A stretch of 64,000 nt of DNA from Thereva unica (Eukaryota > Arthropoda > Insecta > Diptera > Therevidae), in the NCBI GenBank assembly GCA_949987705.1, contig OX465282.1, positions 82,386,070-82,450,069 on the forward strand, written 5' to 3'. How positions within the stretch are numbered: the first letter of the stretch is position 1; each line of letters begins with the position of its first letter. Position numbers and translations under genes: made by a program. The notes beneath the pieces were generated by a model that saw only the letters and a program-made list of their open reading frames with translations, made no database searches and had not been told where the DNA came from. Positions 1-64,000 of this stretch are shown here, piece after piece.

Positions 1-603
1 TGCATTGGGAAACTTCTTCTAAATAAACCAGCTCAATGTCATCTAATTGAAAGATCAGTGACATCAGAAATCATCCAACCTGAGCCAAATTATCTACTCC
101 TGATGAATATACCAGAGACAGTCATCAAGCCCTCATGTGGTTCCAGCTTCAATCTAAAAGGGACACATCTTTTACGAATAAATAATTGCACAGTCCGAAT
201 AAATAACATCGATTATACCGACGATATGGGTACATATTGGGACGAAATTCACATATACCCCACCGTCCTACAACAAATAAACTATTCATCATTGATAGAA
301 GACCTAAGATTGCGGAAACTAAGAATCAACAGTGTTAACGATAGAAGAGAAATAGAACTGCTAGCCATAAAAACGAGGAAAAGTGACATCATAACAACCT
401 CGACGCTGGGAATTAGCAGCATCATTATCATCATTGCACTGCTTTACCTGTACCGTAAATCAACCAAAAAGGATCATCCAGTCATCTGCAACATTTCTCA
501 ACGTCCATCAGAAGAACCCACAGCAGGAAGAAGTGAAATGCAGCTCTTTTGGCCCTCGCTGCATTCTTTAGGAGGGAGGAGTTATGTTACCACATTAGAA
601 TAG
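1..603 (+). CDS. env: Errantivirus envelope (F-like) protein, C-terminal part
   Basis: The frame is open from base 1, so this is a 5'-truncated view of a longer gene; the nominal start at 58 is GTG and is not meaningful. The visible part has a Cys-containing ectodomain (CGSSFNL, then an LLRINNCTV stretch). A leucine-rich membrane-proximal helix follows, then one hydrophobic segment (about 20 residues rich in Ile, encoded near 395-450) followed by basic YRKSTKK, and a short cytoplasmic tail. This is the usual C-terminal layout of the baculovirus-F-like envelope glycoproteins of insect errantiviruses, which mediate membrane fusion. The stop codon lies inside the LTR, as is common when env abuts the 3' LTR. 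No frameshift is visible. Assignment is by layout and motif. Confidence 0.7.
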   Translation, partial: CIGKLLLNKPAQCHLIERSVTSEIIQPEPNYLLLMNIPETVIKPSCGSSFNLKGTHLLRINNCTVRINNIDYTDDMGTYWDEIHIYPTVLQQINYSSLIEDLRLRKLRINSVNDRREIELLAIKTRKSDIITTSTLGISSIIIIIALLYLYRKSTKKDHPVICNISQRPSEEPTAGRSEMQLFWPSLHSLGGRSYVTTLE

Positions 604-1172
604 ATAAATACAAATAATCCTTATAGTAATGTTCCCACATTAAATACAACATAAGCATAATATTCTTTCATTGCCATTAAATTTTTGCTCTTTAAACCAT
701 AGAATTTGTCTGGACGGTTTCCGCCGATCCAATTTCCCTCTTTAGAAAACTTCTTAATCAGCAAATTGTAATAATAAAATTTTACCTTAGAGATATTCTA
801 ATAAGCTTTCAGCAATCACTTACAGTTTATAATTCAAAGCGTTAACTTGTATCGTTGTCGTTTAGTGGAAATAAATTTTATTTTTTAAAATCTTTATTTT
901 TTTTCTGTTTTGGCTCAACCCAAAACTTAAGTCGCGCGACCCATTCACTCATTAAACTTTAGTTGGTGAGGAGTGAAGCAGGCAGCTCCCTACCGCCTAA
1001 AGTTTTCTTAATTAATAAATTAATGCTTAAGAATGGCTGACGCTCCTCGGGGTGTGCAGCTTTGTGGATCGAGTTCGCGGATGAAAATTGTGCGGTGCAC
1101 TTTTATGACCTTTGACCCCAGATAGCGCCGTCTCAGAGTTTAATACGAGTGGTTGCAGTTGGTACCATAACT
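580..1172 (+). repeat. Errantivirus 3' LTR
   Basis: A 593-bp LTR bounded by AGTTAT at 580 and ATAACT ending at 1172 (perfect inverted hexamers), preceded by the polypurine tract GGAGGGAGG. The partner LTR is upstream of the window, so LTR age cannot be judged. Confidence 0.65.
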
Positions 1173-1530
1173 CCTTTTTAATTTAACTCCCCTCCCCTAT
1201 CTCTTGCTACTTATTTCCTCCCGTCGCTGTCATTTTTATATATTTGTCATCAGCATGTCGAGAGGCCATCGGAGAGTTGTACCCTAAAAGCTACACAGTC
1301 AGACTGGAGAAAGGATAATCTTTGAAACCAAAAAAAATATAAAGGGTGAGAGGGCGCGCCCATATATATGAATGTGCTCAGGATGACCCCAAAAAGGACA
1401 TATTTAAAAATCAAGGTCATCGGAGAGTTGTAACCCAAAAGCTAGAATTTCCAAATTATTTATTTACTACAAGAACAGCCATAGATGGATCGGGCGATAC
1501 ACACGTCGCCGCATATATATATATATCAAT
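1173..1530. other. Intergenic stretch with short imperfect direct repeats
   Basis: No gene is seen. A ~30-bp block containing CATCGGAGAGTTGTA and AAAAGCTA occurs twice (about 1267 and 1419), about 150 bp apart. An AT dinucleotide run (1513-1526) lies just before the ATG of the small ORF at 1531 and could act as a TATA-like promoter. This is the left edge of the viral block; the true virus/host junction cannot be located. Confidence 0.5.
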
Positions 1531-1677
1531 ATGCAAATAAGGACTACAGCACAGCAACTGCAGAGAGTCATCCTTCACGAAGTCTACCACTTTCTGCGAG
1601 TTCCGCACGCACCACAGGACGCTTCCAATACAATAATGCACGAATTTATCCGCGACATTTTAAAAATAAAATACTAG
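1531..1677 (+). CDS. Small viral ORF, 48 aa, function unknown
   Basis: An uninterrupted 48-codon ORF starts at ATG 1531, directly after an AT-repeat TATA-like stretch, and stops at TAG 1675-1677. That stop is six bases from the stop of the convergent lef-8-like gene. The product is mainly helical and charged (QQLQRVILHEVYHFLR near the N-terminus), with no signal peptide or Cys motif. The tail-to-tail packing against lef-8 is typical of compact dsDNA insect viruses and is the main reason to believe it. I do not recognise a family. Confidence 0.4.
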   Translation: MQIRTTAQQLQRVILHEVYHFLRVPHAPQDASNTIMHEFIRDILKIKY

Positions 1678-1683
1678 CGAGTA

Positions 1684-4259
1684 CTAGCGATTGTTTATCC
1701 TATCGGCGACCTGTCTGTACTCGTCGTGGTCCATTAAATTATCGAGCTTAGTTTCCTTGCCACCGTGCCGCACAGCTACGTTCACTCGCACAGCATTTAT
1801 TGTGCCGAGGGCATTGCTATTCTCCATCGGAAGGATGCGACCGCGCTCCTCCCGGGATAGAGTTGCCTGGTAGTAGTCGTACACCCCGTGGTTGACGTTG
1901 TTTGTTGACAAGATGTGCACCTGGTAGTTGTCGAATTTCGTGGGGGCAATGTTCTTAAACGAAGATGCAGTATTCTTGAGGGCCCCCATCTGGTATTGTC
2001 CGCGGAGTATCTCGCTAGTGGGGTTGTTGCGCCGCAGTCGCTTCATCTGGCCCACGGGCTGGCGGGCAGGTATCGAGAATATCGATGCCACCACCTCCGT
2101 CTTGCTGTCGTAGCGGGAGCAGTCCTGCGGCAGCACGATGCCCTTCTGGCTGCAATCGTCGCAAAACTTCATGCCATCGTAATTGGAGCACTCGATGCTC
2201 GTGACAACATCGACATACATACGGAGAGTCTTTCCAATGGTCGCCCGCACAATGCCAGTCACACAGATATCGAAATTTTCGCTCTCCAGGTGATGCATCT
2301 CATCGAAATACTTGTATATGTTGTATATGCGGCCAGCGGCATTCTCAGATTCCACCGCGTACATTTTGATTTGCGGAAATATCTTGATGCTGAGTGGTGC
2401 ACCAAATTTTTCAATCCGCATGACCTTTAGCTCCTTGCGTATCGGCATGCCCATCGAGTTTCTCGTCACCATGCAGTTGGCGGCGGTAAGGTTGTCCTCG
2501 AACACGATATTAGTGCTCCGGTCGAAATCGAACTCGAAGCGCGTCTTGTGCATAATTACGCACGGCACCTTTATGTCTCGGTTAATGATGTAGCTGTCAC
2601 CGATAATCTGCGGATGACTGCTAAAACGAAGGTCGACGCTCATTAGCATGTCGTTTGGGTTCAGATTTTTAATGGCGACATTGGTGTTTTCGTTGGTATA
2701 GCCAAAGTACTTTAGGGTCTTGCTCGTGGAATATCGGTTTTTCATATGGTTGGTCGCAATCAATAGCTTGCTAATTACTGCATATTGGGCGTCGGCAACC
2801 GTCTGCTCCGAAATGTTGGGCCCGAAAACCCTCAAGGTCACAGGTATGTCGTCGGCGCGCAGCGTATTGTGCAGCTCGAGTGGTGAAATCGCACAGTCAC
2901 CGACTCTAATGAATGGTATACCCGGATAAATGTTGATAATTAGAAAGTCACTCGTTTCGTAGTACTCGTACTGCGAATTTAATTGCTTCAAGGCGCGCAG
3001 GGTGGACGTGTCGATTCTATCCACTGCTAATTGATATTTTGTGCATATGCAGCCATTTATCAGCACGTGTTTTTTCACGTTTGCGCCACGCTCATAGGCG
3101 ACAATTAGCCCCGATTTGCACATGAATTCAATCACATCATTTATCGAGTCACCGCGTGCCAGCGTCGCCTTTGTCGAGATCTCGACAGTGTCCAGCAGCG
3201 TGAGCCCCCTGTTGGGCTGATTTATATTCATACTGCGCTCGATCGGGCACAAAAAGAACTCTGTGCGCTCCGGAACACTAGATTTCAGCACGCTGCGGCC
3301 GGTGGGGCGCACCACATATCTGTCGTACCGGGCCACGGCCGCCTCGCGGGTAGTGGGGATCTGGTTCGACGCAATCTTGCGGTAGTGGAACCCCGATATG
3401 CCGCAAAGTCCATTGGCCGATAGTTCTTCTTCGTGTCGTTGACCGAGGCAAACTCGATGCGCGTCGACAGAAACTTTTCGAGCTCGCCCCTTAACATGTA
3501 GCGGCGGATCAGCTTCCAATCATAGCGAGCCATCTGGCAGACCTCCATCAGTATGTGCATCATCGAAAAGATGAGCTTGTTCTCCATGCTGTCGATGGGC
3601 ACAGTGTGCCTGTATATCTTTGACACCACGTCGTATATTTGGCTCATATCGAGGTGGGCGCCATCTACTGGAAACTCGATCGGTATGTCGAATATGCCCG
3701 GGGCGAGCGTGTAGTTCTTGCCCAGGTTGCTACGGTACACCATCTCGCCAGATTGCACCACAGTCAGCCGGTGCCCAGATTCCTGGCTGTCGTACAGATA
3801 TATGCAAAAGATGTCGTTGCTGCGCTTGACCATGTGACCCATCTGCTTGCGGTTGGTGAAGATGTTGGGGAAGTAGCAGAGCGTCCCATCGACAAAGATC
3901 ATGCCAAACAGGTTGTCGAAGCAGGACAAGTCGCGGCGGTACCTCTCCGGATAGAGCTTCTGGAACACGGCGTGATCGAGCTCGGACCCAATCAGGATCG
4001 GGAATATGTTGCACACGTGGCCCTGCCTGCATTCGACGGTGCTGCAGTACGTGATGCACGTGAAGTAGGCCTCGTGCATATTCTTGCAGTGGTACAGCGG
4101 GGCATGCTCACTGTTCAACATGCAACCAGGATCCGAGACAAAGGAAAAAAAATATTTTGCATTCAGGGGCGAGCGCTGGCACGGCAGAAATGACTCAACG
4201 AGCTCGTTGTGCGCGAGAAATTCGTCATACTCGGCGATGGTCGATTTATGCGGCAGCAT
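1684..4259 (-). pseudogene. lef-8: lef-8-like viral RNA polymerase large subunit, frameshifted
   Basis: Related to LEF-8, the beta-like subunit of the four-subunit RNA polymerase that transcribes late genes in baculoviruses and nudiviruses. The N-terminal ~285 codons run from ATG 4259. The remaining ~575 codons continue in another frame to the stop at 1684. The two frames overlap at 3285-3519, and the sensible protein sequence switches frame near 3405-3420, which implies a one-base-type indel. The key evidence is the LEF-8 signature region at about 2120-2185, reading GMKFCDDCSQKGIVLP (G-x-K...QKG), followed by an RQPVGQ block, as expected near the beta-subunit C-terminus. Total size (~860 codons) is in the LEF-8 range. 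The start overlaps the preceding small ORF. An assembly error could mimic the frameshift. No joined sequence is given. Confidence 0.75.
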
Positions 4260-4377
4260 TGTCGGTCTTGTTTATGCTCTTGGATACGTTTGTCTTTTTG
4301 TAGATGTACCATGTGAGGGCGCCGACAGCGATAACTGCAACAATTATGATTGTTATGGTTACATATGTAAACTCCAT
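4246..4377 (-). CDS. Small single-pass membrane protein, 43 aa (viral, unknown)
   Basis: The ORF runs from ATG 4377 to TAA 4246-4248 and was missed by length filters. Residues 4-24 are strongly hydrophobic (a run of Ile/Val/Ala/Gly ending LTWYIY) and are followed by a Lys/Asn-rich tail, so an N-terminal membrane anchor with a short soluble tail is predicted. Its last codons overlap the lef-8 ATG at 4259 in another frame, giving a tightly overlapping tandem pair. Small N-terminal-anchor proteins are common among virion proteins of this virus class, but no specific family is assigned. Confidence 0.5.
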   Translation of the reverse strand: MEFTYVTITIIIVAVIAVGALTWYIYKKTNVSKSINKTDNAAA

Positions 4378-4432
4378 CCTCTTATATATTACCTATCGAT
4401 CCGCGCTGTCCAACGTCTGGGGAGATACTGCT

Positions 4433-4938
4433 CTACACCAGATATTTCTCTTGGTTTACAACGATATTATTGAGGGGGGTGGTGCGTCTTATCGCATTCA
4501 CGATATTTTCGGCAGAGACACATGATCCGTACAGGTTGACGCGCAGCAGCTCTATGGCGTCAAAGGTCGCTAAAAAGTCGCGCACTAGTGTCGCCAGTTG
4601 CGTTATGATGCCGCACGATGTGAAGAATGTGAGCGTCTTTCGCTTGAGATCGACAATGATCTGGCGGCGCTTGTTGTTGACGACTGGGTCCGGGAACGCA
4701 AACTCGTCATTCTGTATGATCTCGTCCCGTACAATGATCACGGGATCGTTCTCATAGATATTGCGCACCACATTGACCACATTGATCCAGCGCTCATTGT
4801 AGGCGGACACCTTATCGGAATTCTTTCTCGTGAAATTGTAGTTGGTCAGAACGATGAGCGGCTCTTCGGTCCCGTCCATTTGTTGGCATGCCGTACTTGT
4901 CAGCACGTTGCCGTAGCAGCGGTTCAAGTAGTTGCGCA
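4433..4938 (-). pseudogene. Viral gene A, C-terminal part (split by Gypsy insertion)
   Basis: About 168 codons ending at 4433. The apparent ATG at 4937-4939 borrows one base of the Gypsy LTR. On the far side of the element (22941-23833, minus strand) another ORF runs into the LTR in the matching phase. With one copy of the 4-bp target duplication CGCA removed, the two meet in frame. This is therefore the 3' end of a ~465-codon viral gene, not an independent gene. The part seen here contains alternating hydrophobic and charged segments and no recognised motif. The gap of about 55 bp to the 43-aa ORF fits a same-strand cluster with lef-8. Function unknown. Confidence 0.7.
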
Positions 4939-6464
4939 TGTTATATATTTGTTATATAACTGTTTTGCTATTGTTTTTTTTTTTCGTTTTATATATTTCT
5001 TTTTTATTTATTTATATTTTATTTCTTTGGATAAAATCACTGTGGTTTGTAATTCTTAAAAAATATCTTACTTGTTTTTGTTTTAACGGAATCCCGTTTT
5101 TTATTTATTTATAATGATACTTATAAACTTCACTTAGAGCTGGTACTTTTATAAAGGTTTTGCACAATACAATTAATTAAAAAAAATCGCAATTCCTATG
5201 AATATCGTTCACTAATTTTCAATCTAAACAAACAACCATATTATCGTTTTAACAAGAAAGGAATCCCGAACGGATATTTTGAATCCTTATGCAAATACGT
5301 TTTAACGACAGAATGCACCAAACTTTTTCTTATTATAATTATACATAAACTTACACAGGTATTATATATTGATTTATAAACTTACAAAAGTTATCATTAT
5401 TTATTAATATTTATATTTATAAGCTTCACTTTTGCGTTTTCAATCTAAACAAACAACCATATTATCGTTTTAACAAGAAAGGAATCCCGAACGGAAATTT
5501 TGAATCCTTATGCAAATACGTTTTAACGATAGAATGCACCAAACCTTTTCTTATTATATTTATACATAAACTTACACAGGTATTATATATTGATTTATAA
5601 ACTTACAAAAGTTATTATTATTTATTAATATTCACATTTATAACCTTCACTTTTGCGTTTTCATTACAATCTATATTTTTTTTTTATTTATTAACTTAAC
5701 AACAATAGCATTTATCTGTTATATTTTCCTTTTTTTTTCAATAAACTTTCTATTTGAATTTCGTTTTTCACTTTAGCAGTAAAATAACAATACTATCTAT
5801 TTTCATCAACAGTACATAAACTTTTTATTTCGCCGCGCCGCCGAGAACCGATAATTAGGTAAATCAAAACACACCCGCCGTAGTTTAGTAGAAGACAACA
5901 CTCTTTTTAGAAAACTCCACCGCCGCCGGTGATGGTTGAAAAAAAACCCTCGCAACTGGCTTAGAACTTTTTTATTAAACTTTTTCCGAATTCAGGGACG
6001 CGCCCGCCGCGGATGAAGAACAAAACTAGACTCATCGATCGATCACTCGATCGATCCTCAGTTTCCCGAAACTTTTCTTTCCAAAAACCCTTCGTTTGCA
6101 CTTTTCCTCCGGGCATTCAACCTAGGTGCAAAAATCACCTGCTGGTGCTTGACCCAAGGCTGAGGTCGCCGGCCGGAAAAACGCACCCGTCGGCTTTTCT
6201 TCAAGTGGCCTGAAAGCTGGCGCAATTTGCTTACGAGCTTTTTTCTTTCATTTATTAATTTCGCAAGACAAATTGCGCTAATTATTCTTGCCAATTTCCT
6301 TTGGCGTTTCAGGTTACACTTGGATTTTGTGCACGGGTCATTTACCGGCCCGTGCATTTTTTATGTCAACAAAATTCCGGGTTCAAGGAATTTTGGATTT
6401 GGAAATTTAGAAATTATTAGAAATTTTCTTAATTTTGAGGGTTGCTCAAAATTTCTACATAACA
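4939..6464 (-). repeat. Gypsy 3' LTR (left copy)
   Basis: A 1526-bp LTR, TGTTATATA...CATAACA on the plus strand. It contains an internal direct duplication with a 221-bp period (5220-5440 and 5441-5661) and a self-complementary GATCGATCACTCGATCGATC at about 6038-6057. Small ORFs inside (for example 6013-6213) recur identically in the right LTR only because the LTR is duplicated. Confidence 0.85.
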
Positions 6465-6811
6465 TTCCTTCCCCCCTGAAGCAAGAGAATCGCTACGGAG
6501 TAGAGCGATTCTCGTAGTTGAGATTATAAGGGAGAGGAGGGTGAATGCAAAATCAACAAAAAAAAGGTAAGATTATATGTAAATGAAGTTTTTATTAGGG
6601 GATGAAGTGGTTTGATAGTCACGAGAAATAATAGTAAATATATCGGTGGAAGGTGTAAACCAGAGGCTAGCTCTAGTTTGCCTGTGTGTGGGATATGGAG
6701 ACATGAGTTGAGGTCTGCTAATTCAAGACCCGTCTAATTTTTCGTTTCATTGGATTAAAGGTAGTATTGGTGGCTATTGTGTGTAAGGCCCGTTTGGGTC
6801 GTATACATTTT
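6465..6811 (-). other. Gypsy 3' untranslated region with polypurine tract
   Basis: A non-coding spacer between the pol stop and the 3' LTR. The 16 bases next to the LTR are, on the element strand, an A/G-rich tract (CAGGGGGGAAGGAA), a good polypurine primer for plus-strand synthesis. No env frame is seen here. Confidence 0.65.
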
Positions 6812-9800
6812 TTAATTTTCTTCATAAAAGGGTTTTAGTCGGTTGTTGTGAACTGTTACTAGCTTCTTATTTATTTTAATTGTTGAGTTTACTGGGCTGG
6901 GGACTGCGACCACTGTATAGGGTCCGATCCATATTTGGGATAATTTGTTCTTGCGCGCTTCGTTGTGTAGTAGAACCTTGTCTCCTACGTGTAGTGTTTG
7001 AGGTCGTGCCTTCCCATCATAATATCTTTTGGAGCGGTTTTTACTAGCGAGTAGATTCTTACGTGCCAGTGCGTATGATTTTTGCAATTTATACCGAAGT
7101 TGATGGTAATAACTTTCGTGATTGTATATAGGTTCTGGCTCTCGTTTTAAATTGGATGGGACGTCGGCTGTAAAGCCGTAGAGGCAATCCATGGGGGTTA
7201 GTTTTGTCCCCTCCTGTACACTGTTGTTGTACACGAATGCTGCTGTCCGAAGAAAATTGTCCCAGCTTTGGGGGCTCTCGTCTACGAGGGTGCGCAAGTA
7301 TTCTATTAAAGGTCTGTGAGCGCGTTCTAGGGCTCCATTGGACTGAGGGTGGTATGCTGAGGTTTGGAGTTTCTTAACCTTTAAGAGCCTACACACGCTT
7401 TTGAAAAGGTCACTCAGGAAGTTTGATCCCTGGTCGGTGACTATTTGTTTTGGTATGCGATAGCGCGTGACGATTTCGTCGAAGAAATTTTGTGCTACCG
7501 TGTGAGCTTCCCCATTGGGAATGGCATACCAATCGACGAATTTTGTTAGGTTATCCTGGAAGGTTAGGATGTACTTGTTTCCCGAATGTGTTTCTTCCAG
7601 GGGGCCTACTATGTCTAAATAGACTTTATCGAAGGGTTTATCAGCAATGTCCGTGATAACCATGGGCATTCGGAATTGTCTAGAGGCCTTCATGGTTTGA
7701 CATTTCTTGCACCTTCTTATATAGCGAGAGATATCGCGGAACATACGCCTCCACCAATATTTTTGGCGGATACGGTTATAGGTCTTCACGACTCCTTGGT
7801 GTCCACCGAAGGGGGAATCGTGATAATCTTTTAGGATTGTATTTATCTCCTCCTGACTGGTAATGACCTCAACTTTCTTCTTCCCTTTGAGGTTGTTGTC
7901 TTTGGGAGGGTCTTCTGGGGTTTCATCTTCGATCTCAGGCGATTTGGGCCCTTCCTCTGAGTGGGGGGCTTCTAGAGACGTAGTTCTTTTGTCCTTTTCG
8001 TCGTCTTTCTGCTTTTGCGCCTGTGCCCTTGTGATGATGTTGCATTGCTTGGGCGTCTCTTCTTGTTTTGTTTGGAGGTGTTTTCCGGGTTGGTGAACTT
8101 GAGCTTCTACCGTGAAGGTTTTTGGCTCCTCTACGTAGTGCGGTATACGGCTGAGTGCATCAGCATTTGTATTATATTTTCCCGGTTTGTACTCGATAGT
8201 GTAGTCGTATTCCGACAGCTTGTGGTGGAATGTCACTAGTCGAGTAGTTGGGTCTTTGACGTTGAATATGCCTTTGAGGGGTTTATGGTCCGTGTAGACC
8301 GTAAACTTCCGACCCAATAGATAACACCTGAAGTTTTTCACAGCCCAGACTATTGCCAGCAACTCTTTCTCAATGGTGGAGTAGTTGCGTTCTGCCTTGT
8401 TTAGGGTGCGGCTTGCGTAGGCAATAGGCTGGTCTTTTCCTACTTCTCCCTGAGAGAGCACTGCTCCGAGTGCCTCACTGCTCGCATCCGTTGTCAAGTT
8501 AAACGGCTTGTCGAAATCTGGATAGATTAGCAGTGGGGGGGATACTAAATTATTTTTTATTTGTTGGAATGCGTCTTCACACTTTGGTGTCCAAGAAAAC
8601 TTTACGCCTTTGCGTAGAAGGTTCGTTAAGGGACGGACTGTTTTTGAAAAATCTGGGACGAATTTTCGGTAGTAATTGGCAAGGCCTAAGAACGATTGCA
8701 CTTGCCTGATAGTCCGTGGGGCAGGGAACTTCTGGACGCATTCCGTTTTTCGTGGGTCTGGCAGAGCTCCTTTCTCTGAGCAAACGTGACCCAAATAAAC
8801 AACTTCTTTTCGGAGGAATTGGCACTTTTCTGGTTGTAATTTGAGGTTATTTTCCCTCAACCGGTCGAAGACTCTCCGAAGTTTAGTATTATGGTCCTCA
8901 AGGTTTTTACCGTAGATGACGATATCATCCAGGTAGACAAGACATTCGAGGCCTTGCAGGCCCGTGAGGACATAGTTCATGAGCCGTTGGAACGTAGCCG
9001 GGGCACCTTTTAGCCCGAACGGCATACGTTTGAACTCATAGTGGCCGTAATTTGTGCTGAAGGCTGTTTTAGCGCGATCTTGTGGTTCCACAAGTACTTG
9101 GTGGTAACCACTGGCCAAGTCGAGGGTGGTGAAATATCTTGAGTGACCGAGTTGGTCTAGAATATCCTCGATTCGTGGCAGGGGAAATGCGTCGCCTATG
9201 GTTTTTTCGTTGACTTTTCGAAAGTCAACAACTACTCGCCACTTCTTCTCTCCATTAGGGCCCGCTTTTTTGGGGACCACTAATAAGGGTGAGTTCCATG
9301 GGCTCTTACTGGGTTGGACTATGTCGTTGTCCAACATTTCTTCTAGTTGCTCGTTAATTACCTGCCTTTGTGTCTCGGGCAGTCTATACATTTTTTGGTT
9401 AATAACTTGGTCATAGACCATTGGGATTTCGTGGGAGATAGCGTCTGTGTACGTGAGCTTGTCTCCCTTTAAGTGGAATATGTCTGCGTATTCGTGACAT
9501 AGTTCCTTTATGGACCTCTTCTCTTCGGTCGTTAGTGGATGATCAAGGTTGAGCTCCTCGTCAACCTTTTGAATGCGCTGTGCACGCTCTTGGTCGTCCG
9601 GGTCTTCGTGGTCCGGGAATATGTGTCTGATGTGTAATGGGTTTGCGGCTTCCTGGTCACTGCTCTTGTGACCCCGTTTTAATTTGACCCCTAGTTTTTT
9701 CTGCCATTTGCGGCTTGTTTTGAGCGGTGGGGTGCCGGTTTTGGTTACCGGTCTTCCACACTCGCCGTTGTCGTTCTTGACAAAGAGCCTTGGGCTAGAA

Positions 9801-10813
9801 TTTGCAGGGTTGGGATTGAGTGGTATTGTAGAGTAGCCATTTGTGGGGACGAGCGTTAGAGTTAGACTCGTTAGGGCTACTGGATAGTTGTTAGCATTGA
9901 GGAGGCCAACAAATACTCTTTGGTTTCCAGAAGGTAAGAGGGCATTCGCGAGGAATACTCCCTCGCAGGGCTCTTGAGCTTTACAGAGCATTTCTTCCTC
10001 TAAACTTAATGGTATTGGTACCACCATCTGAGACCGGCCTGGGATACAAATAGATTCCGTTAGGATTACCTTTTGTCTTAGGTCTTCATTGGTCTCGAAA
10101 CCGTTTAGGCTGTTATCTAACCTTGATCCATCTTGAGATTGGCAGCTTGTACTCCCTTCGGAGGGTACTTGGGAGACACCACCGGGGGTCGTCTCGGCTT
10201 CTACGAGCTGAGACTCCCTGGTTTGGGTTTGCTCCTGCTGCTCTCTAGGATTCGGTTTGGTAGTTTTGGTTTGTAAAGGAAAGGTCATTTCTTCCGGATT
10301 AATTTCCGTGCGAGGAAATCGTAATGTTTTGTTGGGACCCTCAACGTTGCAGTGCTGGGAGAGGAAGTCGTTTCCTAGAAGGCCATCTTTGGGAATCTCT
10401 GGCATGTTCTGCACTATTTGGAAAGTGCAAGGAATTGGAGTTTTCAAATTGAAATTTCCTTGGCAACTTCCGAGAGTATTCCCTTTACCGTATGGCGTTT
10501 CTAGCGTGCACTTTTGAGAAGGGTTTATGGTGACATCTTGTCGAAGCTTATTCTGTTTTAGTATTGTAACCTCAGAGCCTGTATCCACCACTAGTTGTGT
10601 TTTGCCGTTGAGGCTTATGTCGAGCGGAAGAGTTACTAGTGGGTTTGTACCAGTTGAGGCCTGAGGTCCCCCATTTGGTTTATTGTTAGTGTTTACTGTC
10701 GGGCCGGGGGTATTTGGTCCGACTCTGGGAAGTTTCCCGATTGTGAGTTCTCCCATCGCTGTCTTTGTCGACAGTCTTCTGCCTGGTGGCCCCGCCTTCC
10801 GCAGAAATCGCAT
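6812..10813 (-). CDS. pol: Gypsy Pol polyprotein (PR-RT-RNase H-IN), intact
   Basis: A 1333-residue frame without interruption. The aspartic protease motif LVVDTGSEVTIL has its catalytic Asp at ~77. The reverse transcriptase has the YLDD box at ~627-630, preceded by a TLDLASGYHQ motif-A segment. RNase H begins LTTDASSEALGAVLSQ. The integrase has an H...H...C..C zinc finger (GGHQGV...CKKCQ) and a core with Asp ~1067 in YLDIVGP, then TDQGSNF and the HPQSNGALERAH region that supplies the Glu. Order PR-RT-RH-IN is Ty3/Gypsy order. Its 5' end overlaps gag by 121 bp in a different frame, so expression probably needs ribosomal frameshifting. All catalytic residues appear present, so it could be active. 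Confidence 0.92.
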   Translation of the reverse strand: MRFLRKAGPPGRRLSTKTAMGELTIGKLPRVGPNTPGPTVNTNNKPNGGPQASTGTNPLVTLPLDISLNGKTQLVVDTGSEVTILKQNKLRQDVTINPSQKCTLETPYGKGNTLGSCQGNFNLKTPIPCTFQIVQNMPEIPKDGLLGNDFLSQHCNVEGPNKTLRFPRTEINPEEMTFPLQTKTTKPNPREQQEQTQTRESQLVEAETTPGGVSQVPSEGSTSCQSQDGSRLDNSLNGFETNEDLRQKVILTESICIPGRSQMVVPIPLSLEEEMLCKAQEPCEGVFLANALLPSGNQRVFVGLLNANNYPVALTSLTLTLVPTNGYSTIPLNPNPANSSPRLFVKNDNGECGRPVTKTGTPPLKTSRKWQKKLGVKLKRGHKSSDQEAANPLHIRHIFPDHEDPDDQERAQRIQKVDEELNLDHPLTTEEKRSIKELCHEYADIFHLKGDKLTYTDAISHEIPMVYDQVINQKMYRLPETQRQVINEQLEEMLDNDIVQPSKSPWNSPLLVVPKKAGPNGEKKWRVVVDFRKVNEKTIGDAFPLPRIEDILDQLGHSRYFTTLDLASGYHQVLVEPQDRAKTAFSTNYGHYEFKRMPFGLKGAPATFQRLMNYVLTGLQGLECLVYLDDIVIYGKNLEDHNTKLRRVFDRLRENNLKLQPEKCQFLRKEVVYLGHVCSEKGALPDPRKTECVQKFPAPRTIRQVQSFLGLANYYRKFVPDFSKTVRPLTNLLRKGVKFSWTPKCEDAFQQIKNNLVSPPLLIYPDFDKPFNLTTDASSEALGAVLSQGEVGKDQPIAYASRTLNKAERNYSTIEKELLAIVWAVKNFRCYLLGRKFTVYTDHKPLKGIFNVKDPTTRLVTFHHKLSEYDYTIEYKPGKYNTNADALSRIPHYVEEPKTFTVEAQVHQPGKHLQTKQEETPKQCNIITRAQAQKQKDDEKDKRTTSLEAPHSEEGPKSPEIEDETPEDPPKDNNLKGKKKVEVITSQEEINTILKDYHDSPFGGHQGVVKTYNRIRQKYWWRRMFRDISRYIRRCKKCQTMKASRQFRMPMVITDIADKPFDKVYLDIVGPLEETHSGNKYILTFQDNLTKFVDWYAIPNGEAHTVAQNFFDEIVTRYRIPKQIVTDQGSNFLSDLFKSVCRLLKVKKLQTSAYHPQSNGALERAHRPLIEYLRTLVDESPQSWDNFLRTAAFVYNNSVQEGTKLTPMDCLYGFTADVPSNLKREPEPIYNHESYYHQLRYKLQKSYALARKNLLASKNRSKRYYDGKARPQTLHVGDKVLLHNEARKNKLSQIWIGPYTVVAVPSPVNSTIKINKKLVTVHNNRLKPFYEEN

Positions 10814-12789
10814 GTGTGGCGTATGTTGAATACTCGGCGATTGTTGTTGCTTACCTGATTTTGATTATGTGGCGGTTGTGAACGGGGCATTGATTGTTGT
10901 TGATTATTTTGCTGATAGTTATTATTATGTTGTGAATGTCTACCGCCATTATTGTTATTGGGGCGCTGTTCAGGGAAACGACCGTTATTAGGGAAATTCG
11001 GTCGGGAGCGCTCTGGTGGGCGGCGACAATCCCGTGCATCGTGATTTGTCGTTCTACAAATAGTGCAGTAGGGAGTATTTTTTCTTTTGATGCAATCGGT
11101 GTATGTGTGGCCCCTGTTTCGACAATAGCTACAGGTGACATTTGCCAACGGATTACCTTGAGATTTTTGAGGCGTTGGCGTTATTTGCGCCACCTGAGGT
11201 ACTGTGGTAGTTGCGGTAGGGACAGGTATACTTGGTACACTCGGTTGCGTATTGGGCAGGGGGAGATTGTAGTTCATTAGTGTTGCTTGGGGTGGAATGT
11301 TATGTTCTGGTGATGTGATACTGGACGGAGTGATGGCGGCGGCGGCGTTATGTTGAGCGGAGTAGAGTGAATGTGTCGTTTGTAGAGGAGTGGGGCCGTT
11401 TAGGCCTGACTGTGATGGATACGTATAGGGACCATTATTGTAAGCCAGCGTATAGGGATTATTGTACAGGTTGGGGGTGTTTATATTTGGCCCACCTTGA
11501 CTGTACATTGGCAGGGCTGACGGACTTTGGTACTGGGCATGGATGTTCAGTGTTGTTTGCTGAAGTCTCTCCATGTCCAGGGCCTTTTGGATTAAATTAT
11601 CCAGGCCGTCATCGCCTGCTGCCAGCAAGTACTGGCACAAGTGTTGGTTGTTAATCCCTCCTTTTAATGAGCTTTTCGCAAAATCTTCCAACTGTACTTT
11701 GACTTGGGCTGCTGCTTCGCCGTATTTAGTTGTGGCGGCTTCTATGCATAAAGACAGTTGTTGTTTTATGCGCGTGGTATACGCTGTGAGGGGTTCCATA
11801 GGGTACTGTCGGAGTGTTATTAGTTTATTAACTAACTCCTGATAAGTTTCCCTAGGCAAATAAGTGCGGTTGAGGAGCTTTTCGACTTCCTCGAAGTTCG
11901 CTGGCTGACTTGAGGCTATTAGTTGGTATGCGTCGCCTCGAAGTCTGGTAGGAAGAATCTGAATAAATGCCTCTTTTTCCGTTGCTGAAAGGCATTGTAG
12001 AACTCTACGACAACAGCCTATGAACATTTGCAGCTCGGTCGTCAGGGTCGGACTTTGTCCGCCAGAAAATATTGGGACCAGCTGTGCTGTTATTTTGGCG
12101 ACTTTTATGTATTCGTCTGCCATGGCTGTGTTTAGTAGGTATTCTTTCTTTTCTCTTAATGTATGGTCCTTTTGATCTCTGGATAGGGTAAGGTCCGTCT
12201 CGGAGTCTGTGAGGGACACGCTTACCCAATTCAAAAGCTCTTCTGTGAAACTGTCGGCGGGCGATCGGGTTTCGTTGTCTTTACAATTTTTCCCCCTAAC
12301 TTCTAAATTTTCTATTGTTTCTAGATTTAAATTTTCTAAATTAGGGCTTCCGCCTTGAAGAGGGCGCTCGAGAGACTGAAAATTGGCTAAATCCTCTCTA
12401 AATTTGAGGGTGCTCTGCTTTAGGTTTTCTACTTGTGTCAGGCGGCTTTCACGAGTTCTTTTTGTTTCTCGTTCTACTGCCTGGCACGCGGTGATATTTA
12501 TGTCACCTGTCTCGAGCGCTCTCTTCAAAATTTGATCTAAACTTAACTTAAAACCTACTTGCTGTTTCGCTGGGTTTCCTAGGATAGTGCCGCTTCTCAG
12601 CTTCCTTGGTGATTCTGCTGCAGTTGTGGGTGTTGAAGTGCTGCCTGCCTGTTGGGGTTGAGGGTTGATTTCGTTGGACCCTGGGGTTGTTGGAGGGCCT
12701 GTTGTTAGTGGATGATCCCTCGGTGGGGGAGTTTCTAACTGATGGTTATCCCCTGGTTGGCCCTCTGACATAGGGCGTATCCTGGGCAC
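10693..12789 (-). CDS. gag: Gypsy Gag with three CCHC zinc knuckles
   Basis: A 698-residue structural protein that would form the virus-like particle and bind RNA. The N-terminal ~200 residues are charged and Pro/Thr-rich. The middle (~230-420) is the helical capsid-like region. It is followed by a Pro/Gln/Asn-rich linker and three zinc knuckles: CSYCRNRGHTYTDC at ~553, CTICRTTNHDARDC shortly after, and CDFCGRRGHQAEDC at ~660, the last lying in the gag/pol overlap. Three knuckles is more than the one or two usual for insect Gypsy elements, and the long N-terminal extension is also unusual. Start chosen at ATG 12789, about 260 bp inside the primer-binding site. Confidence 0.88.
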   Translation of the reverse strand: MPRIRPMSEGQPGDNHQLETPPPRDHPLTTGPPTTPGSNEINPQPQQAGSTSTPTTAAESPRKLRSGTILGNPAKQQVGFKLSLDQILKRALETGDINITACQAVERETKRTRESRLTQVENLKQSTLKFREDLANFQSLERPLQGGSPNLENLNLETIENLEVRGKNCKDNETRSPADSFTEELLNWVSVSLTDSETDLTLSRDQKDHTLREKKEYLLNTAMADEYIKVAKITAQLVPIFSGGQSPTLTTELQMFIGCCRRVLQCLSATEKEAFIQILPTRLRGDAYQLIASSQPANFEEVEKLLNRTYLPRETYQELVNKLITLRQYPMEPLTAYTTRIKQQLSLCIEAATTKYGEAAAQVKVQLEDFAKSSLKGGINNQHLCQYLLAAGDDGLDNLIQKALDMERLQQTTLNIHAQYQSPSALPMYSQGGPNINTPNLYNNPYTLAYNNGPYTYPSQSGLNGPTPLQTTHSLYSAQHNAAAAITPSSITSPEHNIPPQATLMNYNLPLPNTQPSVPSIPVPTATTTVPQVAQITPTPQKSQGNPLANVTCSYCRNRGHTYTDCIKRKNTPYCTICRTTNHDARDCRRPPERSRPNFPNNGRFPEQRPNNNNGGRHSQHNNNYQQNNQQQSMPRSQPPHNQNQVSNNNRRVFNIRHTCDFCGRRGHQAEDCRQRQRWENSQSGNFPESDQIPPARQ

Positions 12790-13030
12790 GGATGAAGCCC
12801 GCTATAAGTCCCTCGCTGATAAAAACTTAGGGGGGTAAATGCGTGCTCGCCTGGAGCAGAGGCACCTAAAGATGATTACCCCCGAGCGTTGATTCGTGGA
12901 GGATCTGGGAGTTTTTATGCGCTGTAGTTAGACGCTAATACTGCCCCCAAGTCAGGCTCAGCCTTGGGTTGATGGTCAAAGGAGCCTAGACCAGCAGTAT
13001 TAACACCTTTGTTAGTTAGCGCACCCAGAT

Positions 13031-13049
13031 CCTACCGGCTGCGCCAATT
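13031..13049 (-). promoter_or_regulatory. Gypsy primer-binding site (tRNA-Ser)
   Basis: Read on the element strand, the bases next to the right LTR are TTGGCGCAGCCGGTAGGAT. TGG plus the following bases complement a tRNA 3' end of the form ATCCTACCGGCTGCGCCA, which fits insect tRNA-Ser (established knowledge). This fixes the element's orientation and the inner edge of its 5' LTR. Confidence 0.75.
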
Positions 13050-13064
13050 TGTTATATATTTGTT
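13050..13064 (-). repeat. Gypsy 5' LTR, first 15 bp (left of BEL1)
   Basis: TGTTATATATTTGTT matches the start of the other LTR at 4939. The remaining ~1490 bp lie at 21451-22940, on the other side of BEL1. Confidence 0.85.
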
Positions 13065-14503
13065 TGTCGCGGCAGCTCCTAAAAACTACAAAATTACCTG
13101 AAACAAAAACAAAATTTAGGATGGGGATAATAAATAAAAACCAAAATTCACCCACTAAAAAAACGATTTATTGAAATTCGTGATAACACATAATCACAAT
13201 AAGATGTCTTAAAAAGAAAACAACCAGCCGCTGTCAATTGCCGTCGGTAAACAAATCTGAAAACTAGAAAAATAATTACTAAAGAATTTAAACAAGTTCC
13301 ACAAAGCAAAACTTACCTGTCAACACTTAATTCATGTCCGGCCCCTTTTTTCTCCCTTCCAAAATAAATATCACGCTGAAATATAAAAATAAAATTAGTA
13401 TATAATTTAAAATGAGATAAAAACACTTACCTGCAATCAAACTCCATCTGACAGACAGAAACAGCTGATCGCAAAACAAGCGAAGATTAAATACATAATC
13501 GGTATATACTGCACATTGCCCCGCCACTTGCCGAAGCTTCATTGTGATTGCAGCAATAAATATCGCAGCAGTTGACCGAAAATTTCAGATCACTTGATCC
13601 TTCAAGACGTTCTGAGTCTGAAAGAATTGCCGCATTGAGGCAACCAGTGATTCTCATTTAAGCAGGGCGTACTGAGCCAAATCTACAAGCAAGTTGAACG
13701 GAGTATTGAACCTTCAACTTTTGCATCCTAACCAAGTTGAAAGGAAGTATTGAACCTTCAACTTTCGCATCCCAATAAGGGCGAATTGAGCCGATTCTTA
13801 ACCAATCTAAACGGCGCACTGAGCCGTCATACGTAAGCTGTTGTAGTGAGACAGCATCCTAAGCAAGGCGAATTGAGCCAAGAAATATTCAATTCCCATA
13901 TAACTTAATAAGCTAAACCAATCTAAATTTCAGAACCCAAAGGGCAGATCTAAAGCAAACAGGGCGTCAAGAAGCATCCACACCACTGTAATCGACCGCA
14001 ACCAACGCATCGCTAGTGCATCATCAATTCAGCAAGTTAAATCAGTCAAAGAAGGTGAAGTTTGGGAAATTAATTCAGTTTCTGATCAGCGACATCTATA
14101 CGTCCAAAATTCGAACTAACTCTTAAAGCCAAGAAAGTTAAAGCATCAAGACAATCTATTAAGGAGAATTTAACTAAGCAAAAGACACACGCCGCATACA
14201 TTACCAGCAGGAAATTTTAGTGATAGTGTTAATATAAATGAAAGGCCTAGCAATAATTCTGGCAATATCAAACTATTGAATTTAAGCTAGTTTATGTCTA
14301 TATTGTATAACTATTGAAATAACTTAAAACTAATTTATATTGAATTAATCAAATAATGAACTTTATATGAATTGTGTGAATTAATGAATGAAATAGTGAA
14401 TTGTGAAGTTAATTGTACTAGAAAACATTAAGCTTTTAATAAAATTGTGTTTATTCAAAAAAGGGTGATTTTCTTGGGGTGACACTTGGGTGATCACGGC
14501 ACA
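13065..14503 (+). repeat. BEL1 5' LTR
   Basis: A 1439-bp LTR, TGTCGCGGC...CACGGCACA. An AATAAA signal at about 14439 gives a likely end of the R region. The part from 13601 to 13882 is an array of hairpins described separately. ORFs inside (for example 13327-13542 minus) are repeated in the 3' LTR and have no coding signature. Confidence 0.9.
13601..13882 (+). ncRNA. Hairpin array with GNNYTGA-type loops (5' LTR copy)
   Basis: Nine short stem-loops follow one another. Simple cases have a 7-base loop with the form GNNYTGA between variable but complementary stems: TTGCC/GGCAA (13627-13643), GGC/GCC (13666-13678, 13680-13692 region and 13867-13879), ACGGC/GCCGT (13811-13827), and TTCA.GAC/GTCTGAA (13601-13622). 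Longer ones are AAGTTGAA/TTCAACTT at 13691-13720 and 13734-13764, with loops that include ATTGA. GCTGT/ACAGC at 13837-13855 has loop TGTAGTGAG. Several are followed by GCATCC. Stems change in both arms together while the loop TGA stays fixed, which is evidence of RNA structure. Role unknown; packaging, translation or stability control are possible. Confidence 0.6.
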
Positions 14504-14506
14504 TTT

Positions 14507-14524
14507 TGGTCCTTCGAGCCGGAT
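14507..14524 (+). promoter_or_regulatory. BEL1 primer-binding site (tRNA-Tyr)
   Basis: TGGTCCTTCGAGCCGGAT begins three bases after the 5' LTR. It complements the 3' end of an animal tRNA-Tyr (...CCGGCTCGAAGGACCA), the primer for minus-strand synthesis. BEL3 uses the same primer. Confidence 0.8.
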
Positions 14525-14615
14525 TCCGAAAGGAAAACGTACATCTAGCCTGATCACGTCACCTCAAAGGGAAATCGTAGCAGCCAGTGACCTAAACTAA
14601 CTAAACTAAAACAAT

Positions 14616-17600
14616 ATGGAAAAGGCAATTAAATTACAATTCGTGCAAAAGGAGCTTCTGGAGAAATTCATCACAAATTATCGGAAGGATGGAGCCGCCA
14701 GACGAACCCTCTCTTATTACAAAAAACGATTGCAGGATTTCGAAAAGCTGTTCCAGGAAATACAGAAAACCCACACGGAGATTCTTTTAGCCAAGAATGA
14801 CGAACCTGCTGATTCCAACCTATTACAAAATAATTACTTCACGAGGAATATATACGAAGAAATGGAGGAATACTTCTATACAAATTACGCCGAGATTGAA
14901 TCTCGTTATGAAGCTGAGTATCCCACATCAAGAGATAGTAGTCCATCTCCCAGTGTAAAAGAAACCAAGGTGATGCCAAACCCAAACAAAGAACATTTAA
15001 TCAAACTACCCAAAATATCCTTAGACAAGTTCTCCGGAGATTACCGAAAATGGACCACTTTCCACGATCTCTACACGAGCTTAATACACGAGAATCCAAA
15101 CCTATCAAATGCACAAAAACTCCAGTATTTGAAAATGCATCTAAGTGGAGAAGCAGAGGGTCTCTTGCGGCAAGTTCAAGTCTCAAATGATAATTACGAG
15201 CCAGCCTGGAAACTACTAAAAGGAAGGTACGATAACAAAAGAGTATTGGTCAACGCCCAGTTGAAACTTCTATTCAACCAACCCACCTTATCCGCTGAGT
15301 CTGCACAAGGGATTGGGAGCTTGATGGACGTAACCACCGAATGCCTGCAAGCACTATTCAACTTAGGCATGGAAGTCGAGAGCTGGGACGCAGTGATCAT
15401 TTACATAATTGTACAAAAATTCCCGTCCGAAACTCATCAATTATGGGAACAAAGTATAAGCCAGAGTACCGACATACCTTCATGGGACACACTACGCGAG
15501 TTTCTGGAGGGGCGTTTTAGAACGTTAGAGGCTATTGGAAGGAAGGGATCAACCACAAGTAAGACCTATCGAAACTTCTCTGCAAGACCAAGGATGACAC
15601 CACACACATTCCATGTGACAACCAGCCAAAGATGCAGCTATTGCAGAAACGACCACCACGTCCGGCAGTGCCAAGCATTCGTCAAGTTGACCGAAGCAGA
15701 AAAAAGGGACTTGGTGAAATCACAGAAGCTGTGTGTAAACTGCCTAGGTTATGGTCATCTAGGAGCCCAATGTCCAAGCAAACACACCTGTCGGATCTGC
15801 CACCAACGTCACCATTCATTGTTGCATCGCCAGACTGATAAAAGCAGCATGAATCTCAAACCAACCAATCAACAATCTCCCGATGATGCAAGAATTCAAT
15901 CTCATGTAGCCACAGTAACGTCCGGAGAACAAATCAATTCATCATCATCCTCGTCGAGGCAGAACCTCTCAGAAGCAGACAAACTACATTCCTTAATGAC
16001 AAACAACGACGCTCCAATGCAACAAGTTCTACTGGCAACAGCGATGGTAAAGCTCCAATCAGACACAGGGCATGAAACCACAGTCAGAGCGTTAATTGAT
16101 CCAGGATCACAAGTCTCCTTCATAACAGAAGCTATCGTCCAAAAGTTACATCTGAGAAAGAAACCAATCAAGGCGTCTATTACAGTTGTCGGCGAAATCA
16201 ACACCGGCAAATTCGACAATCTAGTCCAGCTAACATTAAAATCTAATTACAACAATAACTTCGCAGTGGAAATGAACGCACTAGTTACAAGAAAGCTGAC
16301 TAGTTTCCTTCCATCAAAACAAATTTACACTCAAGAATGGACGCACATCAATCACCTCAATTTAGCAGACCCTTGGTACTCCCGTCCGGGCAAAATAGAC
16401 ATATTGTTGGGTGGCGACGTTTACGGCCAGATCATCAGGCATGGGCTCATCCTTAGCGAAAAGGGATCACCGATAGCCCAAGAAACATCCTTGGGATGGA
16501 TCTTGTCTGGCAAATTCAAGGATATCCCACCAACAATAAAAGTGACCAGCCTCCATATCACCACTGACTTACAGCAGCAGCTAGCCCAATTTTGGGAATT
16601 AGAAGAAATTAGCAGAGAAAAGCCCCTAACCGAGGAGGAACAACAGTGCGAAGAGATTTTTCGAACCACACACAAGCGACTTCCTAATGGACAGTACAAA
16701 GTCCAACTCCCATTCACTGATAACAACACATCCCTAGGAACCTCTCGACCCCGAGCCATTTCATGTCTATACCGATCAGAAACTCGACTAAGCAAAGAAC
16801 CAGACCTAAAGAAGCAATATGACGATTGCTTAAGGGAATACATTACCCTCGAACATATGGAACCAGTAGCAGTCAACAACTCGCACCCACCGCTTCCACA
16901 TTTCTATCTACCACACCACTCGGTACTAAAGGAAGATAGCACCACAACGAAGTTACGTGTAGTCTTCAACGCATCGGCACCATCAAGTACAGGAACATCT
17001 CTCAATGATATTCTGTTAAATGGACCCCCTCAGCAAGACGATCTATGGTCTATTCTCCTTAGATGGCGCCTCCATTACATAGCATTCACAGCAGATATCG
17101 CAAAAATGTACAGACAAATACGAATAGCAAAACAACACGCTGACTATCAACGTATAGTATGGAGGGAGTCACCAGAAACACCAATTCAGGATTTTCGACT
17201 GCTCACAGTCACCTTTGGAACGAAAAGCGCTCCTTACTTAGCCACTAGAACCATCAAACAGTTAGCCATTGATGAGCAAGCAAGATATCCCCTGGGATCA
17301 GCTACGGCCCAAACCGATTTTTACGTGGACGATTTACTGTCAGGAGCAAACACAATAGAAGAAGCCATTAACAAGCAGCAACAACTACACGGACTCATGA
17401 TGTCTGGAGGATTCCAACTGAGAAAATGGGTTTCAAACTCCCCAGATTTATTAGCATCCATACCAGAAGAATTAAGAGAAATCAACTTACCCTTCAACAT
17501 AACCTCGCAGGACCAGGTAAAAACCCTCGGAATATATTGGAACCCTCGAAGTGATACACTGTCCTATACATTAAAGGAAGGAAAACAAACAGTCCCAATA

Positions 17601-19901
17601 ACCAAACGAACAATGTTATCAGAAATATCTAAATTATTCGATCCATTAGGATGGGCATCACCAATCATTATACCAGCGAAATTAATGATCCAACGGCTAT
17701 GGTTAGCAAAGATAGACTGGGATGATGCTCCACCACCGGAACTACAGTTCGAATGGACCAAGTATCAACAGCACCTACGCACCATCAACCAGATCCGAAT
17801 CCCAAGATGGTTAAACTGGAGGGACACACAAACCGAGGTCGAGATCCATGGGTTCAGCGATGCGTCCAATCAAGCTTACGCCGCAGTGGTCTATTACTGC
17901 GCAATTCAAGATGGAACTCGAACCGTCAACATCCTGACAGCCAAGACTAAGGTAGCGCCAATCAAGGTAGTTTCCCTTCCACGACTAGAATTATGTGGAG
18001 CAGTACTATTGGCGAAATTAATCAACTATATCCAAAGGGCACTAAAACTTCCGGATGCTACACCTATATTCACTTGGACAGACTCCGAGATAGTGCTAGC
18101 ATGGCTAAATGGACATCCCTCAAAATGGAAATCATTTATCGCCAACCGAACATCCCTTATCCATGAGCTGTTAAGAAACGCAAGATGGGGTCACGTCTCC
18201 TCAAAACAGAATCCAGCAGACTGCGCCACAAGAGGATTATCACCCGAAGAGTTAAAGGATCACATGCTATGGTGGAAGGGCCCAGAATGGCTCCAAAAAC
18301 CAAGGACCGAGTGGCCCACCATGAGGACAAGACTCACCACAGAATTAGAATCCAGAAAACAGCCAGCCTGTTGCTCTATCGCAATTAAGGAGGATGACAT
18401 CATAGCAAAATTTTCCTCTCTCACCAAACTCGTGAGAGTAATCGCATATTGCAAAAGATTCATCAGTGATTGTCGAAAATTAGCAAGAGACAAAACCAAA
18501 AGCTATCTCACCAATAGTGAAATCAGAAGTGCCCTATTAGTAATCCTAAAAATCGTTCAGCAACGACATTTTCATGAAGACCTCAAATCATTAGCCGAAA
18601 AACAAACTCTAACCAATAAAAGTGCTTTAAGGAAATTAACCCCCTTTATAGATAATGACGGACTCTTAAGAGTAGGCGGACGATTGCGACACTCAACCTT
18701 ACGATATGAGGAAAAACACCCCATCATAGTACCAGACAAGGATCCATTCACAACGTTACTAATAGATAGATACCATCGAGAGACCCTACATGGAGGACCC
18801 CAGTTAATGATGAGCGTCATCTTCCGAAAATACTGGATACTGAATGCAAGAAACACGATTCGCCATCAGATTCACAAATGCATCACCTGCTATCGACAGA
18901 AGGCCGAGGTACAACAACAATTGATGGGCGACCTACCATATCAAAGAGTAAAGGCCTCAAGACCATTCAGCCATACTGGAATCGACTATTGCGGACCCTT
19001 TGAGCTGAAAACTCACAAGGGCCGAGGATCAAAAAGATATAAAGGATACATTTCGATATTTGTATGTATGGCTACTAAGGCATTACACATTGAAATAGTG
19101 ACCGATCTCAGTACGCAAGGTTTCATTGCAGCCTATCGTCGATTCGTCTCCCGGAGAGGTATGGCTAGCGATATCTATTGTGACTGTGGCTCCAATTTTG
19201 TGGGAGCCAACCGAGTACTCACCAGGCAAACAGCACAGATGGTCAACGGCATAAATCTAGAAATTGCATCATTACTAGAGACCGAAGGAGTACAATTCCA
19301 TTTTAATCCACCAGCAGCGCCACACTTCGGAGGCCTATGGGAATCTGGAGTCCGATCAACGAAATATCACATGAAACGAATTCTAGGAACTTCAATACTC
19401 ACTTATGAAGAATTTAGTACTGTATTAACTCAAATTGAAGCCTGCCTAAATTCCCGACCGTTGTGTGAGATAAGCAGCGACCCAGAAGACTTAACACCAT
19501 TAACACCAGCACACTTTCTCATTGGCGATATTCTAATAACACCACCCGAACCATCTATCCTCGACCAGAACGTACATCGCTTAGACAGATGGCAGCATGT
19601 ACAACATTTATACCAATCCTTCTGGAAAAGGTGGAACTCCGAGTATTTATCGCGCCTTCAGCAAAGACCAAAATGGACGAAACTGCGCGACAACATAAGA
19701 GTTGGCCAATTAATATTACTCAAGGAAGATAACCTACCACCGGCTCAATGGTTACTAGGACGCATAATCGATGTACACCCTGGCGCTGATCACTTAACTC
19801 GAGTGGTCACAATTAAAACAAAAAACTCTATATTAAAGCGACCAATTTCAAAAATATGTCTCTTACCCATTAATACCGAATTATCATACAGTCAGAATTA
19901 A
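14616..19901 (+). CDS. BEL1 Gag-Pol polyprotein, intact (1761 aa)
   Basis: A single frame encodes all functions. A BEL-type Gag domain (DUF1759-like) spans ~130-290, with the segment KISLDKFSGDYRKWTTFHD. CCHC-like zinc motifs follow (CSYCRNDHHVRQC at ~340, CVNCLGYGHLGAQC, CRICHQRHH). The protease has ALIDPGSQVSFI with Asp ~495. In the reverse transcriptase, Asp ~827 lies in FTADIAKMYRQI and the YVDD box begins at ~903. RNase H has Asp ~1082 in FSDASNQAYAAV. The integrase has an H2C2 finger (HGGPQ...CITC) and triad Asp ~1457 (GIDYCGPF), Asp ~1523 (DCGSNF) and Glu ~1576 (GLWESGV). The C-terminal DUF5641-like region is present. Start is the first ATG 110 bp after the primer site. No defects are seen. 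Confidence 0.95.
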   Translation: MEKAIKLQFVQKELLEKFITNYRKDGAARRTLSYYKKRLQDFEKLFQEIQKTHTEILLAKNDEPADSNLLQNNYFTRNIYEEMEEYFYTNYAEIESRYEAEYPTSRDSSPSPSVKETKVMPNPNKEHLIKLPKISLDKFSGDYRKWTTFHDLYTSLIHENPNLSNAQKLQYLKMHLSGEAEGLLRQVQVSNDNYEPAWKLLKGRYDNKRVLVNAQLKLLFNQPTLSAESAQGIGSLMDVTTECLQALFNLGMEVESWDAVIIYIIVQKFPSETHQLWEQSISQSTDIPSWDTLREFLEGRFRTLEAIGRKGSTTSKTYRNFSARPRMTPHTFHVTTSQRCSYCRNDHHVRQCQAFVKLTEAEKRDLVKSQKLCVNCLGYGHLGAQCPSKHTCRICHQRHHSLLHRQTDKSSMNLKPTNQQSPDDARIQSHVATVTSGEQINSSSSSSRQNLSEADKLHSLMTNNDAPMQQVLLATAMVKLQSDTGHETTVRALIDPGSQVSFITEAIVQKLHLRKKPIKASITVVGEINTGKFDNLVQLTLKSNYNNNFAVEMNALVTRKLTSFLPSKQIYTQEWTHINHLNLADPWYSRPGKIDILLGGDVYGQIIRHGLILSEKGSPIAQETSLGWILSGKFKDIPPTIKVTSLHITTDLQQQLAQFWELEEISREKPLTEEEQQCEEIFRTTHKRLPNGQYKVQLPFTDNNTSLGTSRPRAISCLYRSETRLSKEPDLKKQYDDCLREYITLEHMEPVAVNNSHPPLPHFYLPHHSVLKEDSTTTKLRVVFNASAPSSTGTSLNDILLNGPPQQDDLWSILLRWRLHYIAFTADIAKMYRQIRIAKQHADYQRIVWRESPETPIQDFRLLTVTFGTKSAPYLATRTIKQLAIDEQARYPLGSATAQTDFYVDDLLSGANTIEEAINKQQQLHGLMMSGGFQLRKWVSNSPDLLASIPEELREINLPFNITSQDQVKTLGIYWNPRSDTLSYTLKEGKQTVPITKRTMLSEISKLFDPLGWASPIIIPAKLMIQRLWLAKIDWDDAPPPELQFEWTKYQQHLRTINQIRIPRWLNWRDTQTEVEIHGFSDASNQAYAAVVYYCAIQDGTRTVNILTAKTKVAPIKVVSLPRLELCGAVLLAKLINYIQRALKLPDATPIFTWTDSEIVLAWLNGHPSKWKSFIANRTSLIHELLRNARWGHVSSKQNPADCATRGLSPEELKDHMLWWKGPEWLQKPRTEWPTMRTRLTTELESRKQPACCSIAIKEDDIIAKFSSLTKLVRVIAYCKRFISDCRKLARDKTKSYLTNSEIRSALLVILKIVQQRHFHEDLKSLAEKQTLTNKSALRKLTPFIDNDGLLRVGGRLRHSTLRYEEKHPIIVPDKDPFTTLLIDRYHRETLHGGPQLMMSVIFRKYWILNARNTIRHQIHKCITCYRQKAEVQQQLMGDLPYQRVKASRPFSHTGIDYCGPFELKTHKGRGSKRYKGYISIFVCMATKALHIEIVTDLSTQGFIAAYRRFVSRRGMASDIYCDCGSNFVGANRVLTRQTAQMVNGINLEIASLLETEGVQFHFNPPAAPHFGGLWESGVRSTKYHMKRILGTSILTYEEFSTVLTQIEACLNSRPLCEISSDPEDLTPLTPAHFLIGDILITPPEPSILDQNVHRLDRWQHVQHLYQSFWKRWNSEYLSRLQQRPKWTKLRDNIRVGQLILLKEDNLPPAQWLLGRIIDVHPGADHLTRVVTIKTKNSILKRPISKICLLPINTELSYSQN

Positions 19902-20006
19902 GCAATCATGTCATTTATTAAAAAAAAAAAAAACCTAAATTACAAAAGTTTGGAAATATACTTAGTATCTAATGTTGACACCGCAGCGTGTCAAGGCCGA
20001 GGAGTA

Positions 20007-21445
20007 TGTCGCGGCAGCTCCTAAAAACTACAAAATTACCTGAAACAAAAACAAAATTTAGGATGGGGATAATAAATAAAAACCAAAATTCACCCACTAA
20101 AAAAACGATTTATTGAAATTCGTGATAACACATAATCACAATAAGATGTCTTAAAAAGAAAACAACCAGCCGCTGTCAATTGCCGTCGGTAAACAAATCT
20201 GAAAACTAGAAAAATAATTACTAAAGAATTTAAACAAGTTCCACAAAGCAAAACTTACCTGTCAACACTTAATTCATGTCCGGCCCCTTTTTTCTCCCTT
20301 CCAAAATAAATATCACGCTGAAATATAAAAATAAAATTAGTATATAATTTAAAATGAGATAAAAACACTTACCTGCAATCAAACTCCATCTGACAGACAG
20401 AAACAGCTGATCGCAAAACAAGCGAAGATTAAATACATAATCGGTATATACTGCACATTGCCCCGCCACTTGCCGAAGCTTCATTGTGATTGCAGCAATA
20501 AATATCGCAGCAGTTGACCGAAAATTTCAGATCACTTGATCCTTCAAGACGTTCTGAGTCTGAAAGAATTGCCGCATTGAGGCAACCAGTGATTCTCATT
20601 TAAGCAGGGCGTACTGAGCCAAATCTACAAGCAAGTTGAACGGAGTATTGAACCTTCAACTTTTGCATCCTAACCAAGTTGAAAGGAAGTATTGAACCTT
20701 CAACTTTCGCATCCCAATAAGGGCGAATTGAGCCGATTCTTAACCAATCTAAACGGCGCACTGAGCCGTCATACGTAAGCTGTTGTAGTGAGACAGCATC
20801 CTAAGCAAGGCGAATTGAGCCAAGAAATATTCAATTCCCATATAACTTAATAAGCTAAACCAATCTAAATTTCAGAACCCAAAGGGCAGATCTAAAGCAA
20901 ACAGGGCGTCAAGAAGCATCCACACCACTGTAATCGACCGCAACCAACGCATCGCTAGTGCATCATCAATTCAGCAAGTTAAATCAGTCAAAGAAGGTGA
21001 AGTTTGGGAAATTAATTCAGTTTCTGATCAGCGACATCTATACGTCCAAAATTCGAACTAACTCTTAAAGCCAAGAAAGTTAAAGCATCAAGACAATCTA
21101 TTAAGGAGAATTTAACTAAGCAAAAGACACACGCCGCATACATTACCAGCAGGAAATTTTAGTGATAGTGTTAATATAAATGAAAGGCCTAGCAATAATT
21201 CTGGCAATATCAAACTATTGAATTTAAGCTAGTTTATGTCTATATTGTATAACTATTGAAATAACTTAAAACTAATTTATATTGAATTAATCAAATAATG
21301 AACTTTATATGAATTGTGTGAATTAATGAATGAAATAGTGAATTGTGAAGTTAATTGTACTAGAAAACATTAAGCTTTTAATAAAATTGTGTTTATTCAA
21401 AAAAGGGTGATTTTCTTGGGGTGACACTTGGGTGATCACGGCACA
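20007..21445 (+). repeat. BEL1 3' LTR
   Basis: A 1439-bp copy of the 5' LTR at a constant offset of 6942 bp. No mismatch was noticed in the parts compared. It repeats the hairpin array at 20543-20824. Confidence 0.9.
20543..20824 (+). ncRNA. Hairpin array, 3' LTR copy
   Basis: The second copy of the stem-loop array, carried by LTR duplication. If the array lies between the transcription start and the poly(A) site it would be present at both ends of the genomic RNA (R region). Confidence 0.55.
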
Positions 21446-21450
21446 TTGTT

Positions 21451-22940
21451 ATATAACTGTTTTGCTATTGTTTTTTTTTTCGTTTATATATATATATTTC
21501 TTTTTTATTTATTTATATTTTATTTCTTTGGATAAAATCACTGTGGTTTGTAATTCTTAAAAAATATCTTACTTGTTTTTGTTTTAACGGAATCCCGTTT
21601 TTTATTTATTTATAATGATACTTATAAACTTCACTTAGAGCTGGTACTTTTATAAAGGTTTTGCACAATACAATTAATTAAACAAAATCGCAATTCCTAT
21701 GAATATCGTTCACTTATTTTCAATCTAAACAAACAACCATATTATCGTTTTAACAAGAAAGGAATCCCGAACGGATATTTTGAATCCTTATGCAAATACG
21801 TTTTAACGACAGAATGCACCAAACTTTTTCTTATTATAATTATACATAAACTTACACAGGTATTATATATTGATTTATAAACTTACAAAAGTTATCATTA
21901 TTTATTAATATTTATATTTATAAGCTTCACTTTTGCGTTTTCAATCTAAACAAACAACCATATTATCGTTTTAACAAGAAAGGAATCCGGAAATTTTGAA
22001 TCCTTATGCAAATACGTTTTAACGATAGAATGCACCAAACCTTTTCTTATTATATTTATACATAAACTTACACAGGTATTATATATTGATTTATAAACTT
22101 ACAAAAGTTATTATTATTTATTAATATTCACATTTATAAGCTTCACTTTTGCGTTTTCATTACAATCTATATTTTTTTTTTATTTATTAACTTAACAACA
22201 ATAGCATTTATCTGTTATATTTTCCTTTTTTTTTCAATAAACTTTCTATTTGAATTTCGTTTTTCACTTTAGCAGTAAAATAACAATACTATCTATTTTC
22301 ATCAACAGTACATAAACTTTTTATTTCGCCGCGCCGCCGAGAACCGATAATTAGGTAAATCAAAACACACCCGCCGTAGTTTAGAAGACAACACTCTTTT
22401 TAGAAAACTCCACCGCCGCCGGTGATGGTTGAAAAAAAACCCTCGCAACTGGCTTAGAACTTTTTTATTAAACTTTTTCCGAATTCAGGGACGCGCCCGC
22501 CGCGGATGAAGAACAAAACTAGACTCATCGATCGATCACTCGATCGATCCTCAGTTTCCCGAAACTTTTCTTTCCAAAAACCCTTCGTTTGCACTTTTCC
22601 TCCGGGCATTCAACCTAGGTGCAAAAATCACCTGCTGGTGCTTGACCCAAGGCTGAGGTCGCCGGCCGGAAAAACGCACCCGTCGGCTTTTCTTCAAGTG
22701 GCCTGAAAGCTGGCGCAATTTGCTTACGAGCTTTTTTCTTTCATTTATTAATTTCGCAAGACAAATTGCGCTAATTATTCTTGCCAATTTCCTTTGGCGT
22801 TTCAGGTTACACTTGGATTTTGTGCACGGGTCATTTACCGGCCCGTGCATTTTTTATGTCAACAAAATTCCGGGTTCAAGGAATTTTGGATTTGGAAATT
22901 TAGAAATTATTTGAGGGTTGCTCAAAATTTCTACATAACA
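21451..22940 (-). repeat. Gypsy 5' LTR, remainder (right of BEL1)
   Basis: Continues the LTR interrupted at 13064 and ends CATAACA at 22940, followed by CGCA. Relative to the left LTR it lacks a 5-bp CCGAA-type stretch (near 21988), a 3-bp and a 17-bp block, with only a few substitutions. Confidence 0.88.
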
Positions 22941-23833
22941 CGCATGCTCTTGTTATGCCTAACGCACATCGATATATATTTGTTGGCGGAATCGTAGATT
23001 TGTAGCTTGTTGCCAAAATACCGTATGTATTCCTCTAGACGCTCGTCGAGGCAATAGACGCCTATGGTCTTGAGGTTATTAAGCGACTCGTAGAATCTGG
23101 TGATTTCTTGGCTGCCCAGCGCGTTGAGTGGCACAATCATGTCCTCGGGAGAGTGCACCCTCACCAACTCGGCCATGCTTGTTGTGGTCTTCATGTCATC
23201 GTCGAGTGTGAGCACATGCAGAACCTTGAGCTTGGGCCATGGCGCTTCGATCGATACCACCCACACCGAGGCCCCGATTCGCAGTGTGTTGAGGAACGGA
23301 AACTTGCCGATATTGAGATCACCCGAGCTCTTTATGAGGTCTAGGGCGGTTAGGTGGGGGGCAATCAAGCTCTCGTTGATTTCGACCACCGACCCGCCGA
23401 ATGTCGATAGGGTGCGCAGTTGGGGGCACTCGGCGCTGTCGCTGATAATCAGCGAGGAGCAGTAAATGTGCCGCAACTCGGGAAACAATCGCGACACGGT
23501 AGCTAGGTCGACCATGCCGTTGACGATCAATACGCGCAGACTCAGGTTGGTGCGGCCCTGTATGGCCGAGGCCGGCATTGGGGCGAGCGGCGTGCTCGAG
23601 AAGACGGCGTCGCTGCCCGTCTTTTGGCAGAACTGGAAGAGCTGCTCGATGCTCCGAACATCTCGAAGCCAGGTTATTGGAGGGGATGGCCCCGCCCCGT
23701 CGACATATTTGTCGTTTATAAAGGCACGATCATTGTCGGCGCGCCATTCCCAAATCTGTAGTGGTTTGAAAAAGGATAAATTGTATCCGTACGTGCGGTT
23801 AAATAAAGACCCTCGATTGTTTGCATACTCCAT
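22941..23833 (-). pseudogene. Viral gene A, N-terminal part (LRR-like), split by Gypsy
   Basis: About 297 codons from ATG 23833. The frame then enters the LTR and stops at 22931. It originally continued into 4433-4938. Residues ~100-230 show a loose leucine-rich pattern (repeated LxxLxLx with segments such as FPELRHIY, CPQLRTLST, FPFLNTLRIG, WPKLKVLHVL), suggesting an irregular LRR/solenoid fold like that of F-box-LRR proteins. The N-terminal ~60 residues are Trp/Asn-rich without a clear F-box. No signal peptide or membrane segment is seen. It is divergent from gene B, with only 6 bp between start codons, so a shared bidirectional promoter would have to lie inside coding sequence. Function is not recognised. 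Confidence 0.65.
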
Positions 23834-23839
23834 CTTATA

Positions 23840-24361
23840 ATGGCACTACTCACCGGTCACCCCCAGTACCACCACATGTGCGAAAAACGGCAATCTTACT
23901 ACGGGCGCCGCTTCGCGGACTCTCGGAGGTACAAACTCTTGAACGGACCAGCCTCACTGCGCGACTTGGGCATGCAGACACTCTTCAATGACAAAAAACA
24001 CACCGCCCGGGCCGATCTCGTCAGGTTTATCGACACCCTCAACATCGATATAGAGAGCTCGCTGTTTTTCGCCGTCATGGAGCAGCGCAATATGGGCGAA
24101 TTCACCATACGGACCATCCTCAACTGTATCACCACCGAGGAAAATTACATGCACGCGCGCATATTTGCCATCAAGAAATTTACTTACATCTCGCTGGGTG
24201 TGGAGAGACCAGATTCCATATTTATGAGGCGGCAACGACATCCGCCGATGGAGGATCCTCTTCGGCCGTCGAGTGACTCTTTGGTGGATGGATTGAAGCT
24301 AGTTCGCAAGGAACAAATGAAAAACTCACACCGTATCTTGTATCTCTATTTATTACAATAA
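23840..24361 (+). CDS. Viral gene B, 173 aa, unknown function
   Basis: An intact ORF from ATG 23840 to TAA 24359-24361. The product is basic at the N-terminus (KRQSYYGRRFADSRRYK) and predicted mainly helical. It contains a conserved-looking core IDTLNIDIESSLFFAVMEQRN at ~63-83 and a basic, Pro-containing C-terminal third. There is no Cys pair, membrane segment or signal peptide. It starts 6 bp from divergent gene A. Its stop overlapped, before the BEL2 insertion, the stop of convergent gene C (24353-24355). I recognise no family. It is one of the few viral ORFs here with no visible damage. Confidence 0.55.
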   Translation: MALLTGHPQYHHMCEKRQSYYGRRFADSRRYKLLNGPASLRDLGMQTLFNDKKHTARADLVRFIDTLNIDIESSLFFAVMEQRNMGEFTIRTILNCITTEENYMHARIFAIKKFTYISLGVERPDSIFMRRQRHPPMEDPLRPSSDSLVDGLKLVRKEQMKNSHRILYLYLLQ

Positions 24362-24418
24362 ATTGACACTACAAAGTAGTGGAATTTCATAAAAAAGTTT
24401 AACATAATTAGCGTACAT
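24353..24418 (-). pseudogene. Viral gene C, C-terminal tail (cut off by BEL2)
   Basis: On the minus strand the 66 bases left of the BEL2 insertion are open and end in TAA at 24353-24355. Their phase matches the gene C frame that reaches 32029 on the other side of BEL2 once one TACAT duplication is removed. They are the displaced last ~21 codons plus stop of that gene. The overlap with the end of gene B is 9 bp or less, antiparallel. Confidence 0.65.
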
Positions 24419-24606
24419 TGTAGAAAATTGTTGTTAGCTAGTAGTCCTTGATTTTAATTATTGTAACTGTCACCTTTTCTTTTGTTAAGTTTTCTTATAA
24501 CTTTCATAGAGCGAACACGTTTTTCTGTTACACGGGATTTTATTATAAAATTATTATCGTTATTAATGTAATCGAGTTTTATTCTTTCTTGTACCTATTT
24601 TCAACA
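24419..24606 (+). repeat. BEL2 5' LTR
   Basis: TGTAGAAAATTG...TTTTCAACA, 188 bp. It is nearly identical to 31841-32028; differences include G/T near 24559 and A/C just before the end. Confidence 0.88.
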
Positions 24607-24607
24607 T

Positions 24608-24625
24608 TGGTGCCGAAACCCGGGA
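24608..24625 (+). promoter_or_regulatory. BEL2 primer-binding site (tRNA-Phe)
   Basis: TGGTGCCGAAACCCGGGA directly follows the LTR. It complements the 3' end of animal tRNA-Phe (CCCGGGTTTCGGCACCA). Confidence 0.8.
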
Positions 24626-24693
24626 TTAGACCAATTATCGAGGGATAAAAATCGATCGAAACCGTTTAACGTAACACGCGTTTTTATTTTATT

Positions 24694-27658
24694 ATGGACT
24701 TATCGAAGCGCTCCGTATCGGTTTTGCGAGGACAAATAACGAAGCTATCAAAGTCCATTAACGCATTTTTAGGGTCTGACGAATCGAAACCGAAAGACAA
24801 TGATGTTGGAAGTCTGAATTTCATCGAAGAGGAGTTAGTAGTTCTGCTAGAACGCTTAAAAGCGGTGCATGCTTCTCTTAAGATTGCCAACTCAGAGGTT
24901 CTGGCGGTTATAAAACCAGATGAAACGGAAAAGGAAATTGAAAAGTGTGCAGAATATGATGATACCGTAGTCAGCGCAATAGCACGACTAAATCAAAGAT
25001 TGACCAGAATAAAGCTGTTTCAAGATTCGAATATTCATCGAGATGGCACTAATTTTATATCTCAAGAAAAGCGAAGCGGTGTAAAGCTTCCTAAATTAAA
25101 TCTTAGGACGTTTGCTGGTAATTTCAGTGAGTGGATTCAGTTTTGGGAGCAGTTTAAAACTGCCGTCCATGAGAATCCTGGGCTGAGTTCAATTGATAAA
25201 TTTAATTACCTGCAATCAATGCTTAAAGGGAAGGCTGCTGAAGTGTTAGCAGGATTTACTCCTACCGAAAATTGCTACGAGAGTGCTATATCTTTGTTAT
25301 TAGATGAGTTTGGAAATCCTGAAAAGTTGATAGATCAACACATACAAAGATTACTGTCTATGAAGCCTGTTTTATCGAAAATCGATACAGCGGGATTAAG
25401 ACGTTTGTACAATTCTGTAGTCATTTGCGTTCGTTCCTTAGCTGCTTTGGGAGTACCATCAAATCACTATGCTGTTATTTTGAAAACGTTGATATTGAAG
25501 TGTCTTCCTGGAGAACTGCGCGTGGATTTTCACAGAGTTTATGATGATTTTGCACGTGACGAAGGAAATGAGAAATCGAAAAGCGCTATACTTTCGAAGG
25601 ATGACGTTTCGGAAAGCAGTACCACTTTATCGCTTGGTGATGGACAGATGAAGGCTCTTCTACGCTATTTGAAACGTGAAGTTGACTCGCTAGAAAAGGC
25701 AAGTGAAGGGTCAAGAACTTCCATAAATTCTAGTAGCCCACAATTAATGAAGACAGTTGCTGGATTATTTGCTACGACCTTTTCGAAGATGAATTGTTTT
25801 TTCTGTGAGTCCGATAAACACGATTCCAGTGAATGTAATGATGGACGTACAGTAGAGCAACGAAAAGACCTTTTGAAGAAGGATAGCCGATGTTTTCGCT
25901 GCACGAAAAAAGGGCACACTTCAAAGTTTTGTAAAAGGATTAATGTTAGCTGTGTTAAGTGTAAGAAGAAACATGCTTCGTCTATGTGTGAACCCGTCTA
26001 TAGAGAGCGCTACAAATCAACGCCTCAAGAGAAATTTCCACCAAGAGATCAAGGATGTGCTTCTATAACGAAACCGACATTGAATCTGTGTGCGACAAAC
26101 GATAAGCCTGACCCTTTGGCTGACGTTTTCCTGCAGACCGCCTGTGTACATGTTTTTGAACCTCATCAATCGGAACTTAATCTCTTAGTGAGAGTAGTCT
26201 TCGATGGCGGTAGTCAACTTTCCTTTATACGTCGAGATATTTCAATGAAATTGGGATTGCCTATTGTGGGAACTCATATCTTAAGTGTAGCACCGTTTGG
26301 AAGTCAGTCTCAAGCCCCAGCTCAAACCTGCAACCGTGTCCGCATGGTATTAAGAAGTCAATATGATGATGAGGTTCATTTATTGGAAGCTATAGAAGTT
26401 CCTCATATTTGTGTCGATGTTTTACCTGCTCCTGATAGTAAAAGCCCAATCTTCTCTGAGTTGTGTTTAGCTGATAGCGGTGCGGCTAAGATGCAACTTG
26501 AACCAGGAATAAGCATTTTAATAGGAGCTGACCAATATTGGAATTTTGTCACTGGTAATATCAGGCGGATATCTGACAATCTAACTGCCGTACAGAGTTT
26601 GTTTGGTTGGACATTGCAGGGACCAGTTTCTTCTGGAATAACCTTGGCCAGTTTAAATTTACTTTCACGAGTTTCTTTATGTACTTCTTTAATAAATGAG
26701 TTTGATTTTAGAAAGTTGTGGGATCTAGAGGCAATCGGGATTAAGAAGGACGAATTGGAAGCAGAGACTTTCACGAAAAACTTTTGCCAAGACTACATAA
26801 TTAAGTCGAACGATAGATACAAAGCAACTCTACCATGGAAAAATCTGAAAGAGCCTTTGTTGAGTAATCGTACTGGTGCCCTTGGTCGATTGAAGTCGCT
26901 TACTAGAAAATTGTTGATGGAGGTTGGAAGAGCAGCTGATTACGATAAAGCCATACGAGCATTCTTATCGGCAGGGTACGCTGAGCGTGTTCAACCTACT
27001 GATATGTCAGAACGGGTTTATTATTTACCCCATCGGCCAGTTTATAGAGAGGATAAGGTAACTACTAAGCTGCGCGTTGTGTTTGATGCCTCAGCGCATG
27101 AACCGTCTCAACTCTCGCTTAACGATCATGTCCATACTGGATCAAATTTATTGGCTGATATACTGAAGGTTTTATTAAACTTCCGAAAGATACAAGAATA
27201 CCGTATGACGAGAGTTACCTTTGGCGTGACCTGTAGCCCGTTCTTATTAGGAGCCACCATTCAGAAACATTTGGAGAATGAAAGCACATTATTTCCACAC
27301 ACCTGTGCTGTATTAAAGGAATGTTTTTATATGGATGACTTAGTCACCAGCGTTGACAGTGAGGTGGCTGCTCTTAAGTTATGTAAAGAAGCGAAGGTCA
27401 TAATGCAAAGAGCGTCCATGAATCTTAGACAATGGAATTCTAATAACGACAATGTTCGATCCATCTTCAGTGATCCACCAATTCCACAGCAGAAGATTCT
27501 TGGCATTCCTTGGTCAGTAATGAGTGATGAATTGACCGTTGATTTGACATCTGTTCTAAGTTTCATCAATACCTCGAGCGAGGGAACAAAGCGCAACATT
27601 CTACAGACAATCGCTCGAATGTATGACCCTCTTGGATTCTTTGGACCTTGCACCTTGG
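24694..27658 (+). pseudogene. BEL2 Gag-Pol, 5' part (Gag, PR, damaged RT)
   Basis: The frame starts at ATG 24694 and is read to the Transib insertion. It contains a BEL Gag domain (~130-290; LNLRTFAGNFSEWIQFWEQF), zinc motifs (CFFCESDKHDSSEC, CFRCTKKGHTSKFC, CVKCKKKHASSMC) and the protease motif VVFDGGSQLSFI. Reverse transcriptase retains YLPHRPVYR and the YMDD box, but at about 27190-27200 the sequence jumps from LNFRKI to YRMTRVTFG. Compared with BEL1 and BEL4, about 40 residues are missing, including the ADIEKMYRQ segment that carries the first catalytic Asp. The enzyme would be inactive even without the Transib insertion. The frame resumes at 29559. Confidence 0.88.
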
Positions 27659-27835
27659 CACAGTGGTTCAGCTCCCAAGCAAGGGCGGTCATAATTACTT
27701 AATCCTTATTTAACCACCAATTTATGACCAAAAATTACCTAAAATTATAAATTATGACACAATTTATTTATTTTTTTATTTTTCATTATATTGTTGTATA
27801 TATATTTCAGTTTTGAACTTAACTCTATGTGCCCC

Positions 27836-27975
27836 TTAATCCCTCGTGGGACATAGGGCGGAAACAGTTGCCCTCCAGCGGACTCTGTTTTGCGCGACAG
27901 CTCTTAGCTCTGACCAGGATCTCCCAGTAGTTGCGGCCTCTGCTAGTAGGGTTCTCCTCCACGTTGTTCTAGGAA
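27836..27975 (-). pseudogene. LINE reverse-transcriptase C-terminal fragment
   Basis: On the minus strand, 27961 to the stop at 27836 reads a typical non-LTR retrotransposon ORF2 tail (WRRTLLAEA..., SWSELRAVAQNRVRWR, then SALCPTRD and stop). Only ~45 codons are present. It lies inside the Transib copy and is a small captured or inserted fragment. The clade cannot be told. Confidence 0.45.
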
Positions 27976-28160
27976 CTTAACAGTTGTATAAAAAAAACTC
28001 AAATGTGCTGTCTCATATCAAAACATTTATTTGCGATTCTTTAATTAAAATTTTCGAATAAAATTAACATAATATAGTATGTGCAAAATATAAACAATGT
28101 ATTAAATAAATAAAAAACCTATTTGATTTCAATGTCCACAAACACATAGTAACACACGTG

Positions 28161-28631
28161 TTAATTAAGATTCAAATTATGTACGTACTCTGAACAGCTT
28201 AAAACTAAAGACGAAACAAAATTAAGTGAAATATAACCTAAACTATACATAAATCTAACACTTGACTTGGAAAAAAGAGACTTTTTCTTTCGGGGAAGCT
28301 TCCGAAGATTTGAGATGCAGGGGTCCGAATTGATCAAAAGCCTATTTATTAAATCCATGTTTGTGAGTTCCCGTGACATTTTTCGAGTATGATCTCGGCG
28401 GCATTCCTTGAGGATTTTATTATTAGATTCAGCTGCTTCTTCGGAGAGTTCCCCGATTGGCAATATCGCGTGTTTAATAACTTCAGATCCATGTATGAGG
28501 ACTTTGTGGACTGAAGCCGGTAGATTGTACCATTGTATTCCTGAATCAATAGTCGCACAGTCGCTCGGAGACCCCGGAAAATCTTCGTAATTAATCGTAC
28601 AATTACGCAAAAATAATATAAAAATCTGCAT
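28161..28631 (-). pseudogene. Transib transposase, C-terminal fragment
   Basis: A 156-codon ORF. Residues ~45-111 match the conserved end of Transib/RAG1-type DDE transposases: HGSEVIKHAILPIG, then GELSEEAAESNNK (the acidic cluster holding the third catalytic residue, Glu), then a HTRKMSRE block and NRLLINSDPCISNLRK. The N-terminal catalytic Asp regions and most of the enzyme (normally ~600-700 aa) are absent, and the residues after ~112 look like read-through. The fragment runs opposite to BEL2. Assignment rests on motif recognition. Confidence 0.75.
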
Positions 28632-29558
28632 TTCCCTCTAAAGGGGTCAAAAAGGGTCCTCAAAGTTTGCCCCCCTCCCATATGCACCCTATGCACGCCA
28701 CCCATGTCTAAATTATAAAACTAGTTAATTACATTGTAATAATTCATAATCAATCAAAAAAAAAGTCATTGCACCTCACCTGGGGCTCTAATTACATCGA
28801 TTAGTACATGCATCATAAAATGCACTAAAAATGCACTAAAATTTACCTCTATTTTGCCTCCCACGGCCCCAAAACAGGTCGTAGGAGGTTCCAAGACCCC
28901 GCAAAATTTTCGTAACGGTACCTACTATTAGTAAAAAATACCAGAAAAATACCCCCTTGCCTCTAAGGAGGCCAGGGAGCTCCTCAAAAGGCTAAAAACA
29001 AAAAAAATCCTGAATCACAGTCGGGCTCTGTAACTCAGCTGGGGGCAGCTAAGGGCAGATGAAGTTATAATATTTTGAAAATATACAATTATTACGTTAC
29101 TTTGTATGTAGTGCGAATAGTTGCTTAACCTTGCGATTGTTTGTATGCCTATGTGAAATCAGTAAGAGAGTCAAGATTTTTTAAAATCTATGTACCGCGC
29201 GTAGCACCCAAATATTATAAACAATACATGCAATATTTATATAAAATATAATCAGATACAAAGTACATACCTAGTTCTTTGATTTCCATGTCACAAAAAC
29301 ACAACACAAACACCTGTATTCCGAGAATTGTTTTCGGCAAATACCAAAAAAGTGAGTCACTGAAAATAGTGAATTAGAACAATGCAGATGCGTTCACTTC
29401 AGAGCTCGAGAAATAAATGATAATAAACTAAAAGGGCTGAAATATTTATACCTGAGGGTAGCTTATCCATCGGACTATTGATATTTACCAACTTGAATGA
29501 TTTTTTCGAGTACACATTTTTCGGAATTATGACCTATGGGCTGAACCACTGTGCTTGG

Positions 29559-31813
29559 GGTTAAAGATATTGTTTCAAACTGCTTGGAGATTGAAACTTA
29601 GTTGGGATTCCGTTCTGCCAACCGATTTACTTCAAGCGTGGCACGATTTTCGTAAGGATTTATTAGACCTGAAAAAATTAACCTTCCCAAGATGTGTTCT
29701 AAACGATGATGAACTTCGAGAGAATGAGATTCACATATTCTGTGATGCCAGTCTAAAAGGGTATGGATGTGCTGCTTATGTCCGATCTATTGACCGTACT
29801 GGAGGAATAACCGTGAGATTCTTGATTGGTAAAAATCGCGTTGCACCGTTGTCGGAAACTGGAACGAAAGAGCTTACTTTGCCACGTTTGGAATTAACCG
29901 CCGCTGTACTCGCTTCTCGATTATGCAACTTCCTTCGAAGAAACCTAAAAATTACCTTTAAGAATGTGCTCTGGACCGATTCCCAAATAACTTTGCACTG
30001 GATTCTTGGTACGTTAAAGAAGTGGAAACCGTACGTAGCGAATCGTGTAAATGAGATAAGAGAGCTCACTAGCATAGAGGTATGGAGACACTGTCCGGGG
30101 GTGGACAACCCGGCGGATTTGCTGACACGAGGATTAAGAGTAAAACAGCTGCTAAAATCTGAATTATGGATGGAAGGACCAACTTGGTTAAAGGATCACC
30201 CTGATCATTGGCCACCGAACGAGTTTGACAACCATGACCTTTCTACAGTTGCTATTTTAAAGGTTTAATTAGCGAGCCCCCAATCAAGCACTATAATAGA
30301 ACCTCTACTACCTTTCAAGGAGTATAGTAAATGGAGGAAACTTCTGCGCGTAACAGCTTTCTGCTTACGATTTATAAATCGTGTAAGAAGAACCCGTGAA
30401 TGTAAAGAACACGACGACTGCAAGTTTATAACCGCTTCTGAATTACAAGCCGCGGAAGTATATTGGATAAGCTATGTTCAAAGAATCTTTTACGAAAATG
30501 AACTTAATGCCATTCGAGCCAATCGAAAGATCCCTCATACTTCAAAGATAGAGACGTTGCGTCCGATTATAGATGAAGAGGGACTTTTAAGAGTGGATTC
30601 TCGACTGCGATTTTTTTCAGATTTCCAAACGTCTCATCCAATAAGTTTGCCGAAGGAATCTTATATTTCTGAGCTTGTAGCCCAAGACCGACACGAAGAA
30701 ACGCTTCATGGTGGAGTTAACCTCGTACTTTCGCGTATAAGGGAGAAATTCTGGATCCCAAAAGCTCGACAATTAATAAAGGCTGTAGTAAAGCAATGCA
30801 TATTTTGCAGGAGGATGTACGCTAAACCTATGTCTCAGCCATTTGCTCCGTTACCGCGTGAACGAATGATGTCTTCACATCCTTTTGAAACAACGGGAAT
30901 TGATTTTGCTGGACCGTTATATACCAAACCCTCTAGCGGACCTGAGTCGGTCAGTCAAAAGGTGTATATTATGCTTTTCACCTGTGCAACTGTGAGAGCT
31001 ATACATTTAGAACTTGTCATGGATCTGACAACGGAAAGTTGTTTATTGGGGCTAAGGCGATTTATTTCAAGAAGAGGTACACCGCAATACATCTATTCAG
31101 ATAATGCACGAACTTTCAAACGTGCGTCCAAAGAAATTGCTGTGTTACAGAAAGTTTTAAATGATGAAGAATTTCATGACTTCTTAAGCCGTCACCGCAT
31201 CAGTTGGAGATTTATCGTTGAAAGAGCGCCATGGTGGGGTGGCTTTTGGGAAAGAATGGTTCGGAGGGTGAAAAATATTTTGAAGGCTGCCATTAAAAAA
31301 TCTACACTGGAAAAAGATGAGCTAAATACTTTGTTGGTCGAGACAGAGAGCATTATAAATTCACGACCTTTGACTTATATGTCTGATGATCCGCTGGATA
31401 TGGAACCTTTGACTCCCATGCATTTTTTGGAAGGCAGATATGCAACCATGCTCCCATCGTCGTCGTCAAGAACGAAATCCACACAACTCTCGGAGAAAAG
31501 CATAAGACAATTGTGGGCTAGTCGCTGTAAACTTATCGATTTTATCTGGAAGCGCTGGAGGATAGATTATTTACAACAGCTTCGGTCTTTACATTACCGC
31601 CCTAAAGGAGGATTTTCATCAACCCTAAAATTAGGTGATGTTGTTCAGGTACACCACTCTTCAGCGCCTAGGCTATTTTGGAAGTTGGCCGTTGTGACGA
31701 ATGTATTTCCTGGAAGAGATGGAAAGATCCGGGCCTGCGAGTTGCGATTTTCCAATGGCACGAAAATGAGACGACCAGTTCAGTTGCTGTATCCCATCGA
31801 GATAGTTGGATAG
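29559..31813 (+). pseudogene. BEL2 Pol, 3' part (RNase H, integrase) with premature stop
   Basis: This resumes the BEL2 frame in phase after the Transib target duplication. RNase H is seen as IHIFCDASLKGYGCAAYV followed by KTRVAPL-like and PRLELTAAV motifs. An in-frame TAA at 30266-30268 then interrupts the frame, which is otherwise continuous to 31813 (the frame before 30557 is open from the stop onward). The integrase has its zinc-finger region (HGGVNL...CIFC), Asp in GIDFAGPL, Asp in YSDNARTF and Glu in GGFWERMV. The C-terminal DUF5641-like end reads LKLGDVVQV...RPVQLLYPIE. One substitution would account for the stop. Not functional as it stands. Confidence 0.88.
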
Positions 31814-31840
31814 GTCTCTTCCAATTTACCCGCCGGAGGA

Positions 31841-32028
31841 TGTAGAAAATTGTTGTTAGCTAGTAGTCCTTGATTTTAATTATTGTAACTGTCACCTTTT
31901 CTTTTGTTAAGTTTTCTTATAACTTTCATAGAGCGAACACGTTTTTCTGTTACACGGGATTTTATTATAAAATTATTATCGGTATTAATGTAATCGAGTT
32001 TTATTCTTTCTTGTACCTATTTTCCACA
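31841..32028 (+). repeat. BEL2 3' LTR
   Basis: A 188-bp LTR preceded by the purine-rich GCCGGAGGA and ending TTTTCCACA before the TACAT duplication. Confidence 0.88.
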
Positions 32029-32552
32029 TACATTGAAAAGCCATGGTTGGGTACAAAAAAGTCGTTGTGATCTAATCTGCTGGTATTTTTTGTGCGGCAC
32101 ATCCTGATGTAATTTTCGTAGTATTTGCGAATACCCGTCGCAAGCACGTTGTTGATTTGCATGAACCGCTCCACCAGCGGAATATACTGGATGAATTGTA
32201 TCATCTCGGGCTGCGAGAATTGTATGTTGTTGACGGTGTACTGGTAGGCGGCTGGCCGGTTGCATCTGATTTCGCTCGTTTCCTGCATCACGGAAATGCT
32301 TTTCTTCAAGGTGATCCACTCGTCGAAACCCAGTAGTGCGGGGAGGTTCCCGAATCGGTGAATGATTGTTGTAGCTGCAAAGCTCTTTGGGTGGAACCCC
32401 ATCATTACGCGTGTCCGCTGGTGCTCGTCCAGACTGTATGTGGAGCAGAGCAAGAGATTATCGACTGGCACTAGGCGCGGGGGCGTCGGTGGTGGTGGTT
32501 TCTGCTTACGCGTATATACGACTCTCAGCTTACTCGCTCTTTTTGTCTTCAT
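32029..32552 (-). pseudogene. Viral gene C, main part (truncated by BEL2)
   Basis: About 174 viral codons from ATG 32552. The frame then reads a few LTR codons and stops at 32001. Its original tail is at 24353-24418, giving ~195 codons before insertion. The N-terminus is basic, with a Pro run (KQKPPPPTPPRL at ~17-28). The body is hydrophobic/aromatic (FHPKSFAATTIIHRFGNLPALLGFDEW; YIPLVERFMQINN) with no membrane segment or Cys motif. It is divergent from the 92-aa ORF at 32643 with a 90-bp intergenic region containing a TTTATAGTC stretch that could be promoter-like. No family recognised. The loss is only the extreme C-terminus, so residual function cannot be excluded. Confidence 0.6.
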
Positions 32553-32642
32553 GGCGCGGCTTTCTGATAAAAACTAAATCTCACAATTTGTTCTAGCTAT
32601 TTTATAGTCGCGACGAATAGGTGGGCCCAGTCCGATTTCAAG

Positions 32643-32921
32643 ATGCGGCAGTGGCACGACTTTATCGTGACAACGTTCATGGATCGCGATGCATTCATGT
32701 GCGCCAGGCGCGACGAAAATTTCCTATCGAGTTTTGTTTGCCTCGAGTGCGCGTACTGGGTAGCGTTAACTAACCCGGGTGAGATGCCGTATTTCGAGAC
32801 AAAGTTGTCGCTCGCCGCCGATGACCCCGGGCCACTCTATCGGATCGTTAGGTGCTGCTGGTGTATGGTGTCGCTGCGACTGGAGTCGGTTCTCTATAAA
32901 AGGGGTGCAATGCAGTTCTAA
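32643..32921 (+). CDS. Viral ORF, 92 aa, Cys-containing, unknown
   Basis: An intact ORF from ATG 32643. It has Cys at ~20, 33, 36 and a CCWC cluster at ~71-74, so a small metal-binding fold is possible, but spacing does not match a named finger. It begins MRQWHDF and has no signal peptide or membrane helix. It is the first of three same-strand ORFs ending with the Ac81-like gene. The TATA box for the next gene lies inside its last codons. No family recognised. Confidence 0.45.
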   Translation: MRQWHDFIVTTFMDRDAFMCARRDENFLSSFVCLECAYWVALTNPGEMPYFETKLSLAADDPGPLYRIVRCCWCMVSLRLESVLYKRGAMQF

Positions 32922-32930
32922 ACACCAGTC
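32895..32930 (+). promoter_or_regulatory. TATA box and initiator-like site for gene E
   Basis: TATAAAAG (32895-32902) is followed ~30 bases later by CCAGTC (32925-32930), close to the arthropod initiator TCAGTY, and then by the ATG at 32952. The spacing suits a host-type RNA polymerase II (early) promoter. It overlaps the 3' end of the 92-aa ORF. Confidence 0.5.
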
Positions 32931-32951
32931 TCGTTCACCGCACTTTTTCAG

Positions 32952-33572
32952 ATGGAGGTATTAAAACTAACAAGCGACCCCTGGCACAATCTGCACAAGT
33001 TGCTGAGGCTCTCGTTCAAATATTATTACATTGACTACAAGCGCACGAGCCCATATACGTGCGGCTTTTGCGGAGTGCCATCGAGTCCGGGAGGCGGGGT
33101 CCGGTGCGCCGACTGTAAAAAATATGTCTGCAAGCGATGTCAGCCGTTTTATTCACCAGACGAGGACGGATGCGGATGCAGCACTCTCAGCATGTTTGCC
33201 TGCACAAAGAACTACCTGTGCGACAGGTGCACGTACTACCTGATTGACGATGGCGACACCACCTTCCAGCTCTCGTACAAGTGCATCTTTGCCGCCCTGG
33301 CGTATGCGTTTTCACCCCCGGGCGCGACCAACTACTACACCGACGATGCCATGCTCGCGATGATTGTCTACTTTGAGCGGGCCGATTTTATCAACGAGAT
33401 TAGCGAGGGCGTAGGCACCATACGAAAATTGCTCGAGCACGGACCCTACCACACAATGGTGACCATGGCGTATGAACAGTACACGGCAACCCACAAATCG
33501 GACAACGAGGCCCTCAACCGGCTTAAACGAGATGTGCGGCGTAATCATTTCTATAGGCGGCGAAATTTGTAG
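32952..33572 (+). CDS. Viral gene E, Cys-rich putative zinc-binding protein, 206 aa
   Basis: An intact ORF. Residues 37-93 contain eleven Cys, in pairs: CGFC (37/40), CADC (52/55), CKRC (60/63), CGC (74/76), Cys 84 and CDRC (90/93). The C-x2-C pairs separated by short loops suggest a treble-clef or RING/FYVE-like module binding two or three zinc ions, but His positions for a classical RING are not obvious. The C-terminal half (~105-206) is helical and ends in a basic stretch (RRNHFYRRR). A TATA box sits ~50 bp upstream and the Ac81-like ATG is 11 bp downstream. Probably a regulatory or structural viral protein. I do not recognise the family. Confidence 0.55.
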   Translation: MEVLKLTSDPWHNLHKLLRLSFKYYYIDYKRTSPYTCGFCGVPSSPGGGVRCADCKKYVCKRCQPFYSPDEDGCGCSTLSMFACTKNYLCDRCTYYLIDDGDTTFQLSYKCIFAALAYAFSPPGATNYYTDDAMLAMIVYFERADFINEISEGVGTIRKLLEHGPYHTMVTMAYEQYTATHKSDNEALNRLKRDVRRNHFYRRRNL

Positions 33573-33583
33573 TAGAATTAAGA

Positions 33584-34189
33584 ATGATTAATAAATATTC
33601 CAGAGAAACAATAAATGAAGCTCTTTCTGACTGGGCCTATGCCAAAGACGACGAGCCGCCGATAAGCTCGCTCAACTCCCGCCTAAACATGTACCAGTTT
33701 CGCGAGAAAAATGCCTCCCCCGGCGCCCCGATTGGCTCGAGCTTTGTTATCTACAAATACTACCCTATCATTTCGTTGATTGGGTTCCCTAACCACTACT
33801 ACCTCATGGTCGATGGAAAAGTGTGGCACCCCGGGTTCACAGATGATAAAAATATTTTTAAAAAGAACGATGTCGACGGCGGGCGCATGATTGGCATCAA
33901 GGAGATGTGCCATTATTGCCTGTATCACTTTATGCACAGCAATTTTGTGCACGACTCGAAATTCAACATTTTAACCAACAACTGCCAGTTTATCATTGGC
34001 CAGTGCCTCGAGACACTTGTCATAGGGGCATTCTCCACACTCTTGATTACCTCCATGCTATCGGGCAACGAGATTTACTACGCCATCGCAATGGTGCTGC
34101 TGGTCGTCATGTTTCTAATTTACAAGATCATACTGCGGTTCAATTCTAATATCAACTTTAAGAAATGCATACACATACGCTCCGCGTAA
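33584..34189 (+). CDS. ac81-like: Ac81-like viral membrane protein, 201 aa
   Basis: It resembles the Ac81 family, conserved in baculoviruses and nudiviruses and needed for envelopment of virions (established for baculovirus). Visible evidence: a central segment NHYYLMVDGKVWHPG (residues 70-84) and a downstream TNNCQ (131-135, Cys 134). These are arranged like the His and Cys of the LRAT/NlpC-type papain fold proposed for this family. Two adjacent hydrophobic segments follow (~145-161 and ~165-184), ending in a basic tail, consistent with a C-terminal membrane anchor. Length fits the family. It is co-directional with gene E (11 bp apart) and convergent with gene F (stops 6 bp apart). The ORF is undamaged. 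Confidence 0.65.
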   Translation: MINKYSRETINEALSDWAYAKDDEPPISSLNSRLNMYQFREKNASPGAPIGSSFVIYKYYPIISLIGFPNHYYLMVDGKVWHPGFTDDKNIFKKNDVDGGRMIGIKEMCHYCLYHFMHSNFVHDSKFNILTNNCQFIIGQCLETLVIGAFSTLLITSMLSGNEIYYAIAMVLLVVMFLIYKIILRFNSNINFKKCIHIRSA

Positions 34190-34194
34190 CCGCC

Positions 34195-35255
34195 CTACGT
34201 AATGTTGATCGTACAAACAACGTTGTTGGTTTTAAATACCTCGCGGTTGGATACCTCACAAAACAGGAGCGCCTGCTCGTACATCTTTCGGATCATGCCG
34301 CTGATGCCCCCGATACAGTTTTCGGGCGTGAGTGTCATCTCGGAGGGATACTTTAGTAGTGCCAGCGGATTGACTGAATTATATTTGCTGACCATATCTT
34401 GGTACTTTTTGCGCAGCGACTCATCATCGATATCGCGAATCATCTTGAGCACATTGAAACGCTGTTCGGGCGGAATGCTGCAGAAGGTGGCCTTGTGCGT
34501 AGTGTTTTGCGGCGAGCCCTTGATCTGCTCAGTCAACAAGCGGTTGAATGGATCCATGCCGGGGGTGCGCAGCGTAAAGCTTGTAATTTGTTTTTTTCTG
34601 TCGACCAGTATCTCGCGCTTGTTTAGCTCGACAAAAGAGTTGAGCAGCGACAGCATGTTGATGATGAGCATCGTCTCGATACCGCTGTTGGCAAACTGGG
34701 GCAGGTACTTGGCCGTCATCTTGTATAGGGTGTCGGTATCTTGGTCGAGCGCCTCGTCGAGGAACATCTTGACCCAGTCGTACTGCTTTTTGGGAAACAT
34801 GTCGGGCATCGTGTAGAGGTTTAGGAAGGCGCGAACAATGCTCGAAAACTTTTCGTAATTGGTGCCAATCGTCTTGCTGTTGATTGCCTCTATCAATTTG
34901 CGCACCCCCTCCATGATCTCGCGGACCTGCACGTGCTCGGAACCCGGGGCCACCGCGGTGGGCGACGGGGGCTTGAGCCTCTCTAAAATTACGTCGAACT
35001 GGGGATTGTTGACTTTTCGCTGAACTTGTTCGAGCCCCCGTATATTGACAAAGACGACATCTTTGTGGAAGGTGTCAATGTCTTGGGGGATGTCGGGGAG
35101 CAAGTCACCCATGCGCCGAAAATACGAGCGCACTCCCCAGCTCGTGAGGTCGTTCTCGATCACGATAAAGGCCAAAGCGTCAGCCATAATGTAGCGCTCG
35201 GCCAACAAATCGATGACCCAGATTGAGTGCGTATCTTCATTGTCGGCACAAGGCT
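34195..35255 (-). pseudogene. Viral gene F, main part (5' end displaced by BEL3)
   Basis: The frame is open from the BEL3 junction (35255) to TAG at 34195. A TTG at 35208 can be mistaken for its start, but the frame continues upstream to the insertion site. It is in phase with an ATG-led stub at 44295-44331 beyond BEL3, so the original gene had ~365 codons. The protein is soluble-looking and largely helical, with DDIP/Asp-rich and Lys-rich segments, and its C-terminal third includes NCIGGISGMIRKMYEQALLFCEV. No signal peptide, membrane segment or catalytic motif is recognised. It is convergent with the Ac81-like gene. Without the first 12 codons it would lack its own start and promoter. Family not recognised. 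Confidence 0.65.
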
Positions 35256-35588
35256 TGTTTGGGCGGATGCCGTGGGGAAACCAAAAAAAATATATATACT
35301 CGCGCTTTTGAATACAATTATTATAACAACAACTTTATTTCACTGAATTTTACATTGAGTTTAAGTTCTGTAAACTTGGAGACGTCTTCTCCATCCGGCT
35401 TTCTGCAGCTGACTCTCGGTCTTCCTTCTTGCTATCGATGGATTTTTTCTGGTATGTTCTGGTATCCCGTTTTCTACTGTTCGGGGAGGGAGAACAATGG
35501 ATGTGCTCGTAGATTGGTAGTGTTGACATTATTATGGATATTTCCTCTCCATCGGCTAGTGTTGTGAGGAAGTTTGTTTTCTTGAACA
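35256..35588 (-). repeat. BEL3 3' LTR
   Basis: A 333-bp LTR, TGTTTGGGC...CTTGAACA on the plus strand. On the element strand the adjacent bases (35589-35602) form the purine-rich tract AAGGGGGCCCAGGA. Confidence 0.88.
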
Positions 35589-35866
35589 TCCTGGGCCCCC
35601 TTGAAATCCTTGATTTCAACATATGAAAATGGTTGGTGGAGACGTCAACGACTAACCATTCTAGATGATGATGATGCTAAGACCTCAGTTATGTACTTGG
35701 TCGACGGTTGTTGTTGCTTCTGGAATTTCATTAGTTAAAAGGAACAACAACGAAAAAAAAGAAAATTTGGGACTTAGGGAACGGGATCATGGGAGATGAG
35801 GAATATATTTTATTCTTATCCAATTGATTGCATGCTTAATTTATATTTAAAAACTTTAATGGCACC
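35589..35866 (-). other. BEL3 3' untranslated region
   Basis: A non-coding stretch between the end of pol and the 3' LTR. It contains the polypurine tract but no ORF of note. Confidence 0.6.
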
Positions 35867-36556
35867 TTAGGAGGAAGTTAACTTCAACGGAGGTGTTTCT
35901 TCCGAACGTACAGATTCTTGACGAGGTAGTGGGCAGATCTTGGTGATCGGTCGTTGGAATTCAGACTGGTCAGTTTTGACTGTTACGACTCGGACCAGAG
36001 CGTCCGGGCCCGGGTGAGTTTTGGTTATACGGCCCAGTTTCCATTTCAGAGGGGGGAGGCGGTTATCTTTCAGCAAGACTAAATCACCTACCTTTAAATT
36101 AGATTGTGTGCGACACCATTTCGGGCGCTGTTGAAGACGTGACAAATACTCGGAACTCCAGCGGGACCAGAATTCTTGGCGGCTCCGTTGTATGTGTTGC
36201 CATCGGTCTAAGAGATGGGACTTGCAATCCAGCAGATTTATTTCTGGAGGGGACACAATAGGCGCTCCTATAAGGAAATGTGCGGGGGTCAAGGCCCCGT
36301 AATCTGTGACATCGTCAGATAAAGGGCACAAAGGTCGCGAATTTAGACACCCTTCAATCTGTGTTGTTAGAGTAATGAGCTCTTCGTAAACAAAGGAGCG
36401 GTTACCCGCAATTCTTTTGAAATGATATTTCAATGATTTCACGCCGGCTTCCCATAGGCCACCGAAGTGAGGGGATGATGGCGGGATGAAATGCCATTCG
36501 ATACCTTGGGAATACAGGCTTTGGGCGGCTTCCTTTTCGGCTTGGCTGATAGCCAA
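35867..36556 (-). pseudogene. BEL3 Pol, C-terminal part (integrase core end, DUF5641-like)
   Basis: This continues the integrase after a frameshift. The Glu of the catalytic triad is in PPSSPHFGGLWEAGV. The CLNSRPLCPL block, the LLDRWQHIQ segment and the chromatin/DNA-binding-like end (NLKVGDLVLLKDNRLPPLKWKLG ... RPITKICPLP) follow, as in BEL1 and BEL4. The frame is shifted relative to the upstream piece by one extra base near 36650, between the first and second catalytic Asp. It is otherwise clean. Confidence 0.85.
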
Positions 36557-36623
36557 GTTGAGTTCTTTGTTTAATTCCCTTTTAGCCCCTACGAAATTGG
36601 TTCCGTTGTCTGAGAATACCTTT

Positions 36624-39266
36624 TTACAGGCTCCTCGACGGGATATAAAAACGGCGAAATGCAGCCAGAAAGGAAGAGGTTGTCATATCTCCCACCACTT
36701 CAAGGTGGATGGCCTTGGTACACAAACATACAAAAACGACAAGATATCCTTTGTATGTCTTACCGCCTCTACCTCGGCTTGCTCTGATATCCAAGTGGCC
36801 AGTGTAATCGACGCCGACATATGTGAATGGTCGGCTGGGGAGGACTCGTTCAGGTGGTAATTGGGCCATTAGCTGTGTTTGGGACTGTTTATTCCAACGA
36901 AGACATGTCACACAATTACGAAAACACCTTTTTACACAGTGACGTGCCCGAAGGATCCAGTATCGACGGCGCAAGAAGGATAACATGAACTGAGGACCTC
37001 CGTGTAGAGTGCTGTGGTGGGCCTCACGTACGAGTAACTCGGTGAAATGTCCTTCGCAGGGTAATATAATTGGATGGCGCTCTTCGTAGGGTAAATCTGA
37101 ATATGCTAAGCGGCCACCTACGCGGACAAGGCGTTCGGCATCCAGAAAGGGGTACAATGATAACAGCTTGGTGTTTTTTGGTAGTGGTTTTCCCTGAAGT
37201 AAGCAGTCAACTTCAGATCTAAAATGTTGGGATTGGGCCCATCGGCACCAAAGTTTGAGACTCTGATCCAGCTCGGTAGTGGACAAAGCGAGGTTACGGG
37301 GCAGGTTGTTGGCCTTTCGACAATATCGAATAAACCGGAAGCAATGGGTAGTGACACGTAGCAGACGATTCAATTTGGAGAAACGAGCGAGGATAGTTTC
37401 TAGATGAGAATCCGCAGCTTGCACGTGGAAACCTTTAACGGGTCGTAATTCAAGAATCTGCGGATCTTCACACAAATTGAATGTGGATTTAGGCCAGTGT
37501 GACCTGTTTCGTTTTAGCCACGGGGGTCCCGCCAACCACAAAGAATCCTGTATTAATTCCTCACCATTTTTACCGCGACTGCTGCCATCCGCCGGATTTT
37601 GAGACGAAGGTACGTGGTGCCATTTCACTGCTCCAACATTCGTCAGGATTGTGGATACCCGATTGCTGACAAACGTCTTCAGTGTATTCATATGCTTTCC
37701 TAGCCACGAGATTACAATCGTTGAATCTGTCCAGAGGAACACTTGTTCGCTGGGTACCGGGAGGCAGGGTCTTAGGTTTTTCACGAGTTTTGAAAGAAGG
37801 ACCGCGCCGCACAACTCGAGGCGAGGCAGGGTGATGGCCTTTACCGGAGCTACCTTTGTTTTGCTGGCAATGAGAAATACTTGAACGCCATCGGAGTTTT
37901 CTACTCGTAGATAGAGGGATGCGGCATAAGCTCGTTCCGAAGCATCGCAGAAGCCGTGTAGTTGGGTATTGGAGGGATGTGATGATGCGACATATCGCGG
38001 AAGGGTCATCTGCTCGATAGCTGGGAGTGTATCAATAAAACGCTGCCATTGATTCTCTAAATCTGGGGCTAACCTTTCATCCCAGGTGAGACCGCGTTGC
38101 CAAAGGGTTTGAATGAAAATTTTCGCCCAAATGAGTACTGGGGATAACCATCCTAAGGGGTCGTACAGACGGGCGATGTATGACACCACGGTACGTTTCG
38201 TGAAGGGGATTTTGGGTTTATCCGCCCGAAGACGAAAGCTGAATTGATCCGAGGATGGATTCCAAAAAAATCCGAGGGTTTTGATAACATCGTCCGGGAG
38301 TAGGCTTATGCATTGGGGGTTGGGGGCTTGATCGATCGGTTGGACGTTTTCTAGGAGCTGGGGGTGATTTGCAGACCATTTATGGAGACGGAATCTACCT
38401 TTCTGCAAGAGACAGATGATATCGTTTTGTAGGGACTTAGCTTCGGAAAGGCTATCAGCACCTGAGTAGACGTCATCTACATATGTGTCGTGAACTAAGG
38501 CATCCGCTGCCCGAGGAAAAGTCGTTCCTTCGTCCAGGGCTAACTGATGTAAAGTGCGGATCGCTAGATACGGCGCGCTAGCTGTACCAAAAGTGACGGT
38601 TTTCAAACATAGGTCTTCTAGGGGAAGCTCGGGGTGACGACGCCAGACTATCCTTTGAAATTCGGCGTCTTCGGAAGTGACTACAATCTGGCGGTACATC
38701 TTTTCGATATCGGCGCAAAAAACAAAGCGCTTTAGGCGCCACTTTACGATTAGTTTGCAAATATCTTGTTGTAGGCGGGGGCCGATTAACAGACGGTCAT
38801 TTAAGGAGAAGTTATTTTGTGTTTTGCACGAGGCGTCGAAAACCACCCGACACCTCGTCGTGGAGCTGTCCGTCTTGACCACCGCGTGATGGGGCAGGTA
38901 GCAATGTGAGATATTAGTGGTTTCCGGCTCTGGGGTTGTGGTTTCAACCGCATGACCTAAAGTGCGATATTCCTCGATGCATTTACTATATTCTTCGGCC
39001 AGCAGTGGATCTCGGCGGAACCTTCGTTCTAGCTGATTGAAACGCCGGACTGCAATTTCGCGAGATGGCCCGAATCGAGTTTCATGAGGGGAAGTGAGAG
39101 GTAACTTCACTATATAACGACCGCTGGGATCTCGTCTATGTGTTTCCCGATATATGGTCTCGCAAAGCTGGTCATCGGCAGAAAGAGTGGGAGAGTCGAA
39201 AACTTCCTCGATTTCCCAAAATCGACGGAGAGATTCGTCAAGTTCGACTCGATTGTGCAAGCTCAC
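36624..39266 (-). pseudogene. BEL3 Pol, middle part (RT, RNase H, integrase start)
   Basis: A frame of 880 codons with reverse transcriptase (FCADIEKMYRQI with the first Asp; YVDD in DTYVDDVYSGAD), the linking Peptidase_A17-like region, RNase H (LHGFCDASERAYAAS, then LPRLELCGAVLL) and the integrase zinc region (HGGPQF...NCVTCLRW) with the first catalytic Asp in GVDYTGHL. Translation would end near 36624 because of a +1-type indel in a T-rich stretch. The 5' junction also needs a frame change from the gag frame. Confidence 0.87.
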
Positions 39267-41403
39267 AATCGTTGTAGAGTGGAGATGGGAGTTGGGGAAG
39301 CCTACCGAACACGAGCCACCCCAAGGCTGTTTCTTGTGCTACTGGGGCATCGTCGTCTCCTGTTTTCACGGCGGGACCTATGATTTTAGCATACTCGACT
39401 ATTCCCAATACTAGATCAATGGGTCCGGGTTCTTGGAAGAGTGGGTCCGCCAATTTCAGGCCACGTAGATGATGAAACCGCATTGTAGGTATTCTCTGTG
39501 AGGGGAGTTTGTCCGTCAGTGTGTTCCAAGCAATAGCCGGTATTTCCATCCTAAATTCAGGGTCAACATTGGACCGAATCTCTAATTGCACCATGTATTG
39601 CGAACTGCCAAGGGCGGTCTTAAACATTCCTTGAATTTCAGTGGACACTGGTTTCCGGTGCAGTCGCAATCGTTGAACAAATTTGGTGGTGATAAATGAT
39701 GCTTCGCTACCTGAGTCAATTAAAGCCCGGGCGATGATAACCTCACCGGACCCTGCGACAACGGGAATCAGAGCAGTGGCCAAAAGAGAGGGTTTAACTC
39801 TAGCTGTGAAATAAGTACGAACTGGAGGAGAGGGCGCCGGTGCGGGGTCGGGGGGACAGGGAGCCACGGGAAGATTTGTCTTCTCTTTGTTAAAAGAGGT
39901 TCCCATTGGCGGGTTGCGCTCACCTGATCGGTGTAACAATGTGTGATGTTTAGCACCACATTGGAAACATCCGTGTTTACTAGGGCATTGATTCACTCGA
40001 TGTTTCGTTCCTAAACAGTTGTAGCAGATTCCTTTCTGCCTAGCGAGTTGGCTTCTTTCGGATGGGGACATTGCCTTGAATTTGAGGCACGATTTGATTA
40101 AGTGATCGGCATTACAACAGGGGCAGCCTGGGAATGAAAACGTGTGGAATGCGTGAGTCTGAGAGGGTTTTTCCAATTGCCTTCCAGGAGGGATGGTTCG
40201 GGTTGGGGTATATTGACGTGGGTGCCTTTGATCGCGAGTGGCTTCCAAAGCTCGCACTCGAGAATCTAAGAAGTCTAGCAATTTCTTGAGAGGGGGGAAT
40301 GAGGTAGAGGAGCCCTGGTCCTGTTCCCAGAGTTTTCGGGTATCTGGAGGTAAACGAGAAACCATTAAAGTGACGATGATAGGATCCCAAGCCTCTATAT
40401 TTACCTTCAAACCATTGAGTGACGCCAAGTATTCATTAGTGGTGTCTAGGAGTTGACGGATATGAGAAGAACTTTCAGAAGAAATATGGGGTTGGGCCAA
40501 AAGCAATTGGACGTAATTCGTTATTAACAAACGGGGATTATGATATCGGTCGCATAACATGTGCCACGCGCTATCATAATTTACTTGTGTGAGGGTTAAA
40601 TGTCTAATCAGTTGATGGGCTTCGCCCTTTAGACTGCTTTTGAGATAATGCAGCTTTTGTACTGCTGGGATGGAGGGGTGGTTGTGTACTAACGATTCAA
40701 ACAGATCATGGAATGTCAGCCATTCTCGGGAATCCCCCGAAAACTGGGGTAGGGAAATGCGTGGCAACTTAACATCCAACTGGGAAATGGGATTTGAGGG
40801 GTTAGAGGCTAGGGAGGTCGAAGTGCGACTTTCAAGGGTTTCGTTTCTTGTACTCGGGCCCCCTTCTGAAGCTAATGGAGCCGTAATCCTACTTACGAGG
40901 ACTTCGCCGCTTTTACTAGGGCCACCTTCAGAGGCTACTGAAGCCGTATTCCGAGTTTCACGGGCGTCATCGCTTTTACTAGGGCCACTTTTGGAGGTTA
41001 CAGGAGCCTTTTTTCGAATTTCGACAGCTTCGTCGCTTTGACGAGGGCCACCTTCGCTTAACAGATCAAGTAATATGCCCTTCCAGTCGGCTACTTGGTC
41101 CTCATGGTAAGTATATTCGTCTTGGGTGAAATATTCCAAAGTGTGTCGCTCTGAATCTGAGACCAGGGATTCTAGTTCCTGGTCTTGCTCTTGAAACCGG
41201 TCCCATAGTTTATCTAAGGCAGATATCCTTCCATTTATGTGTCCAGGAGTTAGTCGAACTTTGGGGGATTTATTAAAGTTAAGCCAGAACTTTCGCAGCT
41301 GTTCAATGGTGGCCGATTGCTTTGATAGGAGCGCCTGGATCACGCTAGGATCCAGACTCTCATCTTCTTGGGATTCCTCCTGCATAATGAAGTTAAATGT
41401 CAC
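39238..41403 (-). pseudogene. BEL3 Gag and protease, with four short tandem repeats
   Basis: 721 codons from ATG 41403. Near residues 115-200 there are four imperfect ~28-residue repeats with the theme GGPS(K/R)SxExxExRxxAxxAS (about 40810-41060), absent from BEL1 and BEL4. Then come the BEL Gag domain (LPRISLPQFSGDSREWLTFHD), zinc motifs (CPCCNADHLIKSC, CYNCLGTKHRVNQC, CFQCGAKHH) and protease ALIDSGSEASFI. The coding frame leaves this ORF near 39285, where the sequence of the BEL linker continues in the frame of the next piece. This indel is the first of two lesions. Confidence 0.87.
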
Positions 41404-43497
41404 AGAGGCCTAGAGGGGGTTGAGATAGAAGCACAGGTCAGGTCAGAGAAACTTCTGAAAGGGTTTCTTACAGGGAAAAGATCTAGAGGTAAACTTTCCT
41501 TTACAATTAAAGAGAATTTCTTGGCGTGCGAAAGGTTTAAATAAGTGGGGAGAAATGAGCCCTATAATAGAACCAAACTTTAGATTCGATTGAGAAATTT
41601 CGAAACCCTCCGACAATGGGGAATATGAGCCAACATAAAAGAATCAAATTAAAAATTAAGGGAAAACAAAACATATAATTTTTCCACTATCCTTCCAATT
41701 CAGCAAACCCAACTACGATAGACATACACCTTGTGTTTCATATCAAACCGTCAAGAATTAGGCAGTTATAAAATCGAAATAGAACAAAACAAATAATGAA
41801 ATGAACATTAAATTTCCATCTACTATATATAATTTTTCGGTATAGATTCAAATTCCGAGAAACTCAAATAAAATCAACGAAAACAAAACAAAATCATAAA
41901 TTTTTAGACCTGCTAAAACCTAATTAAGGTCCTTATTAATTCACAGTTAAATTCAAATCCCTTGACATTAGTTCCTAAATCAAACGAAAGAGAAAAACAA
42001 AAAAAAACAAAAACCTTTATTCGCCACACTTTCAATATTCTGATCAAATATTATAGGTTACCACAACGAAACTACGATGTAGTAGCATCAATGAATCGTA
42101 TAAGATTATGTAAATTCCACAATATTGTTTTGTTTTCATAGTTCCTAATTCAATATTTGCTACACCTTATTAAGGGTTTTGTTATTACATTTCTTATTAA
42201 TTAAGTAAATAACAAACAAGAAAAACTTTATTTTCAATAAATCCACGATTAGTTTTTTCTTGAAAATTCATAAATTTTATCGTTACTAAACATGATTAAA
42301 ATTCTTTGTTCTTTAAGACCGCTTCACTTTCCAGAGATAAAACCACTAGATCTTTGATAAATACCGTAAATAACGCATTTACGGTCAAGTAAGCCTTTGT
42401 CCTACAGAATATCCGTTATCGACATGTGGTGACAAAATCATCAATTAAAATGCATAAATTTTATTTTAAAGAAAGTAAACGGGGTTTATCATAATAACGG
42501 TTTCTACGGAGTTCACATGAAAATTTTCGACTAATTTTATTTAAGTAATTACGGTAATAATTAAATTTTTTATTAATTAAGTAAATAACAAACAAAAAAA
42601 AATTTTTATTTTCAATAAATCCACGATTAGGTTTTTCAAAATTCATCAATTTTCACATTGTTCCTAAATATAATTAAATTCTTTGTTCTTTAAGACCGCT
42701 TCAATTTCCAGAGATAAAACCACTATATCTTTGATAAATACCGTAAATAACGCATCTACGGTCAAGTAAACCTTTGTCCTACAGAATATCCGTTATCAAC
42801 ATGTGGTGATAAAATCATCAATTAAAATGCATAAATTTTATTTTAAAGAAAGTAAACGGGGTTTATCATAATAACGGTTTCTAAGGAGTTCACATGAAAA
42901 TTTTCGACTAATTTTATTTAAGATAATTACGGTAATCTTTTCCACCAGTTCTCTTTGTTCATTGTGTCTGAAAGGCAACCAAATATGAAGGAGAACAAAA
43001 ACTGTAGCTGTAAAATAAATTGAACTGTACTTGTGTCGGCGACTTAGCACATTCTTCGCAAGAGAGACAAAACACCATGCCCCATGAGGTGAAAACTGAC
43101 CCGTTATCCCTTTAAAATTTTAAAATTCAACTTATTAAATCAATAATACGCGATGCGAATTCCTTTACCATCGATCAAAAAAAAATGCACATCACCTTTA
43201 TTCGTTTAATTTGAGTGACACAAAATTAAATTCCTCCAAGGTACCACTACTTTTAATTCTTTAATAGAACACTAATTGGATAAAAATGAAACCTTCACTC
43301 ACCTGCCTTTGCAAAGGGAACGGATGGGATTTTGTAATGGGATTTAAAAAAAACTGCGGCTGATCTCGGCGACTTCTGGATCTGGGGTTACTGTAATTCC
43401 AATACCGCTACAGGTGAATTCCTTTATGTTTCCCACGACGTTATGGTAGAGTATTCCCACGTGGCAGTGATTTGTATTAAAATCCGTGAGATCACTG
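41404..43497 (-). repeat. BEL3 long AT-rich leader with 376-bp tandem duplication
   Basis: About 2.1 kb between primer site and gag start contains no gene. Two adjacent copies of a ~376-bp AT-rich block begin at 42195 and 42571, each ending with the same GTAAACGGGGTTTATCATAA and GAAAATTTTCGAC landmarks. Small ORFs at 42461 and 42838 (minus) are the two copies of one non-coding stretch. Confidence 0.65.
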
Positions 43498-43516
43498 AAT
43501 CCGGCTCGAAGGACCA
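43498..43516 (-). promoter_or_regulatory. BEL3 primer-binding site (tRNA-Tyr)
   Basis: On the plus strand AATCCGGCTCGAAGGACCA, identical to a tRNA-Tyr 3' end. On the element strand it is the complementary primer site, four bases inside the 5' LTR. Confidence 0.8.
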
Positions 43517-43520
43517 AATT

Positions 43521-44289
43521 TGTTTGGGCGGATGCCGTGGGGAAACCAAAAAAAAATATATATACTCGCGCTTTTGAATACAATTATTATAACAACAACT
43601 TTATTTCACTGAATTTTACATTGAGTTTAAGTTCTGTAAACTTGGAGACGTCTTCTCTATCCGGCTTTCTGCAGCTGACTCTCGGTCTTCCTTCCAAAGT
43701 CTAGTAATAACAAGTCTTTCATCTTCATACAAAATTTTCACCCGGTTGGTTGTGTACGTGCATATATGAACATCACTGCTGAGCAAAACTCAACGCATAC
43801 TTCGTGAACTCGGCGAGACAAAGCCAGACTCTCTCTCTTCGATCAAGTATGCAGAACAGAAAAGGAAAGAAAATTGACATATCGAACATTCCCATAAAAA
43901 AAATCAAAACAAACGAGCAAATATGCACCAATACATCAACATTATCCCTATAGAAACTCATAAAATGTTCTGTTGTTTAGTTGTATGCTAGCGCTTATAA
44001 AAATATTGCATTCTCTCTCTGATAGCCTGACATCGTCATATGAAGAACTTATGCATATAGCTGTTCGTCTTTCCCTCATTAACCATATGAAGATGAAAGA
44101 CTTGTTAATTTCTAGACTTTGCTTCCTTCTTGCTATCGATGGATTTTTTCTGGTATGTTCTGGTATCCCGTTTTCTACTGTTCGGGGAGGGAGAACAATG
44201 GATGTGCTCGTAGATTGGTAGTGTTGACATTATTATGGATATTTCCTCTCCATCGGCTAGTGTTGTGAGGAAGTTTGTTTTCTTGAACA
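43521..44289 (-). repeat. BEL3 5' LTR, split by a MITE
   Basis: This matches 35256-35588 except for the 435 bases made up of the MITE plus its duplicated CTTCCTTC. Remaining length is 334 bp, with only one or two base differences seen. Confidence 0.88.
43695..44121. mobile_element. hAT-like MITE inside BEL3 LTR
   Basis: A 427-bp non-coding element with ~36-bp terminal inverted repeats (CAAAGTCTAG...; shared AACAAGTCTTTCATCTTCAT) and the 8-bp duplication CTTCCTTC (43687-43694, 44122-44129). The empty site is preserved in the other LTR, which proves the boundaries. 8-bp duplications and a CA start suggest the hAT superfamily. The ORF at 43773-43961 has no coding signature. Confidence 0.8.
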
Positions 44290-44294
44290 AGGCT

Positions 44295-44331
44295 TGATAA
44301 AGCGGAGGGAAAGAATTGCTTCGGGAGCCAT
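44295..44331 (-). pseudogene. Viral gene F, N-terminal stub
   Basis: An ATG at 44329-44331 opens a short frame of 12 codons that runs into the BEL3 target duplication. It is in phase with the open frame at 35255 across the element. It lies 20 bp downstream of the stop of gene G on the same strand. AATAAA-like sequence overlaps gene G's end. Confidence 0.6.
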
Positions 44332-44351
44332 CCTCTTACAAATAAAACACT

Positions 44352-44630
44352 TTATTGAGTATGGCGCAACCTGGCAAATATTGTACGCTGCACGGCATCT
44401 ATTGCGTTATGGACGGCAGCTATTTCTTCATATATGGCAACTACTTCATCAAACTCTGTCGCCATCGTCCGCCGGTCGTGGAGCATATGGCACAGCTTCA
44501 TACCCACATTGTAAAACTGATCGTATAAAGGTTTAATCATATGAGCCGGCGATTGATCGACCTCATCCCGCACCTTCTCACCCAGCTCGAAAAACTCACG
44601 GTCAATCGATTGTATATAACTCGGCAGCAT
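44352..44630 (-). CDS. Viral gene G, 92 aa, helical, unknown
   Basis: The frame is open from 44762, but the first part reads satellite-like sequence. ATG 44630, just downstream of that, is the sensible start. The 92-residue product is almost entirely predicted alpha-helix, with heptad-like spacing (DREFFELGEKVRDEVDQ, then TEFDEVVAIYEEIAAVHNAIDAVQ), so it may form a coiled coil. There is no Cys pair, signal peptide or membrane segment. A CAATAAAG motif overlaps the stop codon and could serve as poly(A) signal. It is co-directional with gene F. Function unknown. Confidence 0.5.
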   Translation of the reverse strand: MLPSYIQSIDREFFELGEKVRDEVDQSPAHMIKPLYDQFYNVGMKLCHMLHDRRTMATEFDEVVAIYEEIAAVHNAIDAVQRTIFARLRHTQ

Positions 44631-44734
44631 ATTGCTTACTAATGGCGTATGAATTAAAAAATGCTTTACAATTGAAAAAGACTTTATTGATTCCTGCCAC
44701 CCCTCCGGGTACACCAGCACCATAAACAAGAGTA

Positions 44735-45018
44735 CATGGGGCGCTCTGCTCAAGCAGGGCATGGGGCGCTCTGCTCAAGCAGGGTATTGGGCGCTCTGCT
44801 CAAGTAGGGCATGGGGCGCTCTGCTCAAGCAGGGTATTGGGCGCGCTGCTTAAGCCGGGCATGGGGCGCTCTGCTCAAGCAGGGCATGGGGCGCTCTGCT
44901 CAAGCAGGGCATGGGGCGCTCTGCTCAAGCAGGGCATGGGGCGCTCTGCTCAAGCAAGGCATGGGGCGCTCTGCTCAAGCAGGGCATGGGGCGCTCTGCT
45001 CAAGCAGGGTATTGGGCG
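44735..45018 (+). repeat. 25-bp tandem repeat, ~11 copies
   Basis: The unit CATGGGGCGCTCTGCTCAAG plus CAGGG repeats head to tail about 11 times with a few variants (TATTGGG for CATGGGG, AAGTAGGG). There are no spacers, so it is a minisatellite. All three frames are open, which makes spurious ORFs (44811-45055). It sits immediately upstream of gene G. Confidence 0.9.
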
Positions 45019-45089
45019 ATTGAAAATAAAGATAAAGAGAAAAAGACTAGTTTAGTCGTCATCATTTATTTCTAGATTCGGCTCATATT

Positions 45090-45287
45090 TTATGTTGTGT
45101 TTTTTATTATATCGAGCATTTCCCCAGATATGCGCTGGTACCACTGGATCTGGCGGTTTCTCTCCCCCAGCTGCTTCACGATTACCATATTCTTCTCCGC
45201 GATCACCTGGTCCTTTTCCTCCAGCTTCTTCAAGAGCTCCATCCGGACTTGGCGCACGAGGTCGCTGCGGATACGCTTTCTTGGCGG
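45090..45287 (-). pseudogene. Viral ORF remnant, charged coiled-coil C-terminus
   Basis: On the minus strand, ~65 codons are open from 45287 to TAA 45090-45092, without a good upstream start. The stretch is rich in Lys/Glu/Gln, with a heptad-like segment ELLKKLEEKDQVIAEKNMVI. It resembles the Lys/Glu-rich coiled-coil tails found at the C-termini of BRO-like and MSV199-type insect dsDNA virus proteins (inference). The 5' part is replaced by unrelated repeats beginning near 45300, so this may mark the right edge of the viral insertion. Confidence 0.35.
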
Positions 45288-45339
45288 TTAGTAGTAGAGC
45301 TAGGCGGGTACGGGGCCACCTCTCAGGTGGCTTCGTAGT

Positions 45340-46000
45340 GACATAGGATTTGGGGGGGTCTGAAAGCTCTTCATGTACGTGTACGAGGTGTTTTAGGTTT
45401 GTGTCTTGGATAAGGTGGCTTAGAGTTGGTGTGTGGAGATGGGTGAAAGCTGTTCATGTACGTGTACGAGGTGTTTTAGGTTTGTGTCTTGGATAAGGTG
45501 GCTTAGAGTTGGTGTGTGGAGATGGGTGAAAGCTCTTTATGTAGGTGTACGAGGTGTTTTGAGTTTGTGTCTTGGGTAAGGTGGTTTGAAAGCTGTTTAT
45601 GGAGGTTGGGTGTCTTGGATGGGGTGGCTTGGAGTTGGTGGGTGGAGATGGGTGAAAGCTCTGCATGTAGGTGTGTGAGGTGTTTTGGGTGTGCGTCTTG
45701 GATGGGGTGGCCCAGAGTGGGCATGGGATTTGGTGTGTGACCGGCGTGGGATTTGAAAGCTGTGTTGTTGAGTGCCACCTGTGGGAAGCTAGTTGAATTT
45801 CGGTGTTGATTTGGTCCAGAGCTGGCATGGGATTTGAGGTGTGACTTAAAGCTCTGGATGTATGTTTCTTGGATAGGGTGGTGCAGAACGGGCATGGGAT
45901 TTGGCCCAGAGCAGGCATGTGATTTGAAGGTGGCGCAGAACCGGCATGGAATTTGGTCCAGAGTGGGGGAACTATGAACTGAGCTGTGGGGGATTTGAGC
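45340..46000. repeat. 83-bp minisatellite and degenerate flanking repeats
   Basis: From ~45365 a unit of 83 bp (starting AAAGCTSTTCATGTACGTGT and ending GTGGAGATGGGTG) repeats about four times, grading to diverged units up to ~45720 and GGCATGGGATTTGG-type repeats to ~45960. Minus-strand ORFs across it (45454-46125, 45503-45895) are low-complexity Ser/Thr/Pro/His read-through. Confidence 0.75.
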
Positions 46001-46009
46001 TTTGGTTTC

Positions 46010-46600
46010 GAGATGATGATTTTTCTAGTATTAATTCCGGTAGCAACTTGTGCTATGGAATGAGCTTGGATTCTGGAGCAAAATATACAAATAATTTGGT
46101 GAAGAACTGGACTTGCAAGTAACACTAAGAATTAAATTAAGCTTTAGCTGGAGCCAGCATTGGGTATATCACCTCAAGTCACAGATATTACAACAACCGC
46201 AACTTGAAATTACTAAGTGACTAAAAAAGCCATACCTGAAAAAGATATTGCATAGTTTTAGGAGCAAACAAATTCAGCATATTTTTCAAGTATTAATTCT
46301 GGTAGCAACTTAGGCTATGGAATGAGCTTGGATTCTAGAGCAAAATATACATATAATTCAGTGAAGAACTGGACTTTCAAGTAACACTAAGCTTTAGCTG
46401 AGATCCAGCATTGGGTCTGGACAACAACCCGGTGCGATCTGTAAGCTAAGATCTGGATTGCAACCATATGTTATTATTACCTTCCAAAGAATTCTTAATG
46501 AAAATACTCACCTCAAGTCGCAGATATTACAGCAATCGCAACTTACTAGGTGGGCAAGAAAATCATATCTGAAAAAGATATTTCCGATAACAACAACAAC
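46010..46600. repeat. Imperfect duplication in AT-rich DNA
   Basis: A block with landmarks GGTAGCAACTT...GAGCTTGGATTCT...GAAGAACTGGACTT occurs at ~46020-46135 and ~46285-46395. The following block (CACCTCAAGTCRCAGATATTAC...) occurs at ~46170 and ~46510. No gene is seen here or in 46600-47037, which is AT-rich host-like DNA. Confidence 0.55.
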
Positions 46601-47037
46601 AACAATACAGCTAAGATTCCCATTCTCATCACACTTATGATGTAATTATTATTATCCTGAACATGCTGGATATATTTTTAAAGAATAAAATTGAATACTT
46701 TAAACTAAAATACCCTTCACAAACCGCAAATATTGCAAACACTAGGAAGTGGCATAAGCTGCCACAAAAATACTTAACATAAACTCAGTCACATACTAAA
46801 AACAATGAAGATTCCCTTATACCATAATTATTCGATCCTGAACGAATTGGATAAATACTATTATTTAAACTGATCACCTTAAGTGCTAATTAGACCCAAG
46901 CCAACTGCTGAAATATTTAACTAAGTTAAGGTATTAAAAAGAATTGTTGTAGTTGTAATAGCTACAAATAAAAAAAACTATTAATTAGAACACATATTAT
47001 TTTGCTTTTTATTCTGATAAATCGCACAATTATTTAT

Positions 47038-47448
47038 TTATTTCAGACACAGCACAGTATTATTATTATTCACCTGGAAATTTCCTTTTCTTGTTGTTAG
47101 GATTATAAAAATTAGGGATTTCACTTGAATTATCAGCATAAAAACTATAATTAACTGGGGCGGCATCAATTTGTACAAATTTGAATATATATGTCCTCCC
47201 CTGCGGTCCAGACTGATTACGTGGAAATTTCCTTTGTTGCTGATGTCTTGTAAGACTGCATCAGAAAGTGAACTGTACCTGGCTGGTAGCAAAAGCTGAT
47301 GCTCCTTTAACTCGAGATGAATCCGAACACCATACACCGTTTCAAGCCTGCTTGCAGATTTTATTTTATATGGGGTTCCAAACTCCATGTCGGACATCCT
47401 TAAGTATGGTGAGTATTCCAAGCTTTTGAGTTCTGTTGCTGTATCCAT
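47038..47448 (-). CDS. ORF, 136 aa; possible OB-fold-like small protein
   Basis: It starts at ATG 47448. The first ~95 residues look like a compact beta-rich domain (FGTPYKIKSASRLETVYGVRIHLEL, then QLLLPARYSSLSD, SNKGNFHVISLDRRGG, HIYSNLYKLM). This pattern resembles small putative nucleic-acid-binding proteins found near PolB-type mobile elements in arthropods (inference from general resemblance only). The last ~40 residues are hydrophobic/Asn-rich and may be read-through past a lost stop or splice site. It points away from the PolB gene, with a palindrome between them. Low certainty. Confidence 0.35.
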   Translation of the reverse strand: MDTATELKSLEYSPYLRMSDMEFGTPYKIKSASRLETVYGVRIHLELKEHQLLLPARYSSLSDAVLQDISNKGNFHVISLDRRGGHIYSNLYKLMPPQLIIVFMLIIQVKSLIFIILTTRKGNFQVNNNNTVLCLK

Positions 47449-47449
47449 G

Positions 47450-47946
47450 TTTCTGGGGCTGATGCTGTTGATCTCCAGGTGGTTGGGGTTGAACTGCTAG
47501 CGTTCTCCTTCGCAGTTCTCATTATATACCCTAAATCTAGAAACATGATTGAACTTGTCCATGAGTCCGCAGCACATAGATGCACCTGTCTAAACAACTT
47601 TGGGGCGGAAGTCGAAGTCCAAGTACAGGGATGCACCTGTATAAACAACTTTTGAGGGTTAAGGAATTTGCCACGTCAGCAGTTTTTGCACCTGCGTAAG
47701 AAAGCTGGAGACCGGAAGTTGGTAAATTGAATTCCATGCACCTGTGTAAACAACTTTTGGGGTTCTAGGAATTTGCCACATCATCATCATCATCATCAAT
47801 TTTACATCTGATCATCTGATGCAATTCCATCTACGACAGCCGGATACCGGAAGTTGGTAAATTTTGTACTTGTCCATGAATTCCATGCACCTGTGTAAAC
47901 AACACTTAGGGTCAGGAATTTGCTACATAGGCAGATTTGCATGATC
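47450..47946. repeat. Degenerate ~130-bp repeats and a CAT microsatellite
   Basis: Landmarks CACCTGTGTAAACAACTT, GGAATTTGCCAC and CCGGAAGTTGGTAAATT recur three to four times between ~47580 and ~47935. A (CAT)n run sits at 47777-47798. No gene seen. Confidence 0.6.
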
Positions 47947-48863
47947 GAATTTAGGCTAGTGCAAATACGATTTAAATGCTTCAAAACAAAAAAAAATTAA
48001 TAGCAGGCAAGGCTCAGCAGTTAAATGTGGTCAAGGCTATAACTAAGAGAAAAAAAAACTTTTAAACACGAAAAAAGGGGAAATCTTAAAATGGGGATGC
48101 TATTTAGGGGTTGAAAACGGGTTTTTGTGATTTGCGGTGAAACATGACCTCCTAGTGGAAAACGCTTCATGCAAAAGTTGTAGATAATAAAAAAATCTAT
48201 AACTTTTGTATATAACATATTTTGACATAACCTCAAATTCTATAAGAAAATGGCGGAAAACCGATTTCTCAGTTTTTAATTTTTTTCTCACGTAAAATTA
48301 ATTCAATTTAAATGAAAATTTGTAAGAATATACCTTGTATTGTGCTAAATAAGCATGATTTTTTCTTGGTTTGAAAAATGAATGGTTTCCTAGATATTGA
48401 CATTTTTCGAAAAAAATACCCTAATTTTGCAAGAACAACTTTATTGGTGTTTTTTCGGATTTCGATGTTCAAATAAGTGCTCAATTAACCGTTGAAATGT
48501 CTACTTTCAAATGGTCTATATATGTTAATACTTTATTCTTCATTAATCTGCTTAAAATTCAGAAAAACCGAAAAAGGACTTTTCGGATCACGAATTTTGC
48601 AATTTTACAACTTTTTTAAAATTTTGAATTCTTTCCGTTAATGACGGTTAAATTTTAATGACAGAACTTATTTTCATATAATATTACTTAAATTAAATAA
48701 AGTTAATTACAGAAAGTGGCACACACCATCCGCAACATTTTAAATAAATAAAAAATAAAAAAAAAAATATGTAGGTACGTATAAATTTTGTTTCACTTGA
48801 ATTACCCGTCCAAACCCAATTACCCGCCTTGGGTGGGCGATTTCAAGACTGGCAGACACCACT
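47947..48863 (+). repeat. Left arm of a large imperfect palindrome
   Basis: About 0.9 kb that recurs in reverse complement at 50428-51652. Landmarks include AAAACGCTTCATGCAAAAGT, CCGATTTCTCAGTTTTTAAT and, at the inner end, GATTTCAAGACTGGCAGACA. It most likely is a long terminal inverted repeat of a DNA transposon. The ORFs at 48021-48291 are matched by mirror ORFs in the other arm and are non-coding. Confidence 0.75.
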
Positions 48864-49086
48864 CGATCAGACGAGCTTATTGATGAAGAACCAGCAAAGA
48901 GTCTTGATATCGAAAATGAAGACATCGATAATTTTGAAGAGTCTACCCAATTTGAAATTTCGATCGATGAAAAAGAAAATCCGCAATGTAAAAAATCTAA
49001 CTTTAATTAAAATAATTAATTGTTCAATTTGTTAGTTTTATAAATGTGAAAAAACTATATGTGTTACTCATATGTACTTAACAATT
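48864..49086 (+). other. Palindrome centre, left part; acidic ORF tail
   Basis: From the arm into the centre, one plus-strand frame reads an acidic tail (SDELIDEEPAKSLDIENED and on) and stops at TAA ~49010. It looks like the C-terminal end of a lost protein, possibly the transposase of the long-TIR element. The family cannot be told. Confidence 0.3.
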
Positions 49087-50189
49087 CTAATCCATCCATC
49101 CATCCAATGGCGCTACAGCCCAAATCGAGCCTTGGCCTCCTCTAGGGCATTTCTGCAAGTTTGACGGTCCCTTGCAGCATGTCTCCAGTTCCGGATGTTG
49201 AGCATTGACTCTGCGTCAGCCGTCACAGAGTCTATCCATCTCCTCCTGGGTCTACCTACTGGCCTACTTCCCGAAATTTCTGATGCCATAAGCCGTTTTG
49301 GGATGCGATTGTGCTCCATCCTGATCACGTGGCCGGCTAGTCTCAATCTGTTGATTTTTATGAAAGTTGAGAGTTGTGGGTCGTCAAAAATTTCATACAA
49401 CTCGTTGTTGTATCTTCTTCGCCATATTCCATCCTCTCTGATTGGGCCTATTATGCATCTGAGAATTTTCCTCTCGAACCTGTTGACTAGTTCCTCTATG
49501 TCCTGGGTCATAGTCCAAGTCTCGCTACCATAACACAGTACTGGTCGTATTACTGTTTTGAAAAGTGAGAGTTTCGTTTTCCTGTGCACAAATCTTGAGT
49601 GCAGGATTTGTTTTTGGGCATAAAAGGCTCTATTAGCCAGTAGTATTCGTCTGATTATTTCTTCTCTTTCTTCGTTTCTTTTTGTGATAGTAGACCCAAG
49701 GTAGACTGTTTTATCGACTACTTCTAGGTTATGTTCGTCGATGGTTATATTTCTTCCCATTCTAAATCGTCCTGCTCTGGATTGTTGCATCACCTTCGTT
49801 TTTTCTTCGTTAATCTTCAGGCCTATGTCCTTTGCCGCCTCTTTTAATTCAACATAGACTTCTTTTGCTGCCAAAAAGGACCTTCCCACGATGTTTACGT
49901 CATCCGCATATCCAAGTAATTGTACCGACTGGGTAGCTATTGATGCACTTCGCTGGACTGACGTTTTCCTTATCACCCATTCTAGGGCCAGGTTGAAAAG
50001 CATGGGGGCCAGCCCATCTCCTTGTCTAACCCTTGACGTACTTCGAACTCATCTGTTACAACATTTTGGATCCTTACTTTCGCCAGTGAGCTGTTTGTGG
50101 CGCATTTGATTAGTTGTACCAACTTTGAGGGGACTCATATTTCCGATAAGATCTCGTATAGCCTCTCTCTGTTTATTGAGTCATATGCC
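49087..50189 (-). mobile_element. RTE-type LINE, 5'-truncated
   Basis: A 1.1-kb insertion flanked by the 8-bp duplication TAACAATT (49079-49086, 50190-50197). At its 3' end (plus-strand left) is an (ATGG)n-like tail, read ATCCATCCATCC on the plus strand, typical of RTE LINEs. It contains the 3' half of a reverse transcriptase and sits in the centre of the palindrome, so it inserted after the palindrome's host element. Confidence 0.85.
49113..50003 (-). pseudogene. LINE reverse transcriptase, C-terminal part
   Basis: 296 codons open. The catalytic YADD box is at residues 32-35 (LLGYADDVNIVG), followed by thumb-like sequence, VIRPVLCYGSETWTM, and the RTE C-terminal region (RLRLAGHVIRM, GRPRRRWIDSVTAD, final EEAKARFGL). 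Just upstream, the conserved VRQGL / RQGD segment is split over two frames near 50030, a frameshift. The endonuclease and N-terminal reverse transcriptase are missing by 5' truncation, so the copy is dead. Confidence 0.87.
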
Positions 50190-50197
50190 TAACAATT

Positions 50198-50427
50198 ATA
50201 ATGATCGTGCAAAAATTTGTAATAAAAGTAAAATCATAAGAGTTACCGACAGTGTTGAATGCTAGGAAAAAATACTACCATAGATTTTCACCTTGTTATT
50301 TTACGACGAGAGCAGATTCTAGTCGATAAACATTTTTTTTATTTAGATTTCAAACTTAATCACCACGTGCTCTTCTACAAGCCAGCATCACAAATCTTGG
50401 CCCGTACTAGTAGAGTGCGTTTAAGTG
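50198..50427. other. Palindrome centre, right part
   Basis: About 230 bp of unique AT-rich sequence between the LINE and the right arm, with no gene seen. Together with 48864-49086 it is what remains of the interior of the long-TIR element. Confidence 0.4.
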
Positions 50428-51652
50428 GTGTCTGCCAGTCTTGAAATCGCCCACCCAAGGCGGGTAATTGGGTTTGGACGGGTAATTCAAGTGAAACAAA
50501 ATTTATACGTACCTACATATTTTTTTTTTATTTTTTATTTATTTAAAATGTTGCGGATGGTGTGTGCCACTTTCTGTAATTAACTTTATTTAATTTAAGT
50601 AATATTATATGAAAATAAGTTCTGTCATTAAAATTTAACCGTCATTAACGGAAAGAATTCAAAATTTTAAAAAAGTTGTAAAATTGAAAAATTCGTGATC
50701 CGAAAAGTCCTTTTTCGGTTTTTCTGAATTTTAAGCAGATTAATGAAGAATAAAGTATTAACATATATAGACCATTTGAAAGTAGACATTTCAACGGTTA
50801 ATTGAGCACTTATTTGAACATCGAAATCCGAAAAAATACCAATAAAGTTGTTCTTGCAAAATTAGGGTATTTTTTTCGAAAAATGTCAATATCTAGGAAA
50901 CCATTCATTTTTCAAACCAAGAAAAAATCATGCTTATTTAACACAATACAAGGTATCGATGGGTCTTACGAAAAAGATATTGTTTCAAAATCTTGCTGAA
51001 AAAGATATTGTTTCAATTTATTGCTGAAAAACATATTGTTTCGGTTTCTCGCTGAAAAAGATATTGTTTCGGTTTCTCGGTGAAGAACATATTGTTTCGT
51101 TTTCTGGCTGCAAAACATATGAGCAAAAAAACGAAACAATATGTTCTTCACCGAGAAACCGAAACAATATCTTTTTCAGCGAGAAACCGAAACAATATGT
51201 TTTTCAGCAATAAATTGAAACAATATCTTTTTCAGCAAGATTTTGAAACAATATCTTTTTCGTAAGACCCATCGGTATATTCTTACAAATGTTCATTTAA
51301 ATTGAATTAATTTTACGTGAGAAAAAAATTAAAAACTGAAAAATCGGTTTTCCGCCATTTTCTTATAGAATTTGAGGTTATGTCAAAATATGTTATATAC
51401 AAAAGTTATAGATTTTTTTATTATCTACAACTTTTGCATGAAGCGTTTTCCACTAGGAGGTCATGTTTCACCGCAAATCACAAAAAACCGTTTTCAACCC
51501 CTAAATAGCATCCCCATTTTAAGATTTCCCCTTTTTTCGTGTTTAAAAGTTTTTTTTTCTCTTAGTTATAGCTTTGACCACATTTAACTGCTGAGCCTTG
51601 CCTGCTATTAATTTTTTTTTCCAAAAACCTATTTGCACTAGCCTATTTGTTG
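50428..51652 (-). repeat. Right arm of the large palindrome
   Basis: Reverse complement of 47947-48863, with small indels and one 322-bp insertion (the foldback element plus its GTAT duplication). Similarity fades at TATTTGCACTAGCCT (~51650), which also marks the left arm's outer end. Confidence 0.75.
50957..51274. mobile_element. Foldback MITE built of 28-bp units
   Basis: A 318-bp, nearly perfect inverted repeat with little spacer. Each half has a CGATGGGTCTTACG end followed by five tandem 28-bp units of the form GAAAAAGATATTGTTTC plus 11 variable bases. It is flanked by GTAT on both sides (50953-50956, 51275-51278), and the left palindrome arm shows the empty site. Transcribed RNA would form a ~150-bp hairpin. 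Mirror ORFs (50966-51151 minus, 51080-51265 plus) are side-effects. Confidence 0.8.
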
Positions 51653-51835
51653 TGCAATTGCCAGTATTATAAAAGAAGCCGCAGCTTTGTATTTTCACAG
51701 TTTACAACGAGCATCCCGCGAGTAAACTAGTAAAGTGTTATTAATTACTACTCCTGAAAATACTGGTGAATTTAATTGTGAGCATCCAGTGAATTTAACA
51801 AGTGCTAAGTGAAAAGTTTTGTTTTTGCTATTAAA

Positions 51836-52105
51836 ATGGATACACGCAGCATTATGAGTGGGCTACACAAGCAAGCAGCAGATTGCTTAAGGGACAGAGA
51901 CGCTGCGCAAAGTGTAATTATTACAAAGGTGTGTGGTTTATTTATTAAAAAAATAAAAGCAGCATGCAGGGCTGAAAAGCGGAATGGGACCAAACAACAC
52001 TATCAAAATTGTATTGCGCAACTAAGATGCTTACAAGTATTGTTGAAAGCTGGCAGCAGCCACCATGGAGCAGGTGTGCAGGAAGGAGGAAGAACTGAAA
52101 AATGA
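51836..52105 (+). CDS. Small ORF upstream of PolB, 89 aa, unknown
   Basis: From ATG 51836 to TGA at 52103-52105. The product is helical and basic (HKQAADCLRDRDAAQ, KKIKAACRAEKRNG). The last ~15 residues look like read-through. The PolB-like frame opens directly after its stop in another phase, so it may be the upstream exon or a companion ORF of the same mobile element, with a lost splice or frameshift between. A TATA-like ATTATAAAAG precedes it at ~51666. Confidence 0.4.
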   Translation: MDTRSIMSGLHKQAADCLRDRDAAQSVIITKVCGLFIKKIKAACRAEKRNGTKQHYQNCIAQLRCLQVLLKAGSSHHGAGVQEGGRTEK

Positions 52106-53631
52106 AGTGCTCGTGTACGCTGGGAAGAGCTGCATAATGCGTTTGCATTACGAATCAGGACAGGTGTCATCATCAATATAAAGCACGTCGAAGTGAAGCA
52201 ATTTTTAAAGGATGGTTATGCTTTGTTTGAGCGGCGTGTTAAGAACATCTTAAAGAAGCATAATTTCATCAAGACATCAACGACTTTAAGCTGCGAGTAT
52301 GTTAAGCATGGTGTTAATGATGGTGATGTGATAAGTGATATAAAATACTTTCACACCAAAACTACACCCATTGGGAGCACCGATGATCTGGAACAGTGGT
52401 TTTTGAAAAACGTGCAGGATGATCTATTGACCCAGGTTGAGGAGTTCCAAGAGAAAGATAGCGGCTGGGCCTTACATACCATAGTGAACTTAAGGGTGCA
52501 CATAAACAAATACGAGCCATTAAGAGGATCGTCATTTATAAAATTGCAGCAAAGTATCGCAGCAAAGCAGGCATGCGTAAATGTGAGAAATGATGATAAT
52601 GCATGTTTTGCGTGGGCAGTGGTCTCTGCTTTGTATTCAGTAGAGTATAGGGATCACGCATATAGAACATCAAAGTACCCGCACTACAACAATGTGCTAA
52701 ACTTGAGCGGGATTACTTTTCCAGTTACACTAAACCAAATAAAAACATTTGAAGAAAACAACAGATTATCAATTAATGTTTTCATACTGGAAAAGGAAAA
52801 GATGAGCGAATACACGACTGTTCCAGCTTACTTAACGAAGAATAAATTGGATATCAATCTGCTAATGATAAAGTCAAATTATGACTGCAGTAAGGACGAT
52901 GATGATGATAGTGCTATTGTTTATCATTTCCGCTGGATTAAAAACTTATCGCGTTTGGTGAGCAGGCAGACGTCTAAAGTGGAACACAAAAAATATATCT
53001 GTGATAGATGTTTATTTTATTTTTATACTGAAGAAAAGCTCGCAGCGCACGTGCCTGAGTGTGAAAAGGTGAATGACTGTAAAGTTGCTTTTCATAAGGA
53101 GAAATTTATCACTTTTAAAAATTATAATTACAAGAATCCGGTACCATTTACAGTATATGCAGATTTGGAGTCAATATTGATACCTGTTACCGATGGTGGT
53201 AGTAATGGTGATAAGACAAAGAAAATTCAAGAACATGAAGTTCATAGTATTGGATTATATTTTCACTGCTATTACGATGAATCTCTATCATTTTACCGAT
53301 CGAATCGTGGAAAAACGTGTCTTCAGTGGTTTACATTGCAGCTGCAGGAAATAGCAAATATAGCTGAAGAGAAATTAAAAGATATAAAACCACTAGCACC
53401 CTTATCAGCGCAGGAAAAGTGCATACAATATAACCAACCATGCTGCCATATATGCGAGAAACCCTTTGCGCTTGGTGAAACCAGAGTGAGGGATCATTGC
53501 CACCTCACAGGCAAATATCGTGGGCCAGCACACAACAGCTGCAACATCAATTATAATGATTGTCGCAACATCCCAGTCATTTTCCACAATTTATCAGGAT
53601 ATGATGCGCATTTCATAATCAAGGATATAGC
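52106..53631 (+). pseudogene. Protein-primed-type DNA polymerase B, N-terminal half, cut by BEL4
   Basis: The frame opens after 52105 (the nominal start at 52193 is a [19 protein letters not shown] upstream is in frame and family-like) and runs into the BEL4 LTR at 53632. Domain order: an N-terminal module with a [15 protein letters not shown] segment; a CDRC...H...C zinc site (~52995-53070); the 3'-5' exonuclease first motif VYADLESIL (Asp at 53162); an endonuclease-VII-like Cys/His insert (CHIC...[16 protein letters not shown], ~53440-53545); and exonuclease motif [14 protein letters not shown] (~53585-53615). This is the layout of PolB from arthropod polinton/adintovirus-like elements. Polymerase motifs would lie beyond BEL4, outside the window. 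Confidence 0.75.
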
Positions 53632-55089
53632 TGTTCGGCCCCGAACACAACAACCTGAAAGGGGACAGGATTCAAACAAAAAAAAAACACAACACATATA
53701 AAATATAAATATAATTTGTCCTAAGAAGTTATAAACTTAATCTAATTATCCTAATTCTAAGACTTAAAAATATAAATTAAAAATAAACTTAAAAAACGAA
53801 TTTGAAATAAACTTAAAAACTACATCTAACTTATAAGGCATGCTGAAATAGAGAAATATATATGTAAACAATACAATGAATTTTCATAAATAAAAAAAAA
53901 AAATCTGAAAAAAAGAAAATAACCAACTACGAATTAAAAATTATTCTCTGAAACATAAGGAAAAAATAAATAATAACCCTGAAATATAAAATGATAAAAA
54001 AGCTGAAATTACAAATGAACCTGAAATAAATGCTTATAGAGTAATTAATCAACGATACTTACCAAGCCCCTATAGCATACTGGAGGCTACTTCATTTCGG
54101 AGCACCGGCAAGTTGAAACCTGTCTTTTTACCTAAAACCCTAAAAATGAATGAAATTATTAATAAAATATTAAAAACAAACTATAAGATTATACTTACCT
54201 GCGATATTTAGCTGAAACAAGACAAGCAGAATTAATAAATTTGAAATTAATTGAAGGTCAAAAAACAACAACAACAACCACACGCAGAACGTAAACAAAC
54301 CGAATTCAAACAATTAACACATAAAAAGCACATCCAAGTTAAGGAAACTTGCGCAATATGTGCTACATATCATTTCACCTGTACAATATGTGTCTATTTC
54401 ACACATTACAGGTGAAAAATAGCATTTTTAGGTGGAAAATGACGGATATAACCTATCATTTTTATCCACCTATTTTCACACAAGAAAACACAATTTCCGA
54501 CACCTACAACACACACAACTTTTCACAGGTGAACAATAAACACACCACATCACGTTACTTACCTGAAAGGTCAGGAAAAACAGGTGAAAAACACTAAAAT
54601 ATCACTCGCGACATACACAAAACTTCGCCCGGCAAAGAAACGTCAAATTTTATGTTTCATATGAAAATGACATATGAAACTTATGTAGAATTTCGCGCGG
54701 ATTCTAATGGTGACATTAAAAACATCGAAAAGGATACGCGTAAAAAGATATTTTAATAATAATATTTCTCCATAAGGTTAAGGAGAAAGAAAGAGAAAAT
54801 AAACTTATGAAATTAAAGCGAGACAAGAATAGTTGTGTACAAAATGGAGAAAGGAAATTATTTATGGCCATTTTAGGGAATAAAAATATCCCTGCAATAA
54901 AAATCGACAAAAAAGAGAAAAACAGTCGAAAAAATATAAAGAAAAATTAGAATAATTATTTTAAATACAGTACAAATAATTACTATTACAATTGGCCTCT
55001 AAATTCGGTGAAAGTTAATAATTTTACGCTGCCGATAAGGCAGTTCGCAACAAGGAAATAAAATTTCCTTAAGGACACCGTTATCTTTG

Positions 55090-55099
55090 GACTATAAAA
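55090..55099 (+). promoter_or_regulatory. BEL4 LTR TATA box
   Basis: ACTATAAAAA lies ~25-45 bp upstream of CTTAGTCGG and TTTTCAGCT, which are initiator-like. This places the transcription start just before the first hairpin, so the array would be in the transcribed leader. Confidence 0.5.
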
Positions 55100-55142
55100 A
55101 CGCGGACGCATCCTTAGTCGGCCTCTCTCAATTTTCAGCTAC

Positions 55143-55708
55143 GCAGGGAACTCTCCAAACCAATAGGAAGGTGAGAGTTTTACATGCAATATTAATTTCT
55201 GAAAATTTTTGATAGCAAGCAGGAAATTTTCTCGCACACCACTAAGTGGAAGGCGGAAAATTTCACATGCTCTTGTTGTTGTATTGTGTTTAATTTGGTA
55301 GCGGGCAGCAAATTTTCGCGCACACCACAACGTGGAAGGCGGAAAATTTTACCTGCATGTTTTTGTTGTAAATTTGATTTATAAAGAGCAGTGAACGCAT
55401 AGGCACACCACTTTGTGGAAGGCTAAGGTTCTGCCTGCACTTTATTCACTTTGTTTTTGTCTCACGTAGAATAGATAAAAAGCAGTAAATTCATGCGCAT
55501 ACCATTTTATGGAAGGCCAGAATTTATCTGCTATTAAATTTGTGTTCGCGTATCAGTCGTAGAAATTAGCAGTGAGTTTCTGCACACCGCTTACTGGCGG
55601 AAGGTGGCAAATTCTGCATGCTTGTTTGTGTTTAGAAAATATTAGAATTCAAACAATCGCAGTGGATTCCTGTGCATACCATTAATGGAAGGCCGGAATT
55701 CTGCCTGC
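55143..55708 (+). ncRNA. Array of seven covarying hairpins in BEL4 leader
   Basis: Seven ~45-52-nt stem-loops begin at 55143, 55219, 55305, 55388, 55482, 55569 and 55659. Each starts GCAG and ends TGC (CTGC or ATGC). Outer stems differ but pair: ACTCTC/GAGAGT, AAATTTTC/GAAAATTT (twice), GAAC/GTTC, AAATTC/GAATTT, GAGTTT/AAATTC, GGATTC/GAATTC (G-U allowed). Apical stems differ but pair: CCAC/GTGG (three times), CCAT/ATGG (twice), CCGC/GCGG. The sequence ACC before and GGAAGG after the apical stem is nearly invariant. Compensatory change with a constant motif is strong evidence of a conserved RNA structure. Function unknown; Gag binding/packaging, translation or protection are candidates. Confidence 0.75.
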
Positions 55709-55982
55709 ATTTGAAACATATTAAACACGTAGTAAGAGAAACATCCAGGGCATCAAAGGAAATATTCAGCGGACCACCACGACGCAGGACTGGCATTTTC
55801 ACGACGACCAGCGACACCAGGGCACTGCAGCAAGCAATTTAACCATACATTAGCATAAGTTGCATGATTAGGTTGTAAGTTTGCAAATATTGAGGTGTAC
55901 TTATTGAATAAAATTGAATTACCAACTGCACGTGCGTTTTTTTTTCACTATTTTATATTTTTACGTTTCCGTTTGAAACATT

Positions 55983-56001
55983 TGGAGGTTCCACCGAGAT
56001 T
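55983..56001 (+). promoter_or_regulatory. BEL4 primer-binding site (tRNA-Gln)
   Basis: TGGAGGTTCCACCGAGATT begins two bases after the LTR. It complements an animal tRNA-Gln 3' end (ATCTCGGTGGAACCTCCA). Confidence 0.75.
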
Positions 56002-56064
56002 TCGTGCAGCGTATTCAAACTTATTTAATTTTTATACTTTTTGCAAACTTACATACATTAAATC

Positions 56065-59000
56065 ATGGCGACTCTGCAACAATTGTGCCGAAAACAATCT
56101 ATGCTACGAAATCGATTGGAGAAATTCGTCGAAAACGGAAAAAAAACCGCGATAGCAAAACGTTCATATGGATATTATCAATCCAGAATCAACGACTACA
56201 AGGCATTATGGGAAGAATTCTGTAATAATGACTTAGCCATAAATGAAGCAGCACTCGATAATCCTGTAGAAGTCCCGGTGGAGTATTTGCGTCTCGATCG
56301 ATATAGTGAAATGGAAATCAAATACGCCGAACATATGGGTGAATTGTTGGATGGATTACAAAGAAATGCACCAAACACTTCTTCAGAGCCAGGCACCACT
56401 CCAGCTATTAGAACACCAGAGCTGCAACAAATTGGGACGCAGCACGACATTCAGCTCCCTAGAATTAGCCTGCCAAAATACAATGGCAACTACGATATGT
56501 GGCGCTCCTTTCATGACGTGTTCGTGTCGCTGGTACATAGTAACCCCAAGCTAACAGCTGTGCAAAAACTGCACTACTTAAAGGAATGTCTAGTTGGGGA
56601 GGCAGAATCTTTATTAAGGCATGTACCAACCACCAACGATGATTACTATCCAGCCTGGACAAAGCTCAAGGAACGTTACGAGAACAAACGAATCTTAGTT
56701 AATCATCAGCTAAAGACATTTTTGAGTATTGCTAAGCTATCGACGGAAACATCCAAAGGTCTGAAGTCATTAATCGATACAACAACCGAATGCCTGCAGC
56801 AATTGAAGGCTCTTGGTGTGGACACGAGCTCGTGGGATGCAATTCTGATTTACTTACTAGTTCAACGATTGCCATTCACAACATTGAGGCTTTGGGAAGA
56901 AGAACAAGGATCAACCCAAGCGTTACCCACTTGTGCCCAATTCAAGGCGTTCTTGACCACCAGGTTGCGTGTTTTAGAATCCATTGCAGATGTCGTAGTA
57001 TCTAAGCCTGCATCTAAACCCAACCCACACATCAAAAGGGAAACTTTTCATACACATCACACAATAAACCAAAATGGTTGTCCAGCTTGTAACAGCAAAC
57101 ACTTTATTGCCTTCTGCAGGAAATTCAAATCAATGAATGCGGACGCTAGGCGTAAAATTATACAAACCGCGGGCTGTTGTTTAAACTGCTTTTCACGTCA
57201 GCACACAATCAACAATTGTCCGAGTAAATATAGATGTCGCAAGTGCAACCAAAAACACCATACAACATTACATCCTAAGTCAAGGAGAGAGAGCACTGGG
57301 TCAACAGCATCCAAAGGGAATCTTCATGAAGGAGGTAACATACCAAACAAATCTCCTACAGCCCCGAAGATACACTCAGCTAATGAAGCTGAACATCCAA
57401 TACAAACTTTCTTAGCCACGAAAAATCGCCGTGCGTTACTGGCGACCGCACGTGTGATGGTATATAGCAAACAAGGCACAGGAAAGCTACTACGTTGTCT
57501 CATCGATCCAGGATCTGAGGCATCCTTTATCACGGACGATGCATGCAGACAACTACGAGCTACCCCAACTAACACAGAGGTAGAAATTACGGGCTTGAAT
57601 TTAGCCCCTGCAGGCACATCAAACCAAAAGGTGAGCCTGTCGTTAAGATCATGTTACCAGACTGAGCGGGCCGTAAAAGAGGAGTTTCTAATCATAGACA
57701 GGATCACTAATCCTTTACCAACCACGACAACCCGAAAAGGAAACTGGCAGCATCTCAAGAACTTGCAGTTAGCAGATCCAGCATTCTGGAAAACTGGAAG
57801 CATCGACGCCCTGCTGGGAGTAAGGGCCTATGTGAAGATTTTAGAAAACGGCATTCGTCGCGGAGATGATACATCTCCAACTGCCATCAAAACAATGTTT
57901 GGATGGATACTAATGGGACCAATCACAGCTACGGTCGGCGATCAAGTCGCAGCATTTACGACCAGCACAGCAGATCTCAAGATAGATAACCTGCTGAAAC
58001 GTTTTTGGGAAATTGAGGAAACTCCGTCAAGGAAAATTCTCACGCCAGAGGACGAAACATGTCAACAAATCTTTCACAAAACACACATCCGGAAGGCAAA
58101 TGGAAGCTATCAAGTGGCGCTGCCCTTTGTGGAAAACAAGGCTCCTATCTTGGGACAGTCAAGGCCACAAGCGATGAACCGGTTTCTGGCATTGCAGAGA
58201 CAATTCACTAAGAAGCCTCAACTGAAGGATGAATATACCAAGTGTCTGGATGAGTACATAGACCTTGGACATATGGAAGCAGTAGATACCCCGACCAATG
58301 ACGAGGAACATTACTACATACCTCATCACGCTGTCTTCAAAGACAGTTCCACAACAAAATTAAGAGTGGTTTTTGACGCCTCCGCCAAAACAACGAGTGG
58401 AAAATCCCTCAATGATCACCTTTTGGTAGGACCAACGTTGCAGCCCAAACTATTCGCGACCCTATTAAATTGGAGAAAATATAAGGTGGCCATGAACGCG
58501 GATATAGAGAAAATGTACCGCATGATCAGTATTCATCCAGACCACCAGAACTTCCAGCGAATCATTTGGCAGCATCCCCAGACTCGACTACCACAGGATT
58601 ACAAATTAAAAACAGTAACCTTTGGAACAGCATGCGCACCATATTTAGCTATACGCACGTTACAGCAACTTGCGGAAGATGAAAGGGAAACATGGCCCTT
58701 AGCATACACAGCCATATACAACAATTTTTATGTTGACGATTTACTAAGCGGTGCGGACAACGTTGAGGAAGCCAAATTACTGCAACAAGAATTACGTAGC
58801 ATCACCAAAGCAGGGGGCTTTAAGCTACGAAAATGGACAAGTAATTACCCTGCATTACTAGAAGACATTCCACAAGAAGATCGGGAATTAAAGTCCACCC
58901 TAACCCTGGTTTCAGATGATGTCGTTAAGACTCTTGGCGTTCGTTGGCATCCAGGACCAGATTATTTTTCCTTTGTTGTTAATCCACTGCCGGAGTACGC

Positions 59001-61302
59001 CGTTGCAACCAAGAGAAATATCTTGTCACAAGTCGCTTCATTATACGATCCATTGGGATGGCTCGCACCTATTCTGATTACTGCAAAAATAATAATGCAG
59101 TCATTATGGATAACTGGTCATGCTTGGGATCAACCAGTATCAAGCTCAATAGAGAATCAATGGAGTACATTTAAAACGGATCTACAGCATTTAAAAACTC
59201 TGCGTATTCCAAGATGGGTCGGATACTCCAAAACGGCAAATATGCAGCTACATGGGTTCTGCGATGCGTCATCCAGAGCATATGCAGCCGTCTTGTATTT
59301 AAGAGTGGAGACGGATAATGGAGAAATTACATCACACTTACTCACTTCCAAGACCAGAGTGGCGCCCACAAAGCCCACAACGATTCCTCGATTGGAGCTA
59401 AATGCAGCTGTACTCTTGGCTAGATTACTGCAGACCACCCTAGACGATATGCAACTACTACACATGCCCATATATGCCTGGACCGATTCTATGATAACTC
59501 TGCAATGGGTGAAAGAACATCCGGCTAAATGGAAGACTTATGTTGCTAACCGCGTCGTCGAAATACAGGAAACGATACGATATGATCAATGGCGGCACGT
59601 ACCCACTAAAGACAATCCAGCGGATATAGCTTCAAGAGGCATCACAGTTTCTAATTTGGTCAACCACCAGCTGTGGTGGAACGGACCAAGTTGGTTGATT
59701 TGCAATTCCGATCAATGGCCAAAAACTCAGAACATACCAAGCAATACGGAATGCGAAGTGAAACGTTCAGCCACAGTTAATTTCCTAGCTCAATTGGAAG
59801 ACAATATTCTGCTACGATATTCAACCATCACACGGCTCACACATATTATTGCCCTCCTCTTACGATTTAGACATAACTGCAAAAATATACATGCAAAACG
59901 GGTTAGTTACATATCCACAACTGAATACCAGGAAGCACAGACCACTATCTTGCGGCTTGTACAAAAAATCGAATTTGCCGATGATTACGCGAAGCTCCTC
60001 CATAAACAACCACTAGCGCGCACCAGTCGTCTGCTTAAGCTGACTCCATTTATGGATAAGGATGGTCTAATACGATTAGGAGGCAGATTATCAAACGCAG
60101 CATTAACACATGACGCCAAGCACCCAATCATCCTTCCGCAGGAGCACCAAGTGACACATATGATCATCGATCAACTACACTTAGCAACTCTTCATGGAGG
60201 AACGTCACTCGTTCTAGCTACCAGTCGCCAAAAATATTGGATTCTGGATGCTAGACGATGCGTTACGAGTAGAATACATAAATGTGTCACTTGTGCCAGA
60301 CATCGAGGTCAGACTATGACACAGTTGATGGGGGACTTACCAGCACCCAGAGTCAATATCACCAACCCATTCACTAAAATAGGAATAGACTACGCTGGCC
60401 CAATAATAATCAAGACTTCGCCGTTACGCAATGCTAAACTACAAAAAGCTTACATCTGTGTTATCATCTGCCTAGCGACCAGAGCCATTCACATCGAGTT
60501 GGTGTCAGATCTCTCTACGATGGCCTTCATTGCAGCATTAAAACGCTTTATTGGCAGAAGAGGATTACCATCAGACATATACTCCGACTGTGGCTCCAAT
60601 TTTATAGGAGCGAAAACCATATTGGATAAAGAAGTACGACAAGCCATAAAAGACGCTAATCCAAACGCTGTACAATACTTGGCAATGAAACAGATCACTT
60701 GGCACTTCAACCCACCAGCGGCTCCCCACTTTGGAGGAATCTGGGAAGCGGGGGTGAAATCAATAAAACATCACTTGCGTAGAACGCTAGGAAACTCAAT
60801 TTATACCTTTGAGGAATACGCAACCGTCCTCAATCAAGTTGAAGCTTGCTTAAACTCACGACCCTTATGTAGTGTAAGAAATGATCCAGACGAATCCTTT
60901 GTTCTTACCCCGGGGCATTTTTTGATTGGGCGAGCACTCAATGCAATACCAGAGCCAAATATAGAAAATAACATGTCATTATCACGGCGATGGAAATTGA
61001 TACAAGATATAGTTAAAAAATTCTGGAATACATGGTCCAAAGATTACCTCAATCAGTTGCAACAACGGCCAAAATGGCAAAGAGAGCAACCGAATCTCCA
61101 AATAGGCGACATTGTGCTTATAAAACAAGAAACCACAGCACCAACAAATTGGCCACTCGCCATCGTGGAAAAAACATTTCCAGGACCTGACGGCTTGACA
61201 CGGGTGGTACAAGTCAGAACCGGCCGCAGCAGCTTTCAAAGACCGATAACGAAGATTTGCCGCTTGCCAACAGAGCAACATACAAGCACAAGGGATAACT
61301 AA
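56065..61302 (+). CDS. BEL4 Gag-Pol polyprotein, intact (1745 aa)
   Basis: One uninterrupted frame from ATG 56065. It has a BEL Gag domain (~130-300; LPRISLPKYNGNYDMWRSFHD), zinc motifs (CPACNSKHFIAFC, CLNCFSRQHTINNC, CRKCNQKHH) and protease CLIDPGSEASFI (Asp ~481). Reverse transcriptase has MNADIEKMYRMI (Asp ~813) and YVDD at ~889. RNase H has HGFCDASSRAYAAV (Asp ~1067). The integrase has an H2C2 finger (HGGTSL...CVTC) and triad Asp ~1442 (GIDYAGPI), Asp ~1508 (SDCGSNF) and Glu ~1561 (GIWEAGV). The C-terminus ends RPITKICRLP, like BEL1 and BEL3. Spacing of the last two catalytic residues equals that of BEL1. All catalytic residues are present. A second ORF follows 38 bp later. Confidence 0.95.
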   Translation: MATLQQLCRKQSMLRNRLEKFVENGKKTAIAKRSYGYYQSRINDYKALWEEFCNNDLAINEAALDNPVEVPVEYLRLDRYSEMEIKYAEHMGELLDGLQRNAPNTSSEPGTTPAIRTPELQQIGTQHDIQLPRISLPKYNGNYDMWRSFHDVFVSLVHSNPKLTAVQKLHYLKECLVGEAESLLRHVPTTNDDYYPAWTKLKERYENKRILVNHQLKTFLSIAKLSTETSKGLKSLIDTTTECLQQLKALGVDTSSWDAILIYLLVQRLPFTTLRLWEEEQGSTQALPTCAQFKAFLTTRLRVLESIADVVVSKPASKPNPHIKRETFHTHHTINQNGCPACNSKHFIAFCRKFKSMNADARRKIIQTAGCCLNCFSRQHTINNCPSKYRCRKCNQKHHTTLHPKSRRESTGSTASKGNLHEGGNIPNKSPTAPKIHSANEAEHPIQTFLATKNRRALLATARVMVYSKQGTGKLLRCLIDPGSEASFITDDACRQLRATPTNTEVEITGLNLAPAGTSNQKVSLSLRSCYQTERAVKEEFLIIDRITNPLPTTTTRKGNWQHLKNLQLADPAFWKTGSIDALLGVRAYVKILENGIRRGDDTSPTAIKTMFGWILMGPITATVGDQVAAFTTSTADLKIDNLLKRFWEIEETPSRKILTPEDETCQQIFHKTHIRKANGSYQVALPFVENKAPILGQSRPQAMNRFLALQRQFTKKPQLKDEYTKCLDEYIDLGHMEAVDTPTNDEEHYYIPHHAVFKDSSTTKLRVVFDASAKTTSGKSLNDHLLVGPTLQPKLFATLLNWRKYKVAMNADIEKMYRMISIHPDHQNFQRIIWQHPQTRLPQDYKLKTVTFGTACAPYLAIRTLQQLAEDERETWPLAYTAIYNNFYVDDLLSGADNVEEAKLLQQELRSITKAGGFKLRKWTSNYPALLEDIPQEDRELKSTLTLVSDDVVKTLGVRWHPGPDYFSFVVNPLPEYAVATKRNILSQVASLYDPLGWLAPILITAKIIMQSLWITGHAWDQPVSSSIENQWSTFKTDLQHLKTLRIPRWVGYSKTANMQLHGFCDASSRAYAAVLYLRVETDNGEITSHLLTSKTRVAPTKPTTIPRLELNAAVLLARLLQTTLDDMQLLHMPIYAWTDSMITLQWVKEHPAKWKTYVANRVVEIQETIRYDQWRHVPTKDNPADIASRGITVSNLVNHQLWWNGPSWLICNSDQWPKTQNIPSNTECEVKRSATVNFLAQLEDNILLRYSTITRLTHIIALLLRFRHNCKNIHAKRVSYISTTEYQEAQTTILRLVQKIEFADDYAKLLHKQPLARTSRLLKLTPFMDKDGLIRLGGRLSNAALTHDAKHPIILPQEHQVTHMIIDQLHLATLHGGTSLVLATSRQKYWILDARRCVTSRIHKCVTCARHRGQTMTQLMGDLPAPRVNITNPFTKIGIDYAGPIIIKTSPLRNAKLQKAYICVIICLATRAIHIELVSDLSTMAFIAALKRFIGRRGLPSDIYSDCGSNFIGAKTILDKEVRQAIKDANPNAVQYLAMKQITWHFNPPAAPHFGGIWEAGVKSIKHHLRRTLGNSIYTFEEYATVLNQVEACLNSRPLCSVRNDPDESFVLTPGHFLIGRALNAIPEPNIENNMSLSRRWKLIQDIVKKFWNTWSKDYLNQLQQRPKWQREQPNLQIGDIVLIKQETTAPTNWPLAIVEKTFPGPDGLTRVVQVRTGRSSFQRPITKICRLPTEQHTSTRDN

Positions 61303-61340
61303 CTCCATAGTTGGCAACGTTCGTGATCGTCTTGTTAAAT

Positions 61341-61919
61341 ATGAGTGAATACGACTATACTGAAGAAGATTTAGCGGCAGTGGAAGATAGCTTCCTGTCT
61401 GCCGGCAGCCCTTATTTGGACCTCGACTGTGACTTCACTATCGATTTGTCAACCCCATCACCACCAGCATCTGCCTCGGAAACACCAACATCTTGTCCAG
61501 GTCCTAGTACCGAGGAGCCTCCGAAAAAACAAACACAACCCCCTATCTTAGAGAAACCAGCCATCATCAATGGGAGGTTCTACTACAATTTGGAGAGGCT
61601 CACACCAACAACTAACCTGACCGAGCTAGCCCAACGTGCGAACAACTGTTTCCAGCGCTTTGTCACCCGTGAAGGCGAAGATTTATACCTACCTCGGAGT
61701 ATAATCCAACGGATTAAGTTCAATCGAGTCCGAGAGACAAGGAAAAAGGAAATCACCGTCAGTTTACCCAACACCTATCAGGCACGGCTCCAGGTCAAGG
61801 CAGATGGACGTATAGTGTTTCATCACCACCACAAAAGAGGCTTGAAAAAGCTGAAAGAAAGGTTGAACTTGAGAGTTCAACGCGGGGGAGAATGTTCGGC
61901 CCCGAACACAACAACCTGA
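61341..61919 (+). CDS. BEL4 accessory ORF2, 192 aa, no known domain
   Basis: An intact ORF between pol and the 3' LTR. ATG 61341 is preferred over the upstream 61311 because the protein then begins with a clean acidic segment (SEYDYTEEDLAAVEDSF). The layout is an acidic N-terminus (~1-35), a Pro/Ser/Thr-rich linker (~36-75), and a basic, structured C-terminal region (~80-180) with FYYNLERLT, LPRSIIQRIKFNRVRETRKK and HHHHKRGLKKLKERLNLRV. The stop lies 27 bases inside the LTR. It sits where env would be, but it has no signal peptide or membrane segment, so it is not an envelope protein. An acidic/basic two-part nucleic-acid-binding or regulatory role is possible (inference). Confidence 0.65.
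   Translation: MSEYDYTEEDLAAVEDSFLSAGSPYLDLDCDFTIDLSTPSPPASASETPTSCPGPSTEEPPKKQTQPPILEKPAIINGRFYYNLERLTPTTNLTELAQRANNCFQRFVTREGEDLYLPRSIIQRIKFNRVRETRKKEITVSLPNTYQARLQVKADGRIVFHHHHKRGLKKLKERLNLRVQRGGECSAPNTTT
61881..61892 (+). promoter_or_regulatory. BEL4 polypurine tract
   Basis: CGCGGGGGAGAA directly precedes the 3' LTR TG, the usual plus-strand primer position. It also encodes part of ORF2. Confidence 0.65.
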
Positions 61920-64000
61920 AAGGGGACAGGATTCAAACAAAAAAAAAACACAACACATATAAAATATAAATATAATTTGTCCTAAGAAGTTATAAACTTA
62001 ATCTAATTATCCTAATTCTAAGACTTAAAAATATAAATTAAAAATAAACTTAAAAAACGAATTTGAAATAAACTTAAAAACTACATCTAACTTATAAGGC
62101 ATGCTGAAATAGAGAAATATATATGTAAACAATACAATGAATTTTCATAAATAAAAAAAAAAATCTGAAAAAAAGAAAATAACCAACTACGAATTAAAAA
62201 TTATTCTCTGAAACATAAGGAAAAAATAAATAATAACCCTGAAATATAAAATGATAAAAAAGCTGAAATTACAAATGAACCTGAAATAAATGCTTATAGA
62301 GTAATTAATCAACGATACTTACCAAGCCCCTATAGCATACTGGAGGCTACTTCATTTCGGAGCACCGGCAAGTTGAAACTTGTCTTTTTACCTAAAACCC
62401 TAAAAATGAATGAAATTATTAATAAAATATTAAAAACAAACTATAAGATTATACTTACCTGCGATATTTAGCTGAAACAAGACAAGCAGAATTAATAAAT
62501 TTGAAATTAATTGAAGGTCAAAAAACAACAACAACAACCACACGCAGAACGTAAACAAACCGAATTCAAACAATTAACACATAAAAAGCACATCCAAGTT
62601 AAGGAAACTTGCGCAATATGTGCTACATATCATTTCACCTGTACAATATGTGTCTATTTCACACATTACAGGTGAAAAATAGCATTTTTAGGTGGAAAAT
62701 GACGGATATAACCTATCATTTTTATCCACCTATTTTCACACAAGAAAACACAATTTCCGACACCTACAACACACACAACTTTTCACAGGTGAACAATAAA
62801 CACACCACATCACGTTACTTACCTGAAAGGTCAGGAAAAACAGGTGAAAAACACTAAAATATCACTCGCGACATACACAAAACTTCGCCCGGCAAAGAAA
62901 CGTCAAATTTTATGTTTCATATGAAAATGACATATGAAACTTATGTAGAATTTCGCGCGGATTCTAATGGTGACATTAAAAACATCGAAAAGGATACGCG
63001 TAAAAAGATATTTTAATAATAATATTTCTCCATAAGGTTAAGGAGAAAGAAAGAGAAAATAAACTTATGAAATTAAAGCGAGACAAGAATAGTTGTGTAC
63101 AAAATGGAGAAAGGAAATTATTTATGGCCATTTTAGGGAATAAAAATATCCCTGCAATAAAAATCGACAAAAAAGAGAAAAACAGTCGAAAAAATATAAA
63201 GAAAAATTAGAATAATTATTTTAAATACAGTACAAATAATTACTATTACAATTGGCCTCTAAATTCGGTGAAAGTTAATAATTTTACGCTGCCGATAAGG
63301 CAGTTCGCAACAAGGAAATAAAATTTCCTTAAGGACACCGTTATCTTTGGACTATAAAAACGCGGACGCATCCTTAGTCGGCCTCTCTCAATTTTCAGCT
63401 ACGCAGGGAACTCTCCAAACCAATAGGAAGGTGAGAGTTTTACATGCAATATTAATTTCTGAAAATTTTTGATAGCAAGCAGGAAATTTTCTCGCACACC
63501 ACTAAGTGGAAGGCGGAAAATTTCACATGCTCTTGTTGTTGTATTGTGTTTAATTTGGTAGCGGGCAGCAAATTTTCGCGCACACCACAACGTGGAAGGC
63601 GGAAAATTTTACCTGCATGTTTTTGTTGTAAATTTGATTTATAAAGAGCAGTGAACGCATAGGCACACCACTTTGTGGAAGGCTAAGGTTCTGCCTGCAC
63701 TTTATTCACTTTGTTTTTGTCTCACGTAGAATAGATAAAAAGCAGTAAATTCATGCGCATACCATTTTATGGAAGGCCAGAATTTATCTGCTATTAAATT
63801 TGTGTTCGCGTATCAGTCGTAGAAATTAGCAGTGAGTTTCTGCACACCGCTTACTGGCGGAAGGTGGCAAATTCTGCATGCTTGTTTGTGTTTAGAAAAT
63901 ATTAGAATTCAAACAATCGCAGTGGATTCCTGTGCATACCATTAATGGAAGGCCGGAATTCTGCCTGCATTTGAAACATATTAAACACGTAGTAAGAGAA
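61893..64000 (+). repeat. BEL4 3' LTR (cut by window end)
   Basis: Matches the 5' LTR from its first base at an offset of 8261, dropping to 8260 after a one-base difference in an A-run. The last ~240 bp are outside the window. It repeats the hairpin array from 63403 to ~63968. Confidence 0.9.
63403..63968 (+). ncRNA. BEL4 hairpin array, 3' LTR copy
   Basis: The same seven stem-loops as at 55143-55708, at offset 8260, with no sequence change noticed. Confidence 0.7.

Follow-up and report, generated by a model that had tools for sequence, protein, structure and literature searches.

Seven tandem hairpins with a conserved internal loop in the presumed R region of a BEL/Pao retrotransposon from Thereva unica

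Gag is the usual RNA reader in retroelements. Like the retroviral packaging signal psi, the array described here groups several hairpins upstream of gag and downstream of the presumed start of transcription, and the Gag of its element carries CCHC-like motifs; unlike psi, it is built of seven units that are homologous and have one internal-loop motif in common, lies in the presumed R region and hence at both RNA ends, and its binding by Gag is putative. Within the BEL/Pao superfamily, Pao of Bombyx mori is likewise reported to have tandem repetition in R, tandem copies of a putative R region being named in the title of a 1993 paper by Xiong, Burke and Eickbush. If the Pao repeats form hairpins, tandem R structure would be older knowledge, and the novelty of the present array would shrink to its structure, its loop and its covariation. 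Hairpin structures in R are also found in retroviruses, the Rex response element of HTLV-1 being one of them. Likewise, the TAR and poly(A) hairpins of HIV-1 place structured RNA at both ends, according to the available part of the report (PMC2645353); unlike these retroviral R hairpins, the structure described here is a tandem array of repeated units and has no known transactivator. How LTR retrotransposons select their own RNA is poorly known, and the packaging sequences of Ty1 and Ty3 are not precisely defined in the accessible text of two reports (PMC4974528, PMC11381356). In the same text, the genomic RNAs of both elements are likewise structured at the 5' end, with a Gag binding site inside the Ty1 structure, but this structure is a pseudoknot in Ty1 and a palindrome within a short hairpin in Ty3, neither being an array of repeated hairpins (PMC4974528, PMC11381356). 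LTR motifs of Sireviruses likewise occur in many palindromic copies; in the available portion of the source, they lie upstream of the TATA box, have a CGG-CCG core and are discussed as possible transcriptional regulators (PMC2829016). By contrast, the array at 55143-55708 lies downstream of a TATAAA at 55093, and its units have no CGG-CCG core. Among the leading literature matches on BEL/Pao, packaging, leader and R-region structure, no title or abstract start describes such arrays in BEL/Pao, and a search of 54900-56100 against Rfam returned no family, its three matches (E 0.99 to 6.7) all falling far below the gathering score. Two sub-threshold Rfam matches overlap the edges of hairpin units 3, 4 and 5, and neither follows a unit hairpin. 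In viral contigs, the loop motif of the units was found in 118 stretches, of which the 80 listed have one match each and no array, which we read as chance. As far as these matches go, the array appears to be a so-far undescribed form of cis-acting leader hairpins in retroelements.

The array was found in a window of 64,000 nucleotides (the whole stretch of T. unica DNA analysed here), in which it is carried by a complete and young BEL/Pao element on the plus strand. The 5' LTR (53632..55980, 2349 bp) forms a direct repeat with 61893-64000, with 99.9% identity over 2109 columns, and the final 240 bases of the 3' LTR lie immediately beyond the window end and match the 5' LTR at 100%. TG...CA ends, the near-identical LTRs and a 5-bp target duplication, ATAGC, on both sides of the element mark it as an LTR retrotransposon of BEL/Pao type. 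Its membership in BEL/Pao was likewise indicated by gag (DUF1759), reverse transcriptase (RVT_1), Peptidase_A17 and integrase (Integrase_H2C2) domains, together with DUF5641, within a single plus-strand frame of 1745 aa (56065..61302), four pieces of which were searched separately against Pfam. Two CCHC-like motifs were recognized in Gag, at aa 339 and aa 372; for the Gag piece, the Pfam search reported no zinc-knuckle family, and its closest named proteins are from insects (moths, a leafhopper and flies). Viral contigs yielded no relatives of the reverse transcriptase, either with a single piece of this domain or with an alignment of four such pieces. Two further plus-strand frames adjoin the element: one of 202 aa between pol and the 3' LTR (61311-61919), its end overlapping the LTR start, which has no Pfam match, and one of 502 aa (52193-53701), which overlaps the start of the 5' LTR at its end and weakly matches Recombination endonuclease VII (E 5.3e-6). 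A primer binding site follows the 5' LTR at 55983..56002 on the plus strand, which we take to be the complement of the 3' end of tRNA-Gln; none of 18 sites (55983-56000) varied among the genomic copies covering it (mean cover 13.2).

The initial annotation had placed the hairpins between a TATA box and a poly(A) signal, and thus in R at both ends of the transcript of an apparently active element. A TATAAA (55093..55098, plus strand), the presumed core promoter, and an AATAAA (55907..55912, plus strand), the presumed poly(A) signal, do flank the array. Judged from spacing, transcription would start at about 55120-55135, and R would end soon after the AATAAA, so that an R of approximately 800 nt containing all seven units is suggested by these two signals; a second TATAAA at 55380 lies within the array, given which a transcription start inside the array is possible. 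As for activity, the element does look recently active, because its LTRs are 99.9% identical, the ATAGC duplication is present, the coding sequence is one long frame, and 27 LTR copies at 98-100% identity exist in the genome.

All seven units were found where the initial annotation had located them in the 5' LTR, at 55143-55708, with lengths of 45-53 nt and start spacings of 76, 86, 83, 94, 87 and 90. On the plus strand they occupy 55143..55187 (unit 1), 55219..55270 (unit 2), 55305..55356 (unit 3), 55388..55438 (unit 4), 55482..55531 (unit 5), 55569..55621 (unit 6) and 55659..55708 (unit 7); units 2, 3, 4, 5 and 7 were recognized by sequence, folding and a covariance model, and the same seven recur in the 3' LTR at 63403..63968 on the same strand. 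The shared letters, namely the GCAG...(C/A)TGC ends, ACC and GGAAGG, are each present in 7/7 units. In the common plan, a GCAG/YTGC clamp, in which three units have G-A as the fourth pair, is followed by a small asymmetric loop and then by a long stem of about 6-8 pairs, usually with a one-base bulge; further in come a C-G pair, which mostly sits on a G-C pair, a 3x3 internal loop, an apical stem of the form CCRY/RYGG and a short end loop. The 3x3 loop, 5'-AYA opposite 5'-AAG between C-G pairs, is the most conserved part of the units: five of its six unpaired positions are invariant in 7/7 window units, whereas the long stem varies in most of its columns. This loop goes beyond what the initial annotation had described, as does the different array in a second BEL element discussed below. 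Exceptions to the plan are the divergent unit 1, with an AAA/AAG loop and a shorter apical stem, and unit 6, in which the end loop is longer and the bulge lies on the opposite side. Units 2 and 3 are a clear tandem duplication (63 bases at 86%). Likeness between units reached a mean z of 7.8 over 21 pairs, as compared to a mean z of 0.76 over 15 pairs of spacers, and a strict form of the unit motif is confined, within the 64-kb window, to the two LTR arrays.

The initial annotation had taken paired stem changes as a sign of selection on RNA structure, and this was supported by covariation among the units, by the low variation of units as compared to spacers in the 27 young copies and by A-U/G-U exchanges in diverged copies. 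When a covariance model built from units 2, 3, 4, 5 and 7 was searched against the window, it recovered units 6 and 1, from which it had not been built, at E 5.4e-6 and E 2.6e-4, respectively, as well as the seven units of the 3' LTR; the best match outside the arrays had an E value of 0.23. In an alignment made to fit the structure, and hence biased towards pairing, 92.2% of 116 cells were paired as compared to 87.1% in column shuffles (reached by 0/500), six pairs were changed on both sides (reached by 2/500) and the covariation score was equalled by 0/500 shuffles. Further pair types, 11 in number, were below the shuffle mean of 12.7, with 483/500 shuffles reaching 11. Sliding the partners by one column lowered the share of paired cells from 92.2% to 50-53%. 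An additional test, in which the 3' arms were swapped among units, uses unaligned arms and is thus independent of the structure-fitted alignment: 12 of the 5040 permutations equalled the true arrangement for the outer arms, and likewise 12/5040 for the apical stem.

Since seven related units are few, genomic copies were sought. A search of the genome from which the window comes, in which 40 of 96 candidates were scored, gave 27 LTR copies with 98-100% identity and 13 with 89-90%. The young group includes the window's own two LTRs and resolves by spacing into 13 LTR pairs and one single LTR, or about 14 insertions. Among these 27 copies, 2/353 sites varied in the units as compared to 21/213 in the array spacers (23/225 by another alignment), and elsewhere 53/1449 sites varied in the U3 region of the LTR and 71/1136 in gag (about 13 copies). 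The part of R after the array was likewise little varied, at 3/222 sites. Only two of 6750 paired cells were changed in the young copies, both breaking the drawn pair.

Divergence from the window is about 10% in the 13 diverged copies, not all of which are independent, two of them, L147 and L148, having the same downstream flank. These two lie on different contigs and were probably copied within a larger duplication. In the diverged group, variable sites amounted to 1/36 in the loop of units 2 to 7, 4/42 in the clamp and 5/42 in the loop flanks; other unit sites varied at 31/227, not far below the array spacers at 41/225. The loop of unit 1 is an exception to this conservation, with two of its six sites changed in 13/13 copies. 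Differences common to most diverged copies affected 16/353 unit sites versus 30/308 other sites (Fisher p 0.009), and in three diverged loci with longer flanks 19/353 sites varied in the units, 25/213 in the spacers and 27/222 in R after the array. The covariance model found the seven units in 13/13 diverged copies, unit 1 of L157 only at E 0.077. Nine sites at which 12 or 13 of the 13 copies differ from the window fall at paired positions: five are A-U/G-U exchanges on the transcript strand (55147, 55509, 55526, 55576 and 55665), and the other four disrupt the pair as drawn (55255, 55353, 55402 and 55427). The change at 55353 turns the clamp pair G-C into G-A, as found in other units. At 55255, seven of the 13 copies have both sides of the unit 2 pair 55233/55255 changed, from C-G to A-U; in the other six, 55255 could instead pair with the adjacent A at 55232, which would move the bulge. 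Counted by cells, one-sided changes kept the pair 75 times and broke it 57 times, and two-sided changes kept it seven times. Thus, the copies show mainly conservation and wobble exchange. As regards the covariation over many aligned copies that the initial annotation had asked for, the 40 copies show conservation, the five exchanges and the one both-side change (7/13), with too little variation among their units to test it fully.

Folding gave a less uniform picture of the units. Folded alone, units 1 to 7 had z values against shuffles of -2.84, -5.50, -3.49, -0.31, -4.17, -1.45 and -1.35, units 4, 6 and 7 being not much better than shuffles. Within the whole R, their mean pair probabilities were 0.87, 0.97, 0.81, 0.17, 0.97, 0.30 and 0.03 with a span limit of 120, and 0.81, 0.58, 0.26, 0.36, 0.92, 0.28 and 0.74 with no span limit; in either setting three of the seven were low in context, namely units 4, 6 and 7 with the limit and units 3, 4 and 6 without it. 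The folding z of the whole R was -1.61 and that of its complement -2.06 (20 shuffles each). In the window, the plus strand had the lower fold energy for 6/7 units, twice by 0.2 kcal/mol, the minus strand being more stable for unit 3; in the diverged copies, it was lower for 5/7, with the minus strand more stable for units 3 and 4. The strand preference predicted from energy alone is therefore weak, and the evidence for the transcript strand comes from the paired cells, with six G-U versus one A-C on the plus strand, and from the A-U/G-U exchanges in the diverged copies. A sliding-window energy scan counted the arrays among the richest regions of the window (7 and 6 strong peaks per 620 bases) and does not single them out, because several other regions rank no lower.

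The window holds three further BEL elements, as judged by Pfam domains; on eight further frames of the window, Pfam gave one DUF5641 and one RVT_1. One of these elements, at 13062-21447 with LTRs of 1444 bp, carries an array of a different design on the plus strand (13609..13876): seven hairpins, each with a 7-nt loop GNNNTGA (GNNNUGA in the RNA) on differing stems, the loops starting at 13609, 13632, 13669, 13783, 13816, 13843 and 13870. A copy of this array lies in the 3' LTR at 20551-20818 (plus strand). The array at 13609..13876 is downstream of a TATATA at 13503 and upstream of an AATAAA at 14438; another AATAAA, at 13555, precedes it. The motif was found by reading the sequence, and both motif and stretch were picked after the fact, for which reason the count of seven GNNNTGA hairpins in 13541-13900, as compared to 0.045 expected and 0/2000 shuffles reaching seven, is to be read with that selection in mind; elsewhere, 11 isolated GNNNTGA hairpins occur on the two strands of the window. 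A motif-free scan for hairpins with a common end loop, which is blind to internal-loop arrays such as the AYA/AAG array, ranked the LTR arrays of the second element first of 848 stretches (six members, the best unrelated stretch having four). In this array, 73.8% of cells were paired as compared to 55.3% in shuffles (0/500), the covariation score was reached by 0/500 shuffles and the both-side changes by 59/500, and one G-U was counted versus four A-C over the drawn columns, unpaired flanks included. Two more hairpins with a GNNNTGA core in a larger loop (13692-13719 and 13734-13763) bring the total to nine; several hairpins of the array have just three pairs and a low probability in context. 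As far as the sequences allow a judgement, the AYA/AAG and GNNNTGA motifs appear to have no visible common feature. In the other two BEL elements, which have shorter LTRs, and in the gypsy-like LTRs of the window, neither the covariance model nor the end-loop scan detected an array.

Several observations concern the surroundings of these elements. A stretch of 705 nt in the presumed leader of the second BEL element (13533-14237, plus strand) has no ATG, where single-base shuffles average 11.4 and 0/2000 have none; it was picked after the fact, its start being placed by inference and its end set by the first ATG at 14238. Six upstream ATGs follow between 14238 and gag at 14616. The ATG-free stretch suggests that this leader may be scanned. 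The second element apparently inserted into a gypsy-like element at 4949-22911 (LTRs 4949-6418 and 21446-22911, 98.8%), ending at the edge of a gypsy LTR. A BEL element on the minus strand has, in one of its LTRs, a stretch at 43695-44121 (minus strand) that is missing from the other; judged by eye, this stretch ends in inverted repeats and is probably a small inserted transposon. The untranslated leader of the minus-strand element contains a sequence of about 375 bp twice in tandem (42184-42936, 93%). Furthermore, 48000-51608 forms a large foldback with arms at 48330-48766/50520-50956 (99%) and 48000-48334/51274-51608 (99%) and nested arms at 50954-51277, and a reverse transcriptase fragment (49116-50003) lies within it.

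For the function of the AYA/AAG array, we tentatively propose, at somewhat less than an even chance, that multivalent binding of Gag marks the genomic RNA for packaging. In this view, the R region would contain RNA hairpins that selection maintains on the transcript strand, and each of these units would present the same recognition surface, the 3x3 loop on exchangeable paired stems. The nucleocapsid of the element's own Gag, with its two CCHC-like motifs, would bind the array multivalently, and this binding would single out the element's genomic RNA for packaging and assembly; both RNA ends would carry the tag, because R stands at both ends. An invariant unpaired motif on exchangeable stems in many repeats would, by analogy, resemble binding sites at which a protein recognises a loop within a helix.

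Such a protein might also come from the host, and the array might be bound by a host RNA-binding protein on which the export, localisation or stability of the unspliced RNA depends, a reading that we regard as rather unlikely. Hairpins serve as signals for Egl, with BicD, in flies, and the Mason-Pfizer structure acts through NXF1. A message that is presumably unspliced and carries repeated hairpins whose internal loop is conserved would suit a reader of this kind, and the accessible parts of two reports offer precedents in a genomic RNA structure binding NXF1/NXT1 (PMC10309623) and in the Egl-mediated transport of HeT-A (PMC6114517). However, one host reader would favour one motif, and an element-encoded reader is favoured over a single host factor because two BEL elements in one genome carry unrelated motifs in a like place; moreover, the array has no match to a known Rfam element.

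Control of translation or of premature polyadenylation, by slowed scanning of the long leader or by masking of the 5' AATAAA, appears improbable. The leader contains eight ATGs upstream of gag, and five of the units hold six of these between them; the total is below that of shuffles (17.8; 18/2000 as low), so that the leader may be scanned, as this explanation would have it. A roadblock to translation would not need an internal loop of fixed sequence, however, and the array ends about 200 nt before the AATAAA that it would have to mask.

It is very improbable that the units act at the DNA level as palindromic transcription-factor sites, as proposed for the Sirevirus LTR repeats. They are indeed inverted repeats in an LTR close to a promoter, but their stems differ through paired changes, their conserved letters include an unpaired, non-palindromic loop, the A-U/G-U exchange falls on the transcript strand and the array is downstream of the first TATAAA. 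Least credible is a mutational by-product, in which a tandemly duplicated quasi-palindrome had its arms kept alike by template switching, as reverse transcriptase performs it, with no selected function: the duplication of units 2 and 3 fits it, but template correction would also repair the mismatches of the loop, one of the most conserved parts, and would not cut the variation of units about 17-fold relative to spacers in the young copies. Two other candidates were dropped, microRNA precursors since the units are too short, and self-cleaving ribozymes since no Rfam match was found and seven of them in R would destroy the genome.

Returning to the packaging by Gag proposed above, a wider reading would extend it to BEL/Pao as a group, in which element-specific hairpin arrays in R, each with its own recognition loop and diverging along with Gag, would serve as a packaging barcode for an element's own RNA among rivals in one cell; this we consider doubtful. 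Such a barcode would be closer to the dispersed packaging hairpins of RNA phages than to the single psi of retroviruses. The two differently designed arrays in one genome are RNA ligands that can be tested, and they provide a natural specificity test of each Gag versus its own array. If each Gag prefers its own array, such arrays could help to recognise and classify long LTRs.
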